A model generated the notes under the pieces. The model was not told the DNA's origin. It was given only the letters and a program-made list of their open reading frames with translations, and searched no databases. The translations under genes and the position numbers were made by a program. Below, piece after piece: positions 1 through 47,077 of a stretch of DNA of 47,077 bases. Within the stretch, counting starts at the first letter, position 1; the number at the start of each line of letters is the position of its first letter. Source of the stretch: a virus; IMG/VR virus record IMGVR_UViG_3300035459_000076, positions 1 through 47,077 of that record, one strand, 5' to 3'.

Positions 1-123
1 GAGCGACGAAAAGCGAGACGAGATACTTTCCTACTTGCTTCAGGAGCTTGAGAACGCCAAAAGCGCTCGCTCTGATCGCATGAAGAAGATCATCAAGTGG
101 CGAAGGCAGCGCGAGGCGATTCC
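1..123. repeat. terminal direct repeat, left copy (circular join)
   Basis: Bases 1-123 are identical to bases 46955-47077. The repeat lies inside the portal gene and the reading frame continues across it, so the two ends are the same place on a circular map. This fits a circularly permuted headful-packaged genome or assembler overlap. It does not look like a true physical terminal repeat, because it sits in mid-gene. Confidence 0.95.
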
Positions 124-2017
124 CGAAGCCACTCCGGCCGAGCATGCACTGTCAAATGCATCGCGCATTGAGCCTCCGCTGACGCAAATCCATGCCCAGA
201 CCGCTTACGCGAAGGTCAAGGGCTACTATGACACGAATAAGCCTTACTTCTGGCAGGCAAAGAGCAATTCCGACGACCCCGAGGACCATCTGGACGCAAA
301 GCTGATTACAAAATACCTCGGGTTGCTTGCAAACTCGCAGTTTGACCTGAATCTCGACAAGGTGAAGCGCGTCGTAAGCGATGAGGCGACTTTCATGGGA
401 ATACTTATGGTGAAAGTCGTGTGGGAAACCCTGGAATGGAAGTTCAAGTCAAGCGATGACGCAAGCGGAGAGCTTCAGACCCAGACGATGACATTCCACG
501 ATGGCCCGTCGATCATTCCCATATCCCAAGAGGACACGTTCTACCCGCCGTTCTGGGACGAGGTGCAGCGGATGCCGTGGATCGCCCACGAGTTGCATAT
601 GCCGCTTCATGAGTTTGAGAACAAGGTCATGAATGGCGAGTACGACAAGCCTGAGGACCGCGGGGGAAAGGAGATCGACCCCAAGACGTGGCTTCGGGAG
701 GACTTCACCGATAGCGAAAGCCAGAGTGAGAAAATGCGGGGCTTTACCCCGCGCAGCCCCAAGGTCATAGACTTGATGGAGTTTCACTTCTTCTGGGACA
801 TCGACGACGACGGGGTGTGGGAAGACCTGATTTTCACTGTTCACTGCCCGTCGCGAACGATCGTGAAGAAAATCTATAACGGCATCGCTGCACGGGAGTT
901 CCAGGAGTTCGGCTACATCCCGAGAAGCTTCATGCTCGAAGGCCGTGGGGTAGGGCAGATTTGCGAGGGCCTTCAGGACGAGGCTTCGGGGACCCATCGA
1001 CTTCGAAATGACGGAATGAAGCTTGCCACGATGAAGATGCTGAAGCTTCGAAGGTCGGTGCTGCGCGAGAACAAGAACACGATCTACCAGGGCAAGATTT
1101 GGATTACCGACAACCCCAAGGAGGACATGGACGCATTTGCGATGGGCGAGGTTCCCCCGTCAAGTTTGCAGTCTGAAAATCTCGTGTGGTCACTTGCGGC
1201 GCAGGCCGTTGGGGTGTCCTCACCTGATCGGGGATTTGCTGATCCGACCCTTGGAACGCGAGATACGTTTCGGGGTCAGGAGATGCGCATGGAGCAGTCC
1301 CAGGGCATCATGCAGACAACGGTAGAATCGACGAGTGAAGCATGGGCGCGGGTAGGAATGCTCGTAATGTTCCAGCTCGTGAGGAATGTCAAGCGCGTCA
1401 TATGGAATGAGCGAAAGCTCATGCGATTGAAAGATGATGAGATCACGAGGCTTGAGGCGGTCCTTTCTATGCCGATAAGCGACGTGCCAAGGCGCTTTAA
1501 GTTCGAAATCTACACCACCGACATCGAGCATAGCTACGAGGCCAAGCGCGACACTTTGATAAAGCTGATGGAGCTTACGATGCAGGCACAGCCGCAGTTG
1601 GTGCAGCTTGGAATGTCGGTGTTCGGGCCGCAAGGGATGCAGTTGCGCCAAACCGCCCCGGATGCGTGGAGTCAGTTGCTTGAGGTCTACGTGGGAAGTG
1701 TGAACATGCTGAAGGAAAGCTTCGTGTTTGCGGACTTTACCGATACCGAAGACTACCTTCAGGACGTGAGCAAGTGGGACAAGCTCATACAGATTCTGCG
1801 TCAGCAGAATGCCCAGCAGATCGAGAGCATCGAGCGGATGCGTGGAGGAATGCAAGGAGGAATGGGTGGGCAGGGAACTACAGGAGCGGGGGTCGTCGCT
1901 GGCGGACCTGCTGGCTTCCCCTCCGCAGGAGGGGCAGGAGCTGTCACAGGCGGAGCGCCAGGAGCAGGAGTTCCTCAAGCGCAACCGGGAGCTGGCCCGG
2001 GGGCTGGTGGACAGTGA
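2..2017 (+). CDS. portal protein (3' part; start codon lies at 46860)
   Basis: This is the dodecameric head vertex through which DNA is packaged and ejected. The frame is open from base 2. Joined through the terminal overlap to ATG 46860, the protein is about 703 residues, close to P22-type podoviral portals. The part here has acidic/aromatic beta-rich blocks (FHFFWDIDDDGVWEDLIF), a conserved-looking helical stretch (EGRGVGQICEGLQDEAS) and a Gly/Ala/Pro-rich low-complexity tail after about residue 610. It follows the large terminase and the Mom-like gene, and scaffold and capsid come next, the usual order. The call rests on length, fold-like motifs and position. Confidence 0.85.
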   Translation, partial: SDEKRDEILSYLLQELENAKSARSDRMKKIIKWRRQREAIPEATPAEHALSNASRIEPPLTQIHAQTAYAKVKGYYDTNKPYFWQAKSNSDDPEDHLDAKLITKYLGLLANSQFDLNLDKVKRVVSDEATFMGILMVKVVWETLEWKFKSSDDASGELQTQTMTFHDGPSIIPISQEDTFYPPFWDEVQRMPWIAHELHMPLHEFENKVMNGEYDKPEDRGGKEIDPKTWLREDFTDSESQSEKMRGFTPRSPKVIDLMEFHFFWDIDDDGVWEDLIFTVHCPSRTIVKKIYNGIAAREFQEFGYIPRSFMLEGRGVGQICEGLQDEASGTHRLRNDGMKLATMKMLKLRRSVLRENKNTIYQGKIWITDNPKEDMDAFAMGEVPPSSLQSENLVWSLAAQAVGVSSPDRGFADPTLGTRDTFRGQEMRMEQSQGIMQTTVESTSEAWARVGMLVMFQLVRNVKRVIWNERKLMRLKDDEITRLEAVLSMPISDVPRRFKFEIYTTDIEHSYEAKRDTLIKLMELTMQAQPQLVQLGMSVFGPQGMQLRQTAPDAWSQLLEVYVGSVNMLKESFVFADFTDTEDYLQDVSKWDKLIQILRQQNAQQIESIERMRGGMQGGMGGQGTTGAGVVAGGPAGFPSAGGAGAVTGGAPGAGVPQAQPGAGPGAGGQ

Positions 2018-2219
2018 GTACTGGGACCTCATGAGCCTCGTGCTGGTGCAAGGGCTTGAGGATGCAAAGAGAGCGTTGGAATCGGAGACGATAAGCGTCG
2101 AGCAGTTTAGACTTCGACAGGGAGAGGCAAAGGCGTATCGCGATACCTTCAACCTCGTGCTTGCCTTGGCGAAGACTGATGACGCGGAGGAAAGCAACAA
2201 TGGCAAAGAACACGATTGA
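1866..2219 (+). CDS. small helical protein between portal and scaffold
   Basis: A 117-residue acidic, helix-rich protein. I place the start at GTG 1866 because AAGGAGG at 1854-1860 sits five bases upstream. The longer in-frame version (ATG 1809) would have an unnatural Ser/Arg-rich N-terminus copied from the portal frame. It overlaps the portal end by about 150 bases and the scaffold start by 20, so it is translated in a tightly coupled late operon. Short helical proteins in this slot are common in podoviruses. I do not recognise the family. Confidence 0.75.
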   Translation: MGRELQERGSSLADLLASPPQEGQELSQAERQEQEFLKRNRELARGLVDSEYWDLMSLVLVQGLEDAKRALESETISVEQFRLRQGEAKAYRDTFNLVLALAKTDDAEESNNGKEHD

Positions 2220-3051
2220 TTTCAGCCCAACGAACCCCGAGAACGCCGCTGCGGGTGCTCCGCAGGAAGAGCCCATCGAGGAAACCCAGGAGCTTGAGGT
2301 CAAGGTAGGGCCTGAAGAGGAAAAAAAGCCCGATGTGGTCACGCTCACGCCTGAGGAGTTTGCGACGCTGAAGGCATCCAGTGACAGCGCGCGGGCGGTG
2401 AAGGAAGGCATCGAGGGCTTGGCGGCGAAGATGCAGGGGACGACGCAGGTTGTGCAGGCCCCACCGGCGAATGCGCCGCAGCAGACGGCGGAGGAGTTCT
2501 TCGCCGAGCATAGCGATGACATCTTCGACAAGGAAAAGGGTCCCGCGCTGATGCGCAAGTTCATGAAGCTTGCATCTGAGCAGGAGTACGGCGGGATGCT
2601 GAGGGGGATGTCCTCGGCGCTTGCAAACACCAAGAAGGAGCTGCTTGAAAGCCGCGACCCGCAGTTCAAGCGCTACAAGGCAGAGGTGGAGGCGCTGGTT
2701 GCGCAGCAGCCTCCCGAAGTTCAGGTGCAGCCCGATGTGTATGACAGGGCGTGGCTGACGGTGAGGCAGCGACATGCAAGTGAGCTTGAAGCCGAGGCGG
2801 TGAAGTCGCAGGTGGATGCGGCGGTGGAAGCGAAGCTCAAGGAGCTTGGAATCGACCCTGCGAAGCTTGCAAGCGGCGAGCGGCCTCCTGCGCATGTGCA
2901 GAGCGCCGCGCGTTCTACCCCTGCGGTGACCACGGCGGGAAAGCGCACGGTGAGACTGCCTGATGAGAAGACGCAGGCGGCGTTGAGGGCGGAGGCGACA
3001 AGGCGCGGGCTTGATTTCGAAGACCTTTTGAGGACAAAAGGATACCTGTAA
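2200..3051 (+). CDS. capsid scaffolding-like protein
   Basis: A 283-residue, very Glu/Ala/Lys-rich protein. The N-terminal half is acidic and disordered-looking, followed by long helices and a Lys/Arg-containing C-terminus (TRRGLDFEDLLRTKGYL), the charge layout of scaffolding proteins that bind the inner capsid face. The start is ATG 2200 with CGGAGGAAAG upstream. An earlier in-frame TTG at 2161 would add an Arg-rich leader and lacks a ribosome site. It lies between the portal and major capsid genes. The function is inferred from composition and position. Confidence 0.65.
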   Translation: MAKNTIDFSPTNPENAAAGAPQEEPIEETQELEVKVGPEEEKKPDVVTLTPEEFATLKASSDSARAVKEGIEGLAAKMQGTTQVVQAPPANAPQQTAEEFFAEHSDDIFDKEKGPALMRKFMKLASEQEYGGMLRGMSSALANTKKELLESRDPQFKRYKAEVEALVAQQPPEVQVQPDVYDRAWLTVRQRHASELEAEAVKSQVDAAVEAKLKELGIDPAKLASGERPPAHVQSAARSTPAVTTAGKRTVRLPDEKTQAALRAEATRRGLDFEDLLRTKGYL

Positions 3052-3067
3052 AGGAAGGTGATGAAAG

Positions 3068-3886
3068 ATGGCAAAAGCAACAGCAGCGAAGGCAACGACG
3101 GCGCGTAACGCTGTCCCGACGATCATTACGAGCGCTCCGACGGTGGAGCTTCAGCAGACCTTCAAGGTCACCGAAGGCATGAACGAGGCGGAGATCGCGC
3201 GGGCCGACGGGATGCCCGGCGTACGGCTTGAGTTTGACTACGTGTACTTCAGGAAGCTTGAAGACAGCTTCGTGGCGACACTGAGAGCGCAGAGCCAGAA
3301 AGCCTACTGGATCGCCTTCAAGGAGTGGGAAGACAGAGACCGCAGAGCGAACATCGCTCTGCACTCCATCGGTAAAGACCCACGGAGCGTGATGCTCGAC
3401 CGGCCGAGGGGAAAGAGCAATCCCTTGGTGCGCGACGAGGAGATCGTAGAAAGGCAGATCAACAAGGGTCTCGGAAAAGAAGAGAAGTGGTATGTGACGT
3501 GGCGCGTGCAGGGCGGAGAGGGGGACTTTCAGGACGCTCTCGCTGTGGGGTTCAAGGCCATCCATCGACCCAAAGACGAGGAGGAGATGAAGAAGCCGCC
3601 CTTGGAGTGGAGCGGAGAGCTGTGGCGGGTCGCCGATGGAACGTCCGATCCCACGTCGGGAGATGCGATCTACAACGTGATGGTGGTGATCCGTCAGAGC
3701 CGATGGGATGACCACCTGAAAGCGATGAGCATGGAAAGCCATAATCAATATAGTCAGACCAAGAGACAGTTCATTGAGGGGGCGGAAAACATCAGCCGTG
3801 ACATGCTCGGGGGGAAGGAAAAGGTAATCATTCAGGACCTCGACGAGGTACGGGCTGAGGAGTACTACGATCACAAACAGAAGTGA
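3068..3886 (+). CDS. hypothetical virion-operon protein (272 aa)
   Basis: A soluble mixed alpha/beta protein with an Ala/Lys/Thr-rich start and a charged C-terminus. It is preceded by GGAAGGTGATGAAAG, giving a good ribosome site for ATG 3068. The middle (EEKWYVTWRVQGGEGDFQDA) looks like a folded domain, and the end is helical with repeated acidic residues. I recognise no family. Its place between scaffold and capsid genes suggests a head-assembly or internal head role. The stop codon lies at the foot of a structured RNA leader for the following genes. Confidence 0.7.
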   Translation: MAKATAAKATTARNAVPTIITSAPTVELQQTFKVTEGMNEAEIARADGMPGVRLEFDYVYFRKLEDSFVATLRAQSQKAYWIAFKEWEDRDRRANIALHSIGKDPRSVMLDRPRGKSNPLVRDEEIVERQINKGLGKEEKWYVTWRVQGGEGDFQDALAVGFKAIHRPKDEEEMKKPPLEWSGELWRVADGTSDPTSGDAIYNVMVVIRQSRWDDHLKAMSMESHNQYSQTKRQFIEGAENISRDMLGGKEKVIIQDLDEVRAEEYYDHKQK

Positions 3887-3977
3887 TAGCCCTATTTACA
3901 AAGTGTGTGAAAAGGGCTACTACGAGTGAAACAGGCTCGTAGGAGCCTGTAGAGATCACGCGCGGGCGAAGCCCGCG
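3883..3977 (+). promoter_or_regulatory. structured leader upstream of decoration and capsid genes
   Basis: In the 108 bases between two late genes several perfect helices can be drawn. GTGAT 3883-3887 pairs with ATCAC 3955-3959. Inside it, AGCCC 3888-3892 pairs with GGGCT 3914-3918, and ACAGGCTC 3931-3938 pairs with GAGCCTGT 3943-3950 around GTAG. A separate hairpin, CGCGGGC-GAA-GCCCGCG, follows at 3961-3977, just before the ribosome site. There is no U-tract, so this is not a simple terminator. RNA processing, stability or translational control of the abundant capsid mRNA are possible roles. Confidence 0.6.
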
Positions 3978-3994
3978 GAAAGGATGCTGGAGGA

Positions 3995-4528
3995 ATGGCG
4001 AACAGCAATGCGCCCTACGGATTTCGGTTGTACACGACAACCAATCCGGCCACGGGAGCTACTGCGATTGCCCCGGGAGCGGCGGCAGGGGGAACGTACT
4101 CAAGCTCGGGTCCGTTGCCTGTTGCCTCTGCGACGACACTGAAGGTGGGAGACCCCCTGAAATCAAGCGTTGGCTTGGGGTATCTTGCCACGGGAACCAA
4201 TGCCATTTTTGGCATTGTCAACTCCCCGGTGCCGGGCTTTGGGGAGACGGCAACGCAGAAGCATTACCCTGAGATCATACCGGCGGACGGGGACAAGATC
4301 TGGAGGACCCAGAGCATCGGCACAGTCAACGTCACGCAGGGCTACATCGGGGTGGCGAGCAAGAAGTACAGGATCGGTGGCACCACGTCGGGCTACCAGG
4401 GGATCGACCTGTCTCACTCGACGGGAGGTGTTCTTCAGATCGTCGGGTTGGCCCCGGGGTCGGCATTGTCGACCTATGCGGAGCTTCTCGTGATCATCAC
4501 CAGGGGCGCTTTCTACGGCGCGGCGTAA
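3995..4528 (+). CDS. capsid decoration/stabilisation-like protein
   Basis: A 177-residue Gly/Ala/Thr-rich beta protein. It opens with MANSNAPYGFRLYTT, an N-terminal pattern (MAN-N-APxGF) I associate with small head decoration or cement proteins encoded directly before the major capsid gene. GGAGGA lies six bases before ATG 3995. No membrane segment or catalytic motif is visible. Its position immediately upstream of the capsid gene supports a head role. The exact function is inferred. Confidence 0.6.
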   Translation: MANSNAPYGFRLYTTTNPATGATAIAPGAAAGGTYSSSGPLPVASATTLKVGDPLKSSVGLGYLATGTNAIFGIVNSPVPGFGETATQKHYPEIIPADGDKIWRTQSIGTVNVTQGYIGVASKKYRIGGTTSGYQGIDLSHSTGGVLQIVGLAPGSALSTYAELLVIITRGAFYGAA

Positions 4529-4540
4529 GGAGGTAGTGGC

Positions 4541-5443
4541 ATGGCTTTGATGTCTGCTGCGAGACTTACGCAGCTGTGGGAGAAGGACCTCACAAGGGAG
4601 TTCTTCGACGAGTACGAGCGGTGGCCGAGCATGGTCACGGATGTGCTGAACACCAGCGACAACGGCGAGGATCACTACATCAAGGAAGGCCTGATGACGA
4701 GCTTCGGAAGCGCACCTCAGGTCTACGACGGCCAGGCGTTCCCGTTCGATGCGTTCTATCAGGGGCCTGAGAAGATCGTCTACTTCAACGAGTACGGGTT
4801 TGCCGCGCAGGCAACCCGCGTCATGATGGAAGACGACCGGCATGACATCATGAAGAAGGTCGCAAAAGAGCAGGCGAAGGCGCTTGCTTACACGATCGAG
4901 CTTCAGGGATGGGACCTCATCAACTCGGGCTTCGTCACCACCGCGAGGGTAGGGCTTGACAGCCAGGCGCTCTTCAGCGCGAGCCACCCGATGTATGGTC
5001 CGCAGGCGGGAACCATCTCGAACCTGCTCACGGGATCGCTCTCGAAACTGAACATGCAGGCGGCGATGGACAAGTTCGCGCAACTCGTGAACGAGCGAAA
5101 TATCCCGATTTTCGCGATGCCGCCCTTCGATCTGCTGGTGCATCCGACCAACAGGTGGATGGCGGAAATACTCGGGGCAAGCGAGTATGACCCCAACAGC
5201 GCCGGCAACGCCGTGAACCCCGTGAAGGACAAGTTCACCTTCCGCATGGTGCCTTTCTTCACAAGCACCACGACATGGGTGCTCTTGGACAAGAAGCTCC
5301 ATGACCTGCGGTGGGTCTGGAGACGCCACATCAAGTACGAACCGGCCATCGACTTCATCACGGGAAACGTCCTGTGGAAGGCCCACATGAGGGCGCTGGC
5401 GACCTTCTTCCACTGGCGAGGGGTCGTCGGGTCCACGGGATAA
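4541..5443 (+). CDS. major capsid protein, Mu gpT-like HK97 fold
   Basis: The main shell subunit, 300 residues. Features that match gpT-type capsid proteins are the E-loop-like segment early on, the LFSASHPMYG stretch followed by NLLTGSLSKLNMQAAMDKFAQL, then PFDLLVHPTNRWMAEILGA and a C-terminal FITGNVLWKAHMRALATFF domain. TAAGGAGGT lies just before ATG 4541. The frame is rich in G/C third positions, as expected of a highly expressed late gene. It sits between the decoration-like gene and small structural genes. Confidence 0.88.
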   Translation: MALMSAARLTQLWEKDLTREFFDEYERWPSMVTDVLNTSDNGEDHYIKEGLMTSFGSAPQVYDGQAFPFDAFYQGPEKIVYFNEYGFAAQATRVMMEDDRHDIMKKVAKEQAKALAYTIELQGWDLINSGFVTTARVGLDSQALFSASHPMYGPQAGTISNLLTGSLSKLNMQAAMDKFAQLVNERNIPIFAMPPFDLLVHPTNRWMAEILGASEYDPNSAGNAVNPVKDKFTFRMVPFFTSTTTWVLLDKKLHDLRWVWRRHIKYEPAIDFITGNVLWKAHMRALATFFHWRGVVGSTG

Positions 5444-5455
5444 GGGGGTCGAGAG

Positions 5456-5863
5456 ATGGCGTACGGAAAGACCATTTCGACAGGACTCACGAGTTTCATT
5501 GGGCCCCCGGACATCTCGGGGGTCCCCATCGCCAAGGGCACGGGAACGAAGCTCGCCGTGGGCTGGAACAGCGCGGGGGCAACGACGGTTGCCTTCACGA
5601 TGGTGGGAGACATCCAGAAGAAGGGCGGCACGCCTCCGACAGGCTCAAGCTATGGGACTGCGCTTCCCAACACGGATGTCATCAAGAGCGCTTTCCTGGT
5701 GAAGGCACTGACCCCTGGAGCCGCGCCTGTGGATGTCACCGACAAGGCGGCGATCACGGCGGATAACCAGGTGACGCTCTCGGGTATCACGGCGGCGAAC
5801 GCTTCTCAGGCGTACCTGTACGTGATGTTCGACCAGCAGGACAAGATGGGGAGCAAGGGCTAA
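5456..5863 (+). CDS. small structural protein (135 aa)
   Basis: A beta-rich, Gly/Thr/Ala-rich protein with no membrane segment. It contains an immunoglobulin-like looking strand pattern (DNQVTLSGITAANASQAYLYVMF). It starts at ATG 5456, 12 bases after the capsid stop. Position directly behind the capsid gene suggests a head-decoration or head-completion role, but the family is not recognised. Confidence 0.65.
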   Translation: MAYGKTISTGLTSFIGPPDISGVPIAKGTGTKLAVGWNSAGATTVAFTMVGDIQKKGGTPPTGSSYGTALPNTDVIKSAFLVKALTPGAAPVDVTDKAAITADNQVTLSGITAANASQAYLYVMFDQQDKMGSKG

Positions 5864-5868
5864 AGCCT

Positions 5869-6177
5869 ATGGCGCAATCGGGGCAGGTCCAGTTCTATAC
5901 CAAGGACTATGACAGCCGTGACCCGGGAGGGTACGGTCTGCTCGCCAACCAGGGTAATTCACCCGAGGCAAAGGTGGGTGAGAGGACCTGGATCTGCACG
6001 ATTTGCGCCCAGGCATTTCCTGAAAGTAAGATCAGAAAGTTCCGTGGAAAATACTACTGCATCCCAAATGGCGACTACAAAGACATCGGGGCGATACTGA
6101 AGTTGGAGCGCGCACGGCGCTACAAGCCCGATGGCATAGGGCGCGAGAGGATCGTTCTTCCGATCATAAGAGGCTAA
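5869..6177 (+). CDS. small zinc-knuckle-like protein (102 aa)
   Basis: Residues 43-46 form a CTIC knuckle and about 20 residues later there is YYCIPNGD. This looks like a zinc ribbon in which the fourth cysteine is replaced, so metal binding is uncertain. The rest is basic (RARRYKPDGIGRERI). It starts six bases after the previous stop and ends four bases before the next start, so it is part of the late operon. Role unknown. Confidence 0.65.
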   Translation: MAQSGQVQFYTKDYDSRDPGGYGLLANQGNSPEAKVGERTWICTICAQAFPESKIRKFRGKYYCIPNGDYKDIGAILKLERARRYKPDGIGRERIVLPIIRG

Positions 6178-6180
6178 GAC

Positions 6181-7164
6181 ATGGCCAATCAGACAATCGG
6201 GGGTCTCAATAGCATCGCATCGCCGTCCAGCGCGGGGATGTTATGGGTGAGCGACCCCAATGCTTCACCACAGGACCGATCGCTCACACTTGCGGCGCTG
6301 TTGACATATCTGCTTGGGAAAACCTGGTCAACCGTTCCTCCGGGATTCATGTCAGCGTTGATGGCTCAAGAAGGCGTTGCACTTTCATCGACGCCCTACA
6401 CTCTTGTGGCTCCTCCGCCAAAGAGACTTTTCCTTGTGACTACGGGGGCGAGTGCGTTCGTGTTCAATCTGCCGAGTGCTGCAACAATGCTCTTGAGCGG
6501 ACCGGTGACGATTGTAAAAGTCGATAGCGGAGCGGGGGCAGTACAGATTGCGCCCAACGGGACCGATGTGCTTGCCAATGCGGGAAATGTTTCCTGCTAC
6601 CTTGGCACTCAGTGGCAAAGTATCACACTTGCGGCAACGGTGAGCGGGCAGTGGTCAGTAGTGGGTGGTGTGTTCATCCCGCATCAGACAGTCGATACCG
6701 ATGGGACACAATACCACCTTGGAAAACTGAAGCATTTGCCTCTTGCAAATACAACCAACAGACAACTTTACAATGCAACCTCTGGAGGCCCCGCTTGTCC
6801 TGCTGCGGGTGCCTACACTACGGCAATACAGGCAACGGGAAATGTAGGGATACCTGCGGGGGCGAAAGCAGTACGAGTAAGGGCCTATCTGGGCGGGGCA
6901 ACTGCGGGTAGTGGAGTCGCATTTGCCAACGTTGCCTTTACTGATAACAACGGGAATGCTCCGACCACGCATACAGCGCATCCGGCACTATATGCGTATG
7001 GGGAAACAGGTGCAGCAGGACACGTGGTTGCCACTATGTCAGAGCTTGACATACCTTTGAACGCAAGCGGTCAGTTCTATGTGTTCAATATTGGAGGAAG
7101 CAACGTTACTGAGACTTCCAATAGCATAATTCTGCATGCGATTGGTTATTACATGGGAGATTGA
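6181..7164 (+). CDS. tail fibre/receptor-binding-like protein
   Basis: A 327-residue beta-rich protein. The N-terminus (GGLNSIASPSSAGMLWVSDP, then SLTLAALLTYLL) resembles the virion-attachment end of short phage fibres. A middle knob-like domain contains TIVKVDSGAGAVQIAPNG. The C-terminus is a Thr/Asn/Gly-rich beta domain. Codons are more A/T-rich than in the neighbouring capsid genes, which is common for exchangeable host-range proteins. Position among head genes is slightly odd for a fibre, so it could be a head fibre. Confidence 0.6.
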   Translation: MANQTIGGLNSIASPSSAGMLWVSDPNASPQDRSLTLAALLTYLLGKTWSTVPPGFMSALMAQEGVALSSTPYTLVAPPPKRLFLVTTGASAFVFNLPSAATMLLSGPVTIVKVDSGAGAVQIAPNGTDVLANAGNVSCYLGTQWQSITLAATVSGQWSVVGGVFIPHQTVDTDGTQYHLGKLKHLPLANTTNRQLYNATSGGPACPAAGAYTTAIQATGNVGIPAGAKAVRVRAYLGGATAGSGVAFANVAFTDNNGNAPTTHTAHPALYAYGETGAAGHVVATMSELDIPLNASGQFYVFNIGGSNVTETSNSIILHAIGYYMGD

Positions 7165-7191
7165 GGGGAAAGACTATGTTGAATCTTCCCC
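7165..7191. terminator. hairpin between convergent genes
   Basis: GGGGAA(A)GA 7165-7173 pairs with TCTTCCCC 7184-7191 across a 10-base loop, with one bulged A. It lies between the end of the plus-strand fibre gene and the end of the minus-strand gene at 7200-7337. It lacks a clear U-run on either side, so it is at best a weak bidirectional terminator or an mRNA 3' end stabiliser. Confidence 0.45.
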
Positions 7192-7199
7192 CCCAGAAG

Positions 7200-7337
7200 T
7201 TAGAATCCGTACAGACCGGTAGGATACGAAGCAGCAATGGCGGTTGCCGCGTTGATGATCACAACTCCCGTGATCATGCCTGCACCGAGTGCCCCCGAGG
7301 TAAGACACAGACAGAAGAACATGGCAACGAACAGCAT
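7200..7337 (-). CDS. 45-aa membrane peptide on the opposite strand
   Basis: A short minus-strand frame with ATG at 7337 preceded by AAAGGAG seven bases upstream, an excellent ribosome site. The peptide begins MLFVAMFFCLCLTSGALGAG and continues with MITGVVIINAATAIAAS, so it is almost entirely hydrophobic. It looks like a signal peptide or one to two membrane segments and ends YPTGLYGF. It sits alone against the late plus-strand block, just before the lysis genes, and is followed by a hairpin at 7165-7191. An upstream TATACT at about 7363-7368 (minus) could be a -10. A membrane-acting, lysis-timing or superinfection role is conceivable but unproven. Confidence 0.65.
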   Translation of the reverse strand: MLFVAMFFCLCLTSGALGAGMITGVVIINAATAIAASYPTGLYGF

Positions 7338-7398
7338 GGTTTTCTCCTTTTCCTACAGCCCTTAGAGTATAGCATAGCAAAGGGCCTTCAAGACAACT

Positions 7399-7968
7399 AT
7401 GAGTAAGGCGTATTTTGCCGACCAGCTCTCACGCGACCAGGACCAAAGCGACGAGGTGAACTACGCCCCTGCCGACACTGAGCCGAAGCTGAACTGCTGG
7501 ATCGACGTAGAGGGAGAGACCCCTGACGGACCTGAGATGATTTCCTACATGTTCGTCGATGGGGCATACGTGAGAGACCACGTGTTTGTGGATTACGTCG
7601 AGGGGGGGCATTTCTATCGGTATGGGTGGATTCCTGAAGCACAGGTGTGGCTTGAGGATGAGATGTCACTCGTAGACAGGCTCTGCACGGGGGTGCATGA
7701 GACGCATGAGAGATTTCGCATGAAGTACCTTGGATGGAGCTATGAGCGGGCACACATGAGTGCATGCGTGATTGAGCGGAAGTTGAGAGCGCTCACGCTT
7801 GTCGAAGGGATTGTCATACCGACGTCGGATAGCGTAAAGGAAATCTTTGCCCTTGAGGCAAGTGGTGAGGATTGCGAGAGGCTTGCGCGGGAGCTGATGG
7901 AAAAAGAGGTGTCGAAGGTCGAGGCGGCGAACAATCAGAGTAACTTCTCGGTAGGGAGGAACGAGTGA
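7399..7968 (+). CDS. zincin-like phage protein (HETHE motif)
   Basis: A 189-residue protein. After a GGHFYRYGWIPEAQVWLEDE block comes H100-E-T-H-E104, then a Tyr/Ala/His helix (YERAHMSACVIERKLR). This matches the layout of a family of small phage proteins with a HEL-HE...AH..A...E signature that resembles a zinc peptidase site. Here the motif is HETHE rather than HExxH. Catalysis is not established. ATG 7399 has no strong ribosome site. Its stop overlaps the next start (TGATG), and it opens the block of lysis genes. Confidence 0.6.
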   Translation: MSKAYFADQLSRDQDQSDEVNYAPADTEPKLNCWIDVEGETPDGPEMISYMFVDGAYVRDHVFVDYVEGGHFYRYGWIPEAQVWLEDEMSLVDRLCTGVHETHERFRMKYLGWSYERAHMSACVIERKLRALTLVEGIVIPTSDSVKEIFALEASGEDCERLARELMEKEVSKVEAANNQSNFSVGRNE

Positions 7969-8240
7969 TGGCATCACCTGAGTCGATTGCAGCGTTGTGC
8001 ACCGTGGGGGTAACTGTCGTGGGTGGGGCCATCGCCTTCGGAAGATTGCGTCAGAGGGTGATCGACATGGGTAAGGAAGTGACGAGCAACACCAAGCGGG
8101 TTGCAGGGTGCGAGGAAAAGGCCAGCAACAACGAAGGGGACAGGCGCGAGATCATGACAAAGCTGGACAACCTTGTCAAAGGACAGGATGAGATGCGAAC
8201 GCTTCTTATCAAGCACATTACCAAGGAGCCACTGGAATGA
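7968..8240 (+). CDS. small membrane protein with coiled coil, holin-like
   Basis: A 90-residue protein with one N-terminal membrane segment (about residues 7-24, ALCTVGVTVVGGAIAFGRL) followed by a charged coiled coil (MTKLDNLVKGQDEMRTLL). AGGGAGGA is eight bases before ATG 7968. GTG 7965 is an alternative. The stop overlaps the next start (ATGA). Membrane anchor plus cytoplasmic coil, and position right before a hydrolase candidate and a two-helix holin, suggest a lysis or membrane-scaffolding part. Confidence 0.65.
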   Translation: MASPESIAALCTVGVTVVGGAIAFGRLRQRVIDMGKEVTSNTKRVAGCEEKASNNEGDRREIMTKLDNLVKGQDEMRTLLIKHITKEPLE

Positions 8241-8677
8241 TATCGGGATTCTGGCAGACTGATCCGAGGCTCTTGCAAAAAGTGCAGACCTTCGGGTGTG
8301 CGTTTCTGGATGGGCTTTATCTGCTTCCGGATGACTTCACCCCGCAGGCGGTGAATGAGATGTATTCGGGTTTTGTACATGGAAAGCTGATCGACATCGA
8401 TTGCACGATACTGTCGTGGGCGAAGTTCTTGGGGGCACTGATTTCCAATCAGACCATTTTGCGCTACCCGCTACAGTTCTCGCGCATTGCGGGTGAGGAC
8501 TACGTCTGCGAGGGAGATGAGAGGGAGATCATCAAGTGGCACCTGTCGAACATTGATGAGGATCACTTCACCGTGGGAGACGGGAAGTCGAAGGTGCTCT
8601 GGGACTCCATGAACAGACCTGATATCATGAAGAAGTATGCGAGCTTCGTCCAGAAAGTCGTGGTAAAGGTCGGGTGA
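8237..8677 (+). CDS. candidate cysteine hydrolase/endolysin, DUF261-like
   Basis: A 146-residue soluble protein. C21 sits in FGCAFLDGLYLL at the head of a helix, and H110 and D123 fall in EDHFTVGDGKSKVLWD, the Cys ... His ... Asp order of papain/C39-like peptidases. The N-terminal pattern recalls the phage protein family DUF261. It lies between two membrane proteins in a lysis-type cluster, where an endolysin is otherwise missing from the genome. I therefore infer a peptidoglycan or cell-wall peptidase. No signal peptide is visible, so it would depend on a holin. Confidence 0.5.
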   Translation: MISGFWQTDPRLLQKVQTFGCAFLDGLYLLPDDFTPQAVNEMYSGFVHGKLIDIDCTILSWAKFLGALISNQTILRYPLQFSRIAGEDYVCEGDEREIIKWHLSNIDEDHFTVGDGKSKVLWDSMNRPDIMKKYASFVQKVVVKVG

Positions 8678-8701
8678 TGCTGTGGAACGTGGAGGTGTAA
8701 G

Positions 8702-8926
8702 ATGACAACGGGAACGAAGTTCTGGTTGGCGGTGGGCACGGTTGCTGCGTGCTTTGTGCTGGCAGCGGTGTACATCCTGAAGGTGACCACACCCGATGCG
8801 ACGGTACTGGGGGCGATTCTGGGGGTGATCACGCTGATCGTGGGCGGGTATTTCACGGCCAATGCGGTCATCACCAACAACGCGATTGCCAACACCACCC
8901 CGCCTGTGACCCCGCCGAAGGCATGA
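8702..8926 (+). CDS. holin-like protein, two membrane segments
   Basis: A 74-residue protein with helices at about 7-26 (WLAVGTVAACFVLAAVYIL) and 35-55 (LGAILGVITLIVGGYFTANA) and a short Pro/Thr-rich tail ending PPKA. This is the size and topology of class II holins, which make the inner-membrane hole that releases endolysin. AACGTGGAGGTGTAAG precedes ATG 8702. The stop codon overlaps the ATG of the next, spanin-like frame. Confidence 0.72.
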   Translation: MTTGTKFWLAVGTVAACFVLAAVYILKVTTPDATVLGAILGVITLIVGGYFTANAVITNNAIANTTPPVTPPKA

Positions 8927-9480
8927 AATGGTCAAGTGGTATTGGCTTGCGGTCGCACTTGTGGTGGGTGCTGCTGTTGCTGTTGTGGGGTGCTACCTCG
9001 TCTCTCGGGGCGCTACCGCAAAGCTCAACGCCGATCTTGCAGGGGTCCGAGCAGCTTTGGTCGACGCTGGATACGCTGGCGCAGACCTTGCCGCAGGCGT
9101 ACGACTCATTCATGGACAGCTTGAGCGGGCAAATAGCCTCGCTTCAGACCAGCAACGACAGCTTGACTCAGACAAATCAGAGCTTGCAGGACAGCAACGC
9201 ACGATTGCAGGACAGCAATCAGTCATTGACGCTCAGAAACGCGGACTTGCAAAACTCGCTTCAGACATCGCAAGCGCAGGTGGTGATATTGGAAAACAAA
9301 TCCGCGCTTTTGCAGAAGGATTTAGACGCCTCTATGCAATCTACCACCCGGGCGGAAGCTGATGCGAGGACACTGGGCTTTCAGGTGGGAATCCTGAAAG
9401 TGGGAATCGTCGTGACCGGTGCGGGTGCACTTGCCGTTCTTGCCTACGAAGGCGGCCGTGCGCTACACTGGTGGAAGTAG
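8923..9480 (+). CDS. signal/membrane-coiled-coil protein, outer frame of nested pair
   Basis: A 185-residue frame starting at ATG 8923 (ATGA overlap with the holin stop). It has an N-terminal hydrophobic segment (WWVLLLLLWGATSSLGA), a Ser/Gln/Asn-rich coiled coil with repeated QDSN units, and a second hydrophobic segment near the C-terminus (VGIVVTGAGALAVLAY). The region 9363-9480 is covered only by this frame, and the operon is otherwise gap-free, which supports it. The ribosome site (GAAGG 8917-8921) is too close to 8923 but suits the nested ATG 8928. Spanin-like by context. Confidence 0.6.
   Translation: MKWSSGIGLRSHLWWVLLLLLWGATSSLGALPQSSTPILQGSEQLWSTLDTLAQTLPQAYDSFMDSLSGQIASLQTSNDSLTQTNQSLQDSNARLQDSNQSLTLRNADLQNSLQTSQAQVVILENKSALLQKDLDASMQSTTRAEADARTLGFQVGILKVGIVVTGAGALAVLAYEGGRALHWWK
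8928..9362 (+). CDS. nested membrane/coiled-coil protein, spanin-like
   Basis: A 144-residue frame wholly inside the 8923-9480 frame in a different phase. ATG 8928 has GAAGG at an ideal six-base spacing. Residues 4-26 are hydrophobic and end AVAVVGC, which could be a transmembrane helix or a lipobox with Cys22. Then comes a long Gln/Ala/Asp-rich coiled coil and a natural-looking end (EGFRRLYAIYHPGGS). Lambda-type Rz/Rz1 spanin genes are nested in the same way and also follow holin and endolysin. Which frame would span which membrane cannot be settled here. Confidence 0.6.
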   Translation: MVKWYWLAVALVVGAAVAVVGCYLVSRGATAKLNADLAGVRAALVDAGYAGADLAAGVRLIHGQLERANSLASDQQRQLDSDKSELAGQQRTIAGQQSVIDAQKRGLAKLASDIASAGGDIGKQIRAFAEGFRRLYAIYHPGGS

Positions 9481-9492
9481 GAGAGAAAGACA

Positions 9493-9810
9493 ATGGGAGC
9501 ACTTGTAGCAAGCAATGGAATAATCACGATCGCCAACACGACTGACACCTTCACGCAGCCGGTGGGGGGAAGCTCACTGACGCCCCAGACAGGAGCTTTG
9601 CTTCAGCCCCAGGCGGCGATACTCACCGCATCAGCGGCGACACATGCGATTCTGGTGGACGCTGATGGGGTAGTGCTGCTGGATCTGCAAGCGGCGGCGC
9701 TTTCCAACGTGGCCCTGGACAACCACTTCTTCATGGGAATCAGGCCCTACAAGACCCCGATCAAGTGCTCCACGCTGACCGGTGGCGGGAAGCTTCGGAT
9801 CTACATCTAA
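9493..9810 (+). CDS. small structural protein (105 aa)
   Basis: A beta-rich, Thr/Ala/Leu-rich protein starting at ATG 9493 after GGAGAGAAAGACA. It contains alternating hydrophobic strands (HAILVDADGVVLLDLQAAAL) and no membrane helix. The pattern is typical of small virion proteins. The family is not recognised. It begins the second structural block after the lysis genes. Confidence 0.6.
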   Translation: MGALVASNGIITIANTTDTFTQPVGGSSLTPQTGALLQPQAAILTASAATHAILVDADGVVLLDLQAAALSNVALDNHFFMGIRPYKTPIKCSTLTGGGKLRIYI

Positions 9811-9813
9811 GCC

Positions 9814-10197
9814 ATGGCGCTCAACATGGCCAATGCGGCTGTCAATGCGGAGGCTGCGGGGCTGAATACCGAGATCGCAAACGGATATCTGCGCATATAT
9901 GACGGAGTGAAGCCTGCAACGGCAGACACGGCACTCGGAGCGCAGAACAAGCTTGCGGAGTTTGTGCTGCCTGCAACGGTGTTCGCTACGGTCAACGGTG
10001 TGATGACTGCCAACGCGATTACTCCTGTAACGGGGCTTTTTGCATCAACTGCGACGTGGTATAGGGTGTGGAAAAGCGACGGAACTACCCCTGAGTGGCA
10101 AGGGGATGTGGGGGCTGAGATGACCCTCAACAGCACGGCGATATCGGTAGGAGCGGCGGTGAGTGTCACCTCGTGGACGCACACCATTCCCAAGTAA
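9814..10197 (+). CDS. conserved phage structural protein (127 aa)
   Basis: The stretch NGYLRIYDGVKPATADTA followed by a beta domain and an end like SVTSWTHTIPK matches a small virion-associated protein family common in tailed phages, whose members I recall as GYLRIYDG.QPA-containing hypothetical proteins. It starts four bases after the previous stop. The exact role (decoration or tail-associated) is unknown. Confidence 0.65.
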   Translation: MALNMANAAVNAEAAGLNTEIANGYLRIYDGVKPATADTALGAQNKLAEFVLPATVFATVNGVMTANAITPVTGLFASTATWYRVWKSDGTTPEWQGDVGAEMTLNSTAISVGAAVSVTSWTHTIPK

Positions 10198-10208
10198 AGG
10201 AGAGAGAC

Positions 10209-10889
10209 ATGATAGAGGTTGTCAGGCGAACAGACTTCGGCAGGAGAATGAAAGAGATCGAGCAGGAAGCAAAGCTTTCGCACGAAGAGCTTGGTGCGTG
10301 GCTCTCCTACAAGATGCGCGGCGACAGGGCATCGCCAAATCCTTTCAAGATGGTAAGAGGGCCGTTCACTGGAAGCTCTCTGCTTGACCCTAACCCTGTA
10401 GATTTGACGGCAGTAACGTCCACTTCGGAGACGGGACTCTGGGCTGTAGCGAACTTCACACCGATCCCGGCGAACTACGCGCGTAGCGGCCAGACCTTTG
10501 AGTTGATTGCTACGGGTATCTACTCCACAGGTGCAAGTGGTACGCTCATTATCACTCCAAGGTATGGTACGACAACGGGTGGTGTTACACTCGGAGCAAG
10601 TGTTACACAGACGGTACCGATCAACCTAACCAGTGAAGCGTGGTTCATGCACGCAATATTGAACTTCAGAAAAGTTGATGCGAGTGCCGCAACGCAGTCT
10701 ACAGCTATGGCAGGGGGGCTGTTCAACGGTGGTGGGATTGCGGGGACTGCATCGACGCAGTGTGTGGTGTGCTTCGGTGGGACGGCAGGGACGGTGGATA
10801 CCACGGCCGCCGCAGGGCTTTTCATCGGCTGGACGCTCTCCGTGGCGGGGAGCTGCACGCCGAAGGTCGTCTTCTGGAGAGACACATGA
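10209..10889 (+). CDS. beta-rich virion protein (226 aa)
   Basis: The start is ATG 10209 with AAAGGAGAGAGAC directly upstream. An earlier in-frame start would read an out-of-place segment. The first 50 residues are charged and helical, possibly an attachment region, and the rest is a Thr/Gly/Ala-rich beta domain. Its stop overlaps the next start (ATGA). Probably a tail, fibre or head-surface protein. Family not recognised. Confidence 0.6.
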   Translation: MIEVVRRTDFGRRMKEIEQEAKLSHEELGAWLSYKMRGDRASPNPFKMVRGPFTGSSLLDPNPVDLTAVTSTSETGLWAVANFTPIPANYARSGQTFELIATGIYSTGASGTLIITPRYGTTTGGVTLGASVTQTVPINLTSEAWFMHAILNFRKVDASAATQSTAMAGGLFNGGGIAGTASTQCVVCFGGTAGTVDTTAAAGLFIGWTLSVAGSCTPKVVFWRDT

Positions 10890-11254
10890 TCTTTGCCGTT
10901 CCGACCATGGTCGGCAATCCGACGTGGCCTGCCTTCTTCTTCAGCCAAGAGATCAACTGGGACAAGCTGACCGTGAGCGGCCAGATCGCCGACGGCGTGA
11001 CGGGGCTGCCCATAGTAGGCGCATACGTCGAGGCGGAGATCACCAATGAGAGCGGGTACCCGATGCTCCAGAACGATCCTGGCTCACCGCAGCCCGCGCC
11101 GCGCATTGTCGACCAGGGTTTCACTGGCCCGAACGGCTGGTATTCGCTTGACGTCACGTGGGCCGAGCAGGGAATCAAGTACCCCGTGCGTGTGAACAGT
11201 GTGAGTGCAGACGGGACTCGTGTAGGAAGGTCTTCGATACTTCTGGGGCAGTAA
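10886..11254 (+). CDS. carboxypeptidase-regulatory-like (Ig-like) domain protein
   Basis: A 122-residue protein dominated by one domain: VSGQIADGVTGLPIVGAYVE, then strands ending GPNGWYSLDVTW. This is the G.V.D..TG.PI.GA pattern of the carboxypeptidase regulatory-like fold, used on virions as a surface binding or spacer domain. The start overlaps the previous stop (ATGA). A host-surface or capsid-decoration role is inferred. Confidence 0.6.
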   Translation: MIFAVPTMVGNPTWPAFFFSQEINWDKLTVSGQIADGVTGLPIVGAYVEAEITNESGYPMLQNDPGSPQPAPRIVDQGFTGPNGWYSLDVTWAEQGIKYPVRVNSVSADGTRVGRSSILLGQ

Positions 11255-11812
11255 GTGGCCGCGCTGCCCCTTTTTCAACAAGATCGACAGGGCACAGTAA
11301 CTCTCTGGAATCCTCTTCAGCTCGATAAGCTGGTATTTCTTGAGCCGCAGGTGGTGACAGGACAGGTGATGCTTTTCACCACCAATCCTCTTGCGTTGCA
11401 GTTACCGGTGGGGGGAGCGGTAACGACCTCGATTACCGAGACCCAAGGCGCGCAGGCAGATTCGGTAGTTGTTGCTGAAACCTATTCAGCGGCTCTTAGT
11501 GAAAGTCAGGCAGCGCAGACTGAAAGTATTATAATTGCTGAGACTTACAAGGCAAGTATTGCCGAGACCCAGAGCGCACAAGCGGACTCGGCAGTTGTCA
11601 AAATTACCTTTTCATTCTCTGTTGTTGAAACACAATCATCACAGGTAGATTCGATAATCGGAAATGTTGCTGCGGCTTCGACGAGTGCTTCTCTTGTAGA
11701 GACGCAGGCAGTACAAAGCGATGGGGTGGTGATTTTGATGGTAGTACCAACCCCTGTTCACGAAAGAGGCGGAAGTAGCTATAATGTGCTCAATCGAAGG
11801 GTTCTGGGATAG
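11255..11812 (+). CDS. repeat-containing fibre-like protein
   Basis: A 185-residue protein starting at GTG 11255, directly after the preceding TAA. The central part is five imperfect repeats of about 22 residues built on ETQxAQxDSxVV (copies begin near residues 63, 86, 108, 130 and 154). Such ETxSAxDS repeats occur in phage tail and fibre proteins and form beta-structured stalks. It lies in the structural block after the Ig-like protein. Confidence 0.6.
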   Translation: MAALPLFQQDRQGTVTLWNPLQLDKLVFLEPQVVTGQVMLFTTNPLALQLPVGGAVTTSITETQGAQADSVVVAETYSAALSESQAAQTESIIIAETYKASIAETQSAQADSAVVKITFSFSVVETQSSQVDSIIGNVAAASTSASLVETQAVQSDGVVILMVVPTPVHERGGSSYNVLNRRVLG

Positions 11813-11823
11813 GAGAAAAGACG

Positions 11824-12021
11824 ATGGCAAAGTCCAAGGGCAAGTGGATACAGAAGGCCACGGCAAGGATGAAGCGCAAAGGGACGCTTGGAAGTTTCGG
11901 GAAGGCCACTTCGAAGCGGATCGCCGCAGGAAAGAAGAAGGGCGGCAAGATGAAGAAAAAGGCCATCTTTGCGCAGAACATGAAAAAGATCGCGGCCAAG
12001 AGAAAGAGAGGAAAGCGATGA
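11824..12021 (+). CDS. very basic small protein 1 (65 aa)
   Basis: About 45% Lys/Arg, with WIQKATARMKRKGTLGSFG near the start and several Lys clusters. This type of small basic protein occurs in late operons of many phages, probably as a nucleic-acid-contacting or packaged protein. ATAGGAGAAAAGACG precedes ATG 11824. Its stop overlaps the start of the next small gene (ATGA). Confidence 0.7.
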   Translation: MAKSKGKWIQKATARMKRKGTLGSFGKATSKRIAAGKKKGGKMKKKAIFAQNMKKIAAKRKRGKR

Positions 12022-12092
12022 TCGGTGCGAAGAAGTGTGACTGCATGAAGGGTATGACCAAGGGCAGCGGAAAGAAAAAACCCAAGAAGTAG
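12018..12092 (+). CDS. 24-aa basic microprotein
   Basis: ATG 12018 has AGAGGAAAGCG directly upstream, and the peptide (MIGAKKCDCMKGMTKGSGKK then KPKK) is Lys/Gly-rich with a CDC pair. It is coupled by ATGA to the gene before it, and the next gene starts five bases after its stop. Its size makes it uncertain, but position and ribosome site support translation. Confidence 0.45.
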   Translation: MIGAKKCDCMKGMTKGSGKKKPKK

Positions 12093-12096
12093 CGCC

Positions 12097-12276
12097 ATGC
12101 CTTTCAAAAGCAAGGCACAGATGCGGGCAGCCTTCGGGGGCTACCTTGGACCCAAGATGAAGAAGAAAGCGAAGCAATGGGCCAAGGAGACTCCAAACAA
12201 GAAGGGCCTTCCGATGCACAAGCGTAAGGCCAAGTCCAAGGGCAAGAGCGTTCGAAAGAGGAAAGGCAAGAAGTGA
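12097..12276 (+). CDS. very basic small protein 2 (59 aa)
   Basis: Begins MPFKSKAQMRAAFGGYLG, continues KQWAKETPNKKGLP, and ends in a Lys/Arg run. The PFKSKAQ...WAKETPN.KKLP signature is one I recognise from a widespread family of small phage proteins of unknown function. It is coupled to the following HNH gene: GTG 12273 overlaps its stop codon. It lies third in a row of Lys-rich small genes. Confidence 0.72.
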   Translation: MPFKSKAQMRAAFGGYLGPKMKKKAKQWAKETPNKKGLPMHKRKAKSKGKSVRKRKGKK

Positions 12277-12752
12277 GACAGATACCACTGACCCAAGACA
12301 AGGTTGCACTTGTAGACGATGAGGACTTTAGTTGGCTTTCTCATTTCAAATGGAACTGCCGTCAAAGCCGTGGGAACCTTTATGCTTTTTCTTGGATTGA
12401 TGGGCACTGCATTTCAATGCACCGGCTTATCCTCAATCCCCCAAGAGAAGTCTCAGTGGATCACAAAAATGGCGATGGACTTGATAACCGCAGGGGCAAC
12501 ATTCGTTTTGCTACGCAGTCTCAGAATACAGCGAATACACAAAGATTTCGTAAGGGGTGTTCTTCTCAATTCAAGGGTGTTGGTTGGATAAAGAGTAGGC
12601 GTAAATGGTTGGCCTACATTCGAAAGGATGGGCAATTCAAGTATCTCGGTCGCTATAGAGATGAGATAGAAGCTGCAAGGGGCTATGATAAAGCAGCCAC
12701 GGAAATGTTCGGGGAGTTTGCCTATACGAACAGAATGGCAGGGTTGCTCTAA
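12273..12752 (+). CDS. HNH homing endonuclease with AP2 DNA-binding domain
   Basis: A 159-residue protein. Residues about 48-88 hold the HNH core (MHRLIL..., VDHKNGDGLDNRRGNIRFAT). Residues about 98-150 form an AP2-type domain (SQFKGVGWIKSRRKWLAYIR ... LGRYRDEIEAARGYD...A). Free-standing HNH-AP2 proteins are mobile genes that cut a target and spread by recombination. Codons are more A/T-rich than neighbours, fitting insertion between the basic-protein and adaptor genes. GTG 12273 overlaps the preceding TGA. Confidence 0.88.
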   Translation: MRQIPLTQDKVALVDDEDFSWLSHFKWNCRQSRGNLYAFSWIDGHCISMHRLILNPPREVSVDHKNGDGLDNRRGNIRFATQSQNTANTQRFRKGCSSQFKGVGWIKSRRKWLAYIRKDGQFKYLGRYRDEIEAARGYDKAATEMFGEFAYTNRMAGLL

Positions 12753-13750
12753 TGTCGTACACAGTAAGCGATATGATCATTGAAGTCTACGAGAACTTGG
12801 GGGAGAGCACTGATCTGCTTCCTTATTCCTCAACCTATGGAGTAGTGGATTTGACTACACCGGGTGCTCAGAAACTTCTAAAATGGGTTGGTCGTGCGTA
12901 TAGAAAAGTTGCAAATACGCAGTTGAGCGACGGGACCTTCGTCCGCTTCAGATCGCTTGAGCGTAAACAGTTCTTCACGCAGAACGTGGTACAGGCAACG
13001 GTGGTAGCGAGCCCTGCGGCGAATCAGGTGCAGCTTTCGGGGCTCATCCAGAACCACGGATATAACAACTGGATCGTAGACATCGGAGCGCCCAATACAA
13101 GCTCTCAGGGAAGCGAGCAGCACTTGGTGATCGCGACCTCTACTGACTCAAACCCGATACTCACCCTTGCCGATAGCGTGTATACCACACCGTCCCCTGG
13201 GACGCTTGTGAACGTCTACAAGAAGTGGTTTGCCTGTTCTCTTAACTCGGGAGCGAACTATCATGTGGGTGAGTTCATTCCCGTGGACCCCAAGGAGGAC
13301 TTTCTCTCGGCGCTGTGGGTCTATGATGTGCAGATGCAGAAAGACCTGAGGCGCTACGACGAGAGGACGCCGCTTTACAAGAATGTCCTCACGCAGTTGT
13401 TTCCTGCCATGTACATTGACCTTGAGACGCCGAGTGGAGGGTGGGGGGCATCGGGGATCGGGGCGGGAATCGAGTTCGACGTAGCTCCTGTGAATGGGGC
13501 GACCTTCGAGCTTCACTACTACGGAGTGAGTGAGGCTCTGACGACAGCATCGCAAGTGATGCTTATTCCTGATGTGTTCTCGGAGATGATCATCAAGTGG
13601 GCGACGAAGACGGGAATGCTCCGGGATCGCGAGTGGGATGGGGCATACGCTTTGCGCAAGGAGTTCGAGGCAGACATGCAGGGAGCGATTCAGGATGGAG
13701 CGTTCCGCTTTGAATATGACTTCCCTCAGATTTGGGTCGAAAGTGATTGA
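12752..13750 (+). CDS. head-tail adaptor/connector-like protein
   Basis: A 332-residue protein. The N-terminus is helical (SDMIIEVYENLGE ... LLKWVGRAYRKVA), typical of adaptor proteins that dock below the portal. The later part has ATFELHYYGVSEAL then MLIPDVFSEMIIKWATKTG, resembling phage adaptor/tail-tubular A-like proteins. It is followed by a fibre gene and the nozzle-like gene, the expected order for a short-tailed phage. The stop overlaps the next start. Confidence 0.6.
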   Translation: MSYTVSDMIIEVYENLGESTDLLPYSSTYGVVDLTTPGAQKLLKWVGRAYRKVANTQLSDGTFVRFRSLERKQFFTQNVVQATVVASPAANQVQLSGLIQNHGYNNWIVDIGAPNTSSQGSEQHLVIATSTDSNPILTLADSVYTTPSPGTLVNVYKKWFACSLNSGANYHVGEFIPVDPKEDFLSALWVYDVQMQKDLRRYDERTPLYKNVLTQLFPAMYIDLETPSGGWGASGIGAGIEFDVAPVNGATFELHYYGVSEALTTASQVMLIPDVFSEMIIKWATKTGMLRDREWDGAYALRKEFEADMQGAIQDGAFRFEYDFPQIWVESD

Positions 13751-14505
13751 TGAGTAACGCCGCAAACTTTCCTCCTTCGGTTGTCATCGACAAAGCCAAC
13801 CAGTACCAGAAAGGGTTCTTCCCGTTTGCGGCCTTCTCAAGTGATGACCCCAACGTCACCGCAAGCCCTGTGTTGACCCTTGCAAGCCCGTGGGCGATGT
13901 CGGGGACATTCAACGGGACATTCAGCGGAACTTTTAGCGGCACGTTCAGCGGAACAGGGACGGCACTTACCAACGCCATTGCCGACACTGCGGCGAACAT
14001 GACAACCAACAATCCGACGCTCCTGAAGGGCCAGGTCGGTTTTGAGACTGACACGGGGTTTTTCAAGTTTGGCGACGGAACTACAGCGTACAACTCACTC
14101 GCATATGCGGCGCGCGGCGTCCAAGCAATCAAGGACGCCGACCTTTCCACCACGCTTGTTGTCAACACTTCTACCAACACGGCGGGAGTGTGGAGCGCGG
14201 CAGTCACGATGCCGCTTCCAAGCTATGCGGCAAAGGCAAAGGCAGCGTGGTGCCTGTGTAGCATATTCAAATCGGCAGGCGTTTCCCTGCTCGCCGTCGC
14301 GGCTGCAACGGGGTACACACTTTCGGACATCACTTCTGGCAACAACATTCGAAAGTACGCTACTATCGGAAAGCAGGGCACGACGGGTGACAGGACTTTC
14401 GGGGTATTGAGAATACCTCTGGATGCAAGTAGCCAGTTTGCATGGTGCACTTCGATCACCAGCGCAGAGGTCATAATAGGTTCACCGATAGCCTATGAAA
14501 TCTGA
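13750..14505 (+). CDS. tail fibre with Mtd/hyaluronidase-like N-terminal motif
   Basis: A 251-residue protein. Residues about 52-68 are four FxGT-type repeats (encoded by 12-bp units at 13903-13955). Residues about 85-120 contain LLKGQVGFETDTGFFKFGDG, the well-known motif of the N-terminal domain shared by phage fibres and tropism determinants. The C-terminal half is a beta domain, probably the receptor contact. It sits between the adaptor and nozzle genes. Confidence 0.75.
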   Translation: MSNAANFPPSVVIDKANQYQKGFFPFAAFSSDDPNVTASPVLTLASPWAMSGTFNGTFSGTFSGTFSGTGTALTNAIADTAANMTTNNPTLLKGQVGFETDTGFFKFGDGTTAYNSLAYAARGVQAIKDADLSTTLVVNTSTNTAGVWSAAVTMPLPSYAAKAKAAWCLCSIFKSAGVSLLAVAAATGYTLSDITSGNNIRKYATIGKQGTTGDRTFGVLRIPLDASSQFAWCTSITSAEVIIGSPIAYEI

Positions 14506-14514
14506 GGGTAGATA

Positions 14515-16443
14515 ATGGCAGGACAGAGACCGGGAGCACCAGCGCCTTTTTTCTCGATGGGATTGCCCACGCCACAGCCGATGGTCACACGGCCGCTGCT
14601 TGGTATCGACTGGATGGACTCGCCTCTGAACCTCAAGCCGGGGGCGCTGCTCGATGCCCAAGGGGTGATGGTGAGGCCCAGAGGTCTTTACCGCGCGCCG
14701 GGCTACGGAACGGTTGAAGGGGGGGCCTCGTGGTCCCCTGCGGATAACCCTCTTTTGCTTGCAGGTGCGTGGGGGCAATACGGCTTTCAGTACCCCTATC
14801 TGTTTACCGAGAACTACATCTTTTTGCTTGCGGGTCTGTACTCACAGCAGCATTGGACCTACATGGTAGGGAACATCGACACTTCGGGAACGGCGGTGAC
14901 ACCGCATGCAGGGTCTACCCCCCTGTGGAAGACCCTTGGGATACTCCCCGGTGACAAGCTCACGGTAAACAGTGTTACCTACACCATCACCACAGTGGGA
15001 AGTGATAGCTCGATCACCCTTGCTTCAAGTGCAGGAACGCAATCCAACAAGACCTACAGCATCGAGCGCTTTATGCACGCGGGCACTCCCTACATGGTGG
15101 ATGCCTGCCAAGCGACGGACCTCACCCTTGGGCCGATGTTCGTGGTGGCGACATTCAACAACCAGCTCATCTACATCAATCCCACGACGGGAGTGATATC
15201 GAACCTCACACCTATTGCGGCGAAGCAGCCTTCGACAGGGGGCTTTACAGCAGAGTGCGTGGTGTACTTTCAGGGAAGGATTTTTGCCTTCCACTTGAAC
15301 GACGGCACGAACGGAGAGCTGCGACAGTTCGGACGGTGGAGCAAGACGACGGACTTGGAGGACTTTAGCGATCCCACGGCCTACATCAATTTGCTCGCGC
15401 AGGGGAGTGCGTTCTCGGGTGCGGTGAGGCGGGCGGTTCCGATGGGGGCGAACCTGCTTGTCTACATCGACGACGCGCTTTTTGTGGGAACGCCAAGCAA
15501 CACGGCGAATCTTCCTCTTGCATTCCAGCAGATACCCACAGGGGGGATCGGGATTGCGGGGCCGAGGGCCGTGGCAAGTGTGGTGTTGCCGCGCGATGAG
15601 CAGAACCTGTGGGGCCTTAACATTGCGGGGCACTTCTTCGTGGGACAGGACAATATCTACTTCCTTTCGGCCTCTTCTCTTACTCTACAACCCATCGGTT
15701 CGAAAGTGGTGAGAAACTCGGTCCTGAAGTGCCAAACCCCAGAGCGCATACAGGCCGTGGTGGACTGGACCACGCGAAGGGTGAGGTTCGGGTTTCCGAG
15801 GGCCAGCAACTACATCGAGAACATCTATGACTTCGATTGGGAGACGAAGGAGTGGAGTTACGAGCCCCGACAGACGTGGATGCTCGGAGACCCGTTTCTG
15901 TCCTATTCGCTCTCCGTTGCAAACATGACCACTGTGACGGGGGATACCATGTGCCTCGTCGATGCGGTGACGATCATGGTGTCGGGATGGACCGCACAGG
16001 CACTCACCTCACGGGCGATCTATGCCGAGGCAGGCGGGGTGCTGTGGACCTTCTCGGGGGTGGAGAACGCGACCAATCCTGACGGATCGACGAATGGGGT
16101 GAGCATTGTAACCCAAGATTTCGACGAGGGCGCACCCGGGATGGTGAAGTTCTGGCGGATGCTGAGGGTGAAGATCGCGTGGGACACGGCTCCCGGGATG
16201 AACGTGGTGTTTGCCGTGAGTGCTTCACTCGACCTCGGGCAGTCGTGGAGATCACTCGGAAATCTGACGGTGCGCAGTGGTGAAACTGAGGGGTGGATCA
16301 ACTTCCGCGCTACAGGGCCGCATATTCGATTTCAGCTCACCTCATCCACCCCGTGCTATCCCTACTACATCGTGGAGATGACGAGGCTTGTGAGCCTTCG
16401 CGGGGTGCAGACCTCCGCTCGACAGCAGCATGCCTTACCTTGA
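14515..16443 (+). CDS. tail nozzle/tubular-B-like beta-propeller protein
   Basis: A 642-residue beta-rich protein with repeated strand-turn units across most of its length (for example WGLNIAGHFFVGQDNIYFLS and NIYDFDWETKEWSYEPRQTW). The size and propeller-like pattern match proteins that form the tail nozzle of podoviruses (T7 tubular protein B or P22 gp10-like). It starts nine bases after the fibre gene and overlaps the acetyltransferase-like gene by 14 bases. Confidence 0.6.
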   Translation: MAGQRPGAPAPFFSMGLPTPQPMVTRPLLGIDWMDSPLNLKPGALLDAQGVMVRPRGLYRAPGYGTVEGGASWSPADNPLLLAGAWGQYGFQYPYLFTENYIFLLAGLYSQQHWTYMVGNIDTSGTAVTPHAGSTPLWKTLGILPGDKLTVNSVTYTITTVGSDSSITLASSAGTQSNKTYSIERFMHAGTPYMVDACQATDLTLGPMFVVATFNNQLIYINPTTGVISNLTPIAAKQPSTGGFTAECVVYFQGRIFAFHLNDGTNGELRQFGRWSKTTDLEDFSDPTAYINLLAQGSAFSGAVRRAVPMGANLLVYIDDALFVGTPSNTANLPLAFQQIPTGGIGIAGPRAVASVVLPRDEQNLWGLNIAGHFFVGQDNIYFLSASSLTLQPIGSKVVRNSVLKCQTPERIQAVVDWTTRRVRFGFPRASNYIENIYDFDWETKEWSYEPRQTWMLGDPFLSYSLSVANMTTVTGDTMCLVDAVTIMVSGWTAQALTSRAIYAEAGGVLWTFSGVENATNPDGSTNGVSIVTQDFDEGAPGMVKFWRMLRVKIAWDTAPGMNVVFAVSASLDLGQSWRSLGNLTVRSGETEGWINFRATGPHIRFQLTSSTPCYPYYIVEMTRLVSLRGVQTSARQQHALP

Positions 16444-16864
16444 GGCAGTCGATGTCGATGATCGGCTTGTCGATGAGCTGTGGGAAAAGCTCTCCTGTGC
16501 GGGAAGCTACTATTCGATAGCTGACGGGATAAGCAAGGACAACTTCAGGTCGGTCCTGTTTCGAAGCTCACTTGTGCTGCGTGGGCCACAACTGCTTGTG
16601 CATTTGAGCGAGGAGAAGGACTTCGTAGAGCTTCACCCCATTGCCTTCGGCCCTGAGTGCTTTCGCTATGCAAGTGAAGCGCTGGAGGACGTGGGGAAGT
16701 TCTGTGAGAGGCTATTTGCCAAGAAGCCCCTGTGTTGTATCATTCCTGATGGCATGCGGGGAGCACGAGCACTCGCACGCGCGGCTGGGATGAGTGAAGC
16801 GGGAGGGTATAAGCGAATGCTTTCGGGCATCGAGGTCTCCTGCACGATTTTCAAGTGGAGGTAA
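16430..16864 (+). CDS. GNAT-like small protein of the late operon
   Basis: A 144-residue alpha/beta protein. The C-terminal half (PLCCIIPDGMRGARALARAAGMSEAGG) matches the acetyl-CoA-loop and final helix area of GNAT-fold proteins seen in podoviral late operons next to tail genes. A substrate cannot be assigned. It overlaps the nozzle gene and is followed three bases later by the first ejection-like protein. Confidence 0.6.
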   Translation: MPYLEAVDVDDRLVDELWEKLSCAGSYYSIADGISKDNFRSVLFRSSLVLRGPQLLVHLSEEKDFVELHPIAFGPECFRYASEALEDVGKFCERLFAKKPLCCIIPDGMRGARALARAAGMSEAGGYKRMLSGIEVSCTIFKWR

Positions 16865-16867
16865 GGG

Positions 16868-17536
16868 ATGGGTGCAAATCCGATTTCGACAATCACCGGT
16901 CAGACCTCGGCGGGTCAGTACGGTTTCACTGATCCCTATGGGACGACATCGCAGCTCCAGAACGCCCTCTACGGTACGGGAGGAGCAGTCAGCGGTGGGC
17001 CGATGGGGACCTTCAACCAGAATATAGGAAACGTCGCAGGGCTCTCGGGGCCGCTTCAGCAGACCCTCACGGGGCTTGCAAACTATCAGGCAAACAATGC
17101 CCTCAACTCTGCTGGGTCGAACTTCGCCAACCAGGGCGCACTTGGCTCGGGCGCAGCAGCACAGGCGTTCGGTCAGGCCATTGCGAATCCTTTCGCGCAG
17201 GCACAGGCACAGTTGCAACAGGGCCAGCTTGGACTTGCAAACTCGCTCATGAGTGCAAGCGGGCAGGCATATGGCGCAGGACTTGGGGCGGGGTCAAATC
17301 TCATGGAGCATGCCTCAGGGCTTGTGGCACCGACGAACTACACCAACCCCGCCTACACGACGCAGCAGAACATGATGCAGGCGTTCCTCCAGCCGGGAGC
17401 AGCGCTTGGGAAAGGTCCCGGGGTGGGAAGCGGAAGCAACAGCAGTGCACTTCCATCATCGGGTGCCGCTACGGCAGGAAAGGGCGCAGGAAGCGGTGTG
17501 GCAAGCGATGTGGGCGCGGGACTTGCCCTGGCATAA
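16868..17536 (+). CDS. ejection/internal virion-like protein 1
   Basis: A 222-residue Ala/Gly/Gln/Asn-rich, low-complexity protein with amphipathic helices (AQAFGQAIANPFAQAQAQLQ) and a Gly/Ser/Ala tail. This composition is typical of the smallest of the three proteins that podoviruses inject ahead of their DNA. It is the first of three such genes in a row after the nozzle gene. Assignment is by composition and position only. Confidence 0.55.
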   Translation: MGANPISTITGQTSAGQYGFTDPYGTTSQLQNALYGTGGAVSGGPMGTFNQNIGNVAGLSGPLQQTLTGLANYQANNALNSAGSNFANQGALGSGAAAQAFGQAIANPFAQAQAQLQQGQLGLANSLMSASGQAYGAGLGAGSNLMEHASGLVAPTNYTNPAYTTQQNMMQAFLQPGAALGKGPGVGSGSNSSALPSSGAATAGKGAGSGVASDVGAGLALA

Positions 17537-17548
17537 GGAGAGTCGAAG

Positions 17549-19177
17549 ATGATTACACGCATACCCCAGCCGCAGATGTGGGGACCTTCCCCCTCGGAGG
17601 TGGTCGATCAGGCGGCGAACTACGGCCAGAGGCTCCTTCAGACCCTTTCGGCAGCGGTGTCCGAGGGGCAGAAAAACTACGTTGCAAAGCAGCAGGTAGA
17701 GGTGGAAAAGCAGCGTAACCAGATCCTCGGGCAGGAAGCGGCCACGGGGGCGAAAAATGCCCAGACCGAAAGTGATCGCCTTCGCTACGGCCTGATGGCA
17801 AAGGACCTCGCGGATGACCTCCAGAGGTCAGGCCCCATGAGCTACGTCAATCGCAAGAGCGAGTGGCTACAGTACTTCACCTACGAGGCAGGAGGAGACA
17901 AGGCTCAAGGACAAGCGCTTTACGAAGGTGGTGCATCAGGGCTCAATCGGATTACAGGAGTAGAGGCATACAGAAACAACATACTTGGAATTGCATCAGC
18001 AGGAGCACAAGGGCAGACTCCATCATCTGCGCCACAATCTTCTGCGGGACCTGCCGCTACGTCCCCTCTGGCTCCGTTTGCGGGCCAACAGGCTCCGTCG
18101 GCCACACCTGCGCCAATGACCCAAGCTGCACGGCCCCAAAGTTCCCCGACGGCTGCCGTCCCATCACAGCCATCCGCTTTCGTACAGGCTCCTCAGAGTG
18201 CTTCTGTTTCGATGACGGTGGACACGAGAGGGCTCGCTCCCAATGCAAAGGCGAGTGCAGACAGTGCCTTTGCCAAAATTGGAGGGATAGCAGTAGGAAG
18301 CGTTGATCCCTCAACTCCGGTAAGTTCGAAGGACCAGACTGCGATGAACATAGCTTTGAAGCCTCATGTTGAGATATTGAGGAACTCCAAGGCATATGAG
18401 CAGTTTATCGCAGGTGGTGGAAGCGAACAGGCAGCAGAGAGAGCGCGTGCACAACTCGAAGAAGCGGTGCAGAACCCTGACTTCAAGGAATGGCTCACCA
18501 CTTCCTCAAGTCTCACCAAAGACGAATCGGCTTCCTATGGTAGAACGGTGGTTGATCAGGCTACGATCTACAAAATCACTGAGACCGTACGCCATAACCA
18601 AGCTATCGAGAACGATAAGTTTCTCAACACGGCAGCATCGGCGGCCTACGACAACGCACGGGTTGACCTCTTGTCCCAGAGGATCGCAATAGAAGCAAAG
18701 AATGCAAACAACAAAGGTGCGCAGCTTGTTGACCAAAGTCTGAAGCTTGCAAATGACGCAGTGAAGTCCTTTGCGGCGGTGTCCAATGCGGCAATCAAGG
18801 ACCACTTTGGAAACAAGCAGCCCTCTGACCAGGAGCTTGCAACATTTCTCGATCAGCAGTTCTTGGACCCCAGAAGCGCCATGTCCTCGACCCTTACCAA
18901 CGCAGTGAACCTTTACTCAGCAGTGATGCATGTAGACCCTAAAGACCTTCCCACTGTTACAAAGGAATGGGAAGCACGCTACAAACTTGGAATACCCCTT
19001 CCTTTCATGCAGACAAGCGCAGGAGGGTCCGTTACGACCACTCCGGTGCCGTCAAACTCAGGGACCCCTGGTCCGAGCCCCTCGGGTGCAAACCCACCTC
19101 CACAGGGAGGTAGAAAGGCCACACCAACGAAACAACAGATGAGCGACCAGGACCTCCTGAAAGCAGCCGCGCAGTAA
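17549..19177 (+). CDS. ejection/internal virion-like protein 2
   Basis: A 542-residue protein: helical and Gln/Ala-rich at the N-terminus (residues about 20-110), a Pro/Ala/Ser linker (about 155-225), a long helical middle, and a Pro/Gly/Ser tail. AAGGAGAGTCGAAG precedes ATG 17549. No enzyme motif is evident. Second of three consecutive genes that resemble a podoviral ejectosome. Confidence 0.55.
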   Translation: MITRIPQPQMWGPSPSEVVDQAANYGQRLLQTLSAAVSEGQKNYVAKQQVEVEKQRNQILGQEAATGAKNAQTESDRLRYGLMAKDLADDLQRSGPMSYVNRKSEWLQYFTYEAGGDKAQGQALYEGGASGLNRITGVEAYRNNILGIASAGAQGQTPSSAPQSSAGPAATSPLAPFAGQQAPSATPAPMTQAARPQSSPTAAVPSQPSAFVQAPQSASVSMTVDTRGLAPNAKASADSAFAKIGGIAVGSVDPSTPVSSKDQTAMNIALKPHVEILRNSKAYEQFIAGGGSEQAAERARAQLEEAVQNPDFKEWLTTSSSLTKDESASYGRTVVDQATIYKITETVRHNQAIENDKFLNTAASAAYDNARVDLLSQRIAIEAKNANNKGAQLVDQSLKLANDAVKSFAAVSNAAIKDHFGNKQPSDQELATFLDQQFLDPRSAMSSTLTNAVNLYSAVMHVDPKDLPTVTKEWEARYKLGIPLPFMQTSAGGSVTTTPVPSNSGTPGPSPSGANPPPQGGRKATPTKQQMSDQDLLKAAAQ

Positions 19178-19180
19178 GCC

Positions 19181-22100
19181 ATGAGCGACCCGCAGGCAAA
19201 GCAGTCGAAGCCCGATCCCTTCATCACACAGTTCAACGACCCGAAGTTCTCCGCTCTTGGCTATGACGAGCAGCAAAACGCACGGGCAAGCCTTTTTCTC
19301 TCGCGCATGAAGGGAAACCCCGCGTGGGAGAGCGCCCCCGACGAGCAGAAGATACGGGTGTTGAAGACTTCCCGTACCATGCTACCTCCGTCGTTCACCG
19401 ACATTCGCTACGAGCAGTTTCGTCAGGACTTGGAAAATCCTGACGTGTCGAAGCCTGCACGGAAGTTCGTCTATTCCCAGGGAGTATCGATGGGGCAATC
19501 GGGGTTGCTTACACGGGGAGTGGTGAACACTGCGCAGGCAATCAACAATACCCTCAACGACGTCGAAGCAGGAGTGGGAAAGCTCTTCGGGGCAAATCCC
19601 AAGCCCCAAGTGGGCTACGATGACATCTCCCTTACCATGCGGGCCATTGGAGGCGACCGCGATGGAGTGAAGCTCGCGCAGTACCTTCAGCAGAAGTATG
19701 AGCGAGTGCTCAATCCGAACATCCCCTTGATCGGTGGGGCGACCCCGACACAGCTTCTGGGAAGCGCTTTGGGCTTTGTCACCGACCTTCTTGCTATGAA
19801 GGGAATGGGAGAGCCTGTCGAGGGGGCACTCGCAGGAGCGGCGCCTCTTGCAAAGGTTGCGGGACGAGCTGCGGTCACAGGAACGATGGGGGTAGTGCGG
19901 GGAGAGGTCGCAGGAGCGGTGAATGCAGCACGACCTGAGAAAGCTCCCATCGAGGGCGCAGTTGACTTCGCGCATGGAACGGCAGAATCGGTAAAGTCCG
20001 TAGGGATGCTGTGGGGAATGTGGGCTGCACAGGACTTGGCCTTCGGGATGCTTGGACAAGGGGCAGCGGAAGGACTTTCTCGCGTAGGAAGGACATGGGC
20101 GCGATCTCTCACGGGTGCTGGCACACGGGCACTTCCCAACGCTGATGCTTTCAACAAGGTCGTAAAGGGTGAGTTCTCTGACGAAGCAGCGGATCTTCAA
20201 AGGCGATTCCTCTTTGGGAATGCCTCACCCGAGGCGCTCTCTCAGGTGGGACCTGTTACGCGCGATTATGCTTTGAGCTTCCAGAGAACCGCCGAGTATA
20301 CCGAGAAGGACCTTCTCAACAATCCCGAGGCGGCATTTCACTTCTCCATGCAGCGCATGATGGGAGGGGAGCCGACACCCATCGGCATCGCGGTGACACC
20401 CGACGGACCGGGCACCTTCAGGCTTCGTACAGGTCTTGGTCAGAAAGGCGTGGTCCTGGGGGAGCATCTTACCTTCTCTCAGGCCGACATGGCGGGCTAC
20501 AGGCCGTGGGAGAAGGCAATCGATGAGGCGCGAAGCAATCATGATGAGTGGTTGGCAAAGTACGCCCAGACCCACAGTCCTGTCGCGAAGCAGATGGTGG
20601 GAAACTACCAGCTTCGAATGAACTCGCTTCAGGACGCCTTTCCCAACTATCGAACCATCAGGGACTCACTGACGATCGTCGAGGGATCGCAAAATCGCCT
20701 TGCACCCGAAGGTGCAGCGCGACAGCCTTCAGAGGGTGCGATGCTTACCTATGGCGAGGTAGGGCAGCTTCAGGCCACGGGGATGAAGGTGGCGAAGGTA
20801 AGCGCAGGACTTGACCCGGCGAGGATGGCGGAGGTTGCAAAGCGCGGAAGCCTCCTTGACACAGACCTTCCCACCCGGTTTTCAGCCGTTACGAATGGTG
20901 ACTACAACGCGGCAATCATCTATGCGAAGGCAGCCCCCGAGAGCGTGTGGCAGGCAGCGCTGCTCAAGGGAGATGAGTTTCGTAAAGCCGGGGCCACTTC
21001 CGCTCGGGAAGATCTTGCGCAGTGGTACCTTCGTAACCAGGGCTATGACGCGATTGCTCACCAGGGTGGAGATGTGACGGCGCTTTATCCCCGCGAGCAG
21101 GTGAAGGCCGTCAGTGACATGGTAAACAAATCCTCGCGCGAGTTCACCGAGCCCGTGCCTCACGTTGCAACTGGAGTGGTCCCGGGTGCCCAGGTTGATG
21201 AGATGCTTGCAAAGGCGCGCGCCGCACACGGGGAGGACATCACCTTTCCCGGGGAAAAGAAGTCATGGGCTGAGAGCGTTACAGTCCAGGACGGACGACC
21301 GACTCTCTGGTACAACGACGCCCAAGGCGGCACGCACGCAGTGTTCGCAGATCGGCCTACGGCCTACAAACCCCCGGCGATGCTGTGGAGCGAAGGGGAC
21401 AAGCTTGACTGGCTGGTGGAAGCGGCCACGCGCGAAGGGGGGACCACGCTTCAGAAGTCAGGTGATGTCTTCTCACTCAACATGAAAGGACAGGAGGCTT
21501 TCCACGGAAACCTCGATGCGGTGATCGATCAATTCCTCGTAAGGTCAACCACCCCTGCTCACCTGCGGGCCTCACTGGAGGCCGATGGCATGGGGTTGGA
21601 GGTGACGAAGGGCCACTACAACATCCTTGACATGGAGGGAAAGAGCATCGGCTCTGGAGCAACAGTTGCCGAGGCGATGCAGGATGCACGCTACAGGCCA
21701 CGGTTGCTTGATGGGCGCTTTGGACCACGCGACATCGAGGTGACGGCCGATGGATCGAAGTTCGAGTATTCGCCTCAAGGCATCAGGGGTTCGCTTTCCG
21801 ATGTGTACAAGTATGCGGGACACTTCATGGACGTGGCCGAGGAAGAGGGAAAGCACACCATAAGCGCCACAACTGAAGGGAAGCTTGCCCAAGGCCACGA
21901 CGGGGCCTATAGCGTGGAGATCCCCGTATGGGGGATCAGGGAGAAGTTTTCAAGCCTCGATGAGGCCAAGGATTATCTTGGAGGCAAGTACAAGGAATAC
22001 GACAACATCCAGCGCTTGGCGAATGAGCGCGGCTTCACCTTCGGCTACGATCCGAAACAAGGCTACGTGCTTTCGGGGTCCACGGGAACGTTCTCCGTTC

Positions 22101-24127
22101 ATTCGATAGATGACGTGGGAAAGCTTCTTGCGGCCAAGCCCGATCCTGCGTGGGCTCCTGGAGGTCAGTACGACGGGGGCTTTCGAATGAAGGACAGCCG
22201 CGATGCAACAAAGAAGCCCGCTTCAACTGAGCCCACCCAAAGCGATGAAGGAAAATATGCTGACCGTAATGCCTTCATGAAGGCTATCGTCAGAGCGCGA
22301 GCCAAGTTCGGTGCAGCGTTCCTTCCTGAGAGCAACACCATGTCAGACCTCGCGCGGGAGTATGGACATCGGGAAATATCGCAGGGGATGGAGAGGACCC
22401 AAGAGAGCCTAAAGACTGTAGCCAACCAAGACCTTGTGGATGTAAGCAAGGCTGTGTCTCTGCAAGGAAACTATCGCCTCAACGGTAAAGAACTGCGCGT
22501 TGTTGAATCCATTCGTCAGGCAAAAGATGCGGGGCTTGGACAGGAAGGCATCGACCGTGTGCTCTCCGACAACGGCTACAAGGAAGGGGACCCCAAGCGC
22601 CCCCAGATGATCGACTACGCGGAGCGCCTGAAAAGCGAGTACTACACGAAGATATTCGAGCGAAGCGGTCAGAACTGGGATCACTTCATGATGGACTACG
22701 CACAGAGAAAGAACGCCTTCAAGACCACCCATCCCCAGGAATACGCCGAGATGGAGCTGCAAGGGCCGTCGGGAATGTCACAGCTCATCCAGCGCATGTA
22801 TGGCGGTCGGGTGCCCGATGACATGCACTTCGCGGCAACTCACGAGCGTGTGGCCGACATGGAAAGCGTCCTCTCAGAGGAAAACGCCACCGTTCGCGCC
22901 ATCAAGTATGCTCACATGGCAAACCAGTGGACCTACGCTGTGGAGAACATGAAAGCCTTCGCGAAGTCACTCCAAGGTCACGACGTCCCTGATGTGATGA
23001 GAATCCAGGGACAGAAGTTTATCGACGAGGCGATCAACGGAAACCAGAATGATCTTCAGGCGATCTTCAAAGCTCTCGGGAGTGACAGCTCCGAGGGCTC
23101 GCACGTGAACCTCCTGTCCATTCTCAAGACGATGGCCGCAGCAAAAATCTACGGCTTCAAGCCCCATAGCGCCTTGAACGTCATGGAGCACAACTACCTG
23201 ATTGGATCGGGTATCCTCGGGACCGAGGCGGTAAACAAGGGTTTTGAGATAAGCTCCAAAGGCGGTGATGCGCTCCTTCGCGCTCAGTACGAGAAGGGAG
23301 TCTTTACGGGGCGTTCCACCTATGGCTTTGGCGACACGGGGACGGCCGTCAGGGACCTGTTTTCCCGCACCTTCAACAAGGTATCGAAGGCTGCAAGCTA
23401 CTTCGTTTCAAACGCCCATATCCTCGGGCGAAGTGCAATCTACGAGGGAGCGTCGTGGCTTTTTGACAAGCATGTGGGAGCGTGGTTTGATGCAGGGAAG
23501 GTGGGGGACTTTGACCGCGTGATGCACAATGCCAAGGGCTTTCACCTCGATGCAGGGGCTTTCGACCAAGTGCGCTCCCTCATCGACCAGGGGGATATTG
23601 CGGGCGCTCGTCATGCCTACGCCCAGAACATGACCGACCAGATCTGCTTCACGTGGCGACCTGAGGACCAGGGGCGGGCGCTTAACAGCGGAGTACTCAG
23701 TAAGCTCTGGGGGCAGCTCGCCGTAGTTCCCACCCACTACATGGCCGCGATGGGGAGAATGCTCGGATCGGGAAGCTTCGCTGACCGCGCGACCAGTGCC
23801 GCCACGTTTGCCAAGAACACCGCCGCTTTCTATGGGGCAAACAGGCTTGCGGGGTTAAGCGGTGCAAACCTCCTGCCGTGGCACGTGGTAACGCTGCGCG
23901 GGGGTCCGCTGTGGCAGACGATGGTGAACCTCACCGTGCAGCCACACAACTCAAGCCTTAAGACTGTAGCGCAGAAGGCACTTGCCACGGCCAAGGCCAT
24001 CACGCCGCTTTACCCCCAGTACGTGCAGGCCACGCAGGTCGAGAAGGACATGGAGGCGGGAAATGCCTATGGAGCTTTTCTCACGTTGACTGGTGCTTCG
24101 GTGAGCCCTGACTTTCAGTCGAAGTAA
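19181..24127 (+). CDS. giant internal virion (ejectosome) protein, 1648 aa
   Basis: The largest gene. Residues about 180-260 are hydrophobic and Gly/Ala-rich and could insert into membrane. Around 597-640 the sequence EFRKAGATSAREDLAQWYLR then NQGYDAIAHQGGDVTALYPR resembles ADP-ribosyltransferase-type segments of phage polyvalent proteins. About 745-985 there are five degenerate repeats ending in a helix (for example FSVHSIDDVGKLLA and FSSLDEAKDYLG). The C-terminal third is long helices. Injected giant proteins of podoviruses have this mix. It overlaps the convergent HTH gene by 47 bases. The enzyme part is a weak call. Confidence 0.6.
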   Translation: MSDPQAKQSKPDPFITQFNDPKFSALGYDEQQNARASLFLSRMKGNPAWESAPDEQKIRVLKTSRTMLPPSFTDIRYEQFRQDLENPDVSKPARKFVYSQGVSMGQSGLLTRGVVNTAQAINNTLNDVEAGVGKLFGANPKPQVGYDDISLTMRAIGGDRDGVKLAQYLQQKYERVLNPNIPLIGGATPTQLLGSALGFVTDLLAMKGMGEPVEGALAGAAPLAKVAGRAAVTGTMGVVRGEVAGAVNAARPEKAPIEGAVDFAHGTAESVKSVGMLWGMWAAQDLAFGMLGQGAAEGLSRVGRTWARSLTGAGTRALPNADAFNKVVKGEFSDEAADLQRRFLFGNASPEALSQVGPVTRDYALSFQRTAEYTEKDLLNNPEAAFHFSMQRMMGGEPTPIGIAVTPDGPGTFRLRTGLGQKGVVLGEHLTFSQADMAGYRPWEKAIDEARSNHDEWLAKYAQTHSPVAKQMVGNYQLRMNSLQDAFPNYRTIRDSLTIVEGSQNRLAPEGAARQPSEGAMLTYGEVGQLQATGMKVAKVSAGLDPARMAEVAKRGSLLDTDLPTRFSAVTNGDYNAAIIYAKAAPESVWQAALLKGDEFRKAGATSAREDLAQWYLRNQGYDAIAHQGGDVTALYPREQVKAVSDMVNKSSREFTEPVPHVATGVVPGAQVDEMLAKARAAHGEDITFPGEKKSWAESVTVQDGRPTLWYNDAQGGTHAVFADRPTAYKPPAMLWSEGDKLDWLVEAATREGGTTLQKSGDVFSLNMKGQEAFHGNLDAVIDQFLVRSTTPAHLRASLEADGMGLEVTKGHYNILDMEGKSIGSGATVAEAMQDARYRPRLLDGRFGPRDIEVTADGSKFEYSPQGIRGSLSDVYKYAGHFMDVAEEEGKHTISATTEGKLAQGHDGAYSVEIPVWGIREKFSSLDEAKDYLGGKYKEYDNIQRLANERGFTFGYDPKQGYVLSGSTGTFSVHSIDDVGKLLAAKPDPAWAPGGQYDGGFRMKDSRDATKKPASTEPTQSDEGKYADRNAFMKAIVRARAKFGAAFLPESNTMSDLAREYGHREISQGMERTQESLKTVANQDLVDVSKAVSLQGNYRLNGKELRVVESIRQAKDAGLGQEGIDRVLSDNGYKEGDPKRPQMIDYAERLKSEYYTKIFERSGQNWDHFMMDYAQRKNAFKTTHPQEYAEMELQGPSGMSQLIQRMYGGRVPDDMHFAATHERVADMESVLSEENATVRAIKYAHMANQWTYAVENMKAFAKSLQGHDVPDVMRIQGQKFIDEAINGNQNDLQAIFKALGSDSSEGSHVNLLSILKTMAAAKIYGFKPHSALNVMEHNYLIGSGILGTEAVNKGFEISSKGGDALLRAQYEKGVFTGRSTYGFGDTGTAVRDLFSRTFNKVSKAASYFVSNAHILGRSAIYEGASWLFDKHVGAWFDAGKVGDFDRVMHNAKGFHLDAGAFDQVRSLIDQGDIAGARHAYAQNMTDQICFTWRPEDQGRALNSGVLSKLWGQLAVVPTHYMAAMGRMLGSGSFADRATSAATFAKNTAAFYGANRLAGLSGANLLPWHVVTLRGGPLWQTMVNLTVQPHNSSLKTVAQKALATAKAITPLYPQYVQATQVEKDMEAGNAYGAFLTLTGASVSPDFQSK

Positions 24128-24698
24128 GCTTTCGCACGCGCTTTACAAACTGCTCCACCGATGGAATGAACACCGTCACCTCACCGGTGATGTCGACGGT
24201 GCCCTGAAGGACCGCACTTGCCGAGTAGCGATCGATGGCGTAGCGGTAATGCTCAAGATCACCCGAAGAGAAAGTGAATCCTTCGATGTCTTCAAGCCGT
24301 AGGTCAAGGCTACGCAGGTCAGGAAGTGACATAAGAAGCTTTCGCACTTCCTTTCGCCTTCGATAGAGATAGCACCTTACCGTGTTGGGGTTTGAACCGG
24401 AGAGGGCGGCGAACTCGACAATCGAGTGCGGGAGGTTCGAGTCGGAGGCGTGTGCAGCGTACCACCGGGCGAAGGCCGAGTAGTGGGTATGGGAACTGTG
24501 GAAGGATTTTCGTGGCAGCACTGCTTTCAAGGGCGATACCTTGTAACGCAGAAGAACGTTCGCCACGGTATCCTTGGAAATCTTACAGACATTCGCGGCC
24601 TTTCGAAGTGAGCCAAAGTGCTTGTAGGCCGCAATCACCTTATCCACGCTTACGCCGCGACGGACGATCTTCAGCTCATGCGGGTCGTAATCACTCAT
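24081..24698 (-). CDS. helix-turn-helix protein at the end of the replication operon
   Basis: A 205-residue basic protein. Residues about 18-53 form a clear HTH (VDKVIAAYKHFGSLRKAANV then CKISKDTVANVLL), and a second helical segment near 92-115 (HSIVEFAALSGSNPNTVRCY) could be another. It starts inside the end of the helicase-like gene and its 3' end overlaps the giant late gene by 47 bases, so transcription from both arms collides here. It may be a transcription regulator or DNA-bound replication factor. Confidence 0.6.
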   Translation of the reverse strand: MSDYDPHELKIVRRGVSVDKVIAAYKHFGSLRKAANVCKISKDTVANVLLRYKVSPLKAVLPRKSFHSSHTHYSAFARWYAAHASDSNLPHSIVEFAALSGSNPNTVRCYLYRRRKEVRKLLMSLPDLRSLDLRLEDIEGFTFSSGDLEHYRYAIDRYSASAVLQGTVDITGEVTVFIPSVEQFVKRVRKLTSTESQGSPKHQST

Positions 24699-26190
24699 CT
24701 TCCATTCCTGCCGATCCCAGCCAGCGCTCGCCGCACCACTTGTAGACTTCCTTGCCGTCGCTTGACGGGTACTGACGGATTTCCTTTCCTTTCCATATCT
24801 CTACCTTTCCTTCCTCGCAGAGCATCGTGAGCCCCTCTTTCAACTCCGCAGCGTTGAACTTCCCCTGGCGAAGCAATCGCGTGCGGTCTATCTCTCCGCG
24901 CGTTCTCACATACTCCTCAAGCCTTCCGATGAAGGGCTTCACGTCGCTATTTTCGAAACCCCGCATGATGGGAAGTGCGTCAAACCATGTGCGCTTGACA
25001 AGCAAAATTGCATCCTTCACGTCTTGGATGTCAACGAGCTTGGGACCGTCTTCGTAGCGCTGAAGGCGTAGCAATAAAGCGATCTTAAGAATGAGAACGT
25101 GGATGCGCGAGCGAAGTCCCTGGAACTGCGTGTCGTTTTCAAGATCGTCCCACCACTTGCAATACCAGTGGTTGTAGTAGCGGTCGGCCTCGGGTGAAAG
25201 GTCGAACTCACCCACCGCGTGCTCCGCGATCCATGCAAGCCTTCGGGCAAGCTCTGCTTCCCGTGGAGCGTCTTCCACCACGCGGGGGCGCGAGAAACGG
25301 CGCTCGGGAGTGCGCGAGCAGTAGACCATCACAGAGCGTGAAAGGAAGCCGTCTGAGCGGACATTCTCAGCAAGTGAGCTTCGGAAGGCTGTTAGGGTTG
25401 TGCCCGCGATGAGCGTTGTGTGAAGGCTCTTCAGTTCGAGCTTCTTGCGCATGATGGTGCGGGTGGAAAAGCTCGATTCGCATTCGTAGAGTGCAAGAAG
25501 CAAGTCCGTGAGGCCGGTGTTGTAGCGCTGTTGGCCCGCAAATGTGGCGAACTCGTGGGCGACGATGGCGGTCTCGGAGGTCTTGCCGTACCACATGGGA
25601 CGGCCCGTGGCAGGGTTGATGATGGGCTTGCCGTCCTTGTCCTTGAACCAGAAGCCCTGCGTGCCAAGGGGCTTTTTGTACTTGGGTCTCATCGCTTCAA
25701 GGAGCGCTTCGGGTGTGACCTTGTCCGCCACGATGTTGATCGACTTCACGATCTTGAACTCGGGTGACTCAATGTGATCACCGAAGGTCTGAAGCAGCTC
25801 CATCGCATCGCGGATGGCCTCGGTCTTGTGGGCGATACCCGCAGGACCCACGAGGATGCAATAGAAGTTGGTATAGAGCTTTCGCTCCCCGAAGCGAAGC
25901 CACGCTTCGCGCTTGATCGCTGAGGAGAGGGCAAAAAGCGTTGACCACACGGTGAACAGCACCGAGACCTGCTTGCCGCGATGACGGTAGACGCAGTCGG
26001 TGAGAAAGCCTTTGCGCTTGGGAAGCACCTCATCCCCTGGGTCTGGTTTCCAGAACTTGTCCCGAGCCTTCGACTCGTCGTAGGGCTTGGGGGCGTGGAG
26101 ATCAGGCTTTGCGGGGGTGAGTGTTCCGTGACCGTTGTTTGAGTGATTTGGTTTTGCTTTGCTCTTCGAGCCACTTATCGAGGTCTTCAA
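24691..26190 (-). CDS. replicative helicase-like ATPase (DUF3987-like)
   Basis: A 499-residue protein. YCILVGPAGIAHKTEAI at about 109-125 is a Walker A-like loop with one extra residue (GxxGxxxKT). IVAHEFATFAG looks like Walker B, and a winged-helix-like C-terminus follows. This arrangement resembles DUF3987-type phage helicases found next to polymerases. The TTG start at 26190 overlaps the polymerase end by 89 bases. An in-frame GTG near residue 55 is an alternative start, so the first 50 Lys/Asn-rich residues are uncertain. Confidence 0.6.
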   Translation of the reverse strand: MKTSISGSKSKAKPNHSNNGHGTLTPAKPDLHAPKPYDESKARDKFWKPDPGDEVLPKRKGFLTDCVYRHRGKQVSVLFTVWSTLFALSSAIKREAWLRFGERKLYTNFYCILVGPAGIAHKTEAIRDAMELLQTFGDHIESPEFKIVKSINIVADKVTPEALLEAMRPKYKKPLGTQGFWFKDKDGKPIINPATGRPMWYGKTSETAIVAHEFATFAGQQRYNTGLTDLLLALYECESSFSTRTIMRKKLELKSLHTTLIAGTTLTAFRSSLAENVRSDGFLSRSVMVYCSRTPERRFSRPRVVEDAPREAELARRLAWIAEHAVGEFDLSPEADRYYNHWYCKWWDDLENDTQFQGLRSRIHVLILKIALLLRLQRYEDGPKLVDIQDVKDAILLVKRTWFDALPIMRGFENSDVKPFIGRLEEYVRTRGEIDRTRLLRQGKFNAAELKEGLTMLCEEGKVEIWKGKEIRQYPSSDGKEVYKWCGERWLGSAGMEDE

Positions 26191-26968
26191 GTTCCCCCCA
26201 GGATTTTTCTGACACGCTGATATCCGCTGGAAACACGATCTCCTTTCCCCAAAGGTGCCTTGGTTTTTCCATCGTGGCCTTCATCACGCGAGCGCACTCT
26301 TTCACATCGGCCACAGGACACTCTATCACATTGCTGTCGTGGACTGTTGCAACGAGCTTCCAGTCCTCGTGCTTCTCGCACTCGGCGTAGAGGTCGATCA
26401 GGGAAGCACTCTCAATATCAGCAGCTACCGATTGGATGCGAGTATTGATTCCTTCCCTCTCACACTCATCGGGAGTGCCTAAGAAAAAGCGCTTTCTTCC
26501 TGTAGCGGTTACGCATACTCTTGTGTCTCGCGCCGTTCGTGCTGCCTCTTCGAAGCCTTTTGCGAGTGCGGGATGGGCATCGAAGAACTTTCTGTCGGCG
26601 CTTCTGAACTGAGCCATAGTGAAGTTGACCTCAGGAACTTCTGCCGCCACACGCTCGAAGATGCCACGTACCCCCCCTCCATAAACGCGGCCAAAGACAA
26701 ATATCTTCGCAGCCCTTCGAATGGTCTTCCAATGTGGGTGGCTCTTTGTTATCCCAAACATGACTTTTGTGTTCGCATCATGGATGTTGATCCCCTTATC
26801 GAACATCTGTTGAAGCACGGGATCGTCAAAGTCGAAGGACATCACCCTGAGTTCCAAGTTGGAGAAGTCCCCCGCTACAAAGGCATGATCGTGCGCAGGC
26901 ACGAAAACTTTCTGAGCCTCAGCCGGTATGTTCTGAGCGTTTATGCTGCACCCCCAACATGCTTCCAC
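26102..26968 (-). CDS. DNA polymerase family A, C-terminal half (palm/fingers)
   Basis: A 288-residue frame with all three catalytic motifs: motif A DFSNLELR (D34), motif B RRAAKIFVFGRVYGGG (about 84-99), a QSVAADIESAS helix (about 179-189), and motif C TVHDSNVIE (H210-D211). It begins with the conserved INAQNIPAE segment that should follow TGRLSSGD in the upstream half. Translation may start at GTG 26968, within the end of the HNH gene, with no good ribosome site, so coupling is likely. The two halves probably act as one enzyme. Confidence 0.85.
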   Translation of the reverse strand: MEACWGCSINAQNIPAEAQKVFVPAHDHAFVAGDFSNLELRVMSFDFDDPVLQQMFDKGINIHDANTKVMFGITKSHPHWKTIRRAAKIFVFGRVYGGGVRGIFERVAAEVPEVNFTMAQFRSADRKFFDAHPALAKGFEEAARTARDTRVCVTATGRKRFFLGTPDECEREGINTRIQSVAADIESASLIDLYAECEKHEDWKLVATVHDSNVIECPVADVKECARVMKATMEKPRHLWGKEIVFPADISVSEKSWGELEDLDKWLEEQSKTKSLKQRSRNTHPRKA

Positions 26969-27390
26969 AGTCTACCGTTGCGAGCTTCGGAAATGGTTGC
27001 CTGACTCACCCCGAAGAGCTTCGCCAAGAAATTACCAGGGAGATCACTTTCGCGAAGGTTGACAACATCCATCTCCGTGAGCTTTGCATGACCATTTCTC
27101 GATCCCATTGGACCAAGGCCACGATCCCACATATCATGGAGATTCTTTTCGTTGGTCCCGATCTCAAGATGCGCAGGGTTTACACACAACTTGTTGTCAC
27201 ATTTGTGGCAAACAAACATCCCTTTGGGGATCGGCCCGAAAGCCTTCTTGTAGACCTCTCGATGTGCGTAGAGACGCTTGTTCTTTCTCCGCAGTTCTAC
27301 ATACCCGTTCTTACCGGGAAGGTGACTTGTGACTTCCCAGCACCCATTGTCTCTGACAGCCCATGCCAACTCTGTGTGCGTGCCTTTCAT
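26941..27390 (-). CDS. HNH endonuclease inserted in the DNA polymerase gene
   Basis: A 149-residue HNH_3-type nuclease: YAHREVYKKAFGPIPKGMFV then CHKCDNKLCVNPAHLEIGTN is the core (H, two CxxC-like pairs, NPxHL), and a C-terminal HTH (GNFLAKLFGVSQATISEARN) gives DNA binding. I choose ATG 27390 because AGGAG from the last polymerase codons is six bases upstream. The gene fills a 450-bp insert that cuts the polymerase at a conserved motif. Such nucleases home into allele copies lacking the insert. Confidence 0.88.
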   Translation of the reverse strand: MKGTHTELAWAVRDNGCWEVTSHLPGKNGYVELRRKNKRLYAHREVYKKAFGPIPKGMFVCHKCDNKLCVNPAHLEIGTNEKNLHDMWDRGLGPMGSRNGHAKLTEMDVVNLRESDLPGNFLAKLFGVSQATISEARNGRLWKHVGGAA

Positions 27391-27391
27391 T

Positions 27392-29215
27392 TTAATCTCC
27401 TGACGAAAGTCTTCCTGTACTGGTCCCATGTATTTTTAGAGATGGATGGATTCTCATATCCAGCCCTACTTCAAAATCAACGTAGGTGCTGAGGAGCTTT
27501 GCAATATGCTGGCGCTTCTGGAAAAGAGTCAGGGCATCGCGCAGTTTCCCAAGTTCGGCGAGCCTTTCCATGTGCTCTGCTGTAGGACGCCGGAAGCTCT
27601 CAAGGAGTGCAATCTCAGTGGTTGCGGCAAGCTTGGAGAGTAGAAGAGCTTTCTCGTCCTTCGCAAATCCCGTCTTTGTGCGCTTAGTTTTCGACTTCGA
27701 TCTGACAAGAGGAGTGACCTGAATGTAGAGCGCCACTTTCGAGAGCAGATCTTGGTACTTGAGCGATGCTTTCTTCTTTCGAGAACCTTCCTCGTCATAG
27801 CTTGCGATCTCCTTTTTCCACTTGTCGATGCTTCGCGGCAGCTCACCATAGAACCAATACGAAAGGTGATGCGGGCTTTGAAAGTTGAACTCCTCGGGCA
27901 AGCCGCCCAGTTCACGGAGTGCTTTCTCCGTAGCTGCCAGTTCGAGTGTGAGTTCCTTTTTCCACTTGTTCAGGCGCGCTCTGTCAAGCAGCATCCCGTT
28001 GTAGGTGATGGAGAGTGTGGGGCGGATGAGCTTCAGCGAGTAGTTGTAATAGATATGCTCAGTGCCAGTCTCTCGAAGATCCTGAAGTAAAGGTCCCAAT
28101 ACCTGGTGAAGCACGACGGCATCGCGCGCGTTGTACGTTCGAAGATCACTATCTGGCGTCTGCCGCATGACAGGAAAGCGTAGCTTGATATCTTTCCAGA
28201 ACGGCGTAGCACCATAAATGCTGACGATGTATCCCAGGTTATGCGGAAGTTCAGGATGAATTGCGTGGTGAATAAGCAAAACGTCGTGTGCAATGTTTCC
28301 GACCACGAACCCTTGATGGTCCAAGTGCGAGACATCGAAAGGAGCGTTCTGGTACATGGTAGGACAGCTTCGGAGGATATCTGCGAGACAGTTCTTAACG
28401 ACATTGAGGTCTCCATTTTTCCAGTACGGCAGAAAGCCTTGGCTGTAGAAAGGAATTGAGAAGGCTTCCTCACCTGAGAGCGCAAGGGCCATGACGAAGA
28501 TTTCGCTATTCCAGTAGTGAAGACCCGTGGTCTCGATGTCCACCCCAAGAAGCGGCTTCTTTCGAAGGAAGTCGCGAGTGCGCGCTTCGATGTCTTTCAC
28601 CGTGGGGAAGAGTAGGAAGTCTTCCTTTGGCGGCGTATAGCCATTCATGGCAATACCGACAGCTTTCTCCACATCGGCGATCATCGTCGGCTCTTCGCTC
28701 CACTGACCACGAATGATGTAGGACGGGTGAAAAGTGGGAACGGCCCAGAAGTTCAATCCCCCAACAGTAACCTCATAGACACTTCCCCGAACCTTGTGAA
28801 CAGAGCCTTCAATCCCCAGACGGCTTGTGGCGGCTGCGCCAAGTGGGACCAACGTTCGTACACCGAGGGAAGCAAGCTGTCGAATCTCCTCTTCAAAACC
28901 CGGCGCGCACGCGGTGAGAGCCTCTTGTCCTTCAGGAGAATCAAGATCATTTGCGGGTGGTCGGCAGTTAATGAGGTTAAGAAGGTACGCATTATGTCGA
29001 TGGATACCGGCCTTTGCCAATACTCGATCAAGTTCCTTGCCCGCCGAGCCGACGAAGGGATGGCCCGAGGCATCTTCCTCGGCCCCAGGCGCTTCACCGA
29101 TAAAGGCGATTTTTGGCGTTTCACTTGCGCTTTCTCCTCGCACTTTCGTGCAGTAGCCATCAAGCGGGCACTCTCGACACTTGGACTTTGTGCGGGTGAT
29201 CCGAAAGAGCTTCAT
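27392..29215 (-). CDS. uracil-DNA glycosylase (family 4) fused to polymerase A exonuclease/thumb half
   Basis: A 607-residue protein. Residues 1-170: family 4 UDG with iron-sulfur cysteines C13, C16, C84 and C103, motif GEAPGAEEDASGHPFVG (40-56) and HPS at 163-165. Residues 220-375: DnaQ-like 3'-5' exonuclease with D226xE228, N290xxF-D294 and Y361xxxD365. Residues 395-607: polymerase thumb up to IHGTSTGRLSSGD, where a stop follows at once. It would remove uracil and proofread, while catalysis needs the half at 26102-26968. ATG 29215 follows the previous stop by two bases. Confidence 0.85.
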   Translation of the reverse strand: MKLFRITRTKSKCRECPLDGYCTKVRGESASETPKIAFIGEAPGAEEDASGHPFVGSAGKELDRVLAKAGIHRHNAYLLNLINCRPPANDLDSPEGQEALTACAPGFEEEIRQLASLGVRTLVPLGAAATSRLGIEGSVHKVRGSVYEVTVGGLNFWAVPTFHPSYIIRGQWSEEPTMIADVEKAVGIAMNGYTPPKEDFLLFPTVKDIEARTRDFLRKKPLLGVDIETTGLHYWNSEIFVMALALSGEEAFSIPFYSQGFLPYWKNGDLNVVKNCLADILRSCPTMYQNAPFDVSHLDHQGFVVGNIAHDVLLIHHAIHPELPHNLGYIVSIYGATPFWKDIKLRFPVMRQTPDSDLRTYNARDAVVLHQVLGPLLQDLRETGTEHIYYNYSLKLIRPTLSITYNGMLLDRARLNKWKKELTLELAATEKALRELGGLPEEFNFQSPHHLSYWFYGELPRSIDKWKKEIASYDEEGSRKKKASLKYQDLLSKVALYIQVTPLVRSKSKTKRTKTGFAKDEKALLLSKLAATTEIALLESFRRPTAEHMERLAELGKLRDALTLFQKRQHIAKLLSTYVDFEVGLDMRIHPSLKIHGTSTGRLSSGD

Positions 29216-29217
29216 GC

Positions 29218-29778
29218 TTAGAGTGTGTAGCTCACGGCAAAGTTACCCCTGACGACTCCCCATGGGCGCTTGCAGTTGACGAGGAATGCTACGACCTCAC
29301 CAGAGGCTGCGAGCTGCGGCACCACGTAGCAATAGGCCCCGCCGTTCACATCGTATACGTCGGGCTCGACCCACGCAGCCTTGTCCTTTGGCATGACATA
29401 GCGAATCTCGTTGACGCGGAAGTTCGGCCAATGCTGAGAAGTGACGAAGGCCACGATGTACTGCGAGGGGTCAAGCCAAGAGTAGCGCGTGCTCTCCCCG
29501 ACCCACAGGACCCGTACATAACCCCAGTCCTTGAGGGTCTGGAGAAGAGAGATCATCTCATCGTTTGACCCCACGGCCTCCCGGCAGTCAAGGAGAACGC
29601 CCTTTACCTTGTGCTTCGGGTCAAGGGACTCAAAAATGTCGTGAATCTTTGTGGCGAGTGTGGTGGCGCTGAAAGTGGCCCCGGGGAGGCCATCCTCCCC
29701 GAAGCTCACATGGAGGGCGAAGTGCCCGCCAAGCGTCCCTCCCTCGATCGGCTGATAGCGAAGCGAGGTGATGGTCAT
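29218..29778 (-). CDS. hypothetical replication-operon protein (186 aa)
   Basis: A soluble alpha/beta protein starting at ATG 29778. An earlier in-frame start would read an Arg/Gln-rich piece of the SSB-like gene in another phase. KVKGVLLDCREAVGSNDEMI then SLLQTLKDWGYVRVLWVGES is a beta-alpha-beta unit that faintly recalls QueE/activase-type barrels, but no radical SAM cysteines are present. It lies between the SSB-like and polymerase genes. Function unknown. Confidence 0.6.
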   Translation of the reverse strand: MTITSLRYQPIEGGTLGGHFALHVSFGEDGLPGATFSATTLATKIHDIFESLDPKHKVKGVLLDCREAVGSNDEMISLLQTLKDWGYVRVLWVGESTRYSWLDPSQYIVAFVTSQHWPNFRVNEIRYVMPKDKAAWVEPDVYDVNGGAYCYVVPQLAASGEVVAFLVNCKRPWGVVRGNFAVSYTL

Positions 29779-29783
29779 GAAGA

Positions 29784-30326
29784 CTACCGCCTGCGGGTCG
29801 CTGCGCCCTTGGAGGGGCCTTTCTTGGCCGTGGTGGAGGGCCTGCCGTCGTCGGAGAGCCACAGGTGGATCGAGCCGTCCTCGTCGCGCTGCTGGTTGAC
29901 AGTGTTCTCCATGCGCTCTTCCTGGTTCTGGTCCTTGCCCTTGCGAAGACCCAGGCGCGCCCTGACCTTCTTGCCCGCGAAGTCCTCACTCTCGTACTCG
30001 TCGTCGGTGAGTTCCACGTCGGCTGCCTTGCAGAGGTCCGCGATCTCATCGGCCGCGCGGGTGTTGTTGGGGTCGTACTTCTCGTGCTCGGGCAAGAGCT
30101 GGATGATGCGGTGGGTGTACTTGCGTCCCTGGGTGGACTTGCCCGTCTTCTCGTCCTCGGGTCCGTCGATCACCACCATCGGAAAGGCGTGAATGATACA
30201 GGGGGAGTTCTGTGACTCCTTGATCTCCGCCACCCCGACCTCGAAAACGTAGTCCCCCTTGGGAAGGGTGAAGTCCATCGCCTTGACGCCAGTGGACGAC
30301 TCGGCACCCGGTACCTTTACCTTCAT
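29784..30326 (-). CDS. single-stranded-DNA-binding-like protein (DUF669-like)
   Basis: A 180-residue protein with a compact N-terminal domain opening FTLPKGDYVFEVGVAEIKES, the L.pG.Y...v pattern of DUF669-type OB-fold proteins found beside phage recombinases, and a Lys/Arg/Gln-rich tail (SKGAATRRR end). AAGGAG lies seven bases before ATG 30326. Together with the RecA-like ATPase and RecB-like nuclease upstream it forms a replication-recombination set. Confidence 0.62.
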   Translation of the reverse strand: MKVKVPGAESSTGVKAMDFTLPKGDYVFEVGVAEIKESQNSPCIIHAFPMVVIDGPEDEKTGKSTQGRKYTHRIIQLLPEHEKYDPNNTRAADEIADLCKAADVELTDDEYESEDFAGKKVRARLGLRKGKDQNQEERMENTVNQQRDEDGSIHLWLSDDGRPSTTAKKGPSKGAATRRR

Positions 30327-30360
30327 CTCGAACTCCTTCGTTCCAACAGCTATTGGTCTT

Positions 30361-30615
30361 TCACACGCCCTTGAAAGGAGTCTCCCGGCGGGGACTCCCT
30401 GTATCGAAACGGAGGTTATGTGCGGTCAGTCCCGATGCCGGGGTCTCAGGACACCCCTTATCATAACCTACCGGTTGGCTTTGAGTGCAAGTGCCTTCGC
30501 GCGCAAGGCGCGCTTTTTTCAGACACTCTACATGCATGCGAAACCCCGAAGCTTCAAGGTAATCGCCCCTACGCACGGGCTTGCGGCAGAACGCGCAGCA
30601 CTTCTTTCGAGCCAT
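30361..30615 (-). CDS. zinc-finger protein (84 aa)
   Basis: Starts at ATG 30615 with GAGGAG seven bases upstream. Residues 7-36 contain CCAFCRKPVRRGDYLEASGF then RMHVEC, a treble-clef or LIM-like C..C...H..C arrangement. The C-terminal third looks unstructured and its coding DNA contains a strong hairpin (30377-30398). A DNA- or RNA-binding accessory role in the early operon is possible. Confidence 0.6.
   Translation of the reverse strand: MARKKCCAFCRKPVRRGDYLEASGFRMHVECLKKARLAREGTCTQSQPVGYDKGCPETPASGLTAHNLRFDTGSPRRETPFKGV
30377..30398 (-). terminator. strong hairpin at the end of the zinc-finger gene
   Basis: GGAGTCTCC 30377-30385 and GGGGACTCC 30390-30398 pair over nine positions (one G-T wobble on one strand) around a four-base loop. 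On the minus strand TTTC follows, shorter than a usual U-run. It lies just before the SSB-like gene and could be an attenuator or processing site rather than a full terminator. Confidence 0.4.
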
Positions 30616-30748
30616 CCACACTCTCCTCGCAGGTGATCGGATTAAGCTTGCCACACGCGGGGCATTGAGCAACGCGACTCTCATCGTGGCACTTTCTCAC
30701 GTGAGCGTAGAGAAGGGTCCATGTCCAAAGGCAAGCGCTACATTGCAT
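30569..30748 (-). CDS. small zinc-ribbon protein (59 aa)
   Basis: CSAC near the start and CPACGKLNPITC in the middle form two cysteine pairs typical of a zinc ribbon. ATG 30748 overlaps the end of the upstream membrane-protein gene (shared ATGCAATGTAG). A longer version from 30787 is possible, and neither has a good ribosome site. Its 3' end overlaps the next gene by 47 bases. Role unknown. Confidence 0.5.
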   Translation of the reverse strand: MQCSACLWTWTLLYAHVRKCHDESRVAQCPACGKLNPITCEESVDGSKEVLRVLPQARA

Positions 30749-31046
30749 CGCGTGTGGCGGAACGAAACACAGTGATGACCTGTCCATAGGCGGCGGTCTT
30801 CAGGCGATTGTTCTCGTCTTGGGCTTTCTTGAGCGCTGCCGTCAAGCGCCTTATCTCGCCCATCAGCTCTGCTCGTTCCTCGGTCCATAGCTGGGGAAGC
30901 CTTGTGCGCTTCACATACCAGAACCGCACTGACCCGATGACAGCGGCAAGGGCGAAGCCGGTAAGTGCGAACACTGCGATGAGAAATGCCGTGAGCCAAG
31001 GGCTTGCGTGAAGCCCCAGGTCGTAGAGCAGGTCACTTAGCCACAT
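30738..31046 (-). CDS. membrane-anchored coiled-coil protein (102 aa)
   Basis: One strong membrane helix at about residues 15-40 (SPWLTAFLIAVFALTGFALA) followed by a coiled coil (ERAELMGEIRRLTAALKKAQ). AAGGAGG precedes GTG 31049 and ATG 31046, and I use ATG, which overlaps the preceding TGA. An early-expressed inner-membrane protein might anchor replication or alter the host envelope. Family not recognised. Confidence 0.62.
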   Translation of the reverse strand: MWLSDLLYDLGLHASPWLTAFLIAVFALTGFALAAVIGSVRFWYVKRTRLPQLWTEERAELMGEIRRLTAALKKAQDENNRLKTAAYGQVITVFRSATRDAM

Positions 31047-31360
31047 CACGCCTTTGCCTCCTTCGGGGATGGCTCGACGGCTTTATCCACACGACCATGA
31101 CAAATCGGGTTACTCGCATGTAGTTGGTAGTGATGCTCTTTAGTCGGTTTCTCTGACCACATAGCACCGCAATCCCAGCACACCCACGTCTGCGCGAGCT
31201 TGGGGGGCTCGCTGGAGGCGGGAGACATCCCGGCAAGGCGCTTGACTTCGGCGCTCAGGTCTACGAGAGCCGTATACAAGTCCTCCTCCATGCCGGAGTA
31301 GTCCCAAAGGATTTTTCCGAGCCCTTCGATCGCTTTGACAACCGCTTCGTGCTCGCTCAT
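31046..31360 (-). CDS. internal gene: helical plus zinc-ribbon protein (104 aa)
   Basis: ATG 31360 has GGGAGGAG five bases upstream, so this part is probably also made on its own. Residues 1-45 are helical (AIEGLGKILWDYSGMEEDLY) and residues 59-88 hold CWDCGAMW...HHYQLHASNPICHG, a zinc-ribbon-like pattern. It is in the same frame as the XF1762-like gene and overlaps by ATGA the stop of a 39-residue frame, which points to a separate gene in an ancestral arrangement. Confidence 0.58.
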   Translation of the reverse strand: MSEHEAVVKAIEGLGKILWDYSGMEEDLYTALVDLSAEVKRLAGMSPASSEPPKLAQTWVCWDCGAMWSEKPTKEHHYQLHASNPICHGRVDKAVEPSPKEAKA

Positions 31361-31870
31361 TGCTTCTCCTCCCGCGTCTGCTCGCCCGCGCCCTTGGCAT
31401 AAAGGGGACATGTGGGAGCGTGCCCGGCGAACGGCCATCCCGGGGCGCAGTTGCATCGAGGCTCGCCCGCGCTCACGGCCGCGCGTTGGCGAGTTCCACG
31501 AATTGCGATGGTGGAGCTCCGCGACCACGCGGTACCCCGCGCCCCGAAGGGATGCTCCCGATTCCGTCCCGAGTGTGAACGTCAACAGCTTGCACCCTCC
31601 CATGGCCTGCCAGATTCGACGGCAGGCTCCATACAGATAACTGTTGGTGTTTCGAGGTGCCGTGGGCGTCACGCAGACGCGGAGTATCTCCGCGTCGTTG
31701 TACTGGTCCTGCTTCCGCGCCACCGGGCGCCCTACGATTGCAACCCCCACAAGTTCCTGGCCTTCATAGGCCGCAATGGAAAAACGATGACCGACCACGG
31801 GCCGATTGTGCCGGTGATAGCGAGCAACGATTTCGTTTGCCTGTGCCAACGTCACCGGCTTGTGCGTCAT
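31046..31870 (-). CDS. XF1762-family GNAT-like acyltransferase, running on in frame into the next gene
   Basis: Residues 1-132 match the XF1762-type N-acyltransferase-like family: FSIAAYEGQELVGVAIVGRP, then EILRVCVTPTAPRNTNSYLY, LLTFTLGTESGASLRGAGY and WNSPTRGR. Family members usually end about there. This frame has no stop and continues for another 140 residues, the last 104 of which look like a separate gene with its own ribosome site (31360). So either a natural fusion or a lost stop. The substrate is unknown. XF1762-like proteins are often phage-borne. Confidence 0.68.
   Translation of the reverse strand: MTHKPVTLAQANEIVARYHRHNRPVVGHRFSIAAYEGQELVGVAIVGRPVARKQDQYNDAEILRVCVTPTAPRNTNSYLYGACRRIWQAMGGCKLLTFTLGTESGASLRGAGYRVVAELHHRNSWNSPTRGRERGRASMQLRPGMAVRRARSHMSPLCQGRGRADAGGEAMSEHEAVVKAIEGLGKILWDYSGMEEDLYTALVDLSAEVKRLAGMSPASSEPPKLAQTWVCWDCGAMWSEKPTKEHHYQLHASNPICHGRVDKAVEPSPKEAKA
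31357..31476 (-). CDS. 39-aa Cys/His peptide in an alternative frame
   Basis: From GTG 31476 the frame reads MSAGEPRCNCAPGWPFAGHA and then PTCPLY, ending EEKQ. The C-C...H...C spacing resembles small zinc-binding phage peptides. Its TGA overlaps ATG 31360 of the next gene, a sign of translational coupling. It lies entirely inside the XF1762-like reading frame and has no visible ribosome site, so it is tentative. Confidence 0.35.
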   Translation of the reverse strand: MSAGEPRCNCAPGWPFAGHAPTCPLYAKGAGEQTREEKQ

Positions 31871-31901
31871 CCTTCACCCTTGCTGTGACCGGAAATTACC
31901 G

Positions 31902-32183
31902 TCAACCCCATTGCTCTGCCATCGCCGCCGCTATTCCTGGATACGTGCGGCTGCGCTCTTTCCACCTGTCGGGCCCCGGCGGCATCTTGTGGATGCGCTG
32001 CTCTCGTCCCTCCACTATGTTCGTCGGCACCAGCTTTGGTAGTCCCTTGAGCCAGAGACAGGTTGCCTTCGTCTCACCGTGGCCGAACATCCACGGCTGG
32101 ATGATCTGGTCGGGCTTTCGGTAGAGCGTGGACATGACACCGATGGGATTCTCAATGGCGATCTTCGGTATCGGTGCATTCAT
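31902..32183 (-). pseudogene. C-terminal half of a phage DNA methylase-like protein
   Basis: The 93 residues from ATG 32183 (APIPKIAIENPIGVMSTLYR, then IIQPWMFGHGETKATCLWLK and KERSRTYPGIAAAMAEQWG) match the second half of a phage DNA-cytosine-methylase-like family of about 200 residues. The coding similarity continues upstream of the ATG (TAADFFLAL in frame) until a TAG about 15 codons earlier, and the catalytic front half is absent. I see no ribosome site. This looks like a deletion remnant, although a domain-only protein is possible. Confidence 0.6.
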
Positions 32184-32237
32184 CAGAGCAAGGAAAAAGT
32201 CCGCTGCCGTATCACACTAACCCCCAATCCTGCTTTC

Positions 32238-33056
32238 TCATTTCTGCTTCTTGATATAGTACTTTGAGAGCTTCGCAAAGGAAGGGTTGTCGTGAGGTTC
32301 AAGAGGAATGCCCTTGCGGGAGCCCGCATGCTCAAAGCCACGAGTCGGGGTGGGGGTCAGGTAGAAGTGTGTCGAGCCGTCTTTCTCAAGCTCGGCGTAG
32401 TGAATGTAGATTTCATCGAAGTAGTGAGGAAGACGGTTTCCGAGAGCCTGGCCCGTCATGGCAGGTTGCTGGTAGCGGCGCTGCATGTCATCCTGCTTGT
32501 CGGCCATCTCGCAGGTCATCACAACGTGCATGGGGATGGTCTTCACGATGTCGAGGATCGAGAAGAAGCGCTGCATTACCAGGTTGTAGTCTTGGAGCTG
32601 GAGGGTTTCCATGTGGGAGCCGTTCTTGTCGGTGTGTTCTTTGGCAACAGTGATTTCATGAGCGAAGATGTCAGAGAAGCTTGTCCCGCTATCGATGATG
32701 AGAGTCTGGGGAGTGTAGCCGTAGGACTTGACCTCAGTCCACAGGTTTCCCTTCTGGTACTTCAGCTCTCGGGCAAGCTGTAGCAGGTCATTCCACGAGT
32801 ACAGCTCGTCCTCTCCCACGTCCTCGCTCCAGCGCACGAAGTTGAACACGCAGGGATCTACGGGGCAGTTCACAGGGATGTTGGTGGCAAGCCCTGCATC
32901 GGCGTTGGCAATGACGGGGTTGGGAAAGGTGAGGGCGAAGTGGGTCTTTCCCACCTTCGAATAGCCCACACTCAGCACTCGCACGTAGGGTGAGGACTGT
33001 TCGCTCAGGGTTTGGCTGTAGCGATGTTTTGGGGAGGTGACCTTGGGCTTTGTCAT
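32238..33056 (-). CDS. RecA-like recombination ATPase (Sak4/AAA_24 type)
   Basis: A 272-residue protein with Walker A GYSKVGKT at 31-38, Walker B TLIIDSGTS near 115, and an AAA_24/Sak4-like ending that includes YFDEIYIHYAELEKDG. Sak4 proteins promote single-strand annealing or strand exchange with a phage SSB. The PD-(D/E)XK nuclease and SSB-like genes in the same operon fit. ATG 33056 overlaps the preceding stop (ATGA). Confidence 0.78.
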   Translation of the reverse strand: MTKPKVTSPKHRYSQTLSEQSSPYVRVLSVGYSKVGKTHFALTFPNPVIANADAGLATNIPVNCPVDPCVFNFVRWSEDVGEDELYSWNDLLQLARELKYQKGNLWTEVKSYGYTPQTLIIDSGTSFSDIFAHEITVAKEHTDKNGSHMETLQLQDYNLVMQRFFSILDIVKTIPMHVVMTCEMADKQDDMQRRYQQPAMTGQALGNRLPHYFDEIYIHYAELEKDGSTHFYLTPTPTRGFEHAGSRKGIPLEPHDNPSFAKLSKYYIKKQK

Positions 33057-33250
33057 CTGGGAAGCTCTCCTTTTCCACTCTCATCACGGGGGCTTAAGTG
33101 GTTGGCGTTCAGGCGCGAGCGAAGGGCTTCGTAGGCATGGTGGACGGCTTGGAGGTCGCTCCACATGTCCTCTTCGTATCCCACAAAATCGCAGCCTGCT
33201 TCGCGCAGCTCCGCGATAAGTGCTGCCCATTGGTTAATGCTTCGTTTCAT
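33053..33250 (-). CDS. small helical early protein (65 aa)
   Basis: Starts at ATG 33250, with GAAGGAACAAGG upstream. Mainly helices (INQWAALIAELREAGCDF and LQAVHHAYEALRSRL). It is coupled by ATGA on both sides, to the basic 65-residue gene before and to the RecA-like ATPase after. Function unknown. Confidence 0.58.
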   Translation of the reverse strand: MKRSINQWAALIAELREAGCDFVGYEEDMWSDLQAVHHAYEALRSRLNANHLSPRDESGKGELPR

Positions 33251-33444
33251 CCTTGTTCCTTCCATGCTTTGATTCGCTTTCCTTCGGCGATTGCCTTATG
33301 CACTACGCGTGAGTGGCCTTTCACGCTTCGAATCACTTTTCGACCCTCATACCACCGTCGGATGGAAGAAGAGTCTTCAGACTTAGGCCCCGGGCGCACG
33401 ATGTGAAGCCTCATGAGTACCCGCAGAATTGCCATCAGGATCAT
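33247..33444 (-). CDS. small basic early protein (65 aa)
   Basis: From ATG 33444, which overlaps the radical SAM stop (ATGA). Arg/Lys-rich: ILRVLMRLHIVRPGP, then RRWYEGRKVIRSVKGHSR. Later in-frame ATGs at 33435 and 33414 are also possible starts. The charge suggests nucleic-acid contact. No family recognised. Confidence 0.52.
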   Translation of the reverse strand: MILMAILRVLMRLHIVRPGPKSEDSSSIRRWYEGRKVIRSVKGHSRVVHKAIAEGKRIKAWKEQG

Positions 33445-34325
33445 TTCCACGTGATGCCTTCCCAGCTCTTCGTGAGACTGTAGAACTGCTGGTAGTGATC
33501 GGAGTGGAAGTAGATCGGAATGTCGGGACCGTGGCGAAAGCCGAGGGTGCCCTTCATGCCGCAGTCCACGATTGCAAGAGAGCAGTTGGTACAGCACCCC
33601 CGCTCTCGTGAGCGCTCCATGATGACCGACAAGGGCTCTTTCAGAACGTTCCCAAGGACATAGAGCTTTCTGTCTGGGACGCGCTCGCACAGAAGTACAT
33701 CCCCGTCCCAGGTGATCGTGGGGACGCGGTCGCGTATGCAGTGACAGCGCTCACCGAGTGCGGGAGAGCCATGGGCATAGTCACTCCACTTGGCCCGCAG
33801 GACCACATCCACTCCGACTTCAAGGAGCCAGTGGCGCAGGAACAGCTCAAACTCAAGCTCGCTTTGGCCATTCTGGACCATCCGCACACCGATGAACGCG
33901 CCATTGGCGCGATGCACAAGACATGAGCGCACGAAGGCTTCCACCTTGGCGAGTGAGATGTTGCCGCGATGGGAGGCCTGGGTGTCATCGCACACCCCGT
34001 CGACACTCACGAGCACCGAGTAGACGGGACTTTCCTTGGAAAGCATCTCGGGAATGAAGCGCGATGTATAGCCGCTGAGAGGAAGGCCCACGCGAAGGCC
34101 CTTGGATTTCCAGCGGCTAAGAAGCTCGGGGAACTTCGGATGGAGCATCGGCTCTCCGTGAAGGGCCGCGCAGATCATCGTCCCCGGGTCGATCTCGGTG
34201 AGTGATGCCTCGAAGACCTCATCGCTCATGTCGCCTTCGGTGACGTCCATGAGGGTGCGAAAACACCCTTGGCATCCTGCGTAGCATCGGGAGGTGATCT
34301 CCTGAATGACATAGGACACTTTCAT
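33441..34325 (-). CDS. radical SAM enzyme with SPASM-like C-terminus
   Basis: A 294-residue protein. C14xxxC18xxC21 (RCYAGCQGC) is the radical SAM iron-sulfur site that binds S-adenosylmethionine. MLHPKFPELL is the expected strand-helix unit. About residues 190-260 hold CHCIRD, TWDGDVLLC, LGNV and CCTNC, the cysteine pattern of SPASM/twitch domains, which bind extra clusters and often modify peptides. No substrate peptide gene is obvious nearby. Start coupled by ATGA to the 59-residue gene upstream. Unusual cargo for a phage. Confidence 0.82.
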   Translation of the reverse strand: MKVSYVIQEITSRCYAGCQGCFRTLMDVTEGDMSDEVFEASLTEIDPGTMICAALHGEPMLHPKFPELLSRWKSKGLRVGLPLSGYTSRFIPEMLSKESPVYSVLVSVDGVCDDTQASHRGNISLAKVEAFVRSCLVHRANGAFIGVRMVQNGQSELEFELFLRHWLLEVGVDVVLRAKWSDYAHGSPALGERCHCIRDRVPTITWDGDVLLCERVPDRKLYVLGNVLKEPLSVIMERSRERGCCTNCSLAIVDCGMKGTLGFRHGPDIPIYFHSDHYQQFYSLTKSWEGITWK

Positions 34326-34501
34326 AGCTTGTGTCTCTTCAGGTATTGCTCTACTTCGTCGTCACTCATACCTTCCACCTCGCGAAGCATTCTTGCAAGT
34401 GCATCGGTGCGCTTGATCCTATCGGGGATGGGACGATTCGGGCGGGACTTGATCTCTGCGATCTTGTCAAGCTCCTTTGGACTCCAGTCGATGTCAAACA
34501 A
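34322..34501 (-). CDS. 59-aa acidic helical early protein (TTG start)
   Basis: A frame too short for routine calling. TTG 34501 lies ten bases after GGAGG, which overlaps the end of the nuclease gene. The peptide (LFDIDWSPKELDKIAEIKSR onward, ending EVEQYLKRHKL) is a natural-looking helical protein. Its stop overlaps the radical SAM start. An ATG in another frame gives only a Ser/Arg-rich shadow. Confidence 0.55.
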   Translation of the reverse strand: MFDIDWSPKELDKIAEIKSRPNRPIPDRIKRTDALARMLREVEGMSDDEVEQYLKRHKL

Positions 34502-34516
34502 GATATCATTTCCTCC

Positions 34517-35464
34517 TTATCCTCCTGCGATCACGTCTTCAACGGGCTCGAAGATTTCGGGCACGCGGAACTTGCCAGCTCGCTTACGAAAGCCCGTGGG
34601 GACTTTGGATTTCAATCCGAGATTCATGCGGCAGATGTCGGCGAACTCACAGGGGCGATTGTAGGCGTTGCAATAGTATCCGTTACGGGAGAAGAGCGCA
34701 GGGTCATGACCGTTGTAGACGGCTTTCATCTTTTGACCGATCTCGGATGCCTTCTGGACCATCGAGCGGGAGAAGAACTGGATGTCCTGAGGCTCGCGGT
34801 AGACAAAATCGGATCGGTAGTTCTTGATCGCGCTGTGGTCCTTGGCATCACGGCTGAAGTAGGTGATGTCGGGGACAACGGCAGTGACCTTGCGCTTGTA
34901 TTGCTTTTCGGCTCCCCACCAATAGCCTGTCACCTGGTCACCAAGCTGGATGTTGATCAGGGTTGACTTCACCGACCACGATGAGGTCTTGGTCTCGTAG
35001 ATCAGGAGGTTGTCAAAGCGATCCTTGGCAATCATGTCAAGGCGCATGGTGAAGTGCCACGCGGGACGGCCAGGAAAGGGCACTTTGATCTCGCGCTCCA
35101 CGTCGATGATGTCGAGATGCTTCAGGTCGTCGTGGCCGTATTCGGCGATCCAAGAGGCAAGCATGGCGGGTGCGCGGTCAAGGGCCGAGAGATATTCGTC
35201 GCGGGACTCGAAGTCGCGCTTTCGGTCTTTCAGCTCATCTCGAAGAAGGGTGAGTGCGAGGCGCTCCTTGCCTGTCTTGTAGAAAAGGGCCTTTCCTGCG
35301 TGGAACGCACCGCCGACAAGCAGGGGCGTTGCAACGAACATGGGCTCAAGACGCGGCGGGCCGAGGCGAAGGAAGAACTTGCGCTCGCAGCACTGGTAGA
35401 GGTTGTAGAAGTGGTACCCCGCGTTACTCGAACTTCTTTGAACCTTTACTTTACGTGTTGCCAT
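34517..35464 (-). CDS. PD-(D/E)XK nuclease, RecB/Cas4-like with iron-sulfur cysteines
   Basis: A 315-residue protein. D143 (MRLDMIAKD) and E157-T-K159 (LIYETKTSSW) form the nuclease core. C25/C26 near the start (YQCCERKFFL) and the C-terminal set in YYCNAYNRPCEFADIC resemble the iron-sulfur clamp of Cas4/AddB-type enzymes. It probably resects DNA ends for the RecA-like ATPase. ATG 35464 has GGAGG five bases upstream, better than the ATG six codons earlier. Overlaps the upstream gene by 19 bases. Confidence 0.82.
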   Translation of the reverse strand: MATRKVKVQRSSSNAGYHFYNLYQCCERKFFLRLGPPRLEPMFVATPLLVGGAFHAGKALFYKTGKERLALTLLRDELKDRKRDFESRDEYLSALDRAPAMLASWIAEYGHDDLKHLDIIDVEREIKVPFPGRPAWHFTMRLDMIAKDRFDNLLIYETKTSSWSVKSTLINIQLGDQVTGYWWGAEKQYKRKVTAVVPDITYFSRDAKDHSAIKNYRSDFVYREPQDIQFFSRSMVQKASEIGQKMKAVYNGHDPALFSRNGYYCNAYNRPCEFADICRMNLGLKSKVPTGFRKRAGKFRVPEIFEPVEDVIAGG

Positions 35465-35613
35465 GTGTCCTCCAAGAGCCACGGCTTGGTCTCGGAGCCC
35501 TTTACCTCGGGGTGGATGGACCAGAACCAGTACTTGCCGTCAGGGTTGAAGCAGGCACCGATGGTGTTGCGAGGGGCCTTGGACCAGTCAACTTTCCACA
35601 GGGCTTTAGGCAT
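35446..35613 (-). CDS. 55-aa early protein
   Basis: Starts at ATG 35613 with AAAGGAG seven bases upstream, inside the end of the DUF115-like gene. The sequence (MPKALWKVDWSKAPRNTIGA, then FNPDGKYWFWSIHPE) is Trp/Lys-rich, with no membrane segment. The longer frame upstream reads unrelated Arg/Ser codons and is discarded. Function unknown. Confidence 0.62.
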   Translation of the reverse strand: MPKALWKVDWSKAPRNTIGACFNPDGKYWFWSIHPEVKGSETKPWLLEDTWQHVK

Positions 35614-36859
35614 TTGGGTTCTCCTTTGCAACCTCGACGTCCTGGCCGTTGAAGCGGAAAGCGACCGAGGGCTCCACGGCATGGACGGTACGAACGACCC
35701 AGCGGAAGTCTTCTAAGGGAATATCAACGACATTCTGTACTTCATGATCGCGACGCCAGTCGACGAGGATTTTGTCGGCAAGCTCGGAGCGAAGGCGCGA
35801 GTGAAGGCGATTGGAAACCTCGACAAGGCCAAGGAGGGTCTTGTAAGCCCACGCGTCTTCACGTTCAGAGGTAACGACCAGCGAGGTCTCATTGGCGCTC
35901 ACAAGAGGCTTCAGGACGGCGGGGGCGGCAGCGTTGAAAAGCTTCGAGGCTTCGCTGACAAGAGCGTAGCGATTTTGCTTGAAAGGAAAGTCACGCTCCC
36001 ACTCGTGGATGAGATAGAGCATGTTGATCGCGTAGCCTATGGGAAGAAGCTCGGTGACGACAGTCTCCCCGCCCCATGGAAGCTCGATGGTTTCGTGCTT
36101 GGGAGCGTTGTTCGCAATCCAGAAGCGCTGAAGGACCTCACTATGGCTTTCGGTCTCGAAGCGAAGGGGAGCGCGCATCGCACCGCCTTTGACCCACGAG
36201 CAATCCACGGCGAGATACACGCGCTTGGAAGAGTCTTCTCCGCAGCACCAGTCGGCGATATTGAGAGCGGCGTTGGCGACACTTCCTGCCTGCGTGATCT
36301 GCCAAGGGACGTCGGGAAAGAGTGCTTTCAGGATCTGGTTGAAGCCGAGGTCGATTGAGCCTTCGTAGCTCAGGTAAGGCAGGTAGAAGTAAAGCTGCGA
36401 GGGGTCAAGAACGCTCACAGGGCTGTACCATTCGGGATCGCAGGTCACGGGAAGCACTATCTTGAGCGAAGGGTTGTGGGCTTGGGACTCGACGACATGG
36501 CGATATTGCTCGGAGTTCGAGTCGGAGACCACTATGATGTCAGGGGTGATGTCGTAACGGGTGAGTGCACCAACGCAGGTGGGACCGCAGAGGAGCGCTT
36601 CGTGGTTGCGGGGAATGCACTTGGCGATTTCGGGGATGGAAGGCCCAGAGCCAAGAACGGTGAAGGTGTCGTAGCGAGGGTGAAACCACTCGACGAGTTC
36701 TTTCACGCTGTGAAGACGGAAAGCGGCGCAGGCGCGGATGAGAGAGCGAATGTTGGCAAACCACGAGGGCATGAAGTGGCGCATGGAGTTGTCGATCACT
36801 TGAGCGCCGAGTGAGTTCCACTGGGCGACGGCGGCTTTCTGTTCGGGGGTCAGGGTCAC
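35606..36859 (-). CDS. DUF115/MptE-like Rossmann protein
   Basis: A 417-residue protein. FTVLGSGPSIPEIAKCIPRN, then ALLCGPTCVGALTRYDITPD and IIVVSDSNSEQY reproduce the GSGPSl...t....L...I.PDi.v.sD pattern of DUF115, a Rossmann-like domain known from MptE-type and flagellin-modifying proteins. GTG 36859 is preceded by AAAGGAG nine bases upstream. A terminator-like hairpin at 36890-36908 separates it from the structured block upstream. Nucleotide-sugar or DNA-modifying chemistry are possible. The substrate is unknown. Confidence 0.65.
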   Translation of the reverse strand: MTLTPEQKAAVAQWNSLGAQVIDNSMRHFMPSWFANIRSLIRACAAFRLHSVKELVEWFHPRYDTFTVLGSGPSIPEIAKCIPRNHEALLCGPTCVGALTRYDITPDIIVVSDSNSEQYRHVVESQAHNPSLKIVLPVTCDPEWYSPVSVLDPSQLYFYLPYLSYEGSIDLGFNQILKALFPDVPWQITQAGSVANAALNIADWCCGEDSSKRVYLAVDCSWVKGGAMRAPLRFETESHSEVLQRFWIANNAPKHETIELPWGGETVVTELLPIGYAINMLYLIHEWERDFPFKQNRYALVSEASKLFNAAAPAVLKPLVSANETSLVVTSEREDAWAYKTLLGLVEVSNRLHSRLRSELADKILVDWRRDHEVQNVVDIPLEDFRWVVRTVHAVEPSVAFRFNGQDVEVAKENPNA

Positions 36860-36889
36860 TTGAAAAGGCTCCTTTCAAAGGAAAGAAAA

Positions 36890-36908
36890 GGGGCGGATGG
36901 TGCGCCCC
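36890..36908 (-). terminator. rho-independent terminator-like hairpin (minus strand)
   Basis: On the minus strand GGGGCG-CACCATC-CGCCCC is followed by TTTTCTTTCC. The stem is six GC pairs with a seven-base loop and a U-rich tail, so this is a credible intrinsic terminator at the left edge of the gene-free block, just before the DUF115-like gene. Confidence 0.6.
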
Positions 36909-37320
36909 AAAAACCAGGGAGGGATTTGCAAAGAACGGTGCCGTCTCAGACCGCTACGGCTCGGATACGCCATTTCGTCTTGTCTCTCTTTCCGGAGAGT
37001 TTTCAAGAGCCCACCATCGACCCTCGATGCGCACTGTCCCGACGGAGGGCCAAAGGCCGCGTTGGGATCATGGAAGCGCCGGGACTCGGACCCGCGTCTT
37101 ACTGCGTCCCCCTGCGGGCGCGCTCCCTTGAAAGTGCGCTCTGCGTGGCCGAAACACACTACAGAGCGCCGAAGGAAGCACTGCTAACCCGGGATTCAGT
37201 GCTTCCTAAGTGGGGGAGGGGTCACGGGGTGTCGATTTTCGGCAACGCCGCTCGTACACTCCCGTTTGACCAGGTGATCCTGATCGTTGACCCGATCCCC
37301 GATGCTGTTGGAATCGAACT
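36909..37320 (-). ncRNA. gene-free, highly structured RNA block
   Basis: About 410 bases without a convincing protein frame. On the minus strand many perfect helices line up: GATCAGG/CCTGGTC (37265-37282 region); GGGaGTGT with ACACCCC enclosing CGGC/GCCG; GGAAGCACTG/CAGTGCTTCC (37174-37206); GCGCTCTG/CAGAGCGC (37136-37169); CATCGA/TCGATG (37018-37032); GCCGT/ACGGC. A T-arm-like GCGGGTCCGAGTCCCGG occurs near 37080-37096, but no full tRNA can be folded. A promoter-like element lies upstream and a terminator-like hairpin downstream. Confidence 0.55.
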
Positions 37321-37323
37321 AAG

Positions 37324-37352
37324 GGTATCATAGGGAAGGGCTTTCGTGTCAA
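37324..37352 (-). promoter_or_regulatory. sigma-70-like promoter before the structured block
   Basis: Minus strand: perfect -35 TTGACA (37352-37347). GATACC lies 17 bases downstream (37329-37324), and a better -10, TATGAT (37332-37327), at a short 14-base spacing. It lies in the 37 bases between the coiled-coil gene and the structured RNA block and points into it. The -35 is strong and the -10 is uncertain. Confidence 0.45.
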
Positions 37353-37366
37353 CCCCTGTCGATAAC

Positions 37367-37999
37367 TTATGTGCGGACCGCGCTGGACGTTTCCTTGACG
37401 GCCTTGACGCCGGGGATGGACATCGCTTCCTTGTCAACACGGGCCTGAGAATTGAGCCACACGAGGTTTGGCATGATTGCCTCTGGAGAGACCTTTTCGC
37501 TTGCCACAGCCTCGATAAGGGCCTTCAGATCGGTGATTTCGGCGTGCCAGTGCTCGGTGAAGGACAAGCCCGCAACGGGGGGGACGAAAGGCGTTGCAGC
37601 GATGGCGGCGGCCTTTTCGTCTTTTCCTTTGGACATGGCAGAATCGATCTGGCGTTGCTTTGCAGCGCGCTGGGCCTCGGCATACAGCTCAAGCATGACA
37701 CGGACTTGGACTTCGGCTTCGATGATGGTCTTCTCGACGTCTTTGAGGAGCTTCTCCTTGGCCTTGATGTCGGCCTTTTGGCGTGCAAGCTCGACGTAGA
37801 CAGGGAGAGCCTTCAGGTCCTTGCGAACGACGACGGCAGCGGTGAGGACGGTCGAGGCGGCTTCGAAGCTCGGAGTGTCGGTGACCTCGGAGAGCTTCGC
37901 GACGGCTTTGAGAAGCGAGGTGACGCGACTCTTAAGGGCCGTGAGCTGCGGGTCAGGGGCAAGTGTTGCGGCGGTGGACTTGGACTTGGCTTTGGGCAT
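37367..37999 (-). CDS. coiled-coil early protein (210 aa)
   Basis: Starts at ATG 37999, with AAGGAAAGGAAA upstream. Residues 20-130 are a long Ala/Lys/Glu coiled coil (RQKADIKAKEKLLKDVEKTI), then a short folded tail ending GVKAVKETSSAVRT. I recall a phage family with this ending (G.....E..VAVR), usually near recombination genes, so a DNA-end or recombination accessory role is possible. The extra 30 codons upstream in frame read as Ser/Thr noise. Confidence 0.62.
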   Translation of the reverse strand: MPKAKSKSTAATLAPDPQLTALKSRVTSLLKAVAKLSEVTDTPSFEAASTVLTAAVVVRKDLKALPVYVELARQKADIKAKEKLLKDVEKTIIEAEVQVRVMLELYAEAQRAAKQRQIDSAMSKGKDEKAAAIAATPFVPPVAGLSFTEHWHAEITDLKALIEAVASEKVSPEAIMPNLVWLNSQARVDKEAMSIPGVKAVKETSSAVRT

Positions 38000-38015
38000 G
38001 AGGGTTTCCTTTCCT

Positions 38016-38180
38016 TCAGGGTTTGTGCAAGACCTTTTCGGCTGCACGAGCGACGATGATAAGTGAGTTGACCGCGAGGTGCAGGTCATGGGTTTCCCAC
38101 TTCAACTCGACCTGGTGAGCGGCGTCGATGAGTTTCGCAAGGGATAGCTCAAGAGAGCGCACACGTGAGCTTTGAGGCAT
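38016..38180 (-). CDS. 54-aa early protein
   Basis: From ATG 38180, eleven bases after AAAGGAG, which itself overlaps the end of the previous gene. Helical throughout (LELSLAKLIDAAHQVELKWE, then VNSLIIVARAAEKVL). The long in-frame upstream extension is a shadow of the gene at 38185-38454. Function unknown. Confidence 0.55.
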   Translation of the reverse strand: MPQSSRVRSLELSLAKLIDAAHQVELKWETHDLHLAVNSLIIVARAAEKVLHKP

Positions 38181-38184
38181 AGGA

Positions 38185-38454
38185 CTATGCACTCCTTTGT
38201 GAGAGAGATCGAAGCTTTGCGAGAACATGATAGCCTCGACGGGTGAAATGCTCTCCGTGGAAGAGACGGAAGTCACGGAGGAGCACCTGGATATCAGCCT
38301 TGTAGCCGACAAGAACGATACTGTTGTCTTCGGGGCCTTCGATTGCGAGGACTCCTGCGCGGTCAAGCCGCGCGATAGCCTCGGCGGGAGAGGTCGAGCG
38401 CAGGTGGGCGATGAGTGAGTGGCGATCGGTGAGGCGATAGACGGAGGTAGTCAT
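38185..38454 (-). CDS. 89-aa early protein
   Basis: ATG 38454 overlaps the stop of the preceding gene (ATGA). An alpha/beta mix: SPAEAIARLDRAGVLAIEGP, then NSIVLVGYKADIQVLLRDFR. No metal or membrane motif. Small early phage proteins of this sort are often host-takeover factors, but nothing in the sequence shows it. Confidence 0.58.
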   Translation of the reverse strand: MTTSVYRLTDRHSLIAHLRSTSPAEAIARLDRAGVLAIEGPEDNSIVLVGYKADIQVLLRDFRLFHGEHFTRRGYHVLAKLRSLSQRSA

Positions 38455-38918
38455 TTGTGCGCCGCCTTTCCGAGTATGCGCTCGATTGCTTTGGGCTGGC
38501 CTCCGTCGCGACCGTTGACGTAACAAAGGCTTGCATCAAAGCGTGAGGAAAGCCCGTAGAAAGCGTTTCTGTGCTTTCGATCCTCGTTGATGGTGCCTGC
38601 TTTCGGTTTGTAGCGATACTCATAGGGCAAGGATTCGACAAACGGTCGATGGTCGTCACAGAGGTCTTCGTGAGTCCATATGGTCTTGCCACAGGGTTCG
38701 ACACGGCCGTTTTGCCATACTTCGTACACGCAATGCTGGGGCTCGCGGGCGAGAAACAACCCGCTATTGAGGCTTAAGAGTTCCTCAATCATGGCATCGC
38801 GTCTTTTGTTTCGGCTTGACGGCCACGGCTCGCAATCGAGATAAAGGGATTCGACGATGCCTGAAAAGCGATTGCGATAGTGATTGCAACAATGTTTGTG
38901 AACGTACCAGCTACGCAT
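38451..38918 (-). CDS. 155-aa early protein with zinc-finger-like cluster
   Basis: Two adjacent ATGs (38921, 38918). GGGAGG is better spaced for 38918. HKHCCNHYRNRF near the start and CVYEVWQNGRVEPCGKTIW followed by EDLCDDHR in the middle give a C..C...C..H set that could bind zinc. The C-terminus carries RNAFYGLSSRF. Coupled on both sides in the early operon. Family not recognised. Confidence 0.6.
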   Translation of the reverse strand: MRSWYVHKHCCNHYRNRFSGIVESLYLDCEPWPSSRNKRRDAMIEELLSLNSGLFLAREPQHCVYEVWQNGRVEPCGKTIWTHEDLCDDHRPFVESLPYEYRYKPKAGTINEDRKHRNAFYGLSSRFDASLCYVNGRDGGQPKAIERILGKAAHK

Positions 38919-39139
38919 CATTTCCTCCCATCACCGGGAAGGTCTGAGCGATGACCAGGGCGTTGCGTGGTCATGGTGTTGATGTAGCGTGCGGCCTCGC
39001 GCTCGAAGGCGGGAAGGCAGTCGTGGCAATAGCCCGAGGAATATTCGCCTGGGGCGATACGACGGCCCGCGAGCTTCGAACGGTAGACTGCGCCGCAACC
39101 AAGACAACGGGAAATCAAGACGGAATCGGCAGTTGTCAT
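38918..39139 (-). CDS. zinc-ribbon early protein (73 aa)
   Basis: CLGCGAVYR and, 25 residues on, GYCHDCLPAFEREAARY make a clear two-knuckle zinc ribbon of the kind common in small phage proteins. The start is coupled by ATGA to the upstream membrane-protein gene, and the stop overlaps the next start. Confidence 0.65.
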   Translation of the reverse strand: MTTADSVLISRCLGCGAVYRSKLAGRRIAPGEYSSGYCHDCLPAFEREAARYINTMTTQRPGHRSDLPGDGRK

Positions 39140-39387
39140 TTGTAACCGCGCCTTTCGTTGACTTCGCGAAGCGTGGGGGAGTCGTCCAGTGAACGGCTGT
39201 CAAACATATCCGCATGTGGCAACGGGTCGCGGCGCATGGCGTGGAGGAAACGGCGGAAGTGAAGCCAGTGGTAGAGCTGGCGAAAAGCCTCGATTGCAAG
39301 GGCGGCGAGGAAGACAGCGCCGCAAAGCATGGCAAGTGCGACGATGCAACCGAGTAAAGCGTGAGCGATCCAAAGAAAGACTTGCAT
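39136..39387 (-). CDS. small early membrane protein (83 aa)
   Basis: One long hydrophobic segment at residues 3-33 (FLWIAHALLGCIVALAMLCG, then AVFLAALAIEAF) followed by a basic cytoplasmic tail (RRFLHAMRRDPLPHADMF). Leader AAACGGAGGTTCCATC before ATG 39387 belongs to the repeated early-gene leader type. An inner-membrane host-interaction role is possible. Confidence 0.62.
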   Translation of the reverse strand: MQVFLWIAHALLGCIVALAMLCGAVFLAALAIEAFRQLYHWLHFRRFLHAMRRDPLPHADMFDSRSLDDSPTLREVNERRGYK

Positions 39388-39401
39388 GATGGAACCTCCG
39401 T

Positions 39402-39773
39402 TTAGAAGACGTTCAGCTTCCCTTTGAAGCTGATATAGAACGTGTTACGCACGTTTAGAAAAGCATAGAGCATAGGTTGTAGGGAGATGTTTGATATGAC
39501 GGGGTGGTCGCACTCATGACGATAGCCGAGTTCGAAACCACCGAGGCGAAGACCGGCGGAGAAGGTATAGAGGGCTTGGAAGGGTGCAAAGCTTGCGAGA
39601 CTTTGGGCGGTTTCCCAAGTTTCGACACCCGAGGAGAGAAAGAGATGGTTATCGAAGGCTTGAAGCTCGACGGAAAGGACGGTGGAGAAGCTTTCCAGCG
39701 GAGTGGAGAGCAGAGCGCTTTGATAGCTGACGGTGCCAAAGGAGAGAGTATAGAGAAGTGTAAGCCATTGCAT
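39402..39773 (-). CDS. predicted exported beta-rich early protein (123 aa)
   Basis: The N-terminus MQWLTLLYTLSFGTVSYQSA is a plausible signal peptide. The rest alternates short beta strands (TFSAGLRLGGFELGYRHECD, then NTFYISFKGKLNVF), as in small outer-membrane barrels or periplasmic proteins, and ends in Phe. GGAGG lies eight bases before ATG 39773. An early exported protein might act in superinfection exclusion. This is inference only. Confidence 0.55.
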   Translation of the reverse strand: MQWLTLLYTLSFGTVSYQSALLSTPLESFSTVLSVELQAFDNHLFLSSGVETWETAQSLASFAPFQALYTFSAGLRLGGFELGYRHECDHPVISNISLQPMLYAFLNVRNTFYISFKGKLNVF

Positions 39774-39789
39774 GTGTGATACCTCCGAA

Positions 39790-39836
39790 AGCGCCGCGCC
39801 GGAGTTGAACCGGCGCGAGTCGACGGGACCGGCGCT
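39790..39836 (-). promoter_or_regulatory. intergenic hairpin resembling a tRNA acceptor/T-arm minihelix
   Basis: Minus strand: AGCGCC, 13-base spacer, CGCGCCGG-TTCAACT-CCGGCGCG (39817-39795), then GGCGCT. The inner stem is a perfect eight pairs with a seven-base TTCAACT loop, identical in form to a tRNA T-loop, and AGCGCC can pair with GGCGCT. No D or anticodon arm exists. It lies directly after the stop of the 67-residue gene and before the next ribosome site. Confidence 0.5.
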
Positions 39837-40038
39837 AAAACGTTCCGATCTCTTCCTCCCACGTGCGGATCATTCCTACGGGCTCCGTTTCCACATAATA
39901 GACCGGTGTGTGAGAATCGGTCATTATTCCACCATCGCGGCTCTTTATGACGGAACCGTGCTTGCCCGATCTGCGGAGGGAGGCGGCTGTAATCATCGCA
40001 TCCTCCCGATCTATGAACTTGAATTGCTCGTTTGCCAT
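39835..40038 (-). CDS. 67-aa early protein
   Basis: GAGGAGGAATGAGAG precedes ATG 40038. Sequence MANEQFKFIDREDAMITAAS, then KHGSVIKSRDGGIM, with a charged end (RTWEEEIGTF). No motif recognised. It is flanked by strong hairpins on both sides (39790-39836, 40070-40107). Confidence 0.6.
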   Translation of the reverse strand: MANEQFKFIDREDAMITAASLRRSGKHGSVIKSRDGGIMTDSHTPVYYVETEPVGMIRTWEEEIGTF

Positions 40039-40069
40039 CTCTCATTCCTCCTCGCGGTTTAAGCCGCTA

Positions 40070-40107
40070 TAGCACGCACGGCGTGAGATTGAAGCCGTCG
40101 CGTGCTA
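40070..40107 (-). promoter_or_regulatory. long intergenic hairpin after an early gene
   Basis: TAGCACGC 40070-40077 pairs with GCGTGCTA 40100-40107, and ACGGC 40078-40082 with GCCGT 40094-40098, leaving one bulged base and an 11-base loop. That is thirteen base pairs in all, located three bases after the stop of the 63-residue gene. No U-run follows, so mRNA stabilisation or processing is more likely than termination. Confidence 0.5.
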
Positions 40108-40110
40108 ACG

Positions 40111-40302
40111 TTACAGATCGCTCGCGGGAAGACCGCATGCGGCCCAGAAACGGGCGCGATCAAAGGCGCTGTTGTCTTCCTTGAGAATGGACATAAGGGC
40201 GCGGGTGAAGGTGGGGACGCGCAGGAGAAGGTCAGTACCGTGGCCAGGAAGAGTGTTGTCTTTGATGCACACGGCGAGCTTGATGTAATCCTTTTTCGAC
40301 AT
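40111..40302 (-). CDS. 63-aa early protein
   Basis: Leader TAACGGAGGTTATCAATC directly before ATG 40302. Begins MSKKDYIKLAVCIKDNTLPG and ends DNSAFDRARFWAACGLP, a pattern (MSKKDY...FDRARFLAACG) I recall from small early proteins in many phages of diverse hosts. Function unknown. Confidence 0.7.
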   Translation of the reverse strand: MSKKDYIKLAVCIKDNTLPGHGTDLLLRVPTFTRALMSILKEDNSAFDRARFWAACGLPASDL

Positions 40303-40317
40303 GATTGATAACCTCCG

Positions 40318-40527
40318 TTAGTAGTTTCGGGAGAGAAGCTTTTCATACATTGCGCGGCTTCCCTCAGAGTCACAGACTTGATTCAAGGACGGCTTGAATC
40401 CCTTTATGCCGATGAGAGAAAGCAACCGGTAAGCTCGACTTGACTGGCCGGTGTGATGGTCGCGGCCGTAGCAGTAGCAGCCGACGTAAACGTCGAAGCG
40501 CTTTTCGATGTATTCCTGTTCACTCAT
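40318..40527 (-). CDS. 69-aa early protein
   Basis: ATG 40527 follows ATACGGAGGTTATC. Sequence MSEQEYIEKRFDVYVGCYCY, then GRDHHTGQSSRAYRLLSLIG. It lies immediately downstream of the hammerhead ribozyme, so its mRNA would get a new 5' end about 63 bases before the start codon. Function unknown. Confidence 0.62.
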   Translation of the reverse strand: MSEQEYIEKRFDVYVGCYCYGRDHHTGQSSRAYRLLSLIGIKGFKPSLNQVCDSEGSRAMYEKLLSRNY

Positions 40528-40561
40528 GATAACCTCCGTATGGGCGCGTGGTGGGGCGCCC

Positions 40562-40626
40562 GGTCTCATCAGAGGACGTAACACGTCCTGACGGCAAGAG
40601 GGCGGGGGGCTCTTGCCGTTTCGACC
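40562..40626 (-). ncRNA. type II hammerhead ribozyme
   Basis: Read on the minus strand: GGTC (stem II), GAAA, CGGCAAGAG-loop-CTCTTGCCG (stem III, 9 perfect pairs), TC, AGGACGT-GTT-ACGTCCT (stem I, 7 perfect pairs), CTGATGA, GACC (stem II). Every core element is canonical: CUGAUGA, GAAA, the GUC cleavage triplet, A15.1-U16.1, C15.2-G16.2 and G10.1-C11.1. Stem II is open, which defines type II. Cleavage is predicted between 40590 and 40589. It begins the base after the TAA of the 103-residue gene. Confidence 0.93.
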
Positions 40627-40938
40627 TTACATGCTGTCGCGGGCGAAGACTTCGACGGTCGCCGTGTTGTTTTCGATGACGATGCCCCAAAGGGAATCGG
40701 TTTCGGTCCACGGTAAGGGCTCTTTGCATGTACAGGTGGAGCAATGGGGCTTTCGCTCGAAAACGATGATACCAAGGGCAACCCATTTGCCGGATTCAAG
40801 GTTTGCGGTTTCTTCATCCTCGGCCGCTTTGGTTTCCTCTTCCGTGTTGAGAGCGTAGCTTCCGCGCGTCTGGTAGTCTTCATCGTAGACCGCGCGATAG
40901 CGCTTGTTGTTTGCCTCCCATTTGTGGTAGGTGATCAT
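40627..40938 (-). CDS. 103-aa early protein
   Basis: ATG 40938, with GGAAGGAAGG upstream. Tyr/Arg-rich start (YHKWEANNKRYRAVYDEDYQ), then an acidic helix, a HCSTCTC cysteine cluster, and a beta end (IVIENNTATVEVFARDSM). Its stop codon touches the hammerhead ribozyme, which would leave a stem III hairpin at the 3' end of its mRNA. Function unknown. Confidence 0.62.
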   Translation of the reverse strand: MITYHKWEANNKRYRAVYDEDYQTRGSYALNTEEETKAAEDEETANLESGKWVALGIIVFERKPHCSTCTCKEPLPWTETDSLWGIVIENNTATVEVFARDSM

Positions 40939-40943
40939 GGTGT

Positions 40944-41114
40944 TTACCTTCCTTCCTTTCGGATCGAGACGATTTGAACGAGAGCGTTTGTAATGCATTC
41001 GTGATAACACTTGCCGATTGGCGCTGGGGAGCGAGTGACGCGATCGGTGATGGTGAGACCACGGAGAGCGCCGGTGAGAAAGCGCTTTTTTACTGTGAGA
41101 GTGTGTGTAGTCAT
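40944..41114 (-). CDS. 56-aa basic early protein
   Basis: ATG 41114 overlaps the TGA of the acidic frame upstream (ATGA). Basic and Thr-rich: MTTHTLTVKKRFLTGALRGL, then TRSPAPIGKCYHECITNALV. The in-frame upstream extension is a shadow of the preceding gene. Function unknown. Confidence 0.55.
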   Translation of the reverse strand: MTTHTLTVKKRFLTGALRGLTITDRVTRSPAPIGKCYHECITNALVQIVSIRKEGR

Positions 41115-41220
41115 TCGTCGTTTTCCCCTTCCTCTTCTGATTCCTGCTTTAGACGGATGCGCCTTCAAACTTGCCCGGGTGAGAAACGATGTCTTGGTAG
41201 TCTGCTCTTGTCTTTTCCAT
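41111..41220 (-). pseudogene. short early gene with apparent -1 frameshift
   Basis: ATG 41220 has the leader TAACGGAGGGTCACT. The frame reads MEKTRADYQDIVSHPGKFEG and stops after 23 residues (TAA at 41149-41151). In the -1 frame a Glu-rich run (IRLKQESEEEGENDE) follows and ends in a TGA that overlaps the next gene's ATG, as coupled early genes here do. Either a single-base change broke the gene or ribosomes shift. HPGKFEG recalls a family of small phage proteins that is normally longer. Confidence 0.5.
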
Positions 41221-41241
41221 AGTGACCCTCCGTTAATGGAA

Positions 41242-41270
41242 AGTATTGCACGGATAGACGATTGTGTCAA
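41242..41270 (-). promoter_or_regulatory. early leftward promoter
   Basis: Minus strand: consensus -35 TTGACA (41270-41265), 17-base spacer, -10 AATACT (41247-41242, four of six matches). Transcription would start just before the leader of the gene at 41220. It is the best intergenic sigma-70-type promoter for the chain of small early genes. Confidence 0.65.
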
Positions 41271-41309
41271 GTAAAATGTTGGGGAAATGAAGAGAAAAGA
41301 GAAAGTATT

Positions 41310-41543
41310 TCACTTAACGTTTGTGTACTTGGAGCGAGTGCGGAGATCGACGATCCAATAGAAGCCAAGAGGAGAGAGATCGAGATCGATGGTGTTCTCG
41401 CGGATACAACGGATGGCAAGGGTAGTAAGATAGGACTGTAAGCTGGCGTATGCGGTGCCGTATGCGTAGGGCGGATCACGGTTGATTTCCCAATAAAGCT
41501 TGTAGCGAGCGTGCGGATCGGGTGACCAGAGGAAGTGGGTCAC
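41310..41543 (-). CDS. 77-aa protein paired with the ribbon-helix-helix gene
   Basis: GTG 41543 overlaps the stop of the upstream ribbon-helix-helix gene (GTGA). Trp/Tyr-rich: HFLWSPDPHARYKLYWEINR, then SLQSYLTTLAIRCIRENTID, ending in LRTRSKYTNVK. A TTG further upstream lies within the partner gene and lacks a ribosome site. The two-gene unit looks like a regulator pair or toxin-antitoxin pair, but this protein matches no toxin I recognise. Confidence 0.55.
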   Translation of the reverse strand: MTHFLWSPDPHARYKLYWEINRDPPYAYGTAYASLQSYLTTLAIRCIRENTIDLDLSPLGFYWIVDLRTRSKYTNVK

Positions 41544-41716
41544 TGTTCGCCCCAAGTGTTCATGAGACGAGTTTTCTGGAGAGAACAATTGAGGAGATAG
41601 GAATTGATAAGGCGCTGATAGGGAATACCCAGGTCTTGGGAGAGAGATTTGAAGTAAGTGAGGATGCGGGAATCAAGGCGGAGAGTGACGGGTTTGTAAG
41701 TGAGTTTTGGTTTCAT
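41540..41716 (-). CDS. ribbon-helix-helix DNA-binding protein (58 aa)
   Basis: MKPKLTYKPVTLRLDSRILT then YFKSLSQDLGIPYQRLINSY fits the BrnA/CopG-type fold: a short strand VTLRLD, helix, turn at LGIPY, second helix. Such proteins bind tandem or palindromic DNA as dimers. It is the first minus-strand gene of the early arm. Its -10 box ends only six bases before ATG 41716, so the mRNA should be leaderless, and a palindrome covers its -35. Autorepression is likely. Confidence 0.75.
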   Translation of the reverse strand: MKPKLTYKPVTLRLDSRILTYFKSLSQDLGIPYQRLINSYLLNCSLQKTRLMNTWGEQ

Positions 41717-41722
41717 GGGAAG

Positions 41723-41763
41723 AGTGTAAAGAAAAAAGCATAAGAAGTCAACAGAATTGTTGA
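41723..41763 (-). promoter_or_regulatory. leaderless promoter and palindromic operator of the RHH gene
   Basis: Minus strand: -35 TTGACT (41751-41746), exact 17-base spacer, -10 TACACT (41728-41723), then CTTCCC and the ATG, so +1 falls on or next to the start codon. The perfect inverted repeat TCAACA-GAAT-TGTTGA (41748-41763) overlaps the -35, the expected place for a repressor site. There is no ribosome site before the ATG. Confidence 0.68.
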
Positions 41764-41847
41764 TGTTTTCTCCGTCGTTATGGCCCCTTTCTCGCGTGTT
41801 TTAGAATCGTACAGGTTGTTATGGGGAAAGTAATTAAGTCTGTTTTT

Positions 41848-41888
41848 AGGGTATGCGTTCGCGAATTCTCCCCCAGCATACCCTTTTT
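41848..41888 (+). terminator. rightward terminator-like hairpin in the control region
   Basis: AGGGTATGC 41848-41856 pairs perfectly with GCATACCCT 41876-41884 around a 19-base loop (which contains the palindrome TTCGCGAA), and TTTT follows on the plus strand. No plus-strand gene precedes it within 17 kb on the early side, so it may end a short control RNA or insulate the divergent arms. The stretch 41764-41847 shows nothing else I can name. Confidence 0.5.
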
Positions 41889-41907
41889 GGGGTGGGGATA
41901 GACCGTT

Positions 41908-41953
41908 CAATCAGTTTCAATCATGAGCGATCAGGAGCAATCATGAATGATTG
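41908..41953. repeat. iteron-like array, 10-bp period
   Basis: CAATCA at 41908, 41918 and 41938, CGATCA at 41928, and the inverted form TGATTG at 41948: five hexamers spaced exactly ten bases apart, one helical turn, so all face the same side of the DNA. Iterons like this mark replication origins or cooperative operators. It sits in the intergenic control region between the divergent early and late arms. Confidence 0.7.
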
Positions 41954-42067
41954 AATCACTTTTCCTTTCGACCACTCCATACAAGAGAAAGGGAGAATGC
42001 AATATCATGTGTTTCTTCTATTTCTTTGTAATATATAGAGATAATAAGAGAATAAGAGAGGAGAAAA

Positions 42068-42364
42068 ATGAAGAGAAAGGTAGGAGAAAGACGAAACGGT
42101 CACACTGAGCGTCTCTTGGGTATGTTTTCGTGCCAAGTGGAAAACTCAAACGCTTGTTCGACGACGATGCGCGCTGCCGCGTCGCACCCATGCATTCGTG
42201 AGCGCACCCTCGCGTCAACCGCGTGGGCATCGCGCATAACGCCACGACGAAAGAGGAGTGAGAGAGCGCCACAAAGCCAATATGGGAAATGCCATCTCGC
42301 GCCGCGGGGTATGCCTTCCACACAATTTTTGAGGTCCCCTATTGTAAATGTGAAACTAATGTGA
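42068..42364 (+). CDS. doubtful 98-aa ORF in the control region
   Basis: ATG 42068 has a strong ribosome site (GAGAGGAG, four bases), and GATAAT at 42040-42045 could be a -10. The protein, however, is Arg/Ser/Thr-rich, lacks hydrophobic pattern and looks random (for example TMRAAASHPCIRERTLASTA). It may be a short real peptide, a leader or nothing. Minus-strand frames over the same DNA are no better. Listed because of the ribosome site. Confidence 0.3.
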   Translation: MKRKVGERRNGHTERLLGMFSCQVENSNACSTTMRAAASHPCIRERTLASTAWASRITPRRKRSERAPQSQYGKCHLAPRGMPSTQFLRSPIVNVKLM

Positions 42365-42370
42365 TACGTT
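42342..42370 (+). promoter_or_regulatory. putative leaderless promoter of the endonuclease VII-like gene
   Basis: TTGTAA (42342-42347), 17-base spacer, TGA-TACGTT (extended -10 with hexamer 42365-42370), then six bases and ATG 42377, with no ribosome site between. The geometry is the same as for the RHH gene on the other strand. The -10 match is modest. Confidence 0.42.
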
Positions 42371-42376
42371 CAGCAC

Positions 42377-42994
42377 ATGGAAGACTTCACCTGCTCCATT
42401 TGTGGATCACATGAGCACACGGACTTCGCGGGACCCAAAGGAACTACCATCAGCTTGTGTCGTACTTGCGCTCAAGCCCCAAAGAAGAAGAAAGAGAAAA
42501 CACAGCGAACTTGCCCAATATGCAAAGAAAGAGGTCACTACAGCAGTTTTCACAATGATGGCCCATGTAAGAAGTGTGGAGCAAATGAGTTCAAGTTCTA
42601 CGATGATGCTTTCGGAAGGCACAGGAGATGTCTTTCATGCATGAGAATAGACTCAGCAAACAAGAGAAAGCTTTACAGAATGGAGCATCCTGCAAGAGTA
42701 AAAATGAGCGTAGAAGAACGGATGCAAAGAAGCAGAGAGAGAAGTAGAGTTCGAAGCAAAAAGAAAAGAGAATACAAGTTGAAACTTTTGTCAAACGGAA
42801 AGCCACTCAAGTGTGCTATTTGCGGGAAGCCCCTTAAATGGGGAAACTCTCATGTGGATCACGATCACAAGACAGGAAAATTGCGTGGAGTACTGTGCAT
42901 GGCATGTAATTACGGAATAGGTTGCTTCAAGGATTCAGAAGCCATCTTGAGATCGGCAATAAAGTATCTGAAAGTACAACAAGTTGACGCTTGA
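42377..42994 (+). CDS. recombination endonuclease VII-like HNH protein with extra zinc knuckles
   Basis: A 205-residue protein. Residues about 140-195 (CAICGKPLKWGNSHVDHDHK, then GKLRGVLCMACNYGIG) are the endonuclease VII fold: two cysteine pairs flanking HVDHDH. Upstream are further zinc pairs (CSICGSHEH...CRTC; CPICKERGHYSS...CKKCG; CLSC), more than the family normally has. It may be a homing enzyme or a junction resolvase. Codons are A/T-rich compared with the terminase region, a hint of transfer. No ribosome site precedes the ATG. Confidence 0.85.
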   Translation: MEDFTCSICGSHEHTDFAGPKGTTISLCRTCAQAPKKKKEKTQRTCPICKERGHYSSFHNDGPCKKCGANEFKFYDDAFGRHRRCLSCMRIDSANKRKLYRMEHPARVKMSVEERMQRSRERSRVRSKKKREYKLKLLSNGKPLKCAICGKPLKWGNSHVDHDHKTGKLRGVLCMACNYGIGCFKDSEAILRSAIKYLKVQQVDA

Positions 42995-43051
42995 CATCTC
43001 TCATCTCTTCACCTTACTCTTCTTCACGTTGGAATCACGTGAGGCCCCCAA

Positions 43052-43267
43052 GTGCGCCTTCTCTTTCGCCCCGCATGTTCATGCAAGCTCTCACCCCAGG
43101 ACTTGCCGCGTCCATCGCTTCGCGTTCTTGAGGGCTTCGATACCGACGACGAATCCCCACAAGTGAAAGTCTCCGTCGATCTTCTCTGTCCTCACTGCGC
43201 CACGCCATGGGAGTCCTTCGCCGGTCTTGCATACCTGCCCAAAAAGCCCTCGGTGATCACCCCATGA
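43052..43267 (+). CDS. 71-aa Cys-containing protein
   Basis: From GTG 43052 the frame reads MRLLFRPACSCKLSPQDLPR, then VKVSVDLLCPHCATPWESFA, with a CPHC knuckle and G/C-ending codons typical of real genes here. Its TGA overlaps the next ATG at 43264. The ribosome site is weak (GTGAGG). Probably a small zinc-binding packaging-operon protein. The 57 bases before it hold nothing recognisable. Confidence 0.5.
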   Translation: MRLLFRPACSCKLSPQDLPRPSLRVLEGFDTDDESPQVKVSVDLLCPHCATPWESFAGLAYLPKKPSVITP

Positions 43268-43425
43268 AGCCCCGCCGAAATCCCGAAGCCTTCTGGCAGT
43301 TCTTCACCCGCGACGGCAAGCCCATCGCTTCCTTCCCGCCGCGCTTTCATGTCAATCCCTACAACTTCTCTCTCCTGATGAATGCCCACCTCTATGCGTG
43401 GAAGCTTCCCTACGCGAGGAACTGA
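43264..43425 (+). CDS. 53-aa aromatic-rich protein
   Basis: ATG 43264 is coupled to the stop before it (ATGA). MKPRRNPEAFWQFFTRDGKP, then FPPRFHVNPYNFSLLMNAHL. Rich in Phe, Tyr and Pro, no membrane helix. The next gene starts two bases after its stop. Function unknown. Confidence 0.55.
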   Translation: MKPRRNPEAFWQFFTRDGKPIASFPPRFHVNPYNFSLLMNAHLYAWKLPYARN

Positions 43426-43426
43426 C

Positions 43427-43585
43427 ATGTGGCCATTCAGCAATAAGCTTGGAACCTTTTCCTACGCAACCAATGCTGACGGAAGCGTCACGATCTCGAA
43501 AGAGTCATGGGAGCAGTTCGTAAAGATGCTCAGGGAAGCAGGAGTAGTCCTCGAAGTAACCGGTAAATCGGTAGTAAAGAAATGA
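43427..43585 (+). CDS. 52-aa protein
   Basis: ATG 43427 just after the previous TGA. MWPFSNKLGTFSYATNADGS then VTISKESWEQFVKMLREAGV, a short beta hairpin plus helix. Its TGA overlaps ATG 43582 of the small-terminase-like gene. Function unknown. Confidence 0.55.
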   Translation: MWPFSNKLGTFSYATNADGSVTISKESWEQFVKMLREAGVVLEVTGKSVVKK

Positions 43586-44088
43586 ATCCCCTTGACCGTC
43601 TTTCACCCGAGGAGTTGGCGTCCCTGAGCGATGGTGAGTTCCAGTCCACCGTCCAAAGTCACGCTCGCGCGAAGGTCCACAAAGCCTTCTCTACCATCGA
43701 AGACGTGATGAACGAAAGCGACGACGACCAGGCACGGCTCATCGCAGCGGGCAAGATCCTCAAGATTGCCAAGGTCGAAGACGAGGAGCGAAGCATCGCG
43801 CCCTCGGCGGTAAGCGAGGAAGTCCTGAAGATCGCACTCGCAGGTCTCATGCAAGCGGCGCTTCTTGCCCGCGACACCGGCCCCTCGTCGATCCTGCGTG
43901 ACGTCTCACCCGCTCGCACCGATCCGCGTCCCCTCACTCTCATCGACGACTCACCGCTTAACGCCGCCGCGCCGAAGGCTTATGACTCCTCATCGCCGGA
44001 TGGCCCTTCGTCGATCCCTGACTACGAGATCCCGGGTGCTGACATCATCGAGGAAAATGCTTTGGAGAGCACTGATGAAGAAGACTGA
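43582..44088 (+). CDS. terminase small subunit-like protein
   Basis: A 168-residue acidic protein with helical N-terminal half (ARAKVHKAFSTIEDVMNESD, then AVSEEVLKIALAGLMQAALL) and a disordered Ser/Pro/Asp tail. No HTH motif can be asserted. Position two genes before the large terminase suggests the DNA-recognition subunit or an accessory packaging protein. Start coupled by ATGA. Confidence 0.45.
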   Translation: MNPLDRLSPEELASLSDGEFQSTVQSHARAKVHKAFSTIEDVMNESDDDQARLIAAGKILKIAKVEDEERSIAPSAVSEEVLKIALAGLMQAALLARDTGPSSILRDVSPARTDPRPLTLIDDSPLNAAAPKAYDSSSPDGPSSIPDYEIPGADIIEENALESTDEED

Positions 44089-44203
44089 TAAGTCCAAGCC
44101 CAATCCCTCACCTGCCAAGTCCTTCGAGCCGCTTCCACTCGCGGGACTTCCAAGCGCCGAGACTCAGTTCGATGCCGAGGGCTTCAAGAAGACCAAGCCG
44201 TGA
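44075..44203 (+). CDS. 42-aa Lys/Pro-rich protein
   Basis: ATG 44075 with GGAGAGCACTG upstream, overlapping the end of the previous gene by 14 bases. MKKTDKSKPNPSPAKSFEPL, then GLPSAETQFDAEGFKKTKP. Its stop overlaps GTG 44200 of the next gene. Unstructured and of unknown role. Confidence 0.5.
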   Translation: MKKTDKSKPNPSPAKSFEPLPLAGLPSAETQFDAEGFKKTKP

Positions 44204-44406
44204 GCCGTTCGCGCTACGAGCAAGCCTATGGCGATGAGTGGTTTGCGGTGCCGCGAGGCGGCATCGACATTGCCTGTTGCGGCTGTTCGCTTGTCCATGA
44301 CGTGAAAGCGCGTGTGCGCGATGGAAAGGTCGAGATTCGCTTTGACCCTGATGCGCGAAAGACCGCTGCCCTTCGCCGAAGTGAAAGGAAAGGACAAAGG
44401 AGGTGA
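44200..44406 (+). CDS. 68-aa conserved phage protein with CCGC knuckle
   Basis: GTG 44200. IDIACCGCSLVHDVKARVRD then a C-terminal PDARKTAALRRSERKGQRR. The CC.CGLVH ... R.DxRKTAxxRR pattern is one I recall from small phage proteins encoded before terminases. Possibly zinc-binding with only one knuckle per chain. Confidence 0.62.
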   Translation: MSRSRYEQAYGDEWFAVPRGGIDIACCGCSLVHDVKARVRDGKVEIRFDPDARKTAALRRSERKGQRR

Positions 44407-44434
44407 TGCTGATTGTCTGGAATAGGGTGCACGT

Positions 44435-46309
44435 GTGGAAAGAGCAATCTTCCTTGTCCCGTGCACTCGCTTGCCCCGGAGTAGCCGTGCCGAGGAACAG
44501 AAAGACGGCCCGCCCTTGAAGACTTACAAGCGCGTGGCAGGTGACGATGGGTCGGTCCTGACCTTCGAGATCCCGCGCCACTTCGCTATCCGCCCGCACC
44601 GCGAGGCCCCTGCCTTTACGAGCTTCGAGAGTGGCCAGAAAGCTCTCCTCGATCTCTACAACGACATCGTGAGCGCCCATCCAACGACCAACGTGCGCTC
44701 GACCCTCGATATGATGCGGCAGGCAGGCTTGGTGAACCTGTGGTTTTTTCTGAAAGTCATTGCGGGAGCCTATGGACCTTACGAAAGGCTTAACGATGGC
44801 CTTCACCTCGACATGTGCAACTGGCGACAGTCTGATGCGTGTATGGCCCCGGGAGCGCGCTTCCTGGCCCTGATGCCACGAGGTTTCAGAAAGTCAACAG
44901 TCTTTTCTCATGGAGCAAATACATGGATAGTGACGCGCGACAGCGAGCGCAAGATCCGCATTGTCAACGCGATTATCAGTCGAGCGGAGGGGTTCAAGTA
45001 CCTTACACAGAAAACCATCGATGCCAATCCGCTGTATGCCGCGCTCTACGGTCCTGGCTGGACGATGACCGATGGAAGCCCTATCACTTCACGCGTTCCA
45101 CTGCCAAACAGTAAGGACTGGAATGCTGAAACGATGGTGATGCCCAATCGACTTCGCGTTGCCCCTGAGCCGACCATAAAGGCCGCAGGTGTGACGGGAA
45201 GTGGAGAGGGTGACCACCATACCGACCTCGACATCGACGACCCTGTGGGCTTGGATGCCGTAGACTGGCAGCATCAATCAACGGTCCTGATGGAGAACGC
45301 CAAGAAGTGGATGGACACAAACCTTAACGCCTTATTGGTATCGCCGAAGGAAGACGTGATCGGCATTGTGGGAACGCGCTACGCCCAGGACGACTGCTAC
45401 GAGAAGTTCGTCAAGAATGCGCGCGAGGTGGTGGGAGCGCTGGACGATGAGGTGGTGCCACTTCCTGGAGGACGATGGAATATTTACTACAGGCTTGTGC
45501 AGGAAGACGGCCAGATGCTCTCACCCGAGATCATCGACGAGAAAGAGCTTGCGCAGATGGACCCCTGGACCGCCGCCACCCAGTACTGGAACAAGCCGAG
45601 AAAGAGCGGTCTCAATGACTTCATGCGCTATGTCGTGAAGCCTTGTAGGCTTTTCGTCGATAACCGTTCAGGACTTTACTTACTGTCTTATCGCGACGAG
45701 TTAAGCGACGACGTGCGAACGCTCAACGTGGCATCCCTGACGGGGGTAATTTCGACTGATGCCGCCGCGAAGGACAAAAACATAACACTTATGACCTCGC
45801 GCACAAGCATTGCGGTATGGTTTATGGACGACCAGAACAGGGCGTTTCGTGTGTGGAACAAGGTTGGTTTCATGTCGATGGACAAGGTGTTTGATGCGAT
45901 CTTCGAAGCGTGGGAAACTTTCCCCGGGATGCTTGAGGCGACGCTCTTTGAGACCAACGCCATGCAGACAGGCTTGTATCAGTTGCTTGCGAAGGAACAA
46001 GAGAAGCGAAAGTGCTGGATCAACCTGAGAGAGGCCCCCGCAAAGGGCGACAAGGTGGCAAGGATACGAGCTGTTGTGGGTTGGTTCTTTGCACAAGGGC
46101 TCATTTATGCTACCACGGGAGCTGTGGTGGAGCTGCAACAGGAGAAAGATGCCTTTCCGAGTAAGCGCTTGGATGTCCTCGATGAGACGGAGAAGGCTTT
46201 GTCATATCTGAAACGCCCTGCGAATGCTGAAGAGGTCGAGATGACCGAGGAAAATGATCTGGAACATGAGATGAGCCTTGTGGAAGCGGACAACCTCTAT
46301 GGGTATTGA
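44435..46309 (+). CDS. terL: terminase large subunit (packaging ATPase/nuclease)
   Basis: A 624-residue packaging motor protein. Walker A-like RGFRKST at 149-155 (FLALMPRGFRKSTVFSHG), acidic DLDIDDPVG about 100 residues later as Walker B, coupling segment GIVGTRYAQDD, and an RNase H-like nuclease half beginning GVISTDAAAKDKN with later acidic residues (LFETN). It powers DNA entry through the portal and cuts the concatemer. GTG 44435 has AGGGTGCAC upstream. The terminal overlap of the window agrees with a headful mechanism. Confidence 0.85.
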   Translation: MERAIFLVPCTRLPRSSRAEEQKDGPPLKTYKRVAGDDGSVLTFEIPRHFAIRPHREAPAFTSFESGQKALLDLYNDIVSAHPTTNVRSTLDMMRQAGLVNLWFFLKVIAGAYGPYERLNDGLHLDMCNWRQSDACMAPGARFLALMPRGFRKSTVFSHGANTWIVTRDSERKIRIVNAIISRAEGFKYLTQKTIDANPLYAALYGPGWTMTDGSPITSRVPLPNSKDWNAETMVMPNRLRVAPEPTIKAAGVTGSGEGDHHTDLDIDDPVGLDAVDWQHQSTVLMENAKKWMDTNLNALLVSPKEDVIGIVGTRYAQDDCYEKFVKNAREVVGALDDEVVPLPGGRWNIYYRLVQEDGQMLSPEIIDEKELAQMDPWTAATQYWNKPRKSGLNDFMRYVVKPCRLFVDNRSGLYLLSYRDELSDDVRTLNVASLTGVISTDAAAKDKNITLMTSRTSIAVWFMDDQNRAFRVWNKVGFMSMDKVFDAIFEAWETFPGMLEATLFETNAMQTGLYQLLAKEQEKRKCWINLREAPAKGDKVARIRAVVGWFFAQGLIYATTGAVVELQQEKDAFPSKRLDVLDETEKALSYLKRPANAEEVEMTEENDLEHEMSLVEADNLYGY

Positions 46310-46841
46310 TATTGAATTGGTTGTAACGAAGCGAACCGACCCGAGGTTGCTGCTGCGAATGAGAGACCATTACTCTCATCCCAGGGGTTTTGTGGGAAGA
46401 AACATTTGCTACGCCGTACTGTGTGATGGAGTGTACTATGGGCACATCGTTGCAGGATCAGCAACACGATTTTTGCCGGGAAGAGACGAGTTCTTCGGGA
46501 AAAGAGCCTTGAACAACGTAGTGAATAACATATTCTTTGATGTGAGCAAGGTAAACGACTCTTATCCTCTGAGAAACTTCACTTCCAAGGTGGTTGAAAG
46601 GTTCGTGGAGAAAGTAAAGGTGGACTGGAAGAAAAAGTATGGGGATTCTGTGATCGGTTTTGAGACTTTGGTAGAGATACCTCGGACGGGAGAGTTGTAT
46701 CGTCGTGCTGGATGGCAAGAAGTAGGTATCACAAAAGGATATACTTGCAAACGCACTGCGGGAAAGGGAACGGATTCTTGGAGCGGAAAGCGTATTTGGG
46801 ATACGAAGAATCTGAAACCAAAGATTGTGCTGTGCCATTGA
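46299..46841 (+). CDS. Mom-like GNAT-fold acyltransferase
   Basis: A 180-residue protein starting at ATG 46299, overlapping the terminase end by 11 bases. RDHYSHPRGFVGRNICYAVL near the start, then a helix-strand block and FETLVEIPRTGELYRRAGWQ and EVGITKGYTCKR near the end. This resembles phage acyltransferases related to Mu Mom, which modify DNA bases to resist restriction. The gene is clearly more A/T-rich than terminase and portal on either side, suggesting later gain. The substrate is not known. Confidence 0.6.
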   Translation: MGIDIELVVTKRTDPRLLLRMRDHYSHPRGFVGRNICYAVLCDGVYYGHIVAGSATRFLPGRDEFFGKRALNNVVNNIFFDVSKVNDSYPLRNFTSKVVERFVEKVKVDWKKKYGDSVIGFETLVEIPRTGELYRRAGWQEVGITKGYTCKRTAGKGTDSWSGKRIWDTKNLKPKIVLCH

Positions 46842-46859
46842 CATGAAAGAGAGAAGTAA

Positions 46860-47077
46860 ATGAGTGACATAGACATCCAGACCGAAGACCAGCAGGGCAT
46901 AAAGCCTCAGAACGAGCCCGGTAGGCCCCAAGGACCTACCTTTTCACTTGACCCGAGCGACGAAAAGCGAGACGAGATACTTTCCTACTTGCTTCAGGAG
47001 CTTGAGAACGCCAAAAGCGCTCGCTCTGATCGCATGAAGAAGATCATCAAGTGGCGAAGGCAGCGCGAGGCGATTCC
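46860..47077 (+). CDS. portal protein (5' part; continues at base 2)
   Basis: ATG 46860 follows AGAGAGAAGTAA. The first 32 codons (up to 46955) encode a Gln/Pro/Asp-rich N-terminal arm (DIQTEDQQGIKPQNEPGRPQ). Beyond 46955 the sequence repeats the first 123 bases of the window in the same frame. Together with 2-2017 this gives the whole portal of about 703 residues. Confidence 0.85.
   Translation, partial: MSDIDIQTEDQQGIKPQNEPGRPQGPTFSLDPSDEKRDEILSYLLQELENAKSARSDRMKKIIKWRRQREAI
46955..47077. repeat. terminal direct repeat, right copy
   Basis: Exact copy of bases 1-123, so the unit genome is 46,954 bp. See the left copy for interpretation. Confidence 0.95.

Follow-up and report, generated by a model that had tools for sequence, protein, structure and literature searches.

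The 47,077 nucleotides of the viral record IMGVR_UViG_3300035459_000076, which are here called the window, carry on their minus strand a type II hammerhead ribozyme with a perfect core, placed directly after the TAA stop codon of a small gene. Going by sequence, we consider it about 85% probable that this is an active self-cleaving element of a compact phage subtype, transcribed leftward and splitting a two-gene message. The compact subtype is a grouping defined in this analysis. It is a large and uniform one, with a sharp rule of position (stop codon, ribozyme, ribosome site), and an A that is common to the stop codon and the ribozyme would give a concrete structural reason for this rule.

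Read along the minus strand from 40626 to 40562, the element is ordered GGTC-GAA-(ACGGCAAGAG CCCCCCGCC CTCTTGCCGT)-C-(AGGACGT GTT ACGTCCT)-CTGATGA-GACC, which gives 4 base pairs in stem II, 10 in stem III and 7 in stem I (Table 1). The core CUGAUGA ... GAAA ... UH stands at a junction of three stems, of which stems I and III are closed by loops and stem II is open, as in the circular permutation called type II. The A15.1-U16.1 pair is present (A40619-T40591), as is a cleavable C17 (C40590) in a GUC triplet. Most of what the first-pass annotation had read here stands: all core parts of a type II hammerhead in order at 40562-40626, an identification now borne out also by covariation and by a covariance model (54 bits); the GUC triplet, the 7-bp stem I and a predicted new 5' end at 40589; and an upstream gene of 103 residues, with a hairpin (40561-40542) ahead of the ribosome site of the next gene. 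Two details need correction. Stem III, given as 9 bp, has 10 when the A15.1-U16.1 pair is counted, and the ribozyme, said to start one base after the TAA, abuts this codon (40629-40627) without a spacer.

Table 1. Features of the ribozyme and its surroundings in the window
Feature	Position	Strand	Basis
Whole type II hammerhead ribozyme	40562..40626	-	sequence; R1 model 54 bits, E 1.7e-14; descriptor scan
Stem II 3' strand GGTC, pairs with 40562-40565	40623..40626	-	sequence, fold, R1 model
Conserved core GAA (G12 A13 A14)	40620..40622	-	sequence, R1 model
Stem III, A15.1..U16.1, 10 bp, loop CCCCCCGCC	40591..40619	-	sequence, fold, R1 model
C17; predicted cleavage 3' of C40590, new 5'-OH end 40589	40590	-	position in conserved core
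Stem I AGGACGT-GTT-ACGTCCT, 17 nt, 7 bp, loop GTT	40573..40589	-	sequence, fold
U1.7 (T40583), conserved partner of stop-codon A	40583	-	T here in 133/135 viral copies
Conserved core CTGATGA	40566..40572	-	sequence, R1 model
Stem II 5' strand GACC	40562..40565	-	sequence, R1 model
Final A of TAA, equivalent of loop II final A, predicted Hoogsteen partner of U1.7	40627	-	family conservation; contact per PMC2553840
Upstream gene, 103 aa, no recognisable family, stop TAA 40629-40627	40627..40938	-	translation
Downstream gene, 69 aa, no recognisable family, ATG at 40527	40318..40527	-	translation
Shine-Dalgarno GGAGG of downstream gene	40533..40537	-	sequence
6-bp hairpin GGGCGC-CCCACCAC-GCGCCC between ribozyme and ribosome site	40542..40561	-	sequence, fold

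The minimum-energy structure of the isolated element is the three-way junction (z -2.4). In a long sequence context, thermodynamic folding does not predict stem II of the window ribozyme. The same weak prediction of stem II is seen in most family copies when these are folded with 70 nt of flank, and since the majority of the family behaves alike, the poor long-context prediction was rejected as evidence against activity.

A chance origin of the element was rejected on the basis of two controls. A strict descriptor (stem II with at least 4 pairs, stems I and III with at least 6 pairs) has no match in 1,500 first-order Markov-random windows of 47 kb. A loose pattern, in which only GGTCGAAAC, GTC and CTGATGAGACC were fixed, matches at least 119 stretches of viral contigs, and a version of this pattern with a scrambled core matches none. 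Among the matches listed, stem I has 6-7 bp and stem III mostly 6-10 bp, neither of which is demanded by the pattern. A descriptor scan of the window finds no second hammerhead and no copy with a relaxed core, and the element is thus the only one there.

Independent covariation evidence supports the identification as a type II hammerhead at the level of sequence. In an alignment of 40 viral copies (A1), 99% of the pair cells hold standard pairs compared to 70% in shuffles, and there are 165 cells with double changes compared to 46 in shuffled data, with strong covariation in stems I and III. These 40 copies, which do not include that of the window, served to build a covariance model (R1). It gives the window copy 54 bits (E 1.7e-14) and has no further match in the window and none in its seven nearest relatives. 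A covariance-model search with a type II model had been proposed as a check in the first-pass annotation; our own model finds the element, and the Rfam type II model, RF02276, has no match in the window. At gathering score, Rfam 15 as a whole reports nothing in the window, and only a partial match to Hammerhead_3 (15-16 bits) is seen. At its cut-off, the Rfam type II model recovers 5 elements from ten loci in which the descriptor counts about 40. The compact subtype is under-annotated, as the current Rfam model mostly misses it.

The layout of the subtype departs from that of the Rfam type II model. Stem I is 17 nt long in 158 of 185 copies and consists of 6 standard pairs, followed by U1.7 and, mostly, a G, which close a loop of 3 nt; stem II has 4 bp. 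An A stands directly before stem II, and the ribozyme follows a stop codon and precedes a ribosome site on the same strand. Apart from the G, all of this is found in the window, where stem I is AGGACGT-GTT-ACGTCCT and the A is A40627. Two further features are common without being defining, namely a G or U opposite U1.7 (130 of 135 copies) and an A after stem II (84%). The window copy has neither: it has an A opposite U1.7 and a G after stem II, both of which are minority states in the family. As position 2.7 is an A in only about 4% of the family, U1.7 of the window copy may sit in an ordinary U-A pair.

Among distinct viral copies with a 17-nt stem I, the base that precedes stem II is an A in 134 of 135, and in copies from bacterial genome assemblies in 42 of 42. 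U1.7 is conserved likewise (133 of 135 and 42 of 42). In 47 of the 135 viral copies, or about a third, the conserved A lies inside the upstream stop codon, which is either a TAG whose G opens stem II or an abutting TAA or TGA. The offsets of the ribozyme start relative to the stop cluster at -1, 0 and 2, and the window has a TAA at offset 0. Where this base lies outside any stop codon, it is still an A in 87 of 88 viral and 33 of 33 genome copies, with mixed bases at the next position upstream. A possible explanation comes from crystal structures of the two natural hammerhead classes, represented by sTRSV and Schistosoma. The sole contact that both classes share is a Hoogsteen pair, in which an A of stem-loop II, in the viral class the last base of the tetraloop, meets a U of stem I adjacent to residue 1.6 (PMC2553840). 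In a type II hammerhead, the base that precedes stem II corresponds exactly to the loop II position immediately ahead of 11.4, and we infer from this that the subtype keeps the A-U1.7 contact and has its loop II opened at this point. A40627, the last base of the TAA, is very probably part of the ribozyme, and in the window copy it would make this tertiary contact with U1.7. A pseudoknot between loop I and the tail is described as usual for type II (PMC3088659, PMC6155905). The compact layout leaves no room for it; in the window, the loop is 3 nt long and the tail is GGGCGC. Hammerheads do not depend on this pseudoknot, and about 40% are judged to use one (PMC3088659).

The closest known system is the hammerhead of Burkholderia phage Bcep176, which is active in vitro (PMC7151607). 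Like the window copy, it has an A before GGUC, a GAAAC, a GUC triplet, a 17-nt stem I with U1.7 and a UNNNG loop, and it directly follows a small gene, starting 2 nt after the annotated stop (TAA) of gp32; R1 scores it at 44.7 bits. It differs by having C6 in the core (CUGCUGA) and a preference for Mn2+, whereas the window has the consensus CUGAUGA. Its stem III is also a different one, and an A follows stem II in place of the window's G. Since Bcep176 shares the layout, the subtype is not wholly new. RF02276 (Hammerhead_II), the pseudoknotted type II family, has the same permutation and core as the window copy, and differs in that its model includes pairing between the 3' tail and the loop of a longer stem I, as opposed to the 3-nt loop of the window. 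The window element has neither this pseudoknot nor a score at the family cut-off, RF02276 being absent from the reported matches.

Type II hammerheads between phage genes, and in clusters, have been known since 2011. Perreault et al. (PMC3088659) described clustered prophage hammerheads in Agrobacterium, Azorhizobium and Clostridium scindens that cleave in vitro, one of them also in E. coli. They noted that hammerheads flank single genes in prophages and suggested a role in the processing of long phage RNAs. These loci hold several copies each and the window one. What the first-pass annotation had called new, an intergenic phage ribozyme at a stop codon, was in its outline already proposed there. 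Neither stop codons nor translation are mentioned in PMC3088659 or in the literature searched, which consisted largely of papers available without subscription, and in this literature we find no earlier description of the shared A or of the register with the stop codon. The function of bacterial and phage hammerheads is stated as open (PMC6155905, PMC7151607).

The position in the window is typical for the family. Seventy percent of 157 distinct viral copies begin at most 10 nt from the stop codon that ends an ORF of at least 60 aa, and in 89% a Shine-Dalgarno sequence and a start codon are found within 60 nt downstream; random positions give 5% and 17%, respectively. It is worth noting that the ORFs in these counts are mechanical and uncurated, and that the annotated Bcep176 case agrees with them. 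The placement that had been claimed for a cut between two genes, with a hairpin at each new end, thus follows from the anatomy and is a recurrent arrangement. In total, 141 copies are spread over fifty phage records, with up to 11 in one phage. In two cassettes inspected in detail, L190 (G012 13800-19800) and L191 (G023 38000-43400), a hammerhead is found at most gene junctions, in the order stop, ribozyme, ribosome site, start. In these two cassettes, copies from the same phage begin stem III with identical bases (ACACC, ACCAC), which suggests duplication within the phage followed by compensated drift. Matches in genome assemblies come from Gastranaerophilales, Synergistales, Hyphomicrobiales, Burkholderia and others.

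The window phage is a tailed phage, with a portal protein, a terminase, a split DNA polymerase and a Mom-like protein. Neither of the proteins flanking the ribozyme (103 aa and 69 aa) has a match in PHROGs or Pfam, a limited search of viral contigs with 8-mer seeds finds no relative of either, and cultured phages show no DNA similarity to the ribozyme region. That the 103-aa gene is an early gene, as first annotated, is plausible: it lies in the promoter-proximal part of a leftward block, although promoter matches are near the shuffle background. Seven contigs with a 72-80% identical terminase (L121-L127) have the flanking blocks in common with the window phage and share almost nothing of the region from 38.5 to 41.5 kb, the one match (32%) being in L127. 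The gene pair and the ribozyme are both absent from these seven nearest relatives, and phages whose terminase is related have no copy in a syntenic place. The block that holds the ribozyme and both genes is hypervariable.

One of these relatives, L125, has a ribozyme of another class in the block that corresponds to the variable block of the window. This is a Twister-P5 ribozyme (5800-5861, minus strand; 47 bits at an Rfam cut-off of 37.6), and it lies 1 nt downstream of the TAA that ends a 160-aa ORF. It is thus like the window element in being a self-cleaving ribozyme near a stop codon in the corresponding block, and unlike it in having no sequence in common. In a similar example, L189 (G031 7600-10800), two twister-P1-like elements, whose scores of 44-45 bits are below the Rfam cut-off, flank three hammerheads on the same strand. 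That ribozymes of different classes occupy one place suggests that cleavage as such is the useful property. Such pairings are infrequent, and most hammerhead phages have no twister (one weak P5 match in 50 and one P1 match in 48). The relatives L121 and L122 hide no known ribozyme, showing only sub-threshold matches to unrelated families. A search for pistol ribozymes has no match in hammerhead phages, but this carries little weight, as it had no match anywhere at all.

In the reading that we favour, the ribozyme would be transcribed leftward together with the two small genes. Once RNA polymerase has moved past 40562, GACC would pair with GGTC and close the three-way junction, the stop-codon A (40627) would dock on U1.7 (40583), bringing stems I and II into line, and self-cleavage would follow 3' of C40590, making two messages from one. 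In hammerhead cleavage, the upstream half acquires a 2',3'-cyclic phosphate and the downstream half a 5'-OH. The message of gene 1 would then extend about 40 nt beyond the gene and terminate in the stem III hairpin, with the cyclic phosphate, and that of gene 2 would have a short leader beginning at the stem I hairpin, with the 5'-OH. Cleavage of the window element would be expected to affect mRNA stability and translation, and its likely use would be to turn a multi-gene early transcript into messages that are separately stable and separately translated. The phage family as a whole probably cuts multi-gene messages into single-gene pieces in this manner, and such compact ribozymes could serve as short natural insulators for operon splitting in laboratory strains. 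Counted against an active element are the A at 2.7, the G after stem II, and the absence from the seven nearest relatives.

The overlap of stop codon and ribozyme suggests that a terminating ribosome blocks folding, and the favoured reading could be refined in this direction. Translation of gene 1 would hold off cleavage, as the terminating ribosome covers GGTC-GAAA and the stop codon supplies the docking A, and the cut would be made once the end of the gene is unoccupied, so that cleavage reports on translation or is coupled to it. The stop codon would then be a working part of the ribozyme, termination and cleavage would be mutually exclusive, an operon would be cut gene by gene as translation ends, and hammerhead and twister would be interchangeable. 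The conserved A within the stop in a third of viral copies and the clustered offsets fit with this, as does the twister 1 nt after a stop in a relative. However, close packing behind a stop codon may simply save genome space, and as the A is kept where it lies outside the stop, the overlap may be mere convenience. We regard the refinement as tentative, with the odds against it. The uniform subtype, its rule of position and the shared A make the vague idea of RNA processing, and with it termination-gated cleavage, open to simple tests. A further proposal concerns the RNA after the cut, where the freed CUGAUGAGACC might pair with GGUUAUCAUGAG over the Shine-Dalgarno and start of gene 2 and lower its translation. 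The duplex of the freed core with the downstream start region is calculated at -8.7 kcal/mol, stronger than in any of 130 family copies (-8.3 at most), and in the context from the stop to gene 2 the alternative fold is 2.2 kcal/mol below the hammerhead fold. The pairing might also misfold the window ribozyme. Across the family, however, start regions that follow hammerheads show less complementarity to the core than do starts elsewhere (p 2e-12); such pairing is avoided, and it was rejected as a family mechanism. It is possibly a chance weakness of the window copy or a private switch, and we think a regulatory role quite unlikely.

The absence from relatives with a 72-80% identical terminase and the location in a hypervariable block of unmatched small genes could also be explained by a recently acquired copy that has spread between phage gene junctions as a hitch-hiker and is degrading without benefit to the phage; the missing 3' A and the A at 2.7 could be taken as signs of this. 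For a decaying element, however, the core and all three stems are perfect, the stems of the family covary strongly, and a relative has another ribozyme class at a stop codon of the corresponding block, all of which makes a useless copy improbable. Hammerheads elsewhere release a circularised unit from RNA circles or retrozyme-like elements (PMC6155905). This was already disfavoured here and is very hard to credit: the window has one copy only, so that no unit can be excised, and Perreault et al. looked for spliced or circular products of phage arrays and found none (PMC3088659).

Apart from the window, where it is absent, a tail of ATCAG is found directly after stem II in 25 of 148 distinct viral copies, at position 0 in nearly all of them. 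Examples are L083 324-380, L047 2602-2653 and L109 1319-1370. ATCAG is complementary to CTGAT of the core, with which it could make a hairpin once the RNA has been cut; alternatively, it could keep the ribozyme inactive. Elsewhere in the window, the DNA polymerase gene (26105-29215, minus strand) is split into two ORFs that join exactly at position 979 of the PHROG profile, with an HNH_3 endonuclease ORF (26941-27429) between them. The split is an intron or an endonuclease insertion; no group I intron is found in this region at the Rfam cut-off. The Mom-like DNA modification protein (31049-31870, minus strand; PHROG 1384, 1e-31) indicates that the phage may modify its own DNA. An ORF near the recombination genes (33441-34325, minus strand) has matches to Radical SAM, below the Pfam cut-off, and to SPASM.
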